From the NCBI GenBank assembly GCA_037043015.1, contig CM073326.1, positions 11,726,345-11,790,344 of the forward strand: a stretch of 64,000 nt of DNA, in the 5' to 3' direction. Source of the DNA: Bryum argenteum (Eukaryota; Streptophyta; Bryopsida; Bryales; Bryaceae). Below the pieces are notes generated by a model. That model saw only the letters and a program-made list of their open reading frames with translations, made no database searches and was not told where the DNA came from. This document shows, one piece after another, positions 1-64,000 of this stretch. Each line of letters opens with the position of its first letter. Within the stretch, counting starts at the first letter, position 1. The translations under genes and the position numbers were made by a program.

Positions 1-363
1 GTGACTGAATTTTTTACTGTGACTGCATTTTATGCCAAAAATGACGAGGCAGTCATTCAAACGGGCCATGGCAATACAGTAATGTACATCGACAAGTGTA
101 GTTACATACCGCACACATTCCTACCCACTTTCTAAGTACTTTCATATACATGAACATGCAATCACCCACTACAGAGTAAAATTAAACACAATAATTTGTA
201 TTATTTGATGGAGCTCAGAGTTTAATAAAACTCTTCCAATGTACATATCAAAAGTACATATACACATAGTTTGCAAGGGTCTTTTATACTACATTGCTAC
301 ATGTACACATTATTCTGCGACTACTATGCACAACATTTAAACATATGGTCTTGAGGTATTTCT
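1..363. other. 3' flank of the SET gene, no gene seen
   Basis: AT-rich sequence downstream of the minus-strand SET-domain gene. I see no open frame of note, RNA gene or repeat. It presumably holds the 3' UTR and polyadenylation region of that gene, but no signal is clear enough to place. Confidence 0.4.
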
Positions 364-1901
364 TCAGGCACATGAATGGCCGGCCGGGACTGGAAGACTA
401 GCACCACCCGTATCCCTGCAGTAGATGCTATTGCAGCAACACCTAAACCCACATACGGTTTTAGGATTCTTGGAGAAATCCATGCCGTAGTCCCAGGTTA
501 GCTCCTCGCCCGCCTTCACTTCTTTTTTTGCAAAAAATGCTACCTGCTCACACACAAGCAAACATCAGCGGTCAAACACAGCTCAAACAGTGCTCACACA
601 CAAGCAAACATCAGCGGTTTAGGGCAGCTCAAACAGTGCTCACACACAAGCAAACATCAGCAGCTCTAACAGAGGACTGTCATCAGCGTTCCTAGTGGGC
701 CAGTGGTCTTGTGAGAATTGAGAATGCATCAAATGAATGTTAAAGAAATAACAAGGCATCAATGGGAACTTGGAGCTACATACTCACATGATAGTATCGT
801 GATTCCATAGTGTCAATCTTCACAGGAACGTCAATAAGGTTGGCGTCATAACACCTGTGCAGCAAAAAACGATTCATCATGCAAGCAAGCACACAAGTAA
901 CTCAATCCCTTCTAATTGCAGTAGTGCACAAAACCCGTATTATGAAGAAAATGAACTCCTAGTCTTACCGATGGTTCAAGAAGCGTGAGACATTCCCACA
1001 CTTCGTTGCATCAAGACACAAGGCCTCTTCATCTGTCAGCAACATTTCGGACCTCCAATCGGCATCCAAATCCAGCGCATACTTTGTTTGAGATGGCCGA
1101 GTTAACATCTCCTGGTTACTGACAATTTGGCCCACATATTCGAAGACAAACGCTCCTCTTGGAAGTTCTTCCAAAGTCCGAATACCCCACTGTTTCTTTG
1201 GGTTTGTCCAAAAAATCTGAAACACACAAGGCATTATAATTCAGTTTCAAGACAAACACATTCACAGCAAAAAGTACATGATTGCCGACATGATTTCAGA
1301 TTTACACGAACCTGTAGTCTTCGTGTCAGACCTCGCTGCACAACCCGGTTTGAGCAGTTTGGGCGACATCCACATTGGGTTGAGCATTCCTTCAAGAAAG
1401 TACGAGAAATGTGGCCATCACACGTTTGTTTCTTACCAAAATACAAACACTTCGGCCCCTCGCAATACTCGTATACATCCTCCTCTTCTCCAAGTTTTTC
1501 TCTTCTTGCCTGGTCATCCAGATAACACATTATAAGACACACACATACACATAAAATTTGCCAATTGTAGAATTAAGAGCATTTGTGAGTACAATTACCG
1601 TCTCTATGTAGTGCTGGTGAAGCAAACCGTCTGCGTCGTATGGAGGAAGCATTCCATCTTGACTTGCAGACGAACACCGCCTCCTCTTCGTTCCGCAGCC
1701 ACTGCCACACAACTTCTTGCAGTACTCACCGTCCTTGAAAATCCCTGGCAATTTTAGAGCTGCACTTCCATGACGCACACTACACTTCATATATTTAAAT
1801 CGAGGTGGTCCCTGCTCAGTGCCTTCTCTGAATTGTATGTCAATAGGACATTTCTCAAGCCCGACAGAAAGATCACACAAATCTTTCTTTCGAGTCTGAT
1901 C
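364..1901 (-). CDS. SUVR1/2/4-like histone H3K9 methyltransferase, C-terminal exons
   Basis: Five exons on the minus strand, all with GT-AG borders: 1901-1599, 1509-1312, 1216-969, 854-788 and 543-364, ending in TGA. The first two encode a cysteine-rich pre-SET domain (KLCGSGCG, the DGLLHQHYIE segment, then CSTQCGCRPNCSNRVVQRG). The next two encode the SET domain (WGIRTLEELPRGAFVFEYVG, then NVSRFLNHRCYDANLIDVP). The last contains EELTWDYG and a post-SET motif CCCNSIYC. The NHRC form in place of the common NHSC, and the DANLI/VPV sequence after it, are typical of the plant SUVR1/2/4 group, which methylates H3K9 at transposons and repeats. Reading phase is kept across every junction, so this part looks intact. 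N-terminal exons (a WIYLD domain is expected in this family) were not identified; they may lie above 1901. The nuclear role is inferred from the family. Confidence 0.88.
546..668. repeat. 46-bp tandem repeat, about 2.6 copies
   Basis: Copies beginning gctcacacacaagcaaacat start at 546, 592 and 638. They lie in the intron between the SET exon ending at 788 and the post-SET exon starting at 543, and the first copy overlaps the acceptor region of that intron. Unit differences are small. Confidence 0.8.
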
Positions 1902-2415
1902 CTGCATCAACTGATTATAAGATATTCAAATAACATACTGAATGCGCAAGGCTACAAAGTACAATATAATAAACAATAATTTATCCAAGAGAGCCACCTA
2001 ATTGCGGTAAACCCTCAACGATCCATACATGTTGGAAGTGCCACCATAAACCTGTGATGGTAGGGCAATGCCAAAAAAGGGAACCGGACACAAGGCAAAG
2101 ACCTGTTCTACGAAAAAACCAGCTAGCCCTGGCCGAAATGCTACAAACACGTAATTCGTTATAATGGGAATATATACTGATTTTGGTAATTAGGGAGACT
2201 TCCATTTAGATCGGTTCTGACCTGATTAGTTACCAAATCACCAGGTTTTTACTGATAATGATGAATTTTCTCAATATAAAAGACAATAATAGAAAAGATT
2301 TCATAACGCAAGCTACGAAATATGCTACCCCAAGAGTAAATTTTATTCATATGAAAGCACAAATACAATTTATTGGTGTAATTGTAGACCTCCAACAGGT
2401 AGGCACTAAATTAAT
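1902..2415. other. Upstream of the SET exons, no supported gene
   Basis: This should contain an intron and perhaps further 5' exons of the SET gene. A minus-strand open stretch around 2200-1985 has no recognisable domain and no convincing splice borders, so I do not call it. Confidence 0.3.
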
Positions 2416-3183
2416 CTACCAATTACGACGTGGCGGAGAAGAGGGTTCACCAGAAGTATCATTCTTAGTGAATAGAGGGTCCTCACTACGTGTGTATTTA
2501 GAGAAGGCAGGTTCGTCCATCTCCATAAGCCCACCACTTCTACGACGCTTCGGTGCACGTCTCCGTAATAGACGGTGAGACTCAGTCGAAAATCGTGTTG
2601 GATGAACGCGAGTGTTTGCCCCAAGAGATAAGGAGCAATGAGCCACAGTATTTGGCAAGGAACTATTTAGCTCGAGTCGAGCTAAATAGGCACGGGCGTC
2701 GACGACGGGGTTGCGTGATACAGCTTCACCTTGGGGTGCCGCTGCAACCGAGGTCATCACACCGATTCGATCATTGCCGGTTGCAATAATTGGTTGAATC
2801 TCAATAGGGGGACTGTTTACTACACCATCATCGTCATTATCCATGTCCTCCTTCGTGTAGTCTACAGCCGACGCATCGTCCGGAGCAAAGTAGATTAGTC
2901 GTCCCCGCATTCGTTCTGAGAAAGTTCTGGAGTCGTCACTTGTAATGGAAGCCTCTGAAACCGTCGAAGGACCAATTACAAGATTTGCTTGCAAAGCACA
3001 TGATGCATGTGGAGAGAGCTGACGTCCAACAGCAGCAACCTGGTTCATAAACACAACCATATTAGCAAGTGAGTCCAAGACGCTAAGTGCAATGAAAAAG
3101 GTACACAATATAAGAACGCATTTAATCATGTATGTCGAGGGTGGATTCACCAAACGATCTACATTATATCTGGATCTAAGCAA
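2416..3183 (-). CDS. Hypothetical protein or 5' exons of a longer gene
   Basis: Open frame of 255 codons. Visible features are a hydrophobic segment near residues 19-48 (IKCVLILCTFFIALSVLDSL), an acidic patch (MDNDDDG) and a basic nuclear-localisation-like motif RRRAPKRRRS near residue 210. A potential acceptor (GTCAG) lies inside it near 3030, so the true start may be later and the hydrophobic part may be intronic. The 21-bp palindrome (2666-2686) lies in frame and is read as LARLELN. The gene may supply N-terminal exons to the SET gene downstream on the same strand, or be separate. I do not recognise a family. The right TSD-like repeat of the large MULE begins just 5' of it. Confidence 0.35.
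   Translation of the reverse strand: MLRSRYNVDRLVNPPSTYMIKCVLILCTFFIALSVLDSLANMVVFMNQVAAVGRQLSPHASCALQANLVIGPSTVSEASITSDDSRTFSERMRGRLIYFAPDDASAVDYTKEDMDNDDDGVVNSPPIEIQPIIATGNDRIGVMTSVAAAPQGEAVSRNPVVDARAYLARLELNSSLPNTVAHCSLSLGANTRVHPTRFSTESHRLLRRRAPKRRRSGGLMEMDEPAFSKYTRSEDPLFTKNDTSGEPSSPPRRNW
2666..2686 (+). repeat. Solitary 21-bp palindrome (G centre)
   Basis: Perfect copy: arm TTTAGCTCGA, central G, then the arm's reverse complement. It is the only copy left of 20 kb and lies inside an open reading frame. It is the same core that forms the arrays at 24.1-25.1 and 31.2-31.8 kb. Confidence 0.95.
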
Positions 3184-3188
3184 CCGAT

Positions 3189-3280
3189 AAACATAAGCGG
3201 GGAATGCAGGGGCATGAGCGGAGAGCGGTGAGCAGAGAGCGGTGAGCGGCGAGCGGAGAGCGGAAAGTTGACATTTGTTA
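3189..3280. repeat. Left target duplication and terminal inverted repeat of the large MULE
   Basis: A 10-bp direct repeat AAACATAAGC at 3189-3198 recurs at 17508-17517. Immediately inside it, 3199-3233 matches the reverse complement of 17473-17507 without gaps: 10 of the first 17 positions agree, and the next 18 (GAGCGGAGAGCGGTGAGC) are identical. The inverted repeat then continues as GAGCGG/GAGC iterations to about 3270. A TSD of 9-11 bp is what Mutator-like elements make. Confidence 0.75.
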
Positions 3281-3854
3281 ATAAAAATTTGGACAAATTT
3301 TTTGTTGAATTATGTAATTATCGGGACCCTCAGTCCGCAATTTTACAAGTAATAAATTCTAAATTTAATCCATGAATACCCTATTCCCGTGGATAGTATG
3401 TGGGACCGACAATAACAAGTTCACGTAGATGACATCAAGGCAACATTTATCATTCGTGAATATCATCCACTTGCAAAATTTTATTTTATTATAGGGTTTA
3501 GGGAAATTAGGGCTGATGTCATCATTTCTAAAAACAAAATAGAGGTTGACTAACCTTTGGGATCTACAAGTTAGAATTAAAGGTTAGATTTTAGTGCTAA
3601 ATAGAAAGTGAGTGCCAAACTGTGGATGTATGTAAAACACAAGAGTGGATGGAACACTAGACACTTATTGGAAATCAAAATCAAAATCCAATCCAACATA
3701 TTAATGTATGAATGTCAAAGCCACACACATATATGAGAAAAGGTGAGTGAACACCTTTCTACAAACATAATATAACAAGTAGCATATCAAATACTATGTG
3801 TTAGTGCTATCACACTGATTTGCTTCGTAATCTAGATATCGAAGTACTCCCAGA
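3281..3854. other. Subterminal region of the MULE, no gene
   Basis: AT-rich sequence between the left inverted repeat and the stop codon of the ParB-like/methyltransferase gene. Nothing further is recognised. Confidence 0.4.
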
Positions 3855-6800
3855 CTAAAGACCTCGCCCTTCTTTGTCACAAAGAATCGGAGAAGGTGCT
3901 GCGATGAAGTCTTGAGCAAGGCCTTCGGCATAAGAAGGTAGGCGGAATGATTGAGGTGGACTAGCAAATAAGTTGGGAGTTAGGACGCGTTGTCGAGTCG
4001 TACCTAAGGACCTAGAAATACAAAGGAGTTAGTGGATGAATAAAATTAAAACAAGCCAATTAACATGTTCAAGCAAACAAAATAATACAATCAAGTTGAA
4101 TAACGCACCCAACCCATATTTCCTCTTCCTTGAAGGCCCACGCTTGCTGTCACTGTTGTCACTGTCAGAACTGTCGCTAATGGGAATAGAAGCTCTAGCT
4201 GGTGGCGCTTGAGAACGTTCCGGCGGGATTATCGGTTTCAGAAGGGCGTCAAAGAGGGCACGGTCTTTCTCAACAGCAATAAGGTGGCGACCGGCAATTC
4301 TACAGGCATGTATGGAAGCACCTCTGTATCAAAATATTAGCACATGGTTTTTGAAATGATATCATAGTACGGAAGTCAGTAGATAGGACTTATACCTGTA
4401 GATGCGGTCCAGTCAAATACGATATCTCCCTCGTCGGTGAGGGACTCAATGATACATTGGAGAAAGTCAGGGTGCTTCTCCTTGGCTCCCCTCCAAGGCA
4501 CGGTGCCGCGCATCGCCTGGCTCAGCGGGTCTACTTGATTCTGAACAAGTAAAGTCTCTTCGGGGAGAAGGTCTAAGTCCTTCCAACGTTTTGGCTGCCT
4601 CGTGTAGAACACAGCATCTTGTCGTGCATATACTTTTATGTCGAACAACGCAGTCTACAGGAAAGAAACTCAAAACAATTAATCATATAACTTTTAAAGC
4701 CACTGGAAATAACGCATTGAAAATGAAAAATGGGTGAGTAAATACCGTAGGAAACTCTGGGTTAGTAGATGCTAACTTGAGACGGTTGCCTCCAACCCAT
4801 TTACGAACAAGCTTGAATCTGTAAGTAGCGGCCTTGGCTTCGAGCCGCTTCTCCAATCGTTCATCTTGGCCATGTGTAATCATGATCAGGCCATTATTGT
4901 GTAGATTAGCCTCAGCAAATACGAAAAAGAGTTCAACAAATGCTCTTCCACGTGCGTTCCAAGGTGGGACATCCCGAGGAGATACAACAGGAACTGGTAG
5001 GTTGTCTGGCACATCACAAATGATGAGATCGATGCCAGTATGGGTATCACGCATCACCGTTTTGGACATTATCTCCGTAGATCGAGTACGACCCTGACCA
5101 ACCTGAACATTATGCACACGAGTGTAAGAGGTCAAAATAAGTGATACAAAATTGAATGGAAGTTTGATAAAAAGAAGAGAATGTGGTTGATCAAATGAGG
5201 CTACAGGAAGTGCGATAGTACCTTTGTAATGAATTCCATGATCTTGTAGTATTGAGGGTCGAACACTCTCTCATCACTAGTGGCGCGTGTCATAACCTCT
5301 AACATGTCAACACACTCAATGTATTGTGGCAAGAATGTAACAGGATAGTCCAAAGAGGTCAACACCGACCGGTATGGTAGCTTGGTAAGAGAAGCCGCAA
5401 CAACAGGTAGAGGATGACGATGTGCTTGAGTCAATGAATCGATAACATCGTAATCGTCTCTATCTTGAAGAGTACTTGGTGCATCGTTGGACCGCTGCGA
5501 CGGAGCCACTCTAGACGCCAATGGTGCAGGAGTAACGCTCGTCGGGGTAGGAGCAACGTCTGGAGGTGGAGGAGAATCCTCATCAGTTGGTGAAGGGACA
5601 ACATTCTTAGAACAATTAGTTCGTCCTCGCTTTTTCTTCAGCTTTGGTGCCACTTCCTCTTCAAAATCGTCATTCTCACCATTGTGGACACCATTGGCTT
5701 GAGGAGGTGCAACAGGATCGGGAGGGGGTGCACCCTCGATCGACGTGAATAAAGCCTTCTCGGTCTGCGGGACATAACCAACCAAACAATCGAGGTACCA
5801 ACCTCCAGCTTGAAGATGAACATCTGAGAAACGCGATCGATGGTGTTTGGCATAAATCAGGTGTTCTGATGTGGTGTCCAACGAGGTACTGAAGTACTTT
5901 GGAAGTTTGTCTGACTGAACCGCATCTTTCTCCACGAGTTCACGATGGATGTACCTATGAAATGTATCTATTAGATAAACGAATTGTAGGATACGAGATA
6001 CCAAACTCAAAACAAAAATAAAGAAACAAATATACCGTATAAAAACTCGTTTTGCCAAAGATCTTTCCAACGGTGAGAGACTTCAACTCGTGCTTTTTCA
6101 TAAACCGTTGGCTTCCCTTTGCGGTATAGACCTCGAGAAACGCCTTATCCATCAATGTCTTCCTCCAAGTGTCAATGTATTCTTTTGGATGGAGAACTCC
6201 TTCTTTCCAGTCAACCGTGATTGTTTTGGCTAGAACCATATCTTGAAATAAATTGTCCACTTCCACTTCCAACTGCAAATGTAGAACACGGAAGGAATAG
6301 AAACATTGAAATTTATAAATCGAGCATAACCAAGGAGAATTAAAATGTGGTAGTAAAATTAATGGAAAATTAAAAGAATAACATTAAATAGATTGCAATT
6401 GTACCTGGGCCCATAACGACGCTCTTTGAAGCCATGGATCAAGCACCTTCTCTCTCATTGGTCTTTCTCCAGGAAATCCAACGTCGGCACGAACTGCGGA
6501 TGATGCGTTCCACCATGACAACCATTTGCATTTGTACTTAGGAGTAACACAACATGTAGAGACTTTGTAAATTCGCTCGATTGACAGGTCGGGCTTTAAA
6601 AACAAAGAGTAGTGTTTTGAAATCTGCGAATGACATGAGTGAGTTAGTATGAGGCACAGATAGAAATATGGATAGTAAATGGAGTTTAATGGTAGAAGAA
6701 ACTTACTTCTTTCAAGAAATCTTCGCCGTGATCGGGGTTGGCAAGTCCAACAACCTTGTCAAAGCCACTACCTCGAATCTCCTTGATTCTCTTCAATTGG

Positions 6801-8048
6801 GCATCCCGCATGATTTGCCACACTCTCGGACTTCTCCAATTGTCTGAACCCGTTGAAGCAAAATATTGTTTGGCAGCTGAGTCTGCTTTGCTTTTGGACG
6901 ATTCTTCTTTGCAAGAATGACGATTCGAAGGATGAATAAATATCAACTTTGTCTTGAACTAAATTCAGGTGAGGTATGAAGTTCAAACCTTATAGAGAAA
7001 TGCGACGAAGACGTCGGTAGTCAAAGCAAACCACGTCGACTTGTGCTTTGGTTTCTCCTCCCGCAGATATCAAGGTCCTCGGATGGGATCAAACCCTCGA
7101 ACTCATGGAGCTTGAGTTTTCCAAACGTTTGTATCCGTTGAAGTTTAGAAGGGATGCTTTCCTTCACATGATCGTTTTCCTTGGACCCGCAACATAAAAT
7201 TATATCATGTATTAGTCAAATCAAGGATAAGCATTAAAATCAACCTTGAGAAAATGAGAAGTGTTAGTAACTTACCAATTTCAGTCGTTCATCGCGTTAA
7301 TAACCATGTTGTTATTGATTCGGGTCTCAAGCGGGATACAATCCCGAGATATGTGCCAGGAAGGCTCCATCATGTGATGTTGATCCACGTGTCGCCTCCA
7401 AGCGGTCAATCGATGATTGCCCTCAAACACATAGAACATCTTGCCAAAGAAATTGCACAAGGTCCGGATCCGCAAGCAATTGACTTTCAAACTCGAATTT
7501 GCCGCAACCCAATATGGTCCCCATTTTGCCGAAATATCAGGCGTAAGAGGCATAGAATTTTGCTTGTCATTGTGAATGACACGTACATGACAAGATCCCC
7601 TTCTCTCGTATCCGTTGACAAATTCATTCTCGAGCTTTTGAACGTCAAACTCATTGATAGGGCGCACAAGGGGAAGTGGTTCCAATCGACATAATGGAAT
7701 CACAAGTCTACACTTGGATAGGGGACGATACCGAAACCTGTTGATAACGGCAATCGTATCTGTCTTTTGAAGTCTGCGAAACGCGACCTCACTTGCCCGT
7801 GCATCTCCGAAAGACTCAGGCATCTTCAACATGGCAATTTGCACATCTCCATCTTCAAGAGTATCTTCCTCACTATGGGTTTGAGTCTGGGGATCCATCT
7901 GGGTACCTTGTGATTTAGCAAGCATACTTGGGGAACCTTGATCAGCTTGACCTCCAGGTGGCATTGAACTGGAAGGTTGACTTGCCAACCTCGTTCTCTC
8001 GGGAACAGCTGATGGAGTAACTTGAGCCAATGGAATTGAATGGACCAT
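3855..8048 (-). CDS. ParB-like domain plus DNA (amino) methyltransferase-like protein, probably frameshifted
   Basis: About ten minus-strand exons, approximately 8048-7276, 7165-6990, 6958-6709, 6624-6405, 6273-6035, 5954-5222, 5104-4747, 4655-4398, 4322-4110 and 4010-3855; most show GT-AG borders. Exon 1 is P/Q/S-rich and then carries a ParB/sulfiredoxin-like N-terminal fold signature, FYVFEGNHRLTAWRRHVDQH. Exons 7-9 look like a beta-class N6/N4 amino-methyltransferase: DLIICDVPDNLP stands where DPPY is expected, and a motif I-like block, GDIVFDWTASTG, runs across the splice into GASIHACRIAGRHLIAVEKD. Exon 6 has a P-rich linker with a basic patch LKKKRGRTN. Two frame breaks are apparent: a TGA at 7283-7281 just before the exon 1 donor, and a shift near 7080. 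The start is at an acceptor (CAACAG then ATGG), so an upstream exon, possibly 11368-11102, may exist. Substrate is unknown; the non-canonical DVPD weakens any claim of activity. Confidence 0.6.
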
Positions 8049-8799
8049 CTGTTGGTCAAAAGTTATCAAGTTTTAGTTCAATAGAAATCCAATTCACGAA
8101 AGTCAACACAACAAAACAAATTTCAATGAACAGTATTAATGTATATGACAACCAAATCATAATATGATGAATCTTAGAACACTAAAAGGTGTCAACGGAA
8201 AGGCATATCGTGATCAACTCTCTAAGCGAATTTAGTAGTTGGCCAAGGGGAACGCCTAGGGATACGAGGGGCATCATTGCACGAAGTCAGAGAGGTCGAT
8301 AATATCAAGAGGGAATTCACTTCAATCACCCTGCAAAACAAAAACAATCATAAAGATTAGAATCATATCCAAATGTAGAAATTCGTAATCAACATTGCTC
8401 ACATTACCTCTAGGTCTAATAAAGCCAATCTTTAAATAAATTTTCCAAACATCCCATTACAATGGGCATCTGTTTAAAAATTACAGGCAACAAGGACATC
8501 AAATCCCGCCCTCATTATGTCCCAACCGGATGTCACAAACATTGTCATAAGCAAGCTCAAAGAGAACTTTCCCCTCCTCCAAAAGTATCCCGAGCTCATT
8601 GTATGAAAAACGAGAGCCTATATGTCGAAAACGGAGAAGTAGTTATTCAAAACTGTATGTCCATTTTAACCAAATCGAAATGCAGGAACAGAGATCAATA
8701 TCCCACCCATCTGTCAATAACATGAGCCCCAGTACCAAAGCAGTACCAACGAAATTTGAATAAGTAGCAAAAAGATAAAAATAATGCTAAATTTTGGAG
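8049..8799. other. Possible intron or 3' exon, no firm gene
   Basis: A minus-strand stretch at about 8335-8232 follows an acceptor-like TTTTGCAG and runs about 34 codons to a TAG; it could be a terminal exon but has no recognisable domain. A diverged member of the hairpin repeat family is near 8565-8600. Confidence 0.25.
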
Positions 8800-10760
8800 A
8801 ACATTCGCCCGCGAAAGATGTCCCAAACTCGGCACTTGCTTCCAGAAATAATCATTTTAACCAACATGCTCATTACCCGCTGCCCAGATCTCCTTCATCA
8901 GATCTTGAAGACAGATTGAAAAGCAAGATCAAAGCTCGAATCCCCTCCATCTGATAATAACCTCGATTTTGATACCAAAGAAGTTGAGCCAGTGTGGATG
9001 CTCAGATTCTGCAATAGAGAGTTCAAAGGCAAGAAATGCTCGAAGCAAAAGCGGACATGTATCAATCGGATTTGAATAGCGCTGGATTTTGGAGAACTTT
9101 CGCCCACGAAAGATGTCCTCAACTTGGTTTTTCTAAGGAAGCTGCAGGATTTGAGAAAGAACTTTCGCCCACGAAAGATCTCCCCAACTCGGCATAACAA
9201 ATAAGGCTGTTGGTATTCGGAGAACTTTCACCCACGAAAGATGTCCCAAACTCGACATGGCTAATCGGTTCTTTGGATTCGGAGAACTTTCACCAATGAA
9301 AGTTCTCCGAACAAGGCACTCATATCAAAATATTTTAGTCTAACTATTAGTTGCATCAAATTCCTCACCAGTTCTATCATATCTCATTCTCAAATTCGAT
9401 CATATGCAAGGCCAATGCTTTTTATAGTATCATTAGGTACATCTGATCACTAATATGCTCTACCAAACTCAAAATCACATCTATCTGTTAGTAACATGAG
9501 CCTCTGTGGCTGCATTGAGCCTGCAAAGGAGTAATCAAAAACAAGATATTCCTCGTTGTGAAAATGGACAATTAGCAAGCACATAAGAATAATGTTGGTT
9601 CTCGGAGATCTTTCGCCCACGAAAGATATCCCAAACTCGACACTTGTCTCATCTGATCACAAAGACAACCCACACTGGCAACTCGGAGCTTGTCCATCTG
9701 TTTGAGACAAAGCTCGGATTTCGCATAAGAGAATTAGACGACTAGATAATCATCAAAGTTAAAGCAGAGAAGTAGCAAACATAATTGAATAATGCTGGAT
9801 TTCAGAGAACATTCGCCCACGAAAGATGTCTCAAACGCGGCACTTGCTTCCAAAATCGAATATATCAACCAACACGCTCATCACCGCCGCCCAAATCTCG
9901 CTCATCGATGTCTAAACCAAATCGAAACGCAAGATTGAAGCTCGAACCGCTTCCTCTCTCGATTACGGTGCCCAAGCACCGAAGGGAGTGAGCTGTGTGA
10001 CTCCTCCGAATCTATGTTAGACAGGTTCAAATGCAAGAAACGCTCATTGCAAAAACAAACAAGTACGAAGCGAGATAAGAAAACCGCTAGATTTTAGAGA
10101 ACTTTCGCCCACGAAAGATGTCCTAAACTCGGCATTTGCTTCCGAAATCATTCAATTCAACCATCATGCCTATCCCCTCTACCCACAACTCCCTCATCGG
10201 ATCTCATAGACCTCACGAAACGCGAGATCGGAGCTCGTAATCCCACCCGGTGACTCGATATCTGCAGCCCCCACGCATCAAGCGAGATGAGCCGTGTGGC
10301 CGTCGTAGATGGCAACATCTGAGTTCACGAGACAAGAATGCTCGAAGCGAAGCGCAGAGATGTAACAAACACAATTGAATAATGCTGGATTTCAGAGAAC
10401 TTTCGCCCACGAAAGATGTCTCAAACGAGGCAATCGGCTTTCAAAATCATTTATTTTTACCACCATGCTCAAAGCACCCGCTTCCCGGATCTCCCTCGTT
10501 TGATCTTAAATCGAACGAATCCCAGTCAAATCGAAAAGCATAATCCGAGCTCGAAATCTTCTTTCTCTCTCAGTTACCGGAGCCCAAGTGCCGAAGGGAG
10601 TGAGCCTGTGTAGCTCCTCTGATTCTACGTCAGACAGTTCCAAGGCAAGATATTGACAATTCCAAAACAAAGAAGTATCAAACAGAGATGGAAACTGCTG
10701 GATTTGGGAGAACTTTCGCCCACGAATGATGTCTCAAGCTCGGCACTTGCTTTCTTGAAA
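8800..10760. repeat. Degenerate ~300-bp repeats, each with a conserved CTTTCG-CCCA-CGAAAG hairpin
   Basis: About ten copies of the core GAGAACTTTCGCCCACGAAA followed by GATGTCCCAAACTCGGCA occur near 8802, 9091, 9157, 9218, 9281, 9605, 9806, 10097, 10395 and 10708. Four intervals are close to 290-315 bp (8802-9091, 9806-10097, 10097-10395, 10395-10708). Longer units also share GCTCATnACCC...GATCTCC and CCGAAGGGAGTGAGC. The hairpin has a 6-bp stem and 4-base loop and is the best conserved part. The field lies between the ParB-like gene and the 11.1-11.4 kb exon, possibly in an intron. Confidence 0.75.
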
Positions 10761-11101
10761 AACAAACGAATAGCTCAAATACCCTCCATCATTGAGTTAC
10801 CTGAGCCCAATTATCGAAGTGAGTGAGCATGTGTGATTCTGCGAAAGAGAGTATAAAGGCTCAATGCAAAAAATTGCATTACTAATCAAATTCCTTCATC
10901 TCAACGCTAGGTTAGATTTCACAATCGAGTTCTTCTGCAACATCTGATCGTAGGTCGGAGCCCGGAATCTCTTACTCGTGTGTACGTGGAGCCGAGTTCG
11001 TGGAGCTGTGTGGTCATTTGTGGGGTGCCGAAGGAAAAATCGGAAGCAAGAAATTGAGATTTCAAACCGGGAGGAGGAAAAACCTAAATCGAGCATATTA
11101 C

Positions 11102-11368
11102 CTCTGTGAGGATCCGGAGCGCTCTCTGTGATTGCGGCTCCTCTCGATGTTTTTCGTACTCCTCCTGCTTTTCCCCTCTCCGTCGTGAGCATCGAAGATG
11201 TGCCTCTGTTTCCTCCTCTCCGTCGTGAGCATCGAAGCTGTGCCTTTCGACTGTATCAAACCAAGAACGATTGCTTCGATTGTGGGAGTAAGGACTCACT
11301 AGGTTGGGTGAGTCATCTTCGAGGGAAGCCATCACGCCGACCACTGCTCCAACTTGTTGAATCTCCAT
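11102..11368 (-). CDS. First coding exon of an unrecognised gene
   Basis: Begins at ATG 11368 (MEIQQVGAVV) or 11332 (MASLEDDSPN) and runs to a good donor (ACAGAG then GTAATATG) at 11102. The peptide is charged (SRRRGEKQEEYEKHREEPQS) with no domain I recognise. The DNA contains two 42-bp-spaced copies of CTCTCCGTCGTGAGCATCGA. It could be the first exon of the ParB-like/methyltransferase gene, with the hairpin repeats in its large first intron, or of a small gene ending near 8232. Confidence 0.35.
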
Positions 11369-11518
11369 CGCAGCTCGCTTTGAGAAAATATTCAAATGAG
11401 AGTGTCTAGGTTGAGCTCGATGAATGTTCATCCGATGAATGTGGAGAGTCACGGTCCCCTCATCCGCTCCCTAGAATCAATCGAAACGGTCAAAAATCGT
11501 GAACATCTATGTAACGCT

Positions 11519-11565
11519 CTTTTGATGCGCTAATAGTGTCCATTTACCATTAGATTGCATGCACA
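11519..11565 (+). repeat. 47-bp exact direct repeat, copy 1
   Basis: From CTTTTGATGCGCTAATAGTG to GCATGCACA; identical to 12373-12419. The repeats flank about 0.8 kb, suggesting a duplication or an excised or recombined element inside the MULE. Confidence 0.9.
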
Positions 11566-12372
11566 TAAAACAGTGATGCCTTCTCCATTGCAACACCAAA
11601 TAGAAATTGCTCCTCCAACTAAACTCCTGGCATATCTTTCATTATTACTACATCGGCGGGGATGCCACACCTAAATTCGAGACGCAATTAAATCTCACAA
11701 TAAAATCTCTACTCATCCTTATCTCAATAGACGAAAATCCGCTTAAGTAAAGGAATGAGAGAATGGAGAGTCAGAGAGCAGAGCGGAGCGAGACGATCTT
11801 GAGAAAATCAAAGGCATCGAACTAATAAGCGCTTAGAGTTGGCTCTTACAGGAGGATCACCGATACCGCAACCAAAATTACACCGCCTCACGTTCTCGCG
11901 TCGTTGCTAACCCTAAATCAGGGTTCTCCTGTTGCGCTCGCTCGTTTAAGTGCTTAAAAATGCTAACAGCAGCTTTCAATATGAGATTCGACCCTAGCTC
12001 TCTCGATTGACTACCCCAAGTGCTTGATTCTCTCTTCTTCGCACCTCTAATCGCTCCGAAAGTGGACAGGAATCCTCGATTTTGATTGCATTGAAATGCT
12101 CAATGTGCAATCTTCAAAACGTGCAGAATCTCAAAGTGCAGAATCCGAATCCTTCTCAATGGATTGGAAATGAGAAGTTGGAAGCAGATTTTAGGGTTTC
12201 GGAACGGGGAACGAGGAAAGCGAAGTGTCAGCGTGCAGTAACTGCTGTGGTTTTTCGGGGTCCTTCCGTCGGTCCCTCGAACTTCTATATTCTACCATAC
12301 CTGCCCGCACGACAACATATCTTACGTACCTGCCCGCACGACAATTTCTCTTCCGTACCTGCCCGCACCAGA
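11566..12372. other. Segment between 47-bp direct repeats, no gene
   Basis: No supported coding sequence. The right end (about 12293-12369) carries three copies of TACCTGCCCGCAC(gacaa) spaced about 30 bp. Confidence 0.4.
12293..12369. repeat. Three-copy ~31-bp tandem repeat (TACCTGCCCGCACGACAA)
   Basis: Three successive copies of the 18-mer core separated by 12-14 variable bases; the last is cut by the start of the second 47-bp direct repeat. Confidence 0.7.
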
Positions 12373-12419
12373 CTTTTGATGCGCTAATAGTGTCCATTTA
12401 CCATTAGATTGCATGCACA
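12373..12419 (+). repeat. 47-bp exact direct repeat, copy 2
   Basis: Identical to 11519-11565. It lies just downstream (minus sense) of the donor of the small basic-protein exon, where a second exon would be expected by comparison with MULE copy 2. Confidence 0.9.
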
Positions 12420-12447
12420 AATAAATTTCAATTGGTTTTGCAAATAC

Positions 12448-12825
12448 CGTAGGTTCATCCTCCCGAGAGTTCTCTTCGTCGTAATTCTCAAAATCCAGAC
12501 TGTCAGTCCTTGGACGAGAACCGTTGAAGCCTTGATCTGAGGACTCCGATGACATTAGTGCTCGTTCAAATTCGTCCATCTCGGACACCGCTCGCAAACT
12601 ATTGGATCGCCCCCGATGTCGCAATTTATATGGTGAGTCCGCAGTACATGGAACCCGTCCTCTACAATTCTCCAAGGTCTTCATCTCCGTGTTTGCACTT
12701 GTTTGTTTTCGCATAGCGCTGCGTCGAAGTTGTTTCGCCCCGCTGAACTTTGTGCTTCCCCGTCTTTTCCTTCTTTTCTGACCTACGTCGATACTACTTT
12801 CAACAACTAGTCCTGCCTCCTTCAT
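12448..12825 (-). CDS. Small basic/acidic protein of the MULE (RRGSTKF family), first exon
   Basis: ATG at 12825; exon ends at a donor ACG-GTATTT at 12448 (126 codons). The start is a basic block GQKRRKRRGSTKFSGAKQ; the rest is serine/acid rich (SSESSDQG, DFENYDEENSREDEP). The equivalent gene in MULE copy 2 (51448-52185) aligns from the same ATG: 16 residues to the basic block in both, then KKRRGGTKF. The gene lies head to head with the transposase, sharing about 0.6 kb of promoter region. The second exon present in copy 2 is not found here; the 47-bp repeat and intervening segment sit in its place. A MuDR-mudrB-like accessory role is only analogy. Confidence 0.6.
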
Positions 12826-13422
12826 GTGGACGTTTCCGTCTCTACCTTGTTCTCTAGAGCAAACAAAATCACAAACAATAAGCGCATCAAGAAATTCAAA
12901 AACAAAGATCGTGCAAGAGATTAGGTCCTGGAACTTATTTATATCTTCTTAACTCTAATGTTCCCTGGTTTCATCCGTTCAACAAGGCTAGTCACATGCC
13001 ATGTTGCGCTTCTTATTTTTATCGAAGCCGTCTTTGATTGTACTTTACACACGATCATTAATATTAGACTTGTATTATACTTGGATTAGTTCCCGACTAT
13101 CTCTTACTATAGTGACAACGGATCCCATTTTTGCTTAGATTGGGTATTATTATGGTGGCAAGTCGGTTTGGGTTTTACGGCGCAATTATGAACTCGGTGA
13201 CACTTGAATTTAGCGGACTCAACAAAGTCTTTGCTATTTAAATTCAAACCCCGACACATCCTAATTCTTCTTTGATTAGTAAGTACCAACATGTTATGCA
13301 ACGATTTGTTAACCCCGAAATAATTAGTCATTCTCGCAACACTAACTCTCAAACTCCATGAAAGTACGTCCCCTCTCTTCGTGCATCTTCTCTAGCTTTC
13401 ATTTTCTTGCCTCCAAAGTGCA
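12826..13422. promoter_or_regulatory. Divergent promoter region of the two MULE genes
   Basis: About 0.6 kb between the start codons of the small gene and the transposase. The corresponding region in copy 2 is about 0.55 kb. I place no individual TATA box or start site. Confidence 0.4.
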
Positions 13423-16400
13423 ATGGCCTCGTCTAGTGAAGCTGCGTCTACAAAGAAATATGATCGAAATCGTGCGGCGGTTTAGGATTGCCGCTTCTTC
13501 TTTGTCCGGATAATGATGGTCTTCTGCGTATTCCTCCGATCGCTTATCTATTCGGTTTGGATTTGACACCTCATCCTTGTGGCTCGAGCGAGATGTCCTT
13601 GATCCAATCACTCATGAGCTTCAACATGCCGTGGTTGTCAAAGGTGTCAATGATGGAGATGGCCATGAGGTATACCATCTATTCCCGGAAAGTATAAACT
13701 CTATGGTCACACTACGTCGTCATGGAGGCTTCTACGATTCTAGTCACTCCACGCCAGTCTTCAACTTGTACTATAACTACGCATCCTCAAGTTCGTGTCA
13801 AACTAGAGCCCAGTCTTTGTCATACTATTGATTTGTCAGAGTCATCAGATGATGAGATAAACCGAGTTGTCCGACAAACTAAGCCCCCTGTTAAATCAGT
13901 GTCTCCATCCACTAGCTCCCATGACTCACGTCATTCTCTCCATTCTCCCTCGCTACAACTATCCATTCCAAAGAATTATACAAACATCATAGACTCCCTC
14001 CGCAAACTAGCCAGTATGCCAGGAAGTAAGACGATCTTGAAGAAGATCAACTATGATGCTATCCGATCTGTCAAAGTTGACTTTCTACCTCCCCAGTTTG
14101 ATGGAAATGTCCTTTTCATCTTCCCTCCCGCTCCTGCTGCTGCTGTTCAGAGAAATGCTCGCTCCATGGAAGGGATGGATAAGCGATATGATGGTCACGT
14201 GTGGACTAAGACCATGACCACCAACATCTCAAACATGCTTGGATTATCTTTCCGGTCCTCTACCTGTGTTGGCCACCTCAAATGCGTCAACAACAAGTGC
14301 GATTACTTGGAGCGGACAGAGAGAGCTTCAGCAATAAACGAGACGGAATTTGAAGGAGCCTCCAAGGACTCATTCTTGATTGGATTCCGTCCACCAGCAG
14401 GATCAACCATCGTGTGCAAGATCTGTAAGGAGCCTCCAACATGCATTTTCAATTGTGATGCCAAGATATTCTATGTTCACGGCGCAGATAACCAAGAACG
14501 TGCTTGCATTCATCTGGGAGAACATCAACATCCCGTCAAGATTGGAGACGATAGAGGGGTGAAGTTCACTATAGACCAGCTTATTCAAGAGCACGTTGAA
14601 CGTACACCACAGGCTACTGTCTCAAATATTGTTCTAGAGACTAGCAAAGAGTTGCTTGGCAACTATCTTCTTCGTACTGAGGAAGAACCACATAAGATTC
14701 TGTCCTTGCAAGAGTTGGAGCCTGTCTTCGAGAGCTGCAGAGAGCTCAATTCCCCCAGCTTGAAGAACCGTGTCTACTCGTTTCGATATCTCCGTAGATA
14801 CGGTGTCATGGACGGTATTACGAAGCTCAGAGGCCTTAGCAATTGGGCGTACGTGCAGCGCAGCATGTTCCCTGGCCAAGGCGATGACGGAGACAAAGTT
14901 TTCATCTTCAAATTGTCTGAAGTCGGTCCCGGTAGTGGGGTGGATCTTGTCCGCAAAATGCAACCTAGTGGCCCCCTTGAAGACGCATGGATCATGTTCG
15001 ACCATGTCAAACGCGTTGCCAACTGGACCACGATGGCTTGCCACGTTTATGAATCCCGTTACAAACGCGCGTCCACGACCATTGCATCTTTGTGATTTTG
15101 ATCCGAGGATCGAGAAGCACAAATCTTATTCGGAAGAATCTCAATCATGTCATGGCCAGACACGGGGTTGCTAAACCTCAATTTCAAGGCTTCATGGCGG
15201 ATAGTGCACAAGCCAATTGGAATGCCGTACGGATTGTCTATGGCAGTGGAGATCCCAACATTCCAATGGACGGTCGTGAACGAACATGCTTATTCCATTG
15301 GGTACAATCAATGGAAAAGCATACCAAACAGTACATAGTTCACAATTTGCAAGATCAAAATAGACGTCTGTGCACACAGTACAAGGATGCGGATTCCTTG
15401 GCTGAGGCTGAAACAAGGTTTATGGCTATCCAAGCATGGTGGGCATCCTCCGGAGCAACTTCTTCCACGGACTTCGTTCTTTGACGTTCGCTTGGATTCG
15501 GCATTACCGTTATCGACAATGGGGGCTTCATGGAATTGGTATGTTTTCTACCATACTATCTATTGATGAATACTCGTACATATGTCTTTGTATTTAACAG
15601 TAATCATTCATTGTCTTATATTTATTCTGTTTTGCTCATTGTAGGAGAAACGATTCACACCGGAAGAAATCGCCGAGATGCCGTCCTGTAATCTTGCAGA
15701 GACGGTCCACAATAAGTGGATGCAAGCATCCGGAAAGAAGGGTGGGGATCTATACGTGGCAGCCGTTGACGACTACGTGCGGGCGTTTCTGCAAGTTGTT
15801 GGATATTACCAATTTACCAAAGGAGGTGTTACTGGAAATGGACCAAGCCAAGAAGAATTACGTCTGAGGAGTGCCCAACGACGTGCACACCGTATAGGAG
15901 ATCCTTCCTTCCTCAACAAGGCGGTCCTAGAGATGCCAGGAGCTGAAGTGTTTTGCACCAGGGAGTCTCATCTGGAAGGGGAGGAAGTATTTGGTTCCCA
16001 AAAACGTCGTGCTCATCTCCCGATTGGAGCTGAAGAAGAAACGCATCGACCTGATACCGTCAATTTCTCCCATCCTCGTGTGGGGAGGAGGATCACAAGA
16101 GCTCGCACAACTACCCTTCCACCAATCGATGAGACTCCGGAAGATGTTCAGGATGTTGCTGCTACACACGGAGCCCTAGCCGGAGATATTCTTCGTGTGA
16201 CTGCCGTGCATGAATCGAAGGTCAACGAAAGGCATTGGCATATTGCCCGACTTTCAGCCTTCTCTAGCAAAGCTTGTTGGGCGCAGATGGCTGTGACAAA
16301 AAAGAAGTGCGAGAATCGACTTGTCCAGAACAGGAAAAGCACACCGGTACCAACCTACTTCGGTATTTGGCGCCACTACAAGTCCCCCGCTCCAGAATTC

Positions 16401-17105
16401 ATGCAGTTCACTTTCTGTCCAGACGATATTGAGAGGTGTGTGAAGGGATCTCGCCACAAGTGGATTCAGCCCTTCTCGAACACGATTGATCGTCCACCAA
16501 TCCCTACTATCTGGCCAGTCAAGATTGGTACCAAGCTCACCCTTCCAGAGATCCTTGCTCTTGAGAATGCAGGTTTTCAGCTCCCGCAGAAGGAAATTGT
16601 GCCGCCCAACCGCCTTTTCAACAATGCCCCTCCTCCTCCTCAAGACTACTCAAATGTCCCTATTCCACCCAATCCAGATGTTTTTCCCAAGTCCAGGAAA
16701 TCGAAGAATATCCGTCGAGCTTTGACCGGCCCCTCTCCAAAGCAAAATCTGAATATTGGTTCGGCAGCAGCAATGAAGGCAACCATTCTGAAGATGACGA
16801 TGATACCTCAACCAGGATTTGGCTGCGTGATTCGCTTGCAGTCAGCACCAAGCCCGACGGAGTCCATATACGATGTGGTCATCAGTTCGTTTCCAGATTG
16901 CACCTGTGAAGCATTCAAGGCTACTATGTCAGAGTTTGGTAGAAGAGGGAAGCATTTCAAACCGTGCAAGCATTTATACTACATTTTCTTAACCGTATGT
17001 GGTTTTGATCCTGACGTGAATCTGTTTATCCACGCACCGACCTTCAGCTTCAATGAGGTCAAGTTAGCATTGGAGTCAGGCATTCTAGCACATGCGGTTG
17101 CCTAA
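13423..17105 (+). pseudogene. MULE transposase with SWIM zinc finger, copy 1 (frameshifted)
   Basis: By alignment with copy 2 (52737 onward) the start is ATG 13423 (MASSSEAAS), but the first 300 bp are broken by a TAG and shifts. A long open frame covers 13722-15095, with MEGMDKRYDGHVWTKTMTTN, a Cys-rich region (CKICKEPPTC; RACIHLGEHQHPV) and AWIMFDHVKR. The frame then shifts twice near 15090-15130 into the DDE-type region (NLNHVMARHG, GFMADSAQANWNAVR, RTCLFHWVQSMEKHTK) and breaks again near 15482. A GT-AG intron at 15539-15644 is shared with copy 2. The last exon (15645-17105, intact) starts EKRFTPEEIAEMPSCNLAE and ends with a SWIM finger: DCTCEAF...FKPCKHLYY. MULE transposases cut and paste through an RNase H-like DDE core; this copy cannot encode it in one frame as read. 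Confidence 0.8.
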
Positions 17106-17517
17106 GTACCATTTAATTAGGTATCATTACCTATAGGCCATATGTAGGCATATATTGATACATCATTGTACCTGTATACGCTTTATTCCCATACTAATCA
17201 ATATTTATATATTATAGTAAATATGCAAGTCCACTTATATATTACTATTTTTGTAATTATCAATATTATTCGGCTTGCTCATTGATTTTAAAGTGGTTCA
17301 CGTGTAAATACTTTGTTTCTATGCTTCTGAAATGCTACAATCAATATACAAAATATGTGGTTATAGGTCCAAAAAACCACGGTAATAGGCAGAAATACAT
17401 AATATTCTTGGGAATATTCTGGGAATATTCCAATAAATTCCAAATTTCCGCTCTCCAACCCCTCAAATCACCGCTCACCGCTCTCCGCTCATGCCCTAGC
17501 AACGCTCAAACATAAGC
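17106..17517. repeat. Right subterminal region, inverted repeat and TSD of the large MULE
   Basis: AT-rich 3' region with CCACGGTAATA and GAATATTC-type motifs also seen near 61873-61925 in copy 2. The terminus 17473-17507 (GCTCACCGCTCTCCGCTC, ATGCCCTAGCAACGCTC) is the inverted partner of 3199-3233, followed by the second TSD copy AAACATAAGC at 17508-17517. Confidence 0.75.
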
Positions 17518-17560
17518 TTTTCTAGGGTAAAAACCAGAACAATACCACTGATAAAAGAAT

Positions 17561-18064
17561 TTAAGGCAAATTCTTCCCACTGATTCGGTCCTGATTCCAC
17601 ATATATGGAAGATTACGGCTCAAGAGCATATACAACTCTGAGTCCTTCGATAGTTCATTATGCGTGGGTCTACGATGGCGCATAGTCTCGGCAAAATTTT
17701 CAGGACCGTTCAAATGCACGGAAAGACATATCTCGCCTATCCTCTTCAAGAAGTCGGACTTTGGATCCTCCGGACAGGAATGGTTCCACGGAACAGAGAA
17801 AAGTGTGTTCTTTGTGGGAACCGCAATGCAAGTCTCGGGCTTGGAATCGACAATGAGCAAGTTGTCGTCATTGAAATTGGCACCCTTCCTAGGATACAAA
17901 CCGTCGAGGATATTTTAAGAGGATGGGATTTGTCGTGCGGGGTACTTGGCGAATGCGTAATTCTTCAACAAAAGATTATCGCATTGGTTGGAAGCCAAGA
18001 CAAGTCCGAGCGTCGACTTGGAGAACAAAAAGGAGCAGAGTCCATGGACAACCTTAGGATCTAG
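17561..18064 (-). pseudogene. Unrecognised protein fragment interrupted by a stop
   Basis: Two abutting minus-strand stretches look coding: one with HGLCSFLFSKSTLGLVLASN and AFAKYPARQIPSS then TAA, and directly after it YPRKGANFNDDNLLIVDSKP through PWNHSCPEDPKSDFLKRIG to GKNLP and TAA at 17561. The frame appears continuous apart from the stop near 17922. I do not recognise a family. It lies just outside the MULE right end and downstream of the second ParB-like gene. Confidence 0.3.
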
Positions 18065-18893
18065 GGTACTCCAGGCGTGGACGTGGCAAAACAAATTTAG
18101 TAAGCGAAGGAACCTGTCAACCGGGACGACGGTGAGACGACCCTCCCGGCAACTAAGGTTGGGACGGTGGCGGAAAACACCGGAGGATTATTAGGATCCG
18201 GAAAGGACAGGCACTCTGCAGGCGTTGGGGTAGACACAGAGGCCATCGAACATAGAACCCCGTCCAGCTCCAACATCACATTCAACCACTTGGGCTTGGA
18301 CCGTAAAAGACTGCGGGAGATATGCGTAATGGGTAGCTCGGGTGAGATACGTTGTTTGGGATGTTTGGACGGTCCGCACTGCGATGAGGGAACACGTAAC
18401 AATGGCAAATGGTATTAAAACAAGAGGGTGTGTACCTTGCAAAATCTTTCAAGTATGCAAAGAATCGCCAAAGATTGAGTCTTGAACCGCCACACCCGAG
18501 AGGTAACATGAGGTGGTTGGTGGGGATTTTGAAGCAATCGGACGGAACAAGGTATTGAAGGGGGCACGATAGAAAAGGACGAAGTTTAGGGCCTTGTGAT
18601 GAGAAGGACTTGACTCACTTTGAAGATAAAAAGTGATGTGAAATAAAAGAGTCTCAATTTTATTGAATGATGTTTCAATAAGTACAACGATTATAATTGT
18701 ACTATGTACAAAAAGCGAAACAACATCCAATAATTCGGAGACTACTCGTCGACCTACTCGCCGCCATCAGTGCCGGACTCCTGTCAAACAAGGAGCGCCG
18801 GCTTTAAGATTACTAAATGCGAAAACTTCAAGAGATGAGGGAATAGCAGAGCAAGGAAAGGATAATAACTAACCTCTGGATTTACCGGTGAAG
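18065..18893. other. Between fragments, no supported gene
   Basis: Several short overlapping frames on both strands, none with a domain or splice pattern I can defend. Confidence 0.3.
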
Positions 18894-21800
18894 TTATGGC
18901 CGTCTCAGTAGCAGCCACGGGAGAGTCAAGGGTAGGAACAACCCGGAGCCACGGGGGGAGTGGCTGGGCGTCGGCGCTGCCTCAATCGGGACTTCATTCT
19001 CTCTCGCCGGCTTCTCCAAAATCTCGAGGGGTATGGGGCGGGGTGCGATCTCCGTTTCAGCAACAATAGGAGGCTGTGGAGGCGCGACGATGGCTGGTTG
19101 TGCAGGCGCGACGATGTGAGGATGTGGAGGCGCGACGATGGCTGGTGGACTCGCGTCACAAATGCTGAGGCGAGGTTGATCGGGGTTGATGGAGGCAATG
19201 GGTTTAGGATAACTAGGCAGTTGGGATAAGATATTCCCGAATGATTGAAACATCTGCTCCATCTTGTCTAGTGCCATGCGGGTTTCGGACTGGGAGCTCA
19301 GGAATGTGGACTCCAATCTGTCCACTCGAGCATTCGCAGCTGCAATGTCTGCTAACCTTTGCCTCTCTCTCTCCGCTTCTCTCTCTGCTTCTTCCTTTGC
19401 CTTGCGAGCCTTCTGAGCCTCCTTCTCTTGCCGCTTCTGTGCTCGCTTCTGATCCTTCGTGAGCAAAGGGGCGACAACTTCCACTTTCACTGGTGGTTGT
19501 GAAGGCTCTCCTTCCTCCCTGAGCAGAGGCATGACAGGAAGAAGAGGATCATCCTCAGCCCTCAAAGGCTTTGGAGAACTAGGCTCTTCCGAGAAGTCAT
19601 AAAACCGGACTACTTTGGTATCCTCCGGCTCGTCCTCGGCCTTCCAAACACCTTTCACTAACCATTTGTCATACTTCCCCTTCTCAATCTGCCTCCTGGG
19701 AGGGCTCTGCGGGCCCTGGGGAGAAGGCGCCAAAGTAGTCTCCTCCTGGGATGGATCAGGAGCCACCTCGTCGTCTAAGGTCATGGCCGCGAGATCAGCA
19801 TCATCAGCTTGGTCATCGTCATCCCCGTCGCCATCGCTCGCACCCTCAACATCGTCATTGTCTGAGGAGTTAGAGCTGTCGGATGATGATGCATCCCGCG
19901 GCAGACGCTCTTGCCCAGGTTCTTCATCGTCTTCGCCAAAGATATCCCGGTAGATGCCATCGTTCGAGTTCTTTGAACGAACCTCCCTCCGAAACCCCGG
20001 GGGTGGAACCGTGTGCTGAACTGGAGTCACAGCGGCCCCAATATCGACGACCCCAGGAGACTGCTCGTTTAGCTCGAGTCGAGCTAAATCCTCCTCCGAT
20101 GGAGGACCACGACGCAAGCGCCGGAGGGGGGGGGCTCTCAATGTCCTCGACGACATCGCAGGCCCCATAGTTGGCTTTGAGCGCCCTCCGTGCTTGAGGC
20201 ACAGTAGCGCTTCTTGACCGAGAAGCCTCTCCAGCTCGCGCCTCAGAAGAAGAACGCTTGGTAGATTCGCGCGGAGGGGCGCGTGCTGTACCGCGGCCAT
20301 GAGGCGCAGAAGACCGAGCTCGACCGCTTCCACGACCCTGAGGGGGAGCACGAGCAGTACCACGACCACGAGGGGGAGCACGAGCAGTACTGGACGGAAT
20401 TGCCATCGCAGCCCAGTCGATTGCGGGAGGAGACACCAGAGGAACAGCTGAATCCATGGGGAATTCATCCCCGCCGGAGAAGAAGGACCACCTTCATCTT
20501 CATCCTCGTGCTCAGAAGCGGAAGAGTCGTCGCTTGCATGCTGGGTGGTCTTCTTCTTAGACATCCTCTTCTTTCCCTTCCCTGACCCTTCAGCAGAACG
20601 CTTGGGACCGCGATTAGCTTCTGGATTTACGTATGCTGCGACGTTGATATCGTTGTAGTCCAGATGTTGATAATCCGTCGCAGCATTCGTATAAGCCTCC
20701 TTCTCGGTCTCGCTTATAACAACAAATGTCTCAGCCTGGCACATCTGTTTTAGAAGGAGAGAGAAACTTATAAGAAGACTAAGACGAAATAGCTCGACTC
20801 GAGCTAAAAGGCCATGGACAAAATACATGATGAATAGATTTAGGCATGAGAGTGTTTAGCTCGACTCGAGCTAAACGAGCATGAGATCGTTTAGCTCGAT
20901 TCGAGCTAAACGAGCATGGGATCGTTTAGCTCGAGTCGAGCTAAACGAGCTTGTGGAATTCAAGTTGAAGGAATGGTGCAATGTACTTACAATTCCAGCC
21001 AACATTGGCTTTGTGCCACCCATAATCGATAGAAACTTCCCTCCCGGAGATGAAAACATCTTCAGCACCCGACAGTAGAACTCCAATCGGAGCTCGGTGT
21101 CACTGAGACCAAGGTCGTGTTCTCTGTACGCGCCGGGCTTCGAATAGAGGGGCAACTCAGGAGCGTAGAATACAGAGGGTATCGCATCCAACACACTCTG
21201 AGCATGGCTGCTCTTCTTGACAAGAAAGAGGAGGGGGAGCAAGTGCTTCTCTGAAGCTTTTCCCTCTGCAATGTCGTTGAATCGCTCGTTGCTGGCCGGC
21301 ATGTAGTTGGCTGCCTTGCGAGAGTACTCGTCTTTCAACTTCTTGTCGACGTAAACCATTGCCTGGCAGTTACGGTCGACGTTGGAGGTGATGAACATCC
21401 AAACCTCGAGATTCTTGATGTGAGGATCGGTCACGGTGTCTGCCCACACATCAAGGAATTCTTGAAAGTATGGACTCTCCGTGTCGTCCACTCTACTTCC
21501 ACTCCCCGGGACAGCTCGCAAATCAATCAAGCCTAAATCACACTTGCTAGATTGGTTCCAGGCGTAGTTGTTGTCCCAAATCCCGAATTTGAACTCGGAA
21601 GAGTAAAAGAGCCGCGTGTAAACAATCGGTGCAGGAGGTTCAAACGTCTCTTTGACATCCAGGAACTTCTTGAAGAACTCGGCTGCATATTCCGATATCT
21701 CTGCTGCACTCCTATTCTTCGTCTGCTTTTGACGGTAGAGGGTGAAGAACGAGTCGCCCGGGACGGAGAGAAGCATGGACATAGTCTGACGAGTCAGATT

Positions 21801-24005
21801 GTATTCCACCTTAAACTTCCTCCATTTTTCGACGTCGAACTGCCACTCGGAGTTGAACAAACCGAGCGAGGGCTTGAGGTTGTGCAGTTCCCTCGCGACA
21901 GTGTTCTTCCTCTTCCGATTCTCCACCCACTGCTTTGCACTCATGCACTGGAAGTATTTCTTCGCAGGCTTCCTCACGGCCACCTTGGGGTAGGGCAACG
22001 TTCGATCCGGAGTCTCGTTCAGCAAGTGCTGCGCCAACACCTCGAGGTTCTCCGCGTCCAACTGCCCCATTCCCTTGAAGAACTCCCTGTTCAAGGTGAA
22101 CTTCTTTGAGGCGGTTTCCCAATCTTTCGTCTGATTGAATGGGAGCTCGGTGTCGGGGTCGATCAGCTCTCCAAGACTGTAGTCAGTGATGAACCTCTTC
22201 CACAACTCGTAGACGTCGTCCGGAGATGTGATGATGAGGAGCTCGTTGCGAAGGTCCAACGGTCTGACGATCTTGTCCTTCGCGTTACTGTTGATGCTGA
22301 TGAACCTCTTCACCATAGCAGCCGCGAATGCCTGCACGAAAGCCAAACTGTTAAGAAACAACCTATGCTGTTTTAGCTCGAGTCGAGCTAAAACGACATC
22401 CCCAAACACGTCGATAGAGAATGCAAACAACGCCAACCAGAAAAAGTAAAGACGAGGTAATCTATACCTCATAACGCTTCCGGTTATCTACTTCAACCGG
22501 TGTTTCACGTCGATGCGGCTTCTTCAGTTTTTCAGGGCGGCCATAGTCTTCCCAGACCTTTCTAGCGCCCATGATGTTCGTTGCCCAGGAAGGTATGAAC
22601 GCCCCAAAGATTGTTCGTCTTGTTCGCCATGGCCGACACGTCCAGAATCTTGTTGATGTCGGAATGCCACACAACGTGGGCTTTCCATGTCTGAAGGGCA
22701 AGGACCTTCGATTCATCGATCTTCTCGTCCCGAATCAACTGTTTCGCAGCCTCAACGTGGTGCTGCCCGTCGATAATTCGGAACCGACAAGATTGGACCA
22801 GAACTTCCCAATCCCAAACCTCAGGCTCAGTTTTGATCTTCGACATAATGATGATGGTTTGTCTGGAAGTTACATCAAGAGAATTCATCAAGATGTTCTT
22901 GTAATGCGCGATGCCGGCTGGTTCCAGAGATCGCACGATAAACCTTGGTTCGGAAGGGTCAAGCAGGTCGATCGACACATCAAGGGGATTGTCACGACCG
23001 AAGACATAACACTCTCCTCAAATTTGCCCCAAGTAGTCCTTCAGAGACTTTGCCGCTTCCTCATACTTGATCTCCTTCTCAGAGACAGCCACGTTCATGG
23101 TAGGGTTCATGAACGTAAGAGCGCTGCCGGAGGATTTGCTCCTCTTGGATCCAGAGCTGGAAGAGTTCGGGTTTGGACGCTTGCACTCGAACGCTAGAGA
23201 CTTCCCTCCGAGTGCCTAGACCCGACGGAGCATTCCCGGATGGAGCCCGTGATGAGATTCCCGGGCCGTTTCATTGGAGCCTTGCCTTTCTTCTTTGCAT
23301 TCTCGAAATCACAGAGAGCCTTCCGGATCTGCGCGAGTGTAAGGAATGTACGATCCGCGAAGATTTTCGGGGAAGACGATTGACAATGCAATTTCGTGTC
23401 GATATGATGAAGTTGATTGGGATCGACCTTCCCGACCATAAAGCTCCGGATGAAGTCGTGGGAGAAACGGACTTCATTAGGGGGAAACACAATAGTGAAG
23501 ACGAATCCTTCGACCTCTACTGCTTCGAACTTGATCATGAGGAATTCGTCCTCATATGTAACAAGTTCGATGAAGGCATCAAAACACATGGGCAAAAATG
23601 CCCCGTGAGATCCTGATTGCTGATAAAAGAAGAAGTGCGTCTTGTTCATCGGACGAATCGACCAAGACTTGATAGAATGTGGCTTGGGGGTCCACAACCT
23701 CCCCCATTGCGCGTCCAGAGCTATAGCTGCAAGCGGATCGTCTGCTGATTCGAATACTACTGGTGCAAGGAATCCCTCCAGGGCTTGCATATTGTAAGTG
23801 ACCTGTGGATATCAAATTAACAGAGGGCAAATTAGCTCGAGTCGAGCTAAATGGTCACATTAGATGGAAACATAGATATGAAGTGGACTATTACCTCAGG
23901 AACAGACTCTTGCTGACCAGCATCCAAGTCGACTTCGATTTCAGGCTCGGCAGGTGCATTCGAAGCCATCTGAACGATTCTGGCAGTTTGTTTCGTTCTC
24001 GGCAT
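18894..24005 (-). CDS. Second ParB-like / degenerate methyltransferase-like gene with H3-tail-like N terminus
   Basis: Exon 1 (24005-23895) begins MPRTKQTARIVQMASNAP and ends at a donor GAG-GTAATAG. Exon 2 starts at 23802 after CCACAG. The ParB-like part is 22978-22562: FRIIDGQHHVEAAKQLIRDE, the same GNHR/GQHH position as in the 3.8-8.0 kb gene. Exon 22331-20991 follows, containing CDLGLIDLRAVPGSGSR where DLIICDVPDN stands in that gene, and ending GKFLSIMGGTKPMLAGI, which joins the next exon (from 20744) MCQAETFVVISETEKEAY to give a motif I-like block without its usual acidic/glycine residues. The remainder is P/RG-repeat, acidic (DGDGDDDDQADD) and coiled-coil (KEEAEREAERERQRLAD). Breaks: shift near 23200, TGA near 23020, shift near 22600, two shifts at 20.1-20.5 kb. 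Catalytic residues look lost, so a structural or binding role is more likely, if it is functional at all. Confidence 0.5.
20068..20088 (+). repeat. 21-bp palindrome inside a coding exon
   Basis: Perfect copy (G centre). On the minus strand it reads in frame as DLARLELNE within the open frame of the second ParB-like gene. The unit is 21 bp, a multiple of three, and contains no stop in this frame. Confidence 0.95.
20341..20395. repeat. 27-bp tandem duplication encoding GRGTARAPP-like repeats
   Basis: Two close copies of gggggagcacgagcagtacc with flanking ACGACCACGA in the last exon of the ParB-like gene. They give RG-rich peptide repeats on the minus strand, in the frame shifted relative to the rest of the exon. 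Confidence 0.6.
20788..20945. repeat. Four 21-bp palindromes in an intron, three at 35-bp spacing
   Basis: Copies centred at 20798 (arms shortened), 20865 (C), 20900 (T) and 20935 (G), all between the exon ends at 20991 and 20744. The last three share the 14-bp linker CGAGCATGnGATCG, giving a 35-bp period that differs from the 52-53 bp of the two large arrays. Confidence 0.9.
22372..22392 (+). repeat. 21-bp palindrome in an intron
   Basis: Perfect copy (G centre) inside the 22467-22332 intron of the second ParB-like gene. Confidence 0.95.
23832..23850 (+). repeat. Palindrome core in intron 1
   Basis: 19-bp core (outer T/A pair changed), G centre, in the intron between the H3-like exon 1 and exon 2 of the second ParB-like gene. 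Confidence 0.9.
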
Positions 24006-24114
24006 CACTGCCATACAGCAAACGAGAGACACATGTAAGATTCAGAAGGGCAGTAAAACATCGTCATTAAATTGACGCTCAAATCCGACATGATATCAAT
24101 AGGTGGAGAGATCA

Positions 24115-25085
24115 ATTAGCTTGAGTCGAGCTAAATGACCCAAAACCTACTAGTAAGTCCACTAAGGTCGACATATGCATGGCCCTGGACCTAATAGTAT
24201 GCCCATTTAGCTCGACTCGAGCTAAATGGGCTCACTGCTCTGTGGCAGTTCAAGCCCACTTAGCTCGAGTCGAGCTAAATGGTCACGGCTATGAAACATG
24301 GCCTGGCCCATTTAGCTCGACTCGAGCTAAATGGGCTTGATAAGCAATGAAGCAGATGGCAAATGTTTCATAGCCGTGACCATTTAGCTTGACTCGAGCT
24401 AAATGGGCCCTACGTGCAATGAAGCAGTCAGCCCATTTAGCTCGACTCGAGCTAAATGGTCCTGGCCTTGATTCAGGCCCGGGACCATTTAGCTCGAGTC
24501 GAGCTAAATGGGCTTGACCTGCAATGAAGCGGTCAAGCCCATTTAGCTCGACTCGAGCTAAATGGGCGCGGGCCTGAATTGAGGTCAGGCCCATTTAGCT
24601 CGAGTCGAGCTAAATGGTCTATCTGCTATATTGAAGGTCGAGCCCATTTAGCTCGACTCAAGCTAAATGGGCCTGGCCATTATTCAGGTCCGAGACCATT
24701 TAGCTCGAGTCGAGCTAAATGGGCTTGACCTGCAATGAAGCAGTCTGCCTATTTAGCTCGACTCGAGCTAAATGGTCACGGGCCTGAATCATGGCCAGGC
24801 CCATTTAGCTCGATTCGAGCTAAATGGGCTCGACCTGCAATATAGCAGATAGATTATTTAGCTCGACTCGAGCTAAATGGGCCTGGCCTCAATTCAGGGC
24901 CGCGCCCATTTAGCTCGACTCGAGCTAAATGGTCACGGGCCTGAATCATGGCCAGGCCCATTTAGCTCGAGTCGAGCTAAATGGGCTTGACTGCTTCAGT
25001 GCAGTAAGCCCATTTAGCTCGACTCGAGCTAAATGGTCACGGACATTAGCTGAGGTCAGGTCCATTTAGCTCGAGTCGAGCTAAA
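24115..25085. repeat. Array A: 18 palindromes at 52-53-bp period
   Basis: 21-bp cores (arm TTTAGCTCGA, one centre base, reverse-complement arm) start at 24115, 24206, 24260, 24311, 24383, 24436, 24488, 24542, 24594, 24647, 24699, 24752, 24804, 24857, 24909, 24961, 25013 and 25065. From 24383 on, every step is 52, 53 or 54 bp, about five helical turns. Most cores extend to 27-31-bp palindromes (GCCCA/TGGGC flanks). The centre is C or G (once T), mostly alternating. The 31-33-bp segments between cores fall in two alternating classes. The block 24563-24908 is an inverted repeat centred in the segment 24720-24751. The array lies directly upstream of the second ParB-like gene, whose start is at 24005. 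Confidence 0.95.
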
Positions 25086-25130
25086 TGGGCTTGGTGTTCT
25101 TGGAAATTTAAATGATTAAGTGAAGTTAAA

Positions 25131-25196
25131 TAGGCATCGAGCTAAATGGGCATCGAGCTAAATGGGCATCGAGCTAAATGGGCATCGAGCTAAATG
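25131..25196 (+). repeat. Tandem half-sites: 16-bp GGGCATCGAGCTAAAT x4
   Basis: Four head-to-tail copies of a unit ending in the palindrome half-site TCGAGCTAAA(T), immediately after array A. The left half of the palindrome is absent. Confidence 0.9.
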
Positions 25197-25389
25197 AGCT
25201 GAACGATGAAATTGAGCGCATTTCAGCAGAAAAACACCAATTTCGAAGAGAAGAACACAAATTGGAAGACCCGCATTACTATTCGAGCAACATTCCATAA
25301 CATTATGCCCTGCAATGTACTGAAAATGCTATGAAAATGCCAACCCAATCCAAAACCTAAAAGTGCAGAATCAGCAACTTACAATGAAG

Positions 25390-25900
25390 GTGGACAAAAA
25401 ATGCCCTGATGATGCAACAAAGAGCGCAGAAGAAAAGCGCCGAGAGCGTGCAACGATTGAAGACTGAGGCGCAAAAGCTGAACACGGAGGAGCAAAAGCA
25501 CAACACAGAGGCGAGCAGGAGCACAACACGGCGAGCAGGAGCAGGAGCACAACACGGCGAACGCAGCGATGAGGAAAAGCGCGATGAGGAAAAGCTGAAA
25601 AAGTACGGGAAAAGCGCAATGGAAGCAAGCGGAGGGAGGCGCGGCAGCTGAGAAAGGAGGCGCGGCAGCTGAGAAGGAGGCGCGGCAGCTGAGAAGGAGG
25701 CGCGGCAGCGAGGAAGATGGAGGCGCGAGGAAGAAGGAGCTCTGGCGGGAGGATGGAGGCATGAAGAAGGAGCTCTGGCGGGAGCAATTCAGAAGGGGTT
25801 CGACCGCGCCCGAGCCGCCCTGTCTGCGAGACAGCCCTCCGCCGCCGTTCGGTGCTGCCAGGGCTGCCCGGGCTGCCCGGCCCAAGCCGGTCTGCTTGGC
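25390..25900. repeat. GC-rich low-complexity block
   Basis: Purine-rich on the plus strand, with repeated GAGCAGGAGCACAACACGGC. At 25635-25713 there are four copies of a 20-bp unit GGAGGCGCGGCAGCTGAGAA. Open frames through it on the minus strand (S/A/P/L-rich) are by-products of composition. Confidence 0.7.
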
Positions 25901-28900
25901 CTGCCCGAGCTGCCCGGGTTGGCGGTTTTTTAAATTTTTTTTTTTTTTTTTTTTTTTCGTTTTTTTTAATTCAATATGTTTTGTTAGTTTAACATGTTTT
26001 GTTATTTAAATATGTTTTGTTAGTTTAATATGTTTTTTTTTAATTCGTTTTTGTTACTTAAATATGTTTTGTTAGTTTAATATGTTTCGTTAGTTAAATA
26101 TGTTTTGTAAGTTAAATATGTTTTTGTTAGTTAATTTTTGAAGAAGTACACAAGTTTAATTATTTAGACTTGTCAAAATAGGAGGCGTTTGGAGATGTAT
26201 TTAAAAAAAAATTATTGGAAAGGGGTTTTTATATGTGAAGAAGGTAATAAGGATTCAATAAAATTTATGGAATCACCAAAATAATATCTAAGAAATCGGA
26301 ACTATTTTTCCCGATTTACATTACATTTACTCTATCGACCCGAACTTTGAATAATTTGTAGAAAATATAAAGAATATGAGAAAATATATTTTTGAATCTT
26401 AGGTTAGCTAACCTATAAAATTGATGGTGATATTTAGAAATTTGTGAGAAAGAGGCATCTATATGCTATGAGTTTCTTACAAAAGTTTTAACACATTGGA
26501 ACTTAAAATAATAAGGGAAAAATAAATAAATTGCGGAGCAAAAAGATTTTTGTACTGTGACTAACTATTAATAACCTTATAAAAATTATGGGGTCATAAA
26601 ATAAATCATAGGAGTAACCCATCTATGTGTCATTGTTTACGTGGACCTTTTAGAAATTTGAATAAGGGGGTGAATAAGAGAACTGATGGAAAGAAGTTGA
26701 TTTTAATATTTAAAATAGCTAAATAGGACCATATGAATGTGGTGAAAGTGTAAAAAATATCATAGGGCAAATGGAAGTCTAAAAAATTTCGTGAGAATTC
26801 AATAACTCAGCAGAATTTGAAGTAGGGGGCGAGTGCAACTGTAATTATGCGCAAAAAGGGACGAAGAGTGGTTTTTATAACTTTAATTCATAATTCATGT
26901 CATATGATAACTATGGTGAAAATATAAGGACCACGAGACATTGGAAGTATTTCTTTTTTTTCAATCATTTTTTATTTCATTACTTTAAAATTATATGTTT
27001 ATTTTATTTGTTTTTGTTTAATTTATATGTTTTTGTTTTCACGCATTGAATTAAAATAGTTCATTTCTATGGTTAAAGCTTAAATTAATTCGTAAGAAAT
27101 CAAATTCAAGTGAATAAAGATATTTTTAAATCCTAGAGTAATTATCCTATAAAATGTTAGTTAAATATGTTTAATTGGTGGGAAAGTAAATTAAGATTAA
27201 GAAACATAGTTTAGATCTTAAAAAGAAAACTTATAAATATGATGGTGATATTTATAACTTGTATAAAAAACAAATCTACATGCTACGAGTTTTTTGTAAA
27301 TGTTTTATCACTTTCAAACTATAAATAATAAGTAAAATGTAAATAAATAAAATAGAAGAATAAGATTGTTTTACTTGTATTACTTCATAAGAACCTTAAA
27401 AAATGAAAGTATCCTATAAATAATATATACGGGTAACGATCCTGCATGTTATCATCTACATTAACCTTAAGTTTGTATAAGGATGTGATTATCATTTTTA
27501 AAACACCTAAAAGAAACCATATATTTTTAGTGATCGTGTTAGAAATATTATATGCTAGAAAAAACTAACTGTAGAATGAAAATGAGAATTAAATAATCCG
27601 TCAATATTTAAAGTAAGTAAAAACATCTAATGTAGTGGCAAATAGAGAGTGTAAGTGGTTTTTATATTTTGATTGCTTTACTTCTTTCCGCTCCGCAATT
27701 ACTTCATCCATTGGATCAATTTTGTCTGAAAATAGCGCAACCAATTCTCTCTGCGTGAAGGAAATAATTGAAGAATGCACAGCTACTGTGATGTGAGCAG
27801 CGCCGTCATTCTTAGATGTCTTCCGCAGCAAGCTTTTTTTGGGGTCAATCTCATTTTAACAGAATGAGTCTCATTTTGATTGAAATTCAGATATGCATAG
27901 TCGATATCCTATACGTAAGCATTGTTTCTTAAAGTTTCAACAATTAGGATCGTATTATTTATATTTTCATTTGTGTCGATCAAAATTCACGAGGAAACAT
28001 TAAGTAACTACATTGCCTTTTATACCGATTGCTTACATTTCTTGAAAAAAATATGGGGAACGATACTTAACTTCTTTTGAATCTCAATTTTGCATACATA
28101 AGTTCGCATAGGCAAACCTAAGTTTCTTAAGATAGTAACATACAAAATTACAAAAAAGATATTTTTGATTCTAAATATTTAATTTTCATTAGTAAAACGT
28201 TAACTGATTTAACCTACATTAAGTAATTTTGTAGGCAATAAGCATATTGTTAGCACGGAATAAAATAAAGTATTTACGCACAATTAAATATGCATTTAAT
28301 TTATGTATGACGAATGCCCATGATTATTAATCTACATTTCCCCGTTAGGTAAGGAAATATCCTATTGGAACAAAACATTATTAATATTCACATTCAACTA
28401 TTAGAACTGATAGACATTATATATTATTAAAAAATTTAAAATACAGTAGATTAGTCTATTGATATAATAACTATTATTTAAGTATAAATTAATGTAGTAA
28501 TATAGTGTATAATAGCATATTCAATAATATTGAATATACCTTATTATAATAATAAATATATTTTCATATAGTACAATATAGTAAAACAAAACATATTAGT
28601 ATATTAAACAAAAATTAATCTAAACTCCTTAATCTTTAATAAAAAATTAATACTTAAGTAAAGAATATCTAAATAAAAAAGTTATGAAGATTTCACATAA
28701 ATATTCTCGCTGTGGTAAACATGACACATGTAAACAAATAACGAAATTTAAAATTTAATGCACAACCAACACATTTGATTCTCATAGCTTAATATACAAA
28801 TCTCCTTAAAATGAATGTGCCATTTGCAACCATTTTACAGTAGCAACTATCAAATTGTTTCAATGAAAAAACCAAGCGCGGAGCTAAATCAAGTGAATCA

Positions 28901-30400
28901 ATCCAAAAATGATCGACTGGAAAAATACAGAGGGTGCACCAAATTGAACGGAAGAAGAGCTTCGAAGCGATGCAAACAAGCGCAAGAAAGAGAATGAGCC
29001 CGAGGATTAGCTAAAGTAGCATGAGCGAGGAGTAGGAGCAGAAGAAAACGGCGGAATAGCGAAAGGACATGTGCGCGGGGAAAGTAGAGTGCGCCACGAG
29101 ATAGAATGCGTTGCAAGAGTCCTTAAATAGAGTATAGAATTTAAGCTAACGAGTTTAGGAATTAAGGTTTTAGTTATTGTGTTGAAGGTTTAGGATTAAA
29201 GGTTAATTATTTTTGAACTTAAAGAGGAAGGATTGAAAAGTAAACATAGAAGTTAGATATCAACTTTATAAAAGAAAGCGTAAATGCAGATACATTATAA
29301 ATTTTTGAAGATAACTTTAGAATACTATAGTATATAAAGCATCCTAGCATAAGAATTGAAGTAAAATGAATATTATTATGTTTGAATATCACACATAAAA
29401 TACTAAACTTTTAAAAAACATATAGTCACTCAATGTTAACAAGACTGAATTTTAAAGCAATAAAATTATACTTTAAATATATTATACTTTAAGTATTATA
29501 CTTTAAGTAATATACTTAAAATATCATATTGGAAATAACACACTTGAAAAAATACGTAATAAACTTATGATTTCTCAACTTAATCCTTTGTCTAAATACT
29601 TATATGATATTATATCACATAAATATCTTGAATATTACGTTTATAATGGCCATTTGTAGAATATCACATTCAACTTAATTGAATATCATACGTAATACAC
29701 CACACCTAATTAAATAGAAACTAATCTTATAGGATCACATTTAAATAATTTGAATATAATATTTACTATAATTGTTTCAACGTGTAAAGTATTTATCTTT
29801 TAATATTACACGTAATTTGGTAAATACAAATCTTACAATTATACTTCACAACACCTGTCGATTTTAATCAATTAAGCATAACGCTAGGCTTAAAGACTAT
29901 AAAGTTGTTAAGAGTCACCTTAAGATCATGATTATGAAAAAGCGAATCATGAAAAACTATTTTTAATTTCACGTAATTGGCTTGCAATCATAATACATGC
30001 TCCATGCTTGGAGTTCCAATAAAATAGAAGAGCTGTTTTCACTAAAGTGCATTTCATTAATTCATACTCTTTTGCAAAGTTTAGAATAGAAACTAGACTT
30101 GATTTGGAGGAAAACCTAAGTGATATTATTCAAAACGGACCTCAGATGAAGAAGATATGGCTATTCAAAGTTATGCTTTCTATTCAAAATGTCGTTTTTT
30201 AACATTCGGCGCATTAAGAGAATATTTTGTTCATTTGAGTTTGGGTTATCCATTTTCCTCGCGAATCCGGTTTTTTTTATTACAATTATGTAATTTCTAT
30301 TTTTAGAAGTATTACAGATTCCTCAGCGACTTAACTTCAAATGATTTTACTGCCCTAAGATGTCGTCGTTCCTCCCGAATTTTTGTTAATTATGTTTTCG
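25901..30400. other. AT-rich gene-free block, 4.5 kb
   Basis: Begins with a poly-T tract (about 25925-25972) and repeated TATGTTTTGTTAGTTTAA phrases to about 26130, then very AT-rich sequence with no supported ORF, RNA gene or element border. A small richer patch at 28.85-29.1 kb has no recognisable product. It separates the two divergent gene/palindrome-array pairs. Confidence 0.6.
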
Positions 30401-30404
30401 TTCC

Positions 30405-30899
30405 TTGCGAAGTTCCCCGTTCCTTGTGAAGCTCCCCGTTCCCCCGAAGTTCCCAACGACGTCGCTTTTACTCTATACCGTTACTGGCCGTATTTGGCGC
30501 CCTTTCTATTTTGAGTTCGTGATCTTGTTTGGCGCCATTTCTCTTCCCGCTTGCTCTGGCTCTCTCCTCATTTGCGCACTAAGCGCTTTCCGCTCCTTTC
30601 CTGCTCCGCTACTGTGCGCTTTCCGCTCCTTCGCTCCTGCTCCGCTGCTGTGCTCTTTCCGCTCCTCTCGTGCTCCGCTCCTGTTGCCCTTCGCCTCACC
30701 TCCGCACCTTCGCATCTCCGCCCTTCGTCTCTGTACACTACGTTTTGCCTAAACTCCCTATTACCATTAGTGCTTCCGGTTTTGCAAATTTTGATTAGGG
30801 TTTGGGACTCTTAGTAGCTCTGGAGTTGAAGCGCGTGCTGCTTTTGAGGATGCCCAGGGCCTTCGTTGAAATACCGCAGCTGTCAAGCAAGGCGTGAGG
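30405..30899 (+). promoter_or_regulatory. Pyrimidine-rich upstream region and 5' UTR exon of the DUF7869-type gene
   Basis: CGCTCC/TTCCGCTCC iterations (30570-30710), then a leader ending GGCGTGAGG and a consensus donor GTAAGT at 30900. The matching acceptor GGCATTCAG is at 31880, seven bases before the start codon, so a 981-bp 5' UTR intron is predicted. Transcription start not located. Confidence 0.45.
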
Positions 30900-31181
30900 G
30901 TAAGTACGATCTATATCCTCAATGTCAATGTATAACAAGAGATTGTTGTTGATTGGTCATATCTTGCGTTCATCGTGGTGCATTCCTGATGGCAATGTGG
31001 ATATCGTCGGTATAGTTGTGCACGGAAATCGAGGCAAAGATACTGTTTTACTTGTGCACAGTTCCCAAGAACGATTCTTAGTATTTGCTGTGCACGAATA
31101 TCGAGGCAGTTTCATATAACATATGCATGATATATGGACAAGCTCATGAAGTCCTGTACTTTAGAATTCATCCGAAGACCA

Positions 31182-31783
31182 TTTAGCTCGAGTCGAGCTA
31201 AATGGGCTTAATCTGCTACAGGGCAGTAAGCCCATTTAGCTCGAGTCGAGCTAAGTGGGCTTGTATTTAATCAGAGCAATACGCCCATTTAGCTCGAGTC
31301 GAGCTAAGTGGGCATACTGCCTTGTAGCAGATCAAGCCCATTTAGCTCGACTCGAGCTAAGTGGGCATACTGCCTTGTAACAGATCAAGCCCATTTAGCT
31401 CGACTCGAGCTAAATGGGCGTATTGCTCTGATTGAATACAAGCCCATTTAGCTCGAGTCGAGCTAAATGGGCCGGACCATGTTTAAGGTCCGTGACCATT
31501 TAGCTCGACTCGAGCTAAATGGTCTTGCACTGAATCAGAGCTGTACGCCCATTTAGCTCGAGTCGAGCTAAATGGGCTTAAGCTACAACGGAGTGGTATG
31601 CCCATTTAGCTCGACTCGAGCTAAATGGTCATCCAGCTTTTACTGCGTCGTGGTGAGAGTTGAACAGTTATCTTGAAGACCAGTTAGCTCGAGTCGAGCT
31701 AAGTGGTCATTAAGAAAACTGTTCATCACGCTTACCTCGAAGCTGTTGAAGCTTGATGACTATTTAGCTCGACTCGAGCTAAA
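31182..31783. repeat. Array B: 11 palindromes at 52-53-bp period inside a 5' UTR intron
   Basis: Cores start at 31182, 31235, 31288, 31341, 31394, 31447, 31499, 31552, 31605, 31683 and 31763; the first eight steps are 53,53,53,53,53,52,53,53 bp. Centre bases read G,G,G,C,C,G,C,G,C,G,C. Segment 31256-31287 is the reverse complement of 31415-31446 (31 of 32), centred exactly on the core 31341-31361. The two inner segments (31309-31340, 31362-31393) are direct repeats of each other (31 of 32) rather than inverted, and 31203-31234 is an inverted copy of them (29 of 32). Confidence 0.95.
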
Positions 31784-31886
31784 TGGTCATATACTCTCAA
31801 TGGTAGTAAGCATTTCTGACTGCACGTAGATTTAGCTACCAGTGATTTCTCATGATTGTTTATTTATTGCTGGCATTCAGGTTATC

Positions 31887-34831
31887 ATGGAATTGAGTGA
31901 ATCCGATGGCGACGGTGATTTTCAGCGTCTTTTTTCGGAGGTACTGGACTTACTTAATTTGCAGAATACAATATTGTTCTGAGTTCATCTATTCGTACTA
32001 ATTCGTCTATGTTTGTGGTCTTTTAGGACTTGGAAGGTCCTTCTGAGCTTGTTCTTCCGGACCACTTAAAAGATTGCCCCGGACTTCCCAGAAGTAAATG
32101 GGTTACGAAATTTGTGACACTTCTCAACGATAGTGGGGACGTTGTTGGTGAAGGCATTTGTCAGACTTTGGACGCTGAAAGAATGCTTGAGAGTAATGAC
32201 GAGCCCATATGTGAAGATCAAGTAGTTGTGCAGATCGTGAAGTGCTTGAATTTCGACTTCGTACCTGCTGAGACCATTTATGGGACCAGGAGCTGGAAGC
32301 TCAGCCATGCTATGCACGAGGGTTGGTCACTACTTGATCATTTACGAGTTGATCAATTCAACGTCGCTGTTTATGCCCGCGATCATCCAAAGAAGAAGAG
32401 GGTGCGACCGTATGATTTGGGAGAACGGAACCAACGATTTGTGAGGACCAAGAGGGAGGAGGAGCTCTTGACGTTAGATTTAGTCAACTTGGTTGCAAGC
32501 AAGATTTGCTGCAGCAAGAACTGTTGCCAACCTTTCCCTCGTGAGAAAATTATGGCTCTCCGAAAGCAGATGTACGAGGCGTCGGGTTTTAAATTTAAAT
32601 CACATTTCAAGATCGATGTTCATAATCGTTTTCATCAGGCACCGGACGGCACGATGATGGTAACCACTGAAGGCATTGATGTTTGCGCGCGTGCATGGCA
32701 ACATATTAGTGGAGTTCCGATTTCCACATTTTACAGGCGGAAGGCAGAAGCTGCAGCTGGACTACGTGCTCGGCACCATGGGAATGTTGGTCTGAAGAAA
32801 CCACGATTGCATGTAAAGCAAGCTGTTGCTACTTTGAAGACATTCATTGACAATGCTGCTGATCATATGCCTCACCGGTCGAAGATGTTGACATCTGGTG
32901 AGAAGGTTGTCTCTCGGTCCTTGCCATCGTCCTTCAGATGGAAGGATGCTATACCAGGGATCAATGACATCAATGAGAGGTTGGGCTTGAAGTCTATTTC
33001 TCAGAGCACACTGAGCAGGATTAGGAGGTCAAAATTTTCAGAGTATTCAAAGAAGGCGCCTGGGGACAATTTTGCTCGTTGCTCAACTTGTGACAGGATG
33101 GAGACAATGATCAAGTCTATGGTACCTGATTCATGTGAAGAGACTATGTGGATCAAGAAGCTAGACGAGCATTTGCATCATCAAGAAACGCATCGTGAGT
33201 ATTATTATTCAAATCGTTTTCTTTCTATTCAGCGGCCGAGAGATGTCCTTTGTATAATACATGACAAAATGGATCATGCGAAGACTGCTTGCCCTGTATT
33301 TTCACATAAAACAAAGGCAAATGATGCATTGATGAAGCTTCCAATTGCCGTGACTGGCATGATTGCTCACGGGCATAGCGATGTCCGGTATGCTCATTAT
33401 GGGCTCGATATTTATCCAAGTGATTGCAATCACACTGTTGGATCAATATTAAAGCTTTTACGAGATCTAGAAGGTGTTCCGATCTCGTATTCGAAGTCAT
33501 TATTCGCAAATTCGGGGTCGCTGCCTTTATTTGAAGCTGTATTGTTTGGAAAAGAAGGGTGTTTAAACTCTCTTCTACCTGAAAGTGAAGTTTCTGGGGT
33601 GGCGGACCCTCTACCTCCTGTCTTGCATGTGCAATTGGACAACGCAGCTTCTGACAACAAGAATAGATTTATGTTTTGCTTTTGGTCTCTTCTGGTACAC
33701 ATGGGTGTGTTCCGTGAAGTATATGTCAATTTCTTGTTAGTTGGACATACCCACGAAGACATTGACGCCCTCTTTAGACGTTGGAGCATGAATCTCAAAG
33801 AGAATGACTTTCTCACACTTCCTCAGTTGATGAAGTCATTCATGGACGCGGAGTCTTTGCCCGTCATTCCTCATTTGATAGAGGAAATACCTGACTTCAA
33901 GGGTTATATCAAAGACTACATTGGTTCCAGAGATGAAATTTTAGTTGGGCATTCGGAGGGTCAGCAGTTCAAGTTTTACAAGCATGACAATGGATGGCCC
34001 ATGATGCAGTATAAGATGTTATGCACAGACAAGGAGTGGTTACCTTCTACTAATGGAGGTATAAAATTGTGGAAAGAGGACCGAAGTACGGGGAAACCAA
34101 TGTTACCTACAGGTGACATGAAACCTTTGGCGCCCATTCCCATGAAGAACCATGATGACATTGTAAAAGGCATTGGAGGGTTTATTAAGATGTGGGAGAC
34201 TTCAAGTGTGGAGGACATATCTGGGGAATTTGGTCGGCGTCATGAATTTGTTATTTGCTATTGGCGAGCTGTGAAGCTTGCGTTGGTTGAGCCTATAGAA
34301 GTGTCTTCATTTTTGAAGAACGGGTGTTGGCCTATAACTCGAGTACCTGCGACATGAGAATTCTTGAATACTGGCGAATTGCGAGAGGAATATGGGCGTG
34401 ATCCGCACTTTATCGGACGGTTGTGTGATAGACCAAGGGAGTCGTTTCGGGTTGGTCGAGATGTTTTTGCTGGATATTTTGTAGCTCTACGTCCAGCTGA
34501 TGGGGATGCTCGTCCTTTCTGGATTGCTAGGGCTTTAACTGATTTCGATGTTGATCACAACTATCCAGGCTGTATTCAAATGCAATATTTTCAACCCGCA
34601 TCGAAAAATAGTGTTGTTCAGGAAACCTATGCTGGTTGGGATACGAAGAAGACATTCAAATGGAAAGTTGAAGACACTCACATTCCGGAATGGCTTCATG
34701 CTAATGCTATTTTTACGTCATGGAAATCAAGTGCAAAACTTGGCTCTCGGCGTCCCATTATTTCATTATCGGAGCGTCAAATTGACATCATCAAACAAAG
34801 TATTGAGCGGTTCGACGGTGGAGAGGAGTAG
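31887..34831 (+). CDS. DUF7869-type protein, possibly transposase-derived; one in-frame TGA
   Basis: Exon 1 is 31887-31940 (MELSESDGDGDFQRLFSE), donor GTACTG, acceptor TTTTAG, exon 2 from 32027 (DLEGPSELVLPDHLK). The frame stays open to TGA 34355-34357, then continues in the same frame to TAG 34831 (EFLNTGELREEYGRDPHF onward); the stop probably replaces a sense codon. Total about 950 residues. Motifs: a Cys-rich stretch CCSKNCCQ, a YRRKAEAAAG region, and near the C-terminal third LDNAASDNKNRFMF followed by VGHTHEDIDALFRRW, the signature of the DUF7869 family (name from memory), whose D...D/H pattern suggests an RNase H-like integrase fold. Similar proteins occur as multicopy families in early land plants and invertebrates. 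Function unproven. The 5' UTR intron carries array B. Confidence 0.7.
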
Positions 34832-35507
34832 CCTGACATCCCTACTTTATTTGGGCATGCCAATTTAGCTCTAGTCGAGCTAAATGACCTCAGTGCAATT
34901 TGAGCTGTCAATTTATCGTGTCGTGGCTTTTTGCCAATAGATTCATCTTAGAAATGCACGTACTAGAAGTCCTACCTCTCATCCGTAGTTAAGTATTGGT
35001 ATAGTTGTTATGCCTTAAAGTTAACAATTCAAGTGTTTGTAAATTTTCGGACTTGGTCGTCGATTCCCAGTTTAATTGAGTTTATCGTTTTATTGTGCTC
35101 TTTTAGCTTATTGCTGTCAGGATGCATTTTGCTTTTGCTATTTTCATCATCTTTTGTATTCAGTTTAGCTCTACCACATGCGCGTTTAGCTCTACATCAC
35201 GCTCGTTTTGCTCTAAAACACGCACGTTTAGCTCGATATATATGCTGGAATTTAGGTCGATTGGTTTTTGAGAGTTTGAATATTCCCATTATAACGAATT
35301 ACGTGTTTACACAGGGTCCCAACTCCTGTTACATGCGGCTCTTGTTAGTCCCGAATAAATAAAAAGTACTAAAACTAAAAACTAAACCTTCTGTACTTCC
35401 CTAGTACTTCAGTGTATCTTCACCTTGTACGTCGCTTCAAATTTGCTGGTGGAGCATGCGCATCACCTGTCAAGATAAGACACAATTTCTTCATCTTCTA
35501 GGTGAGG
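34832..35507. repeat. Degenerate palindrome and half-sites downstream of the DUF7869-type gene
   Basis: A core with one arm mismatch is at 34865-34885, 34 bp after the stop. At 35164-35240 four half-site-like phrases (TTTAGCTCTA, TTTAGCTCTA, TTTTGCTCTA, TTTAGCTCGA) alternate with CACGCNCG-type linkers at about 22 bp. No gene otherwise. Confidence 0.7.
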
Positions 35508-38500
35508 TCAAGGTTTAAGCAGATCTACCTTGGGCCTCTTCTGTGGCGGCTTACGATTTTTTTGTGGGGGTAAAGATGTGGCAGGTCCATCACCTCGCGT
35601 CCGCACTTTCTCTGCCTTCGAGTTTGCACGGGTACTAGCAGCTGGTGGGACTGCAAGTTCGGCCACGCTCCTTGTTTTCACGGGCCCTGCGGTATTAGGT
35701 TGCCACACCTCGAAAGGTGGTACATTCCTCACAACTCCTTTCTGGCTCGGCTCGGGAGGTGATGGAGACTGAACTTCCTCGATGGGTGCTGATGAATCCG
35801 GAGTCTGTCCCTTCAAGGCAGCAATCTCTGCCCTCAATTCTTCCAAAACTCTATCTCGGTCGGACTCTCCAAGATTTTCAGCAACCTTCAAACCGCTCCC
35901 ATCTCCTTGGATTTCAGCTTGCCTGCACTCAAGACCGCCACTTGGTGCAACATCACCCTCGTCATCAGCCACATTTTCTTCCGCCGGGATGGGTCCCATC
36001 TCCACATCCTCGATCTCCGTTCCGAAGTCTGGCAAATGACAATCGGAAGCGTCCTCTACAGTGGTCGTATTAGGTGTTGGCAAATCATTGTCGCCACTGC
36101 CTAATCCCAAATCAGCATCTAAAGTTCTTGGTACTAAACCATGTAGAGGACTATCTGCTTGTCCCAAGGTCTCAGGAGCATCTTTCTTCACCCTATCCGA
36201 GTCAGGAGTATTCCTGGCACTGTCATCTTCGGCATCCTTGATCTTTGATCTTCCCAGCTTGAACTGCGGGTTCACGGCTTGGCTGGCTTCTCCATGACTC
36301 CAAACTCCTGTACAGATGGAGCCAGGGCCGGAGGGCAATGGTTGAGATGAACCTGCAAAACCAACAGCATAAAGATTAATGCCGAGCATCAAAGTAGTCC
36401 AGAATAACCAAGACGAGCATCGAATCGAACATCATATACCACTACAGTATGGAATAGGTCATCAAGATACTAGTGCAATAGTACAATAGACTAACAAAAG
36501 CTGTATAGGGTATGTAAACTTACCTCTCAAGTACAAGATGTAGTATATCATACTATTACCACATCTGTGGCGCAAAGTACAAACACTTACTCGAAGTACA
36601 CAAAATACTTCGAGTAACATACGCAGAGTACACAAACACTTCGAGTACCGTATGCAAAGTACAAACACTTACTCGAAGTGTGTTTCCTTACTACAGGTTA
36701 CCAAATATAAACTTCAGTGCAATTCTATAAGTACTTGCATAAACGTCTGAAAGTATTTGTTGGTAGGTTATATATTTGGTAAGAGCTAAGTCAACAGCGA
36801 AGTAAGTTTCGAAGTATCACATGTACTCACGTGGAGTACTAAACCAGAATCTGCCCCACAGAACTACATCTACTTCATACACACTACAGCAATTCACACC
36901 TTCTCACTCTCCTAGCATACTCTACCCATTGACTATATGTATTTGAATAATGAATCAAAAGTAACTCGTTGTACATGAGGTTGTATAGCATAAGAGTAAG
37001 GAAGGAAGTGAAGTATACCATTAGAGTAAGAGAGGAAGTGAACTCACCAATGTCAGGAAGTTTCCCCTTCGCAATTGTGGTTCTCTCACATATTACTTGT
37101 TGCCGCAGCACCTCACAATCCAATTCCTCGGCCTTCTCCAAAGGGCAAAGATGGGGCTCCACAAAACCAAAGCTTTTGTACCAATTAGGGTGCACTTTGT
37201 GGTGTTACAAGATTGTTCTTTACATTTCCAAGCACCCTTAAACCATGTAATCGCACCATGGGTGGTACAGTGTTCTGACTACAAACGACGATGTCACTAA
37301 GTGGGAAGGGCATATCACAAACCACACAATTAGTGACATGAATAACACCAGCATCATTCAAACCTGATGAAATGGAAGAAGCGATAGGGTGAGGGTGAAG
37401 AGCAAATCCAGATTGACCCCGCTGGAGGGAATGCAATTGGGGGGTCAAAGAGGCTAACTGGCTCTCTAAAAATTCAGTCCTTCTCAGAAGAGATTCGTGT
37501 ATGTTCACCTTCACCTTCTCCTCAGCTGAAATCTTCGCAAATTCAGCTTCTTGCTTCATCAACGTAGACCGGTAGAAGAAGTCGACGTCATCTTTGAGTT
37601 CACCTTCTCGGCCCATCGAGTTCTCGCCTCCATCTTGGAGCGACATTCTTCACATGTCTGCTCCATTGACCGCAACGCCATTCGCATGCTGTCCACCGAC
37701 CGACAGATGACGTCCCTTTCCTTCATCGCTTCGACCACATCCTTCTTGATGCACTGCAGCTTTAACCTAACGACAGCCAACAGCTCGGAGATCTCTGTCT
37801 TCTTGTCGCTAATGAAGCCACACGATTCTCCAAGCCTTCCGCCAACTGCCATTGCTGGAGTGTTGTGACGAGATGCTGCAGCCAACACCTCATTCTTCAC
37901 CATAGGCAGACCCTACAGCAGATCCGAACAAGCAGAAGTGAACCCTCAAAATTATGTAGCTGGCACTAAACTCTGAAAATGGAATAGGTGTGCACATGTA
38001 AATGTACCTGCAGCATCTCGTCCAAGCCCTCTTCTTCGGCAACTTCCTCGAAAGATTTCTGGACGAGCTTCGCCTTTTCTTGCAGGGCAGTGGTCATCTT
38101 TTTTGTCCACGCGCTGCGCTGATTGTTGTTTGATTGAGAAGCGAAGGCGGCCCAGCTAACATCTAACTTCTTTACAACATCATCGACAATTCCTATGGCG
38201 AAGTCTTTGCCTATCAACTTGTTTTTCGGTCCATGGGGATGCTGGTACACAATAGAGTAGATTCTATTGATCTGGTTCCTAACGTCGGCATTCTTGCAAT
38301 CTCCAAAAAAAAAACCGCTCTTACCTCTCTGAGGTCCAAAAACCGCTACAAAGAGTGCATCTCTGCAGAATTTCTACAGTATCCTTGCTTTTGTGAGGGT
38401 TGATACCTTCAGCGGACAAGCCAAACTTGTCACGGAAGTCCTCCAAGGTGTATAGCGGAGGCGGCCTACCTTTCCTCAGAACTGAAATCATGTCTTCTAC

Positions 38501-38683
38501 ATCGTCCAGCGCTAAGGACAAATCGACCTCTTCATCATTTGTCATTTTGTTGCACGGTAGTTCCTCCGCTTCCCCATCTTTGCTCGCGCTATGGGACAGT
38601 GCATCCGCCCCGCACCGCGCACCGCGCACCGCACCACCCGCAAGCTTCAACGCTGAACACAAGAAATGTGTCAGTGGAAGCAA
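35508..38683 (-). pseudogene. Coiled-coil / RING-like zinc protein, frameshifted
   Basis: Minus-strand exon series: about 38683-38340, 38250-38010 (donor GTACAT), 37913-37040 and 36352-35508. Exon 1 gives EVDLSLALDDVEDMISVLRK; exon 2 VDDVVKKLDVSWAAFASQSN; exon 3 a long coiled coil (ERDVICRSVDSMRMALRSME) then CVVCDMPFPLSDIVVCS, and, after shifts, HG.ITWFKGAWKCKEQSCN and HPNWYKSFGFVEP, a C-C-C-H-C-C-H series like a RING or related zinc finger. The last exon is acidic and P-rich and ends in a basic tail (QKNRKPPQKRPKVDLLKP). At least two shifts (near 37600 and 37190-37290) break it. I do not recognise the family by name; its multicopy, decayed look suggests a transposon gene. It converges on the DUF7869-type gene. 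Confidence 0.4.
36561..36683. repeat. Intronic repeat with TACTCGAAGT / ACTTCGAGTA inverted motifs
   Basis: GCAAAGTACAAACACTTACT followed by CGAAGT occurs twice (about 36568 and 36651), with ACTTCGAGTA phrases between, giving alternating direct and inverted 10-bp motifs inside the intron between exons 37040 and 36352. Confidence 0.65.
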
Positions 38684-39520
38684 CTAAACACTCAAAACGA
38701 AAAGCCACAGCCAAGACCAAACATAAAACCCTAAACCTTAACCAATCTCACCTTCAAAATCACGAATTGCGTCAGCTCACTTTTGCCGCACTCCACCTAC
38801 CCCGACGATGCTGGACTCCCTTTCCTCCGCTAGGCCGCTTTCCAAAAACACATCAAGAGCACCATCCTGCAAAAACCTTCTGCATAGTGCCGAAGCCCGC
38901 ACACGCTCCTCGTTGACAACCCTAAACTACACGCTGGGGTTTCTACAGTCCGGAAAAGTAGAATACTTCGCCGAGAGAAAGAACGGAACAGTCCCGGACA
39001 CGCTCGTCAATTACACCTCACCCTAAACTACACGCTCACGTTTCTACACTCCGAAACGCAGAAAAGATCAGGTGAGAGAGAGAACGCACACTCCCCGACA
39101 CGCTCCCGATGAAAACCCTCAACTACGAACACGCTCACGTTCCTAAAAAAGCAAACTAAACAAGGATCAGGCGAGAGAGGAGAGAGAACGGCACACTCCC
39201 GCACACATCGGGAGCGCAAGTGAACAACAAAACACAAGCTCAGATAGCCGTTGCTATATAACTAAACAGCTGCAGAACCTCGGGAGTAGACAGAAGCTCG
39301 AGAGGAGGGAGAAAGCTCGCTAGGAGGGAGAAAGCTCGGGGGGGGGGGGAAGCTCGGAGGAGGGAGAAAGCTCAGAAACCACGCGCAATGCGGGAAAATT
39401 GCGATGAAGGCGATCACCAAACCCTACCTGCTCAGCACCCCCCCCCCACAATCTTCCTGCTTTACAGCAGCCACGTGTCGATGTCTGACTCGTAGGCAAT
39501 CCAGAATTTCATGTCTGACA
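38684..39520. other. Promoter side of the preceding gene plus purine-rich repeats, no gene
   Basis: Contains CCCGAnACGCTC phrases repeated at about 38990-39110. At 39288-39373 there are four purine-rich units of GAAAGCTCGGAGGAGGGA type, including a run of 12-13 G. No coding sequence supported. Confidence 0.5.
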
Positions 39521-40122
39521 TATACAATACATACTTACTACACTTGCCCATTTTGGGTCCGGTTTAGTGTACATGTACCCCTAGTGTCGGAGCCCGTTTT
39601 TTTCGATTTTTGGTCATTATGTTCTAATGCGCATTAAGAATAAGTATAGTGTCTAGAATCCGACCTATGTATTTGCTAAGCCGTATACTATAAGGCAATT
39701 ACGTTTTTACAAATAAAGGAATTAGTTAAACTCTAGTTTATGTTAAGTAGGACGGATTTGCCAATCCGTACTCTGTCCCCGTACGGCTAGGACGTGCTGT
39801 CAGAGGACGGATTAGGAGTTATGATGGCAGGTGAAGGACGGAGTGGCGAAGAATTTAATAATGACGAGAAATCTAGAAGGCGACTCCGTACGAGGAGGAC
39901 AATTATGGTGGCGGACCATGTCATGATGGTCGGACTTAACTCCGGCCCCTTCGATATAAGGCAACCCGTCCGCCCTTGTCGGCACCTGCCTCCTCGTTTT
40001 CTGCGCCCTTTGTCGTCTTGCGCTCCTGCCCTCCGTCTTTCTGCTTTCCGTCCCTTAGCGTGATCCGCCCATCGGCCGACTCTCGGCCGACGACTCTCTA
40101 TTTCCTTGCACACTTCTTTCCG

Positions 40123-40753
40123 ATGGCAGGAACGGCGTCCGCTTCCGCTCAGGAGCAAGAGGAGCCGAAGATTTCCATCAAGCTCGTGTCGCCGTGTATT
40201 CCGATCGAGGAGAATGAGAAGAAGTCCTTGACGGAAGACCTCGAGAGGATGGGGTTAGCCGGCCTGCTGGATACGCCCTGGGGATTGCGCGACGCGGAGA
40301 TGGTTCGCGAGATCAAGGTCGGAGCGCCAAACCAGTTCGAGGGGACGGTTAGAGGGAAGCCGGATTCCCCGGACACCGAAAGACTGAGAGAGTGTTTACG
40401 GCCTGACCGTAAACAACGGAGTAGGGTTGTGCGGCCGGAAACACAAGTGGGCGAAGAAGGCGTTCCACGGGGATCCACACAAGCACAATGGCTACTCGAT
40501 CGAGGATTGCAGGAATCCGAGGGAGCGCGCCGTCATCAAGTTTTTGGCGCCGATTATTCACGGAGAGAAGCCGCACCGGATCACCGTACGGCTGGCCAAC
40601 ACCGTCCCTGGGCTCCTTGCGCGCGCGAACGGGAGACGGATGGGGATGATCATCCGCGACTTAGTCGCCCGGCTTATGGAAAACGTAGGTAAAACCCGTC
40701 CTAGCCCTATTACTCCTTTTCTTTACCATTGCACAAGAAGGAGGAGGTCTTGA
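40123..40753 (+). CDS. Capsid (gag)-like protein of family A, one frameshift
   Basis: ATG 40123 in context CCGATGG (MAGTASASAQEQEEPK). Frame 1 runs to near 40390 (KKSLTEDLERMGLAGLLDTP, WGLRDAEMVREIKVG); a one-base shift then continues as VYGLTVNNGVGLCGRKHKWA, HKHNGYSIEDCRNPRERA and VIKFLAPIIHGEKPHR to RRRS at 40753. The copy at 63541-64000 is open across the shift site. It is clearly related to the family B protein at 59893-60906 (EDLTRMG; HEHDGFKVEHCLDSRLKRVL; QFLLPIL). No zinc knuckle is seen. Capsid function is inferred from position and the coiled-coil partner. Confidence 0.55.
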
Positions 40754-41034
40754 CGGATGAGGAGGAGTCGAATTATGAGATCGCTACTGTCGCCGCAAAA
40801 CAACGGCGTGTTCGAGTCGAGGAGAGTACGGATAGCAAGGCCGTATACTCGGAAGAGGAGGACGACGAGGTCGGATCGATTGAAGGGGACGTTCCACCCG
40901 ACGCACTGAGGAGCGGCTCGGAGGCAACCCCACAGCCGACGACGCGTCGCAGGTAATCATCCTTCCGTCCCCGTCCCCTCCCACGAATCCGACCGAGGCC
41001 GAACTCGATCGAGAGGGGACAACCCTCGAGGCCG

Positions 41035-42014
41035 GTGGATGAAGGGGAAGTTACGGCCGATTGGGAGAACCCCATGAATCCGAACGACCCCCGACTTCCC
41101 CCACCTCTCAGTCCGTCCGCCAATCACCCGGATCCCATGAGGCGAGCATGGCACCACTTCACGGAAGCCAGGTGCCAGTACTTCCTCTACCAAGAAATGC
41201 TGGCGAAGCTATGCCAAGAATTTGGAGTAAAGACGTTGCTGGAGGTCAAACAGAAGTGGGACTCCAAACCGGACGAGGAGCAGTTCCGACAGACGGAGAA
41301 GCAAGTGACCAAGCTAATTCTGGAGAATAGACGTCTTCGCGAGACGGTCAGGAGAAGGGAGGAGGAACTCCTGGTCGGAAGGCAGGCCGTAATCACGGCA
41401 AACGAGCAGGTCGTAAAGCTCGTGGAAATCTGCGAGGTTCCGGCCGAAGTGCTGCAGAGGGCGAACCTGTTCGAGGCCGGAATCCTGGAGTCGGAGGTTT
41501 TCAAGGCGGAGACATTCAAGAAATTCCTCTTGGCGGCGAAGACGTACGCCACGAAAGTAGAGAAGAGCAACGCCGAGGTCAAGGTCTTTGCTCGACGCCG
41601 TCCGGGAGCAGATGAAGGAGGTAGTGATGCCGGCCTTCACTTCTACTCCGGCCAAGACCCCGAGGCCGGATCGGCGAGGACGGATGCCGGGCCCTCGATC
41701 CGACCAACACGAAGGGCAAGGCGAAGGTGAAGACGGAGTCGGATGCACCCCCCCCCAGACTCGCCCGGCCAAGAACACGCGCGCGAAGAGAAAGCTCACG
41801 GCCGAGGAATACGAGAAGTCTCCCGGGCGCGAAGCTTCACGACATCGGCCTCGAGCATTCCGAAGAGGAAGAGTTGAAGAGCGGGGACGAGACTGACTCC
41901 AGCGAGGACGAGTACGTGATCACCGACACGGGCAAGAGAGTAAAGGCAGGACGTATCGCAGCGACACCACTAAAGCGGCCGAAGCATGGAGTTAGTTCGC
42001 GAAGAAAGAAGTAG
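41035..42014 (+). CDS. Coiled-coil protein of family A, frameshifted C terminus
   Basis: Begins MDEGEVTADWENPMNPND; a heptad-rich segment follows (TKLILENRRLRETVRRREEE), and FKKFLLAAKTYATKVEKSN. The sense frame shifts near 41580 (to LLDAVREQMKEVVMPAFTS) and again near 41730, ending in a basic tail SSRRKK at 42014. Its layout matches the coiled-coil ORF of family B (58966-59826). Probably an accessory or fused part of the capsid-like polyprotein. Confidence 0.5.
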
Positions 42015-42251
42015 GACGTCTTAGAGGACGGCTGTCACAGGACGGCCAGGGTTAGGAGGCCGGATTGGTATCCGTCCTAGGCCAGTATAGTGTTTTCTTT
42101 TTGGGAATGCGTGCCGCTTTTTGAGGAGTAGGCCTGGTAGGCCGGCGCCGCAATCCAGTTAGGGATCTAAGTCGTTGACTTAGAAGTACTTATAGGTGGA
42201 AGTTTGGCCACCTAAAACATTCCTTGCTTGAGTGTTAATCGAACCTTCTTA

Positions 42252-42446
42252 CACTACTAGGATTTGACCCTGTTTGCTACGTTTGGGTTTTCACTAAAGC
42301 GACTTCAGGGGTGTAACGCTAGCTACATTTTTGCTTAAACGTAGCTTTTGAAACTACGTTTCAGAAGAAACGTAGCTAGCGTTACACCCCTGAAGTCGCT
42401 TTAGTGAAAACCCAAACGTAGCAAACAGGGTCAAATCCTAGTAGTG
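42252..42446. mobile_element. CACTA-type MITE, 195 bp, TSD TTA
   Basis: Perfect 75-bp inverted repeats at 42252-42326 and 42372-42446, starting CACTACTAGGATTTGACC, with TTA at 42249-42251 and 42447-42449. The 45-bp loop contains a smaller hairpin (AAACGTAG...CTACGTTT). The CACTA start and 3-bp TSD fit an En/Spm-derived fold-back MITE. It is inserted in the non-coding 3' part of the family A element. Perfect arms suggest recent insertion. Confidence 0.92.
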
Positions 42447-43212
42447 TTATGCGCATATTCGGTGTGATCATTTCCCTGTCTCCTTTTCAGTTGAGTGCTT
42501 GGAAAGCCGGATCTACCTTGTGTGTTGTGAGTTGGGAGTTAGGAATCCGGATTCTTTGTTAGATCGTTTATGTGGAGTTGAAGTCGGGTTGGGCGTATTC
42601 TTGAGTGCCTTGTGTCTTGAACTGGTCTAGGTGTCTGGGAGAGGGAAACTGCTATGGTAAACACTTACGGTCTGGGAGGGTCTGGGAGTAGAGTGTGTGA
42701 GGCCGGATTTCAATCCGACCTCCAGCTGCCACAGACTGGGGTTCCTCTGTAGTCTCAGAGGACGGATCAAGCGCAGTACGTGACCAGAATACGTGTAGAC
42801 GTCTTCTAGCCGGATTCGGAGCTCTTGGAGTCTGTCATTGTAGTAAGGGTGATAGGGTAACCAGGACGGCCTGCGTGACCTGCTAGTTCGGACGGATAGG
42901 ACGGATTAGTTGTGAGGACGTAATGTGTGCTTTAGTATGTGTGTGTGTGTGTAGAGTCTAAGTGTGGAAGTTTCCGCCACGATAAACATAAGGGAAAGAG
43001 TCTTTGTACATCCCCTCTTGCAAAGGGATACCCTTGCCCTGCAAGGCTAAAACATAAGTGGGGACTAGGAACGTTTGTGGGTTTGGTTGTTTTAGCACTA
43101 CTTGCCTTGGTCACTTCACAGAATCCCTGGAACGATACACGAGTCACCTGAACACGGGTTTTACACCAATAAACGTGTAAGGGAAGATAAAGTGAATACA
43201 TGGCATCCGACA

Positions 43213-44020
43213 CCTAGTCTATGGACTAACTCCTCTCATGCCAACAAAATATGTCTTACCGACTCATCGGTCGACAGGTGCTCTAGATATGCACCCCAGG
43301 CGGATCCTCACCGCTAGACTATCCGACCTCGACAAGTTGGATGAGACCCGCCACACTGCTGAAGTGCAACAGGGAGCGACGCAGTGGAACAGGGCCCAAT
43401 GGGCCTAGACTCAAGGTACGACAATGCAGTATAATGTTGGTGACTATGTACTTTGGCACCCTAAAGGTTCCAACGTGCACGCCGGAAAATTACGCGGCAA
43501 GTGGTTTGGACCATACCGCATTCAGTACGTACTCCGAAACAACACGGCCCTCCTTGTCAGCATCCCCCATTTTGACCCCGACCCAGTGGTCGTCAATGTC
43601 GGCAAGCTCAAACCGTACCGGCTGACCGACGACCACATGCGATTACAATTCCCGGAGCCGACACTCAGCAAGTCGGAAATCAAGAACATGGTGTTGCGAA
43701 ACGAGGACGAGCTCCCGGGTACCCGACCGGTACCTGTCGACCTCATCGACGCGACCCGACCCGACAACTCAGGGTCGACTTCCTCGACATTCATCAAAGG
43801 CGTTCTTCGCAACATTCAGCTCCTAACCCGACACCCGACAGTCGACCACCAGCCGACCAAAAGTCAACGCGTTGTTGACTGGCAATTAGGTCACATCGAA
43901 CTGCCACATTACTTCCAATCGACTACCCCCGAACTGCCAGTCGTCTTTTTAGTAGCCACAGTTGCAGCTACAACTCCTAGTTCGAATAAATCTCCACCAA
44001 CCCCTCCGCAGGTATATAGG
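43213..44020 (+). pseudogene. Gypsy integrase C-terminal region
   Basis: From the insertion point the frame reads VYGLTPLMPTKYVLPTHRS then RLSDLDKLDETRHTAEVQ to TAG 43406-43408. It resumes in the same frame at 43424 as MQYNVGDYVLWHPKGSNVHA, KLRGKWFGPYRIQYVLRN and VVNVGKLKPYR, which is the SH3-like C-terminal domain of Ty3/Gypsy integrases. The TAG is the only break in this part. Family A splits the upstream end. Confidence 0.75.
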
Positions 44021-44770
44021 CCCATGGAAAACCCTAACCCACCCTCTTTTTCACCCTCCTCGCCCTCGAACCAGCAGCACGCTGCGGCGCTAGCACTTTG
44101 CAACTTGGGAGAGCGCGATCGTGTTTGTTTTCGCCACACGAAGCGAGGTTCGGGCGACCGTTTTCCAGCAATTGCAGGTGGGCAACGCAGTTTGTACGGC
44201 GACGTGGTAGAAGGCAGAAGCGACTCCCGACAGATTTTGTACGAGTGTCGGCCGGAGCAGAGCGGACGAGTGACGCGCAGCAAGGGTTTTGGCGCATCCG
44301 ACTTTCGGCGGCCTAGGCGCGCAGAGATCGGTAGAACGAAGACAGCTCTCCGTTGCCGGCGAGCGGGGTATACAGCCGACTTACGGCAGCAGCCGCGGGA
44401 GAAAGTCGAGGCAGCGCCAACATCACGTGGCCGGCGCGTTCGTCTACGCCAGACCGACACACTACGGCCGGCAGCCACGGTTAGGGTTTCTGGCGCAGCA
44501 CTTAGCGGACGAGCGGGGTTGGGAGCACCCGACGATACCGTCCCGGCAGCCGCAGTCGACACGGGCGCAGCAGTTGCACGACGCCAGCAAGGGTTTTCAA
44601 AACCCTACCGACAGCCGACGTCGCCTCCTCGGGTCGGACGCACAGCAGCATCCCGGCCATCCGAAACCGACGTACGTAGCGCCGACAACCATCTCATTCC
44701 GGTAATCCAGCCGACTCTTTTTTCCTGTTTTTCGCTTCCGCCCACAGGCCGCGCGACTACCGACCTCAAA

Positions 44771-47700
44771 ATGCCGAAAGGGAAGTCGACAGCTCCTGAC
44801 GGCCGCGTGAACCGCCAGCTCCGACCAGAGAACCAGCCCGAACCGGTCCATACACACGATGGCCGGTATAAGGTCCTGTCGTACGTCCGCATGAAGAAGT
44901 TGGTGGAGTGGCGACAGTTTACGCAGAGCGAGCAGGCCGAGCTTGACTTCGTGACCACCCTCGGCTTGCTGCCCTACCTATCGCTGAACTGGGCGAAGCC
45001 GATGTCCGCCCCGCGCATGGAGTTGGTAGAGGAGTTTGTGAATGCAGCCGACATCCTTGGCAAGACAGGCATGACGGCACGAGTTCGGGGTCGGTTCGTC
45101 CGAATCGATGTCGAATTGATTCAGATGGTGCTGAAGGTACCGACCGAGTCGACACTGGAGCCCCTGGTCGAGGACGACCAGTCCGAGGACTACCAGAACT
45201 TGCTGCGGGCCTACCGAGTTCCAGAGGCGAAGTCGGACGAGGGCTACATCATCTCCAAGTGCCACCCGCGTTTTCAACCCCGGCTAAAAGGTATGGTCCT
45301 AGGCCTCACTTTCAAACGCATAACAACGTACGTCAGCAATAAGTCGTTTGCGGTCTATGCTACAGCCGAGACCCTAGCCGCTTCCGGCGACGGGTCGTGG
45401 GACTGGGCTCAGTGGGTGCTGGAATCGCTCATCGTCGATGTCACGGCAATCCAGCGCACGAACACTCTCCAGTGTCCGTCAGCCGAGGTACTCGACAAGG
45501 TCATAGGGGCCTTCTTCTCTTCCACCGAAGATGGCGCGACACCGCGAACCGACGCTGAACAGCAGACCGCAGACCGCCGACGTATGCAGGAGAATGTCGA
45601 CAACAATTTCACGGGCCCCAATTACTTACGAGCGAACGGCGGCTTGGGAGTCGATCCCGACACCCGACCCAAACAGGTCGACTCTGCCACACAGGAGGCA
45701 TCGACCTCCCAGCCACGCGACAGCACCCGACAGGAGGCAGTCGACCTAAATGTTCTACGCGAGGCAGCAGAACCTAGCACCGCAGCAGCCGTTGTCGACC
45801 TGTCGACCCTTTCCGATCCTCCGTCTGGGCAACCTTCAACGCGAAGGAGTCGCCGTCGTCGTGCGTTGGATGAGCCGACCCCCCGGAGAATGGAGACTCG
45901 ATCGACACCGGCGAAGAAGAGAGGACGCGGCCCTAAGGACACATTCGGCCAGGAAGTATCGGGCACTACTCACAACGGACTCCTCGGACGATGAGCTTCC
46001 GTTCACCCCAGGCGACAGCGATACCGTGCCGACACCCCAGAAACCTCATGGTACGTCGGCCTTGCCTACACCTTTGCAATCTCCAGGAGGAGTCACGGCT
46101 CCGATGGAAATCAGTCCACAGCGTGTCGACACCCGGGAACAGACCTTCCGATCACCCTCTGCTCTTTCCCCTCGGCCGACGTACGACCGTCCCATGTCGA
46201 CTGGACCCCCACAGGGTCGGTACGCCACCAATGTCGCAGGCTTCAGAGACAACATTGAAGCACTCCGACGCAGCTTAGCAGCAGCCGAGGCTTATGAGGT
46301 CGACCTCTCCCTATACCTCCAGGAGACGCTGACGCGACTGACAAGCATGCAACTCGAGCTCGACAACACCCAGCTGGAACGGCAGCGTCTCTCCGCCGAC
46401 CTCGTCGACCTTCGCTCACAGATCGACCCGACTTCCACGCAGTTACGGGAAACCCGCGAGCAAGTGCTCGACCTCCAGCGCCAGCTACAGGAGACTTTAG
46501 AGGCCAACCAGCGATTGGTTGCGACGAACCAGACCAACGCGGCCCTGCTGGACGAGAGCAGGACACAAAAACAGCAGGTCGACCGTGACTACACGACCCT
46601 GCGAAACGAGCACATTGTTCTGAAGGGGGAGTTCCTCAATGCAGATAAGCGCGCCTGAACCGCCATCACGATGTCGTAATTCGTGATAGCGATATTCCCC
46701 TTTAGTGTTCTTTTAAGTGTTAAGAACACTCTCAGAGGTGATATCCGGATTAATCGATCCGCGGGGATTCACTGAGCTCCAAAGTGACTAGGATAACCTT
46801 CCCAGGACAGTGCTTCTATCACTGTCCTGTCTTACTTCTCCTTTAACCAGGATGGTGCTGATCTCCTGGTTAGCAATTTCGCTTCTCTGTCCTGGTTTCC
46901 TTCCGGGGAGTTTAACTCCTCCTACCCTGGTCAACCAATATATCTCCAAAGTGGTTTAGTTTTACCTCGGTTTGTCCATCGAGGGTTCTCCTTAGTTTAG
47001 AGTCTTTGGATTTAGGGCACTTGACTTCCTCTCTCCTCGATTCTCTCACTACTCAACACAACACATAAACACACCCACAACGCTCTTTTCTCTTAGGTCG
47101 AATTCGCCCAGGGTTAGAGACTCGGCCCCCTTCAATACCAGGATTGTGCTTGATGCACAGTCACTATAAGGGTGCCAATGTTTCCCTGTTGGTATGGCTA
47201 CTCACACGTTAACCCGCACCAGGATAGAAGGTAGAAAGGGACAACTTTGGATCTGAGATCCCAGGATAGTAGGAGGACTAAGACCCACTCTCCGCAACAA
47301 GTGACCAACTTCCCCGCTAGACCACGTCCCCGGGAATATTAGGGAACCCCCTGTTCACCTAAAAAATCTTGACTCGTAGTGACGCCTAACTGCCAAAACT
47401 CCTTACCCTGGACACTAGTACAGATCTCGCCAATACTAACCTTCACTCCAGATCTTCAAGCAAACAATGCAAGGGCCTCAATTACACCACCACACACACA
47501 CAAAACACCAAGGAAGACGGTTTAGACTTAGAAAGACGGCCGCAACCCTAGATACTTCGAGAATGATGATGGTACAAAAAGAGACCCAAAGAATGAGAAC
47601 ATTCCTTGGCTAAGTACCTCCACGCTACTCCGGGTTCCATGCTCCAGATCCGCTTTTAGTGGATCACGGAATACCCGGACAGGATAAGGCCCACGTGGCC

Positions 47701-49515
47701 TCTCCTGGACCGCTTATCAGTCAGGCACACAAAAGCTAATACAAGTCCAAAACGGTGTGAACACACCCCTAAACTACTACTACATGCCTATCCCTTATCC
47801 TACGGCTAAATAGATCTAGCCCTGGTCAACTTGATGCGAGGTTGGTCCTCGAATCCAACTAAGGTAGGTGCTGTTTGCTTGGCCGCTACCCTGTCTTCAC
47901 TCCCCTGGTCCACTTGGACGAGGATGCTGGTAACCTCCGGTTCTCCTCGCTCCTCCAGATTGCTACCCGCACCTTCCTTCAGATCTGGTCCTCCCCTGGG
48001 TGTGATTCCCTCGGGTTCCACATCCAGGGGTTCCGTACCCCCGGAGAGGGCATCAACCTCATCCAGGATAACTTCCTCGGGAACCACTACGGGAGTCTCG
48101 GGTATCCTCATTAACCCTGACTCAGCTTCGTTTAGAGGTGGGTCGATGGTATCCGGGGCAGGCTCCTCAGTGGGTGGGTCCGTCAGTTCTCCTGGCGTGA
48201 CTCCCCCTTCTGCGACGACCTCCTCTCCTGGGGTGCCATCCTGCTATCCTGGCTCATCAGCCACCAGTACCTCGACTGATGGTAACTCCGGCTCGGGCTG
48301 GATCTCCTTGATGACCTCCTCTCCTGGTTGAGCTCCCCCCTCTACCTCTGCTCCAGCCTAACTGCTGGCAGCTCACGCACTTCCACTAGACGCGGATACA
48401 CTCCCCTGGCGCGCAATCTCCTGGCCTACCGACACCACACTCCGCGCTCGCTAGAATACAAACGACTCCGGCTGCAACACGACAAAACGCGGGGCAAGCA
48501 ACAGCGCGAGGGGGACGAGAAGGAGGCGGTGTAAGGGTTACGGCTTGAAAGGCCTGACAGGCCCGGGTAGGTCCGCCGCCAATTATCCCCAACCCGCGCT
48601 CGGCCAGGACACCGGCTAACCAGGGTTACCTTATCCGGGTTGACCTTCCCAACCGGTAACCTCCAGAATCATTTTAACTAGGGCTAACCAAATTTACTCA
48701 TCCCTACCCTTTCTATACTAAGGAAACCAAAAGAAAAGTTCCCTTTTATTCCTAATGCTCACAAAAATTCGAAAAATTTAAGCTAAATGCAGAAAACCAA
48801 AGAATTAGGAGTTTGACACACGAGACTACAGAAGCATACCGACCGTACCCACCAGCTGGTAGTCGAATCGGCTCGACACGACCGAATGTTGGCTCGTGTG
48901 CGCAGGTCAAAGCATGCTCTTCGCATTCAGCTGCGGGCTCGGATAAAGGACTTGCGACACACACTCGACATCCAGAATCGCCAATCGACCCGGTACGGTC
49001 GGCAGCTCGACGCAATTCAGAAGGCTTACCCGAAGGTCGTCATTCCGATCTTAGACGAGGACGAGGAGGACGAGGAAGCCCTTGACCCCCGGCTGTTGGA
49101 GAATTTGCCGACTGACAGTGATGAATACCTGTCCGAGGGACAGGTCACACCACCCGACAGCCCGACGTCGGGTGACGACACACAGGCCCCTCACACTCAG
49201 CCACGGGAGGACAAGGACAAGGATGACGGCCATGACACGGGTGGACAACAAGAGCAGCCCGACAGGGCTCAAGACGACAACCAGCCGGACCAGGTACCCG
49301 ACCAGTCGGGCAAGGACGAGCAGCCACCCAGCGCAGGTCACGACCAGCAGCACCACGCATCCGACACACCGGCACCGGTCGCTCAATCCACACGGACTAG
49401 ACTTCGCAGCAACCTCGAGGTTCCATTGCCTACCCTCACCGAAATGACGACTCTGCTTGCCGACCTAGGGAGGCAGTGGTCGACCCCCGAGCCGCCACGA
49501 CTTGGGCGCCCGTAG
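44771..49515 (+). pseudogene. Second ORF of the Gypsy-like element (plant-transposon-type protein plus coiled coil)
   Basis: ATG 44771 (MPKGKSTAPDGRVNRQL). Residues about 60-160 (LDFVTTLGLLPYLSLNWAKP; FVNAADILGKTGMTARVRGR; FVRIDVELIQMVLKVP) resemble the putative plant transposon/retrotransposon domain found beside plant Gypsy elements. The frame shifts near 45950 into SSDDELPFTPGDSDTVP and a long coiled coil (LYLQETLTRLTSMQLELDN), reaching TGA 46656-46658. After the family B insertion (46672-48818 plus TSD) the same frame continues as RLQKHTDRTHQLVVES and MLARVRRSKHALRIQLRAR to TAG 49515, acidic and P-rich at the end. Breaks are one shift, one TGA and one insertion. Confidence 0.5.
46672..48818 (-). 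mobile_element. Family B element, internally deleted, TSD CACGA
   Basis: 2147 bp, ends TGTCGTAATTC and GAGTTTGACA on the plus strand, flanked by CACGA (46667-46671; 48819-48823). It matches 56349-61379 at both sides; about 2.7 kb corresponding to roughly 58190-60905 is missing, removing the capsid-like and coiled-coil ORFs. The junction is near 48355. A remnant of the acidic third ORF stays open at 47806-48111 (minus). Confidence 0.85.
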
Positions 49516-50035
49516 TTCACGGAAGAGGAGTTTCCCTCCTTCCGTTTGACCACCACCGGTGCATGGGCGGAGTCATCACCTCCAAGCCGCACTACTTCAC
49601 TCGACTTCCAGACAGTCGACCTCCAGACACCACCTCCGTTAGACGAACCGGAGGCCCAGAGGAAGCGACCCTCGTACCCGACATCACCGCTGGCTTCTCC
49701 CAGGGTCGAGCCGTGGCACCCGACAGGCAGCCTCCCACGTTCCCCTTCTGCTGTTGTCCTTCCGCTGCAGGAGTCGACTGTTTTGAACCGGGCTCCACTT
49801 CGTCCAGCGACGCACTCAGCATTCCTGAAGGCTCCGCCATCATCACCAACGACGACCGCACAGAAGGCCCGTGACGAGCCCACACCGCTGGACAGCCCCC
49901 ATTGGATATCTCCACATTGTCCGAGCAGCCACATCGACGTCTTGTCCGTTCTCTTTACGGCCCGACCTCTACCGATCGACCCCCAGTTTAGGCTACAAGT
50001 CCACAGGGGCGTCCTTGGCTTAAAGGGAGGGGCAA
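49516..50035 (+). other. 3' region of the Gypsy-like element
   Basis: P/S/T-rich frames overlap here, none clearly a gene. A polypurine tract AAAGGGAGGGG precedes the LTR at about 50022-50032, the expected plus-strand primer. Confidence 0.5.
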
Positions 50036-50624
50036 TGTTAAGAGAATATTTGTAGTATATTCTTTAGGCTATTTTTAGTCTAGTCTATACCCGGCAGTTA
50101 TAGACCGGTAGTCGATACCCGGTAGACGTCAGTAGGTCGGATGTCTAGTTGGCAGTTTTTGGAGTCCCTGACTCAGTTTAGACATCCGACGTGTTACTGA
50201 CTAGTCAGCCAGGTCGGTTGACCTATTATGATCAGCTGGATCTGACAGCCAGTCAGACCCAGCCGACTATATGTATCACTCTCCACTTCGTGAGAGTTGT
50301 TGCTTGCTAATCTACCCTTTTGCCAGTAAGCTCAGAGTTCCGTCTAGTCTTATCTTTTGTTCTTTCGTGTTGTATATGTGTATAGACTAGCCGACCTTTA
50401 CGTGTCTGATCTCTGAATTGTTTGCTTGCATCTCTAGTTGCTTACTTGCTATTGACTGGAAGAGCCGACGTAGAACTGTCGGTTCACCTCTAGTCACCTA
50501 CTAGTCGGGTAGACTAAGTTGTTATACTCTTTGCGAAACACTGTTCCAGAGTACCGACGTGTTTGTGACTAGTAGCGCAATTAGTTTATTCGTATTAGGG
50601 ATTTTCTGTAAAACTCCCTTAACA
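50036..50624 (+). repeat. 3' LTR of the Gypsy-like element, 589 bp
   Basis: Starts TGTTAAGAGAATATT and ends ACTCCCTTAACA, so the termini form TGTTAAG/CTTAACA. It follows a polypurine tract directly. A TATA-like TATATG (about 50269) lies within. The partner 5' LTR is not in the window, so the pair and the TSD cannot be checked. Confidence 0.75.
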
Positions 50625-50856
50625 GCATCTATTAACAATTGACTACCTGCCGAGCACATCAGCGGTTCCCTCCTTGTCCTATTCAAAAATAGATTAATAA
50701 ACGAATCTGCTAATTCAGTAGCGACGACTTTGGCCTTGAAAGAGCGGCGCCTCTAGCGTACACAGAGATCCGTCTCCAAAAACGACAGGAGGGAGCTTCA
50801 TCGGCGAGGAGGGCCTGCGCCGAAATGCTGCTACCCGCGGCGTTATCGATCAGAGC

Positions 50857-51026
50857 CTGCAGTACCCGGCAGCTCGCCGGCGGTACCTGGCAGCTTGCCG
50901 GTGGTACCCGGCAGCTTGCCGGCGGTACCCGGCAGCTCGCCGGCGGTACCCGGCAGCTCGCCCGCGGTAACCGGGCTGCTCGCCGGTACCCGGCAGCTCG
51001 CCGGTACCCCGGCAACTAGCCGGTTC
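50857..51026. repeat. 21-bp minisatellite (GGTACCCGGCAGCTCGCCGG)
   Basis: Seven to eight copies of a 21-bp unit, including KpnI-type GGTACC, with slight variation and a decayed right end. Both strands give open frames (AGGTRQL / PASCRVP repeats) only because the unit is a multiple of three. Confidence 0.9.
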
Positions 51027-51447
51027 CTGACGTTATATACCCCGCTGCAGTTCCTTCTCTGGTCCCTTACTAGACCCGTCCCCGCTGATACCCGTCCCTT
51101 TCTAAACTCGACCCTTACCCGCTCCTTCCAATACAATAACCGGACCCCCCTACGTTACTAGGTCCCACCCTGGTCCTTCTTAGCTCCTAATACATTCATA
51201 ATTTAATTTATATTTACATTTGTTAATTCTGCTCATTAACTTTTTTCATGAACTTCTACATCATCTTCAAAAGTCACATATTCCGGAAGTACGAACTTGA
51301 TACCCATGTTTACGATATTGAGACCCGCAAGTAGAAGATTGGGGCCACAACAAGAAACGCTGTGTGCACTATAAAATCATTAATAAATATAATCATCCCT
51401 ATGGGATCCATATATATCATGGAACTGTCTACTGTCATAAGTTCAAG
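51027..51447. other. No gene; presumed left flank or 5' part of MULE copy 2
   Basis: AT-rich from about 51180. The left inverted repeat expected for MULE copy 2 was not found here or elsewhere to the left. Confidence 0.35.
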
Positions 51448-52185
51448 CTACTTCATATTGAAGAAAGAACTTTCGTTCATTGTGTACTTAATCAACCCTA
51501 AGTCCTCCCAGTAAACCAAGAAGTAGGGTTTCTCGTGTACCTCCTCCTCTAATTCTTCGGGGCTTGTGTCAACTTCATCCGGTACATCATTGTCTGTTTC
51601 CTGATGTAAAGTGACTTCCGCTGTGTCCCCCAAATCAGTGACTCTTTTCTCCTCAAACTTTGTTGTTTTGTCTCTTGATCGATCGTCTTTATCTTCCAAT
51701 CCTCTGCGATCCTGAAGTCAACACATGATGATATTAATCCCTACTCGTAATCGGAAATAGTATACCTTTTATAAATAACAACTTATTAGTAACATATACT
51801 TCTTCGTTACCTCATGTGTAGAGTCTACACCTCCATCGTCATCCCCATCCGCACAAACTGTCTCGCTCGACGTCCTGAATTGCCCTCTACTCCCTTCCTC
51901 CTCCTCTTCTTCAGCTTCGTCAGTCCCGACACTCTCCAGGACACTTTCGAGGTTGAGTGAACGCATTTTGATAGTCCGCCTGAATGGTGGTAGCACATCA
52001 TCGTCAATCAAGATATCGTACCCATCTGGCTCCCGATCATCGCCACTTGAGCTTCTCCCATCGCGCCTCCGCAAAGCGCTACGCCTTTGTGCTTTAGAAT
52101 TAGTGAACTTCGTTCCACCCCTCCGCTTCTTCTTTCTGTGACCTACCTCCTTTCCTCTCTCACTACCGCTAGCGATTTCGTCCAT
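51448..52185 (-). CDS. Small basic/acidic protein of MULE copy 2 (RRGGTKF family)
   Basis: Exon 1 52185-51811 (125 codons, donor GAG-GTAACG), exon 2 51711-51448 after GACTTCAG. The start at 52185 (MDEIASGSERGKEVGHRKKK) is chosen because it aligns position for position with copy 1 (12825). The basic block HRKKKRRGGTKF is followed by AQRRSALRRRDG, then acidic tracts (EAEEEEEEGSRG). Exon 2 is charged and ends with PYFLVYWEDLGLIKYTMNES. Total about 212 residues. No known domain. Divergent to the transposase. Intact as read, unlike its partner. Confidence 0.6.
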
Positions 52186-52736
52186 GTTGCTTGCAGCTAG
52201 ATAACTTTTCACACGTTCTACTAAACGAGTCTAAGTGTTCTCGCTGAAAATGAAGAGGTTGAACTATGATTTTCAACTCCATTATATAAGTTCCCCCATG
52301 CGGCTCAAAAACCCTAATCAACCAACGCGTCTTCCCATACATCTCGCTCTCGCCGTGTCTGACAATCCAAAATAAGCTAACTTTTGAACGCATCTATTAT
52401 CCAACTAGATCTCTGACAATGACTGCCGCTATCACTTTTTCTTCTGTACCTACTTATTTTATGGGCAGACCTCATATGTTTAATCTTGCCTACTTAATGC
52501 TATTCTGTCAATCTAGATATTTTAAGTATCATAAGTAATGTGCTTTCAAATGATCTTGCTTACAATGAAGAGTATCGAGTACCTGTACGTTTTATTATAA
52601 GCAATAACCTTTATTAAGTACTCAATACGTCTGCAAACACCCTACACCAATTTCTCGTATTTGAACATTCGAAACTCAACTCGGACTCTCTTTCTCTGCA
52701 AACTTGTTGATTTTGTCTTCCTCGCTTCCGTCTACC
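52186..52736. promoter_or_regulatory. Divergent promoter region, MULE copy 2
   Basis: 551 bp between start codons of the small gene and the transposase, comparable to 597 bp in copy 1. No individual element assigned. Confidence 0.4.
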
Positions 52737-55700
52737 ATGGCATCCTCTGCTCCCTTGCCTCTCACTGGAGACGTCATTGCCATTAGGTCTGAAGACTTAA
52801 GTCCCCCAATCTGCATTCCTCCGGGGGTAGATGGTGTGGCTGAAGTCACTCCCTCTTGGCTAGCAATTCGATTCGGGTTTGATGAGTCCTCTCTCTGGTT
52901 AGAGAAACATGTATTAGATCCAAACACTAATCTTGTCCAGTACTCCGTCCTAGTCGAACCTGTCGATTTAGAGAGTAATTGCAAAATGTATAAGCTTTGG
53001 CATGGACAGTATCGGTTGTTCGGATTGACAGAGTCCGTAATGAACGCTTCCACTGTCCTCCTCACTCCTCGTAGTTCTTCTACTATCTCCACAGTTGTTC
53101 CAGTTCTTGCTCGTGTCAAGGTTGAACCGGGACTCGAAGTCCGAATTGATATTTTTTATTCATCCGACGAGGAAAGGATATCGTCCATCCCGTCCCGTCG
53201 ACTATCATCGAATCTGTCTCCCCCCTCGTCTCGTTCTCAACACAATCTCAGAACCACCCCTACTTCTCTTCCTGACTCCAAAGTTGTACAACCCAAAAAC
53301 ATTCTTTCCTCGCTCCGTAGACTAGGTAGTATGTCTCGCAACAAAACTATACTCAAAAAAATTGATTTCCATTCCATTCGTACTCACAGCGTCTCTTTCC
53401 TGCCTCCCACTTTCAACGGTGATGTCCTGTACATTCTCCCTCCAGTTCGACCAACTACTACTGTCAGGGTAGCCAAATCTATGGAAGGCATGGACAAGAG
53501 ATACGACGGTCATGTGTGGACCAGGACAATGACTACTAACATCAGCAACAACCTCGGGTTGTCTTTCCGCTACTCTAACTGTGTAGGGCATCTTCAATGC
53601 CACAATGACAAGTGTGGCTTCTTGCTACGACCTGACCGCAGAGCACAAGTGAATGAAGTGGAGTTCGAGGGCTTTACCAAGGACTCCTTCTTTGTCGGCC
53701 ACGCGCCTCCTCCTTCTTCAACACTGGTCTGTAAGATTTGCAAAGAACCTCCCGTTTGTGTTGCTATATGTCCTTCTAAAATATTCTATGTATTCGGAGA
53801 GGAGAGTCAAGAGAGGGCGTGTGTGCATATCGGTACGCACGAACATCCTGTCAAGGTCGGAGACTACAGATGTGCACGTAAAAAAATTGATGAGTTAATA
53901 GAGGAGCACGTAGAACGTAATCCACAAACTACCACGTCCAAAATAGTCATGGAGGCAAGCAAGGGTCACTTACTCGGAAACTTACTTCTCCGTGAAGAAG
54001 GTGACCCTATAACCTCCAAGTTCACCCTCCAGGAGCTAGAACCTATCTTTGAGCAGTGTAAAGAGCTGAACTCCCCGAGCGTCAGGAATCGTATTACCAC
54101 GTTTAAACACTTGCGCAGATACGGTGTTCTTGATGGGATCACCAAGCTTCGAGGCCTCAGCAACTGGGCTTACATTCAGCGTAACCAGTTCCCGGGCCAA
54201 GGAGATGAAAGTGACAAAGTTTTCATTTTCAAGATGTCGGAGGTCGGGCCAGGAAGCGGTGTAGACCTTGTTCGTCATATGCAGCCCCAAGGCGACTTAT
54301 CCCACGCGTGGATCATGTTCGACCATGTCAAACGTGTCAAGAACTGGACGACCATGGCGTGCCACGTTTATGACTCAAAAATCTGCCGCATTTTAACTAT
54401 TGCATGCTGTGATTTCCAGTCTGAAGACGGAGAAGCTCAAATCGTCTTCTGGAAGAACCTAAACCACGTCATGGGTAGGAACGGAGTGGAAGCGCCGCAG
54501 TTTCAAGGGTTCATGGCCGATAGTGCGCAAGCCAACTGGAACGCTGTGCGGATCATTTACGGCTCCGGAGACCCTAAAGTGCCAATGGAAGGCCGCGAAC
54601 GGACCTGCTACTTCCATTGGACGCAATCCCTAGAGAAACACACGAAACAATATATCGTGCACGAGCTGCAGGATCAACATCGACATCTTTGTAAGCAATA
54701 CAAAGATGCACGCACTATGGCTGAGGCGGAGATAAGATACTGGGCGATCCGAGCATGGTGGGCGTCGGCGCAGGCCTCCTCCGAAGTTGGATTAGGTCAC
54801 CTCGAACACTGGCTTGCATTCTGGCATTTCCGATATAGGCAATGGGGTGGCTTCATGGAATTGGTGAGGTCGCTGTCACTGTAGCAAGTATGTAAACGTG
54901 CATTTATGTTTGGTAAATCCGTAAAATTATTTAATTTTTTATTATCTAATTTCCTGATTTTATCAAATTTTACTTTAACAATTATTTAAAGTTTTTTTGA
55001 ACAAATATCTATTTTTAGATCAGTCTTGCGGTGCAGCAAGTCTAACCCACTCTAGATATCGTGATCAACTCCTTGTGTTATTAAGTCAAATGACTTTGCA
55101 CATTGCAGGAAAATAAATATTCTGCAGATGAGTTGGCGGAGATGCCTTCATGCAACCTTGCGGAATCTATCCATAACAAATGGTTGCAAGCGTCCGGGAA
55201 CAAGGGTGGAGACTTGTACGTTGCAGCTGTAGATGATTACGTTCTTGCTTTCCTCCAAGTTGTGGGTTACCACGACTTCAACGGAGGTGGCAAGGGTGGT
55301 AGTGGACCAACATCCGAAGAACTATTACTTCGTGTTGCCCATAAAGCTCAACAAACCGGCGATCCATCAGGCCTCACGAAGGCAATTTCTGACTATCCAG
55401 GAGCTGAAAAGATTTGTACCCGCGACGCCCACCTTGAGGGGGCCGAGGTGTTCGGCTCCAAGAAACGTAAGGCTGATGTTCCGATTGGAGCTGATGATGA
55501 AACGCACAGACCTGACACCGTGAGCTACTCACGTCCTCGAATTGGGAGAAGGGTTACCCGAGCTTGTGTTGAAAATCTGAGTACTATCCATAAAGAGGAT
55601 GAAGTTGAGGAGCCACCGACAATACCATCCGCTTTTGCTGGACCTAGTATTGAGCGGGTGACCGCTGTTCAGGAGACCAAAGTAGACGAGAGGCTGTGGC

Positions 55701-57482
55701 ACATTGCCCGTTTGAGGGAGAATTCTGCCAAGGCTTGTTGGGGTATCATGCGAAAGAGTAAAAAAAGATGTGACTCACGAATTATTTAGAAGGAGAAGGC
55801 GACCGCAGCTCCAACTTACACTGGAGTATGGCAACGCCCTCAAGAGGGGCCAAGAAAAATTGATCAGTTCTTTTTTTGTGCGGATGATATTGATAGGTGT
55901 GTGAAGGGTCATCGTCGCAAGTGGATTGAGCCATTCTCTCTAAGCGAGGATAGACCCCCTATCCCTTCAATATGGCCTGTTAAGATAGGGACTAACCTTA
56001 CACGTGATGAGATGGAGGCGTTAGAGAATGCGGGCTTCCAACTACCCCAAAAAGTACAGCTTCCTAAAAACCGCACATTCAATAATGCTGCCCCACCCAG
56101 AGCCTTGTCCCATATTCCAGTCCCGGAGAAGCCGGACGTGTTCCCTAGGTCAAGAAGATCGAAGAACATGAAACGCATTCCAGCTATGACTTCAAAGCAC
56201 ATGAAGAATATTGAGTCTGCCACCTCAATGCAGGCCCAAATTCTAAAGGTGACCATGATCCCGCAACCCGGATTTGGATGTATCGTAGACTTGGAGTCGG
56301 ATTCGGATGCAGTTTATAGACTTTCAATTAGTAAATTCCCGGATTACTTGTCGTAATTCGTGATAGCGATATTCCCCTTTAGTGTTCTTTTAAGTGTTAA
56401 GAACACTCTCAGAAGTGATATCCGGATTAATCGATCCGCGGGGATTCACTGAGCTCCAAAGTGACTAGGGTAACCTTCTCAGGACAGTGCTTCTATCACT
56501 GTCCTGTCTTACTTCTCCTTCGACCAGGATGATGCTGATCTCCTGGTTAGCAATTCTGCTTCTCCTGTCCTGGTTTCCTTCCAGGGGAGTTTGACTCCTC
56601 CTACCCTGGTCCACCAGTATATCTCCAAGTTGGTTTAGTTTTACCTCAGTTTGTCCATCAGAGGGTTCCCCCTTAGTTTAAAGTGCTGGATTTAGGGCAC
56701 TTGGCTTCCTCTCTCCTCAAATCTCTCACTACTCAACACAACACACAAACCCCACAACGCTCTTTTCTCTTGGTTTGACTTCGCCCAGGGTTAGACTCGG
56801 CCCCCTTCAATACCAGGGTTGTTAATCCCGGTACAGGTCACTATAAGGGTGCCAATGTTCCCCTGCTGGTATGGCTACTCACACGTTAAGTCCCAAACCA
56901 GGATAGAAGGTAGAAAGGGACAACTTTGGATACAGATCCAGGATAGTAGGAGGACTAAGACCCACTCTCCGCAACAGTGACCAACTTCCCCGCGCTAGAC
57001 CACTGTCCCCGGGGAATATTAGGGAACCCATGTTCACCTAAAGTACTGACTCGTAGTGACGCCTAACTGCCAAAACTTCTTACCCTGGACACTAGTACAG
57101 ATCTCACCAACACTAACCTTCACTCCAGATCTTCAAGCCAACAATGCAAGGGACTCAATTACACCACCACACACACACAAAACATCAAGGAGGACGGTTT
57201 AGACTTAGAAAGGCGGCTGCAATCCTAGATACTTCGAGAATGATGTTGATACAAAAAGAGACCCAAAGAATGAGAACATTCCTTGGCTAAGTACCTCCAC
57301 GCTACTCCGGGTTCCATGCTCTAGATCCGCTTTTAGTGGATCACGGAATACCCGGACAGGATAAGGCCCACGTGGCCTCTCCTGGACCGCTTATCAGTCA
57401 GGCACACAAAAGCTAATACAAGTCCAAAACGGTGTGAACACACCTCTATACTACTACTACATGCCTATCCCTTATCCTACGG

Positions 57483-59057
57483 CTAAATAGATCTAGCCCT
57501 GGTAAACTTGATGCGAGGTTGGTCCTCGAATCCAACTAAGGTAGGTGTTGTCTGCTTGGCCGCTACCCTGTCTTCACTCCCCTGGTCCACTTGGACGAGG
57601 ATGCTGGTAACCTCCGGTTCTCCTCGCTCCTCCAGATTGCTACCCGCACCTTCCTTCAGATCTAGTCCTCCCATGGGTGTGATTCCCTCGGGTTCCACAT
57701 CCAAGGGTTCCGTTCCCCCGGAGAGGGCATCAACCTCATCCAGGACAACTTCCTCCGGAACCACTACAGGGGTCTCGGGTATCAGTAGTACCCCCGGCTC
57801 GACTTCGCTTAGAGGTGGGTCGGTAGTGTCCGGGGCAGGCTCCTCAGTGGGTGGGCCCGTCGATTCTCCTGGAGTGACTCCCCCTTCTACCATGATCTCC
57901 TCTCCTGAGGTGTCGTCCTGCTGTCCTGGCCCATCAACCCCTAGTACCTCAACCCTGGTTAGATGATCAACTACGGCCTCTTCTGTTGGTAACTTGGGTT
58001 CGGGCTGGATCCCCTCGATGACCTCCTTTCCCGGTTGAGCTTCCCCATCTACAACGACCTCCTCTCCTGGGGTGCCGTCCTGCTGCCCTGGTTCATCAGC
58101 CCTCACTGCCTCGACTGATGGTAACTCCTGCTCAGGCTGGATCTCCGTGGTGACCTTCCCTCCTAACTGAGCCTCCCCGTATACCTCTGCCCCAGTTAAG
58201 CAATCAATCACCTCCGCCTCTGTGAGTGGCACCTCCCTCTCTACTCCCAACTCGGAGGGAGTACCCGCAACGGCTTCCTCTCCAGGGGGAGCTTGCTCAT
58301 CCACTGCCGACTCGGGTGGGATTACCACGGGGACACCTTCTCCTGGTTCTTGCTCCTCTGTCTCCAGGGTTGATGGGGCAGCAGCTATTTCCTCCTCCAT
58401 TGGTGAAGCTGCCTCTTCTATCTCCTGCCCTGGTGGATCTGCTCTTGCCTTTCCTGGTGCAGGGAGGACCTCTTCCTCTACCCTGGGTTCGGGTTGAGCT
58501 TCGGTGGCTAGTACTTCTACTGGCCGCACTTCTTGCGCTTCTGCAAGAACAGGGTCCACATCCATCGCCTCGGGTACTTCCGGAGGGACCTCCTTCACTA
58601 CCCCGGCCACTAGCTGGGCCTCATCCATCACCCCTGGATCATCTTCTTCTTCCCACGCCATCCCAACTTCAGGTTGGGATTCTTCCACCATTCGCTCCCC
58701 TGGATCAGCTAGGGTAGACATCGCAGGAGTCTCACCCGGTCCTCCCATTTCTCCTGTTCGCGCTATAACTCCCCAGGTTGCCTCCGCCTCTGTTGCTGCT
58801 ACCTCGGCTGCTGCTGCCTCTCCTGGAAATCGCTCATACATCTCCTTGAGGAGGATTTGCATCTCCTCCATGGCACCTTCTATCCGCGCCGTATACTTCT
58901 TCAGGAAGGCAGCCATGCGCACCGCGGCATCCGCGCCATCACCCAGCAAAGTGCGCGTCAAATAATCATGCCTTGGCCTGAGCTTCCCCTGGCGTGAGCA
59001 GAGTCTTCTGCAAGGCGAAGAGGTTAGCCCGCGCCCACCCATTCTGAGTCGAGACAT
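57483..59057 (-). CDS. Family B acidic E/P-rich protein
   Basis: Open for 524 codons. The first 100 residues contain RMAAFLKKYTARIEGAMEEM and EAAAAEVAATEAEATWGVIA; the rest is a low-complexity chain rich in E, P, V and G (PEVPEAMDVDPVLAEAQEV). It overlaps the coiled-coil ORF by 92 bp in another frame, so it may be its C terminus reached by a frameshift or lost splice. No domain recognised. Confidence 0.5.
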   Translation of the reverse strand: MSRLRMGGRGLTSSPCRRLCSRQGKLRPRHDYLTRTLLGDGADAAVRMAAFLKKYTARIEGAMEEMQILLKEMYERFPGEAAAAEVAATEAEATWGVIARTGEMGGPGETPAMSTLADPGERMVEESQPEVGMAWEEEDDPGVMDEAQLVAGVVKEVPPEVPEAMDVDPVLAEAQEVRPVEVLATEAQPEPRVEEEVLPAPGKARADPPGQEIEEAASPMEEEIAAAPSTLETEEQEPGEGVPVVIPPESAVDEQAPPGEEAVAGTPSELGVEREVPLTEAEVIDCLTGAEVYGEAQLGGKVTTEIQPEQELPSVEAVRADEPGQQDGTPGEEVVVDGEAQPGKEVIEGIQPEPKLPTEEAVVDHLTRVEVLGVDGPGQQDDTSGEEIMVEGGVTPGESTGPPTEEPAPDTTDPPLSEVEPGVLLIPETPVVVPEEVVLDEVDALSGGTEPLDVEPEGITPMGGLDLKEGAGSNLEERGEPEVTSILVQVDQGSEDRVAAKQTTPTLVGFEDQPRIKFTRARSI

Positions 59058-59826
59058 ACTTCTTCAACGCCTCGATCTCCTTATCCTGGGTCAGAATGTT
59101 GATGGAGAAATCCATGGCCTGATCCCGCAGCTCCTTCACCTCCTTGTTGAGGGCATCTCGCTGCTCTTGCATGGCTCTCACCAGCTCGGGGTAGCGCTCC
59201 ACCGTATTCGTCTTCAGGACTTCCCCTACTCCCCTGAGCGATCGATACATCGCCTTGTGCTCCTCCATGCACATTTGCAGGGCCTCCTGGATAGGGTTCA
59301 GGGGATTCTCTTCCGTAATCCTGAACAGGGGAGTAGGTGCACCGGGGATGGCTCCTCTCCTTCTCTCCGGGACAGTCTCCTTCCGTGGAGCGGGGGTGCT
59401 GGACTCTCCTGCGTTAGATGGGGGTCTTGCAGGCTTCCGGGGTATGTTCATGGACTCGGGTTCGGACCCGCTGCTCTCCTCAGTCGTCCCTTCCCTGGGC
59501 ACCCTCTCCTGTCCTGGACCCGCGTACCCCCTCTTCGGGATGCTCCTCTTCACTTTCCCCTTAGCCAGGGGTACCACCTTCTTGGGAGGTTGCGTCTCTC
59601 CTACTCCCCGATCTGATGCAAAGGTCACCTTCCTTCTCTTTGAAGGCTTCTTCAGCTTGGGTGAAGGGGATCCCATCCAGAGGCTTGATGACAACTCCGG
59701 ATGCACTTCCGGGGTGGTCTTCCTCTTCTTCCTTGGCTGGGGCTCTCCTTCCAGCGGATCCTCTAACTCCTTCCCCTGGTCCGGATCGTGAGGAGATCCT
59801 TCTCCTGGAGGGGTTGCTTGCCGCAC
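58966..59826 (-). CDS. Family B coiled-coil protein
   Basis: 286 codons: basic N terminus (PRKKRKTTPEVHP; SPKLKKPSKRRKVTFASD), then a coiled coil (LVRAMQEQRDALNKEVKEL, TQDKEIEALKKYVSTQN). It starts 67 bp after the capsid-like stop. Same order as family A: capsid-like, then coiled coil. Possibly part of one polyprotein. Confidence 0.5.
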   Translation of the reverse strand: MRQATPPGEGSPHDPDQGKELEDPLEGEPQPRKKRKTTPEVHPELSSSLWMGSPSPKLKKPSKRRKVTFASDRGVGETQPPKKVVPLAKGKVKRSIPKRGYAGPGQERVPREGTTEESSGSEPESMNIPRKPARPPSNAGESSTPAPRKETVPERRRGAIPGAPTPLFRITEENPLNPIQEALQMCMEEHKAMYRSLRGVGEVLKTNTVERYPELVRAMQEQRDALNKEVKELRDQAMDFSINILTQDKEIEALKKYVSTQNGWARANLFALQKTLLTPGEAQAKA

Positions 59827-59892
59827 AGGGTCCTCCTCATCTGAGTCGTCTAGGTGAATGGGGCCTCGGGATGTTGGTTGAGAGGTCTGCCT

Positions 59893-60906
59893 CTACCGTG
59901 GCCTGGTACTGCGGCGCATTGCCCTGGTGCTGACGGCAGGTGACTCCTCTCCTGAGCCACTCCCCTGTACTGGACTGATGGGGGAGAAGGGGTTGTACTC
60001 CCCTGTTGGAGTCTCCTGTTGTACTCCTGGTGAGGTTGTGGTGGGGGCCCGGGGTGGAGTAACTGCTGTCCCTTCCTCTTCTGCAGCTCCGTTGGTATCC
60101 CCTAATCTTGCTGGATCAGCCGGCCTTGATGTCCCGGCTTGTCCTGCTCCTTCCTCCGGGGGAAACTCTCGTGGGATCCTGGTTCGCCTCTCTTCCAAGG
60201 CCTTGGCGTATTGCGCGGCCTCATCATCATCCAGGCAGTTGTAGGCGTCGTAGAGGTGGAATAGAAATGGCGTCAATGGGCAACCCTTGCCATTGTTTAT
60301 CCTGGACACTGCCCGGATTACGACGTCCTCCAGGATGATGTGCCATCCAATTACCTGCCTCCCCGCGTATGACTCCAGGATAGCCTTGGCGAGTTTGTTG
60401 GCAACGCTCGAAGGCCTGTCCGGGGTAAGTATGGGTAGGAGGAACTGCAGCACCCTCTTCAACCTGGAATCGAGGCAATGCTCCACCTTGAATCCGTCAT
60501 GCTCATGTGCAGGCTGGGAGAAGCTCCGCTGCACTTCCTCGTCTCCCCGCACCGTGATATACCCCACCTCGGATTCAGCAAGGTTGTAGGTGATTCTCCA
60601 AAGTCCCCTCTCCCAGACATCAGGCTGCCCCCGCAACATGTCCTCCTGGAATTTGGCGGTGCGCTCTCCTGTCTGGACCTCCTTCAGCAACGCGGGCCTC
60701 TGCAGGTTCCAGGGTCGATTGTAAAACTCGATGCAGCCCATCCTCGTTAGGTCTTCCTTCAGCTGCCTGCGGTACTCTGCCTTGACGGGGATCTCCGGGT
60801 GCACTCCCCTCTCCCGGATGGCTTCGGGCAGGGACTTCTCTTTCCGAGCTTTTCCCTTGGCCGCATTCTCCTTGGGCGCCATTGCTTCTGCTCCCCGCAC
60901 TTCCAC
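59893..60906 (-). CDS. Family B capsid (gag)-like protein
   Basis: 337 codons, MEVRGAEAMAPKENAAKGKA or a start at the internal MAPKENA. Core: RRQLKEDLTRMGCIEFYNRP, WRITYNLAESEVGYITV, PAHEHDGFKVEHCLDSRLKR, VLQFLLPILTPDRPSSVANK and NNGKGCPLTPFLFHLYDAYN. The same blocks occur in family A (40123-40753; 63541-64000) and in the fragment at 62045-62391, so this defines a protein family. The all-helical look, size and position suggest a capsid-like role; a P/T-rich tail ends MRRSTRPR. Intact here. Confidence 0.6.
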   Translation of the reverse strand: MEVRGAEAMAPKENAAKGKARKEKSLPEAIRERGVHPEIPVKAEYRRQLKEDLTRMGCIEFYNRPWNLQRPALLKEVQTGERTAKFQEDMLRGQPDVWERGLWRITYNLAESEVGYITVRGDEEVQRSFSQPAHEHDGFKVEHCLDSRLKRVLQFLLPILTPDRPSSVANKLAKAILESYAGRQVIGWHIILEDVVIRAVSRINNGKGCPLTPFLFHLYDAYNCLDDDEAAQYAKALEERRTRIPREFPPEEGAGQAGTSRPADPARLGDTNGAAEEEGTAVTPPRAPTTTSPGVQQETPTGEYNPFSPISPVQGSGSGEESPAVSTRAMRRSTRPR

Positions 60907-61584
60907 CCTGACTGCTGGCAGCTCACACCCTTCTCCTCAACGCGGGTACACTCCCCTGGTGCGCAATCTCCTGGCCTACCGACACCACACTCCGCGCTTG
61001 CAAGATGACGACACCCCTGGCTGCAACACGACAAAACGCGGAGCAGCGACAGCGCGAGGGGGAAGAGAAGCAGGTGGCGCGAAATGGGGGGGCCGTCGTC
61101 TGAAAAGGGTTAGGGCTGACAGGCCGGGTCGGCCCGCCGCCCATTATCCCCAATCCGCGCCCGGCCAGGACACCGGTGATCCAGGGTTACCATACTCGGG
61201 TTGACCTTCCCAGCCGGTAACCTCCAAAAACACTTTAACCGGGGCTAAACCCTTTTATTCATTTCTACCCTTTCTAAACTAAGGAAACCAAAAGAAAAGT
61301 TCCCTTTTATTCCTAATGCTCACAAAAATTCGAAAAATTTAAGCTAAACGCAGAAAACCAAAGAAATAGGAGTTTGACATTACTCATGCCCAGTGTTCAA
61401 GAAAACAATTTCTTCGTTAGGACGGAGAGATCCATACCGACCGTGCAAGCACCTATACTTCATCACGGTATTGGTTTGCAAATTTGATCCGGACGCTGAC
61501 CTCTTTATCCACGCGGCTACTCTTAGTTTCAACGAGGTGAAGAAGATTTTGGAGGGTGGAATCCTAGACCATGCTACAGATTAG

Positions 61585-62044
61585 AATGCATTATATCTCA
61601 TCATCTACATACGCTATAAGTTAGTCTTATGATTGTGTGCTTCACACAGTATGTGATATTTTTTCACAATTGATTAAAAATAATTATACCAGTACCTACA
61701 TGTACCACGAACCTTGCCAATTTTTATTACTTGGTGTACTAAACACTTAGAAACATTACCTTAGAAACCTCTTGACATTTACAAATTCTGATTTTCTGTC
61801 GAGTTTTGAGCTCAAGTCTAACCAATTTCAGGGAAATTGAACCTTATTTCCACGGGTTTGGGTCCCTAAATCCACGGTAATAAGTCGAGAATATTTGAAT
61901 ATTATCGAGAATATTCGGGAATAATTCTCTAATAAAATATATTATACTATTTTTAGAATTTTGTTTACTAAAAATACAAAGTCAGCCCTCAAAATTCTAA
62001 AATCTTACCACTCACCGCTCAACGCTCACACGGTAGCAACGTCC
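61585..62044. repeat. 3' subterminal region and right inverted repeat of MULE copy 2
   Basis: Shares CCACGGTAATA and GAATATT motifs with 17370-17430. The terminus about 62010-62044 (ACTCACCGCTCAACGCTC, ACACGGTAGCAACGTCC) matches that of copy 1 at most positions with equal spacing. The capsid-like coding sequence starts immediately to the right. Confidence 0.65.
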
Positions 62045-62391
62045 CGTCATGCTCGTGCGCCGGGTTGTGAAACTTCCCGACCAAGGAGGGGTCGTTCCTC
62101 ACTTGTATGTATCTGGTGGGGGAGTCCGGGAAGCCATAGGTCGCCCTCCAACAAGCCTCCTGCCAGAAGTGCGGCTTGGCTCGGACAGGATTATCTGCAA
62201 AGGTCGGTGGATCCTGTCCGGACGCGGCCTCCTCAATGATCTCTGCGTCCTCCACGTTCCAGGGCACCCAATACAATCCTGCGCACCCCATCCGTGTGAG
62301 ATCCTGCACCAGCTGTGCTCGGGCATCCTCCGCCATCGGAATGCTAGCATGGATGATCTTACTCCGGGTTCGCGAAGCTCGCTCTCCGGCC
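62045..62391 (-). pseudogene. Capsid-like gene (third family), truncated by MULE copy 2
   Basis: ATG 62391 (MAGERASRTRSKIIHASIPM), then AQLVQDLTRMGCAGLYWVPW, NVEDAEIIEEA and PAHEHDG, aligned with the family B protein up to HEHDG; homology stops there at the MULE terminus. The remainder of the gene would lie left of the MULE and was not found in the window. Confidence 0.7.
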
Positions 62392-62958
62392 ATGGTTCCG
62401 TACTCTCCTTCCCCGGGCTATGGCGTACGGGTCGGCCGCGTGGAGCCACTAGAGGAAAACAGGGTCCTCGGACACTGTTTTTAACGCTGTTTTTAACGCG
62501 GTTTAACGTGGTTTAACGCGGACAGAAAAAGTGACGCAAATAAATTGAAAATGTCACGGACGTCTTTTGAGTTTAACGTGTAGTATTAAAAAATGTTAAC
62601 GGGGACAAATGATTTATGACGCAGTGTTAAAATGACAATTTTCCAGTTGGGTAAGTTACCGAGGGTCAGTAACTTGGTAAGTAAATTACTTTCCACGTCA
62701 GCTTTTCCCGTGTTTGTACATGCCAAGTGGGACAAGTTTTCATCCTTGTGATGGATGAAATCTGATCTGATGTGGCATCGGAAATCTGACGTGGCATTTA
62801 AATTTCGGTGGCTAAGATCGTGACACGTGGCCACATCTTAAAATGTGAAAGAAGTTCGGAGTTTGTGTCAAAAGAAACAGGAGATAGTGTCCACATTGAC
62901 GTTGAGGAACACTTGTGTTCTCTGTTTTAACGCGATTTCCAAAACATCCTTAGACATT
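62392..62958. other. Upstream of the capsid-like fragment, no gene
   Basis: Contains four GTTTTTAACGC/GGTTTAACGTGG-type iterations at 62478-62521. No supported coding sequence. Confidence 0.4.
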
Positions 62959-64000
62959 TGTCGGACCCCGTTTTTTTCGATTTTTGGCCATTATGTTCTA
63001 ATGCGCATTAAGAATAAGTATAGTGTTTAGAATCCGACCTATGTATTTGTTAAGCCGTATACTTTAAGACAATTACGTTTTTACAAATAAAGGACTTAGC
63101 TAAAATCTAGTTTCTGTTAAGTAGGACGGATTTGCCAATCCGTACTCTGTCCCCGTACGGCTAGGACGTGCTGTCAGAGGACGGATTAGGAGTTATGATG
63201 GTAGGTAAAGGACGGAGTGGCGAAGAATATAATAAATAGCGAGAAATCTAGAAGGCGGCCCCGTACGGGGAAGTACAATGATGGCGGCGGACCATGTCAT
63301 GATGGTCGGACTTAACTCCGGCCCCCTCGATATAAGGCAACCCGTCCGCCCTTGTCGTCACCTGCCTCCTCGTTTTCTGCGCCCCTTGTCGTCTTGCGCC
63401 CCTGCCCTCCGTCTTTCTGCTTTCCGTCCTTAGCTGCGATCCGGCCCACTGGCCGACCTTAGCCCGACGACACTCTATTTCCTTGCACACTTCTTTCCGA
63501 TGGCCGGGGACGGCTTCCACTTCCGCTCGGGGAGCGGGGAGGAGTCAAGATCTCCATCAAGCTCGTGTCACCATGCATTCCGATCGAGGAGGACGAAAAG
63601 AAGTCCTTGACGGAAGATCTCGAAAGGATGGGATTAGCCGGCCTGCTGGATACGCCCTGGGGTTTGCGCGACGCAGAGATGGTGCGCGAGATCAAGGTCG
63701 GCGCGCCAAACCAATTCGAGGGGACGGTTAGAGGAAAGCCGCTTCCCCGGACGGCCGAGAAATCGAGAGCTGTTTACGGCCTGACCATAAACAACGGAGT
63801 AGGGTTGTGCGGCCGGAAACACAAGTGGGCGAAGAAGGCGTTCCACAGAGATCCGCACAAGCACAACGGCTACTCAATAGAAGATTGTAAGAATCCGAGG
63901 GAGCGCGCCGTCATCAAGTTCTTGGCGCCGATTATTCACGGGGAGAAGCCGCACCGCATCACCGTACGGCTGGCCAACACCGTCCTGGGTTCCTTGCGTG
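62959..64000 (+). mobile_element. Family A element, 5' part, runs off the window
   Basis: Starts TGTCGGACCCCG at 62959 and follows the 39585 copy closely (TTTTTTTCGATTTTTGGNCA; GTAGGACGGATTTGCCAATC). The candidate left TSD is ACATT at 62954-62958. The right end is outside the window. Confidence 0.8.
63541..64000 (+). CDS. Capsid-like protein of family A, partial
   Basis: Open from about 63541 to the window end: VKISIKLVSPCIPIEEDEKK, DLERMGLAGLLDTPWGLRD, AVYGLTINNGVGLCGRKHKW, DPHKHNGYSIEDCKNPRERA and VIKFLAPIIHGEKPHR. It is continuous across the position where the 40123 copy is shifted. The start codon equivalent (63500) is out of frame with it by a small indel. Same family as 59893-60906. 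Confidence 0.6.

Follow-up and report, generated by a model that had tools for sequence, protein, structure and literature searches.

The question raised by this locus of Bryum argenteum is what keeps near-identical 21-bp palindromes in a regular array at positions 24115-25085 of the window, by which we mean the whole 64-kb stretch of DNA that was analysed. In this array, here called array A, the core TTTAGCTCGA-N-TCGAGCTAAA occurs 18 times when up to two mismatches are allowed; 14 of these copies are exact, and each core is built as 10+1+10 around a centre base that is mostly G or C. The extent, the count and the palindromic architecture given by the first-pass annotation are all correct. Its description of uniform 52-53-bp steps holds for 14 of the 17 steps and fails for three: the steps are, in order, 91, 53, 52 and 72 bp and thereafter 52-54 bp, with one step of 54 bp and with those of 91 and 72 bp out of register. 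Altogether the window holds 38 cores at up to five mismatches, all inside one mobile element, against 1, 0 and 1 in three mononucleotide shuffles of the window. Beyond the array annotated at first, the same element carries array B (31182-31783), a group at a 35-bp step (20855-20945) and solo cores.

A search of the core across the whole assembly (258.8 Mb), as had been proposed with the annotation, returned 5,878 exact occurrences, and the same pattern read backwards returned none. The inner 15 bp of the core occurs 6,985 times genome-wide, and half-site pairs at a distance of 52-53 bp occur 870 times. Other loci of the element family carry the array as well (each fetched locus has between 13 and 24 cores, counting one in an intron), which argues against an assembly artefact.

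BLAST comparison of the window with three other array loci demonstrated one colinear repeated element over 2146-3198 and 17508-35307, an 18.9-kb unit in two pieces that are split by a 14.3-kb insertion without cores. The main BLAST blocks are 93-99% identical, and among the matches listed a further copy beside one locus is 89-90% identical. The element ends are 28-bp perfect inverted repeats (TIRs) with the start AACACG, and 4-bp target duplications are present in all four copies that have both ends (TACA, ACTT, GATG and TTTT). Genome-wide, the TIR (26 nt, at most two mismatches) has 474 plus 466 occurrences. On the basis of the 28-bp TIRs and the 4-bp target duplication, we conclude that the element is a TIR DNA transposon of about 18.9 kb. 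Two further families carry the same core (family 2, L026-L029; family 3, L025), and the family of the window is referred to as family 1. The gene layout is divergent, with the DUF7869 frame running rightward and a set of frames leftward (strand given where it applies):

2146..2173 (+): left TIR, 28 bp, preceded by the target duplication TACA
35280..35307 (-): right TIR, 28 bp, followed by TACA
2146..3198: left element piece, before the nested insertion (BLAST)
17508..35307: right element piece (BLAST)
32027..34354 (+): 776-aa ORF with DUF7869, candidate transposase (PF25273, E 2.6e-44)
23895..24014 (-): predicted first exon of the left gene (open frame and family-1 rows)
22565..23017 (-): left-gene segment common to three families, with the motif II-GQH--A-K (cross-family comparison)
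20988..22259 (-): left-gene segment conserved in three families, without a Pfam match (cross-family comparison)
17780..18321 (-): left-gene segment 25-34% identical to the family-2 NIF-like phosphatase (homology)

Pfam detected DUF7869, plus NIF in family 2, and no MULE- or VANC-type domain in the element frames scanned. A weak helix-turn-helix match (Xre-like, E 0.074) makes the DUF7869 protein itself a possible binder of the core. Of the solved-structure searches, two returned no match and two others only matches at E 0.37 and above, and a single-sequence structure model of the DUF7869 region has a pLDDT of 32. No relatives of the DUF7869 and left-gene proteins were confirmed in viral contigs, and the word DUF7869 was not found in the literature searched.

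Several features of the element lie outside the question of the core. In the left gene, the predicted first exon begins with MAVMPRTKQTARIVQM, a sequence that we take to resemble closely the histone H3 tail ARTKQTAR. All 14 rows compared, from nine family-1 loci, retain RTKQTAR amid variable adjoining residues; the search used for family 1 did not recover it in families 2 and 3. The family-2 left gene carries a NIF-like (CTD) phosphatase domain (L029:8016-8822; PF03031, E 9.1e-13). Invariant in five sequences of the segment 22565-23017 (-) is II-GQH--A-K, by which motif the segment presumably resembles ParB/DGQHR domains; Pfam gave no match for this segment and the PDB weak matches only. Between arrays A and B, the stretch 26001-30000 is AT-rich (about 26% GC), lacks long open frames and is part of the element. 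The nested 14.3-kb insertion (3199-17507) has a junction repeat of roughly 8-10 bp and ends of GCGGAGAGCGG type. Its ORFs at 13698-17105 resemble ORFs at 52665-56356 and may encode a MULE-like transposase (SWIM matches only at E 0.1).

The cores and related repeats are placed within the element as follows, with introns predicted from open frames and GT..AG signals rather than from transcripts:

24115..25085: array A upstream of the left genes, with 18 cores and steps of 52-54 bp in 15 of 17 cases
31182..31783: array B upstream of the DUF7869 ORF, with 11 cores at steps of 52-53 and then 78 and 80 bp
20788..20945: four cores in predicted intron 20990-20745, three at a 35-bp step and one at 67
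22372..22392: solo core in a predicted intron at about 22467-22332
23831..23851: solo core with one mismatch, inside intron 1 (predicted, 23894-23803)
20068..20088: solo core within an open frame that may or may not be coding and lacks conservation across families
2666..2686: solo core some 0.5 kb inside the left end
34864..34884: solo core, one mismatch, about 0.4 kb from the right end
25127..25196: 16-bp tandem repeat with half-sites ATCGAGCTAAATGGGC
35163..35234: subterminal 21-bp tandem repeat with half-sites TTTAGCTC

Each of the three predicted left-gene introns thus holds at least one core. The other two families repeat this placement with other steps and other arms. Family 2 has acag[core]ctgt at a 45-46-bp step upstream of genes and at 32-33 bp at intron positions, and family 3 has ag[core]ct at 38-bp and irregular 50-60-bp steps, with a centre that is often A or T. 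Their proteins are about 25-50% identical to those of the window (55% in one 22-residue piece) and nearer to each other, at 31-75% identity by segment; the comparison of DUF7869 proteins covers families 1 and 2 only. All three families have cores upstream of the left gene, families 1 and 2 also have them upstream of the DUF7869 gene, and across families cores flank, on both sides, the segment homologous to 20988-22259. When 127 cores were set against the coding segments defined by cross-family tblastn (window element and L025-L029), 33 were expected inside and 3 were found. These three derive from the window query reading through palindromes and are outside by the family-3 query, a judgement made post hoc; if none of the 23 core clusters lies inside coding segments, this has a probability of about 0.001 by chance. 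The information content is 1.3-2.0 bits at core positions, up to 1.9 in the short family-specific arms and 0-0.6 farther out, in units that were picked by core match, which favours the core.

The regular steps had been read at first as helical phasing, with either cooperative binding by a dimeric protein or a cruciform role. A step of 52.5 bp corresponds to 5.0 turns at 10.5 bp per turn, but the same core also stands at steps of 35, 38, 46 and 78-80 bp (3.3, 3.6, 4.4 and 7.5 turns), measured in fetched loci of which some are near-identical copies. Because of these other steps helical phase is not supported as a general principle and is a family trait at most. The structural role, in which the palindromes would act as RNA hairpins or DNA cruciforms, agrees with the strong folding of array A pieces as single strands relative to shuffles (z -8.3 and -12.9) and with the partial self-complementarity of the spacers (0.53 and 0.47 of positions for families 1 and 2 versus 0.26 when shuffled, and 0.33 versus 0.27 for family 3). 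We nonetheless regard it as highly improbable, as the letters are kept rather than the pairing. In a census of 381 cores of fetched loci, many of them from related copies, 251 cores are exact and 170 mismatches were counted, 60 at the outermost base and 42 as CpG transitions. Among the 28 cores with two mismatches, 4 alter paired positions and none restores pairing, a comparison of low power that lends no covariation support. The share of CpG transitions, together with unit numbers that differ between loci, is what arrays of selfish or neutral tandem repeats hitch-hiking in the transposon would show; this explanation is barely credible given the same core despite diverged proteins and spacers, at corresponding noncoding places and in different steps. 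Conservation of letters rather than pairing favours a protein site with twofold symmetry. Of the two roles first suggested, binding by a dimeric protein is the one that fits best, and we consider it very probable, judging from the sequence comparisons, that the core is the recognition site of such a protein.

What the bound protein would do is a separate matter, and here two alternatives need weighing. The core could be a cis site for transposition, at which the DUF7869 protein, or else an accessory protein, would bind and assemble the transposition complex, on the model of TnpA on Spm subterminal repeats. The two solo cores near the element ends and the half-sites nearer the right end would suit this role, as would the weak helix-turn-helix match of the DUF7869 protein, and so would an older MITE of about 160 bp whose majority sequence consists of a TIR, an exact core at the centre and a TIR. 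In 20 copies of this MITE (every fifth of 100 listed among 115 anchors, chosen regardless of core) the core is exact in 6, and identity to the majority is 96% at core positions versus 88-91% beside the core. An intact core occurs in the same MITE context at 73 further places, and 15 fetched intact-core places, selected for the core, have MITE sequence in all cases and TIR-like ends in most. Against a transposition site, the majority of cores lie in the interior of the element, in predicted introns and upstream of genes, several kilobases away from either end, and although 8 of 10 TIR-adjacent stretches contain a core, 2 have none within about 0.9 kb. A young 151-bp MITE with the TIRs of the element and exact 4-bp duplications in 18 of 20 sampled copies also stands against it. 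Its majority sequence contains two core-like palindromes that are broken (4 and 2 mismatches), and this broken-core stretch has at least 72 exact copies genome-wide; at least 40 copies at 96-100% identity were found among 918 first-look candidates. From these exact copies it follows that this MITE spread recently without an intact core, which weakens a role in transposition and suggests that an intact core would not be strictly needed for movement. We judge a transposition site unlikely. In the other alternative, a host transcription factor or chromatin protein would bind the core, which the element would exploit as promoter and enhancer while encoding no binder of its own. One core common to all families is expected of a conserved host reader, and sites in promoters and introns agree with it, but the 38 cores are confined to the element within the 64-kb window, and a site as long as 21 bp, with outer arms that differ in Physcomitrella, fits a co-evolving binder better; a host binder is distinctly unlikely.

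The distribution of these sequences among contigs is uneven. The 44-Mb contig C1 (17% of the assembly) has 19 of 40 array loci among those listed, as counted by eye, 0 of the 73 intact-core MITE places, 6 of 72 broken-core MITE copies and 6 of the 100 listed old-MITE anchors, and may be a chromosome of unusual make-up. A 151-bp MITE copy on this contig (C1:24448644-24448794; L037:445-595) has the duplication CTAA and is nested in a related element copy.

Comparison with known systems excludes several identities. The layout had been likened to a CRISPR, a reading that does not fit, as the spacers are mutually related and in part self-complementary and the array lies inside a TIR transposon; Pfam scans of the element frames found no cas genes. 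An iteron field or replication origin was set aside because the arrays are in a repeated TIR element upstream of genes, and a viral or prokaryotic source of the core was rejected with 0 matches in viral contigs and three single sites in the prokaryote collection. TnpA of En/Spm (CACTA) has repeated binding sites with regulatory and transposition roles, to which the putative sites for an element protein described here are similar in being repeated; those of TnpA are subterminal 12-bp motifs, whereas the present ones are mostly internal 21-bp palindromes. En/Spm TIRs start with CACTA and the duplication is 3 bp, and membership is rejected for an element whose TIR begins AACACG and whose duplication is 4 bp. 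Sola1 and Sola2 DNA transposons also make a 4-bp target duplication.

The nearest known parallel is found in the VANDAL transposons of Arabidopsis. VANC21 binds YAGTATTAY motifs, which are tandemly repeated in introns of VANB21 and VANC21 as well as upstream of VANA21, and VANC target repeats are gained and lost between VANDAL copies (PMC5735166, PMC10398659). On that description, both systems have a short motif in tandem in noncoding regions of a DNA transposon, namely introns and the sequence upstream of genes, and in both the unit number shifts between copies. They differ in that the VANC motif has nine bases in one orientation whereas the core is a 21-bp palindrome, in that the motifs diverge between VANDAL families whereas three families here have the same core, and in that VANDALs are MULEs whereas this is a DUF7869 element with a 4-bp target duplication and no VANC-like protein in the frames scanned. 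On present evidence, and by analogy, the repeats of the element may work like the VANC system; we do not claim membership in it. The statement that no described family has this core was nearly right, the exception being two tandem repeats of Physcomitrella patens, Pp01_31 and Pp08_44 (31 and 44 bp), which contain the inner palindrome AGCTCGAGTCGAGCT and are described as satellites in a report whose main text does not use the word palindrome (PMC6302065). Within the literature searched, the inner 15 bp was found in these repeats only. Their outer arms are ATC.. as opposed to TTT.. here, and the Physcomitrella arm type CAGCTCGANTCGAGCTG has 2 occurrences in this genome.

We propose that array A would be the promoter-proximal array of the 18.9-kb TIR DNA transposon, and that its 21-bp palindrome is probably recognized by a dimeric, sequence-specific DNA-binding protein, most likely element-encoded. 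The putative binder would occupy the noncoding control regions of the element, that is both divergent promoters and the introns, and would switch the element on or keep it on against host silencing, in a mode of action like that of the VANC target repeats. For the core serving activation or anti-silencing by an element-encoded protein we give a probability of about 0.5. The presence of the same core at matching noncoding places in distant relatives of the element points to a self-recognition binding site. The proposal is favoured by the constancy of the core beside such diverged proteins, by the near absence of cores from coding segments, by core information above that of the flanks with variable unit number and no pair compensation, and by the spread of the broken-core MITE, the Physcomitrella inner 15 bp with different arms and the VANC-like placement. 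Against it, the exact core at the centre of the older MITE could mean a role in mobility, the DUF7869 protein, with its weak helix-turn-helix match, could itself be the binder, VANC motifs diverge while this core does not, and the core at 20068 lies in an open frame.

We regard the core as a genuine cis-element, and an uncommon one, of a large transposon in a plant. A broader proposal, which we hold tentatively and with more doubt than belief, is that a group of giant TIR transposons in this plant may carry a self-recognition code: one 21-bp palindrome, constant while the proteins diverged and partly shared with Physcomitrella, would be amplified anew in every family, at the two promoters and within introns, to provide landing sites for an anti-silencing protein that the element encodes, and the H3-tail-like N-terminus (family 1) and the CTD-type phosphatase domain of the same element would be part of a counter-silencing kit. 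If true, sequence-specific self-recognition by transposons, known from Arabidopsis VANDALs, would also exist in another kind of element, and a motif that is conserved rather than diverging would put the arms-race account of motif divergence to the test. The defined 21-bp site, together with its natural broken versions in MITEs, offers a handle for finding the binder.
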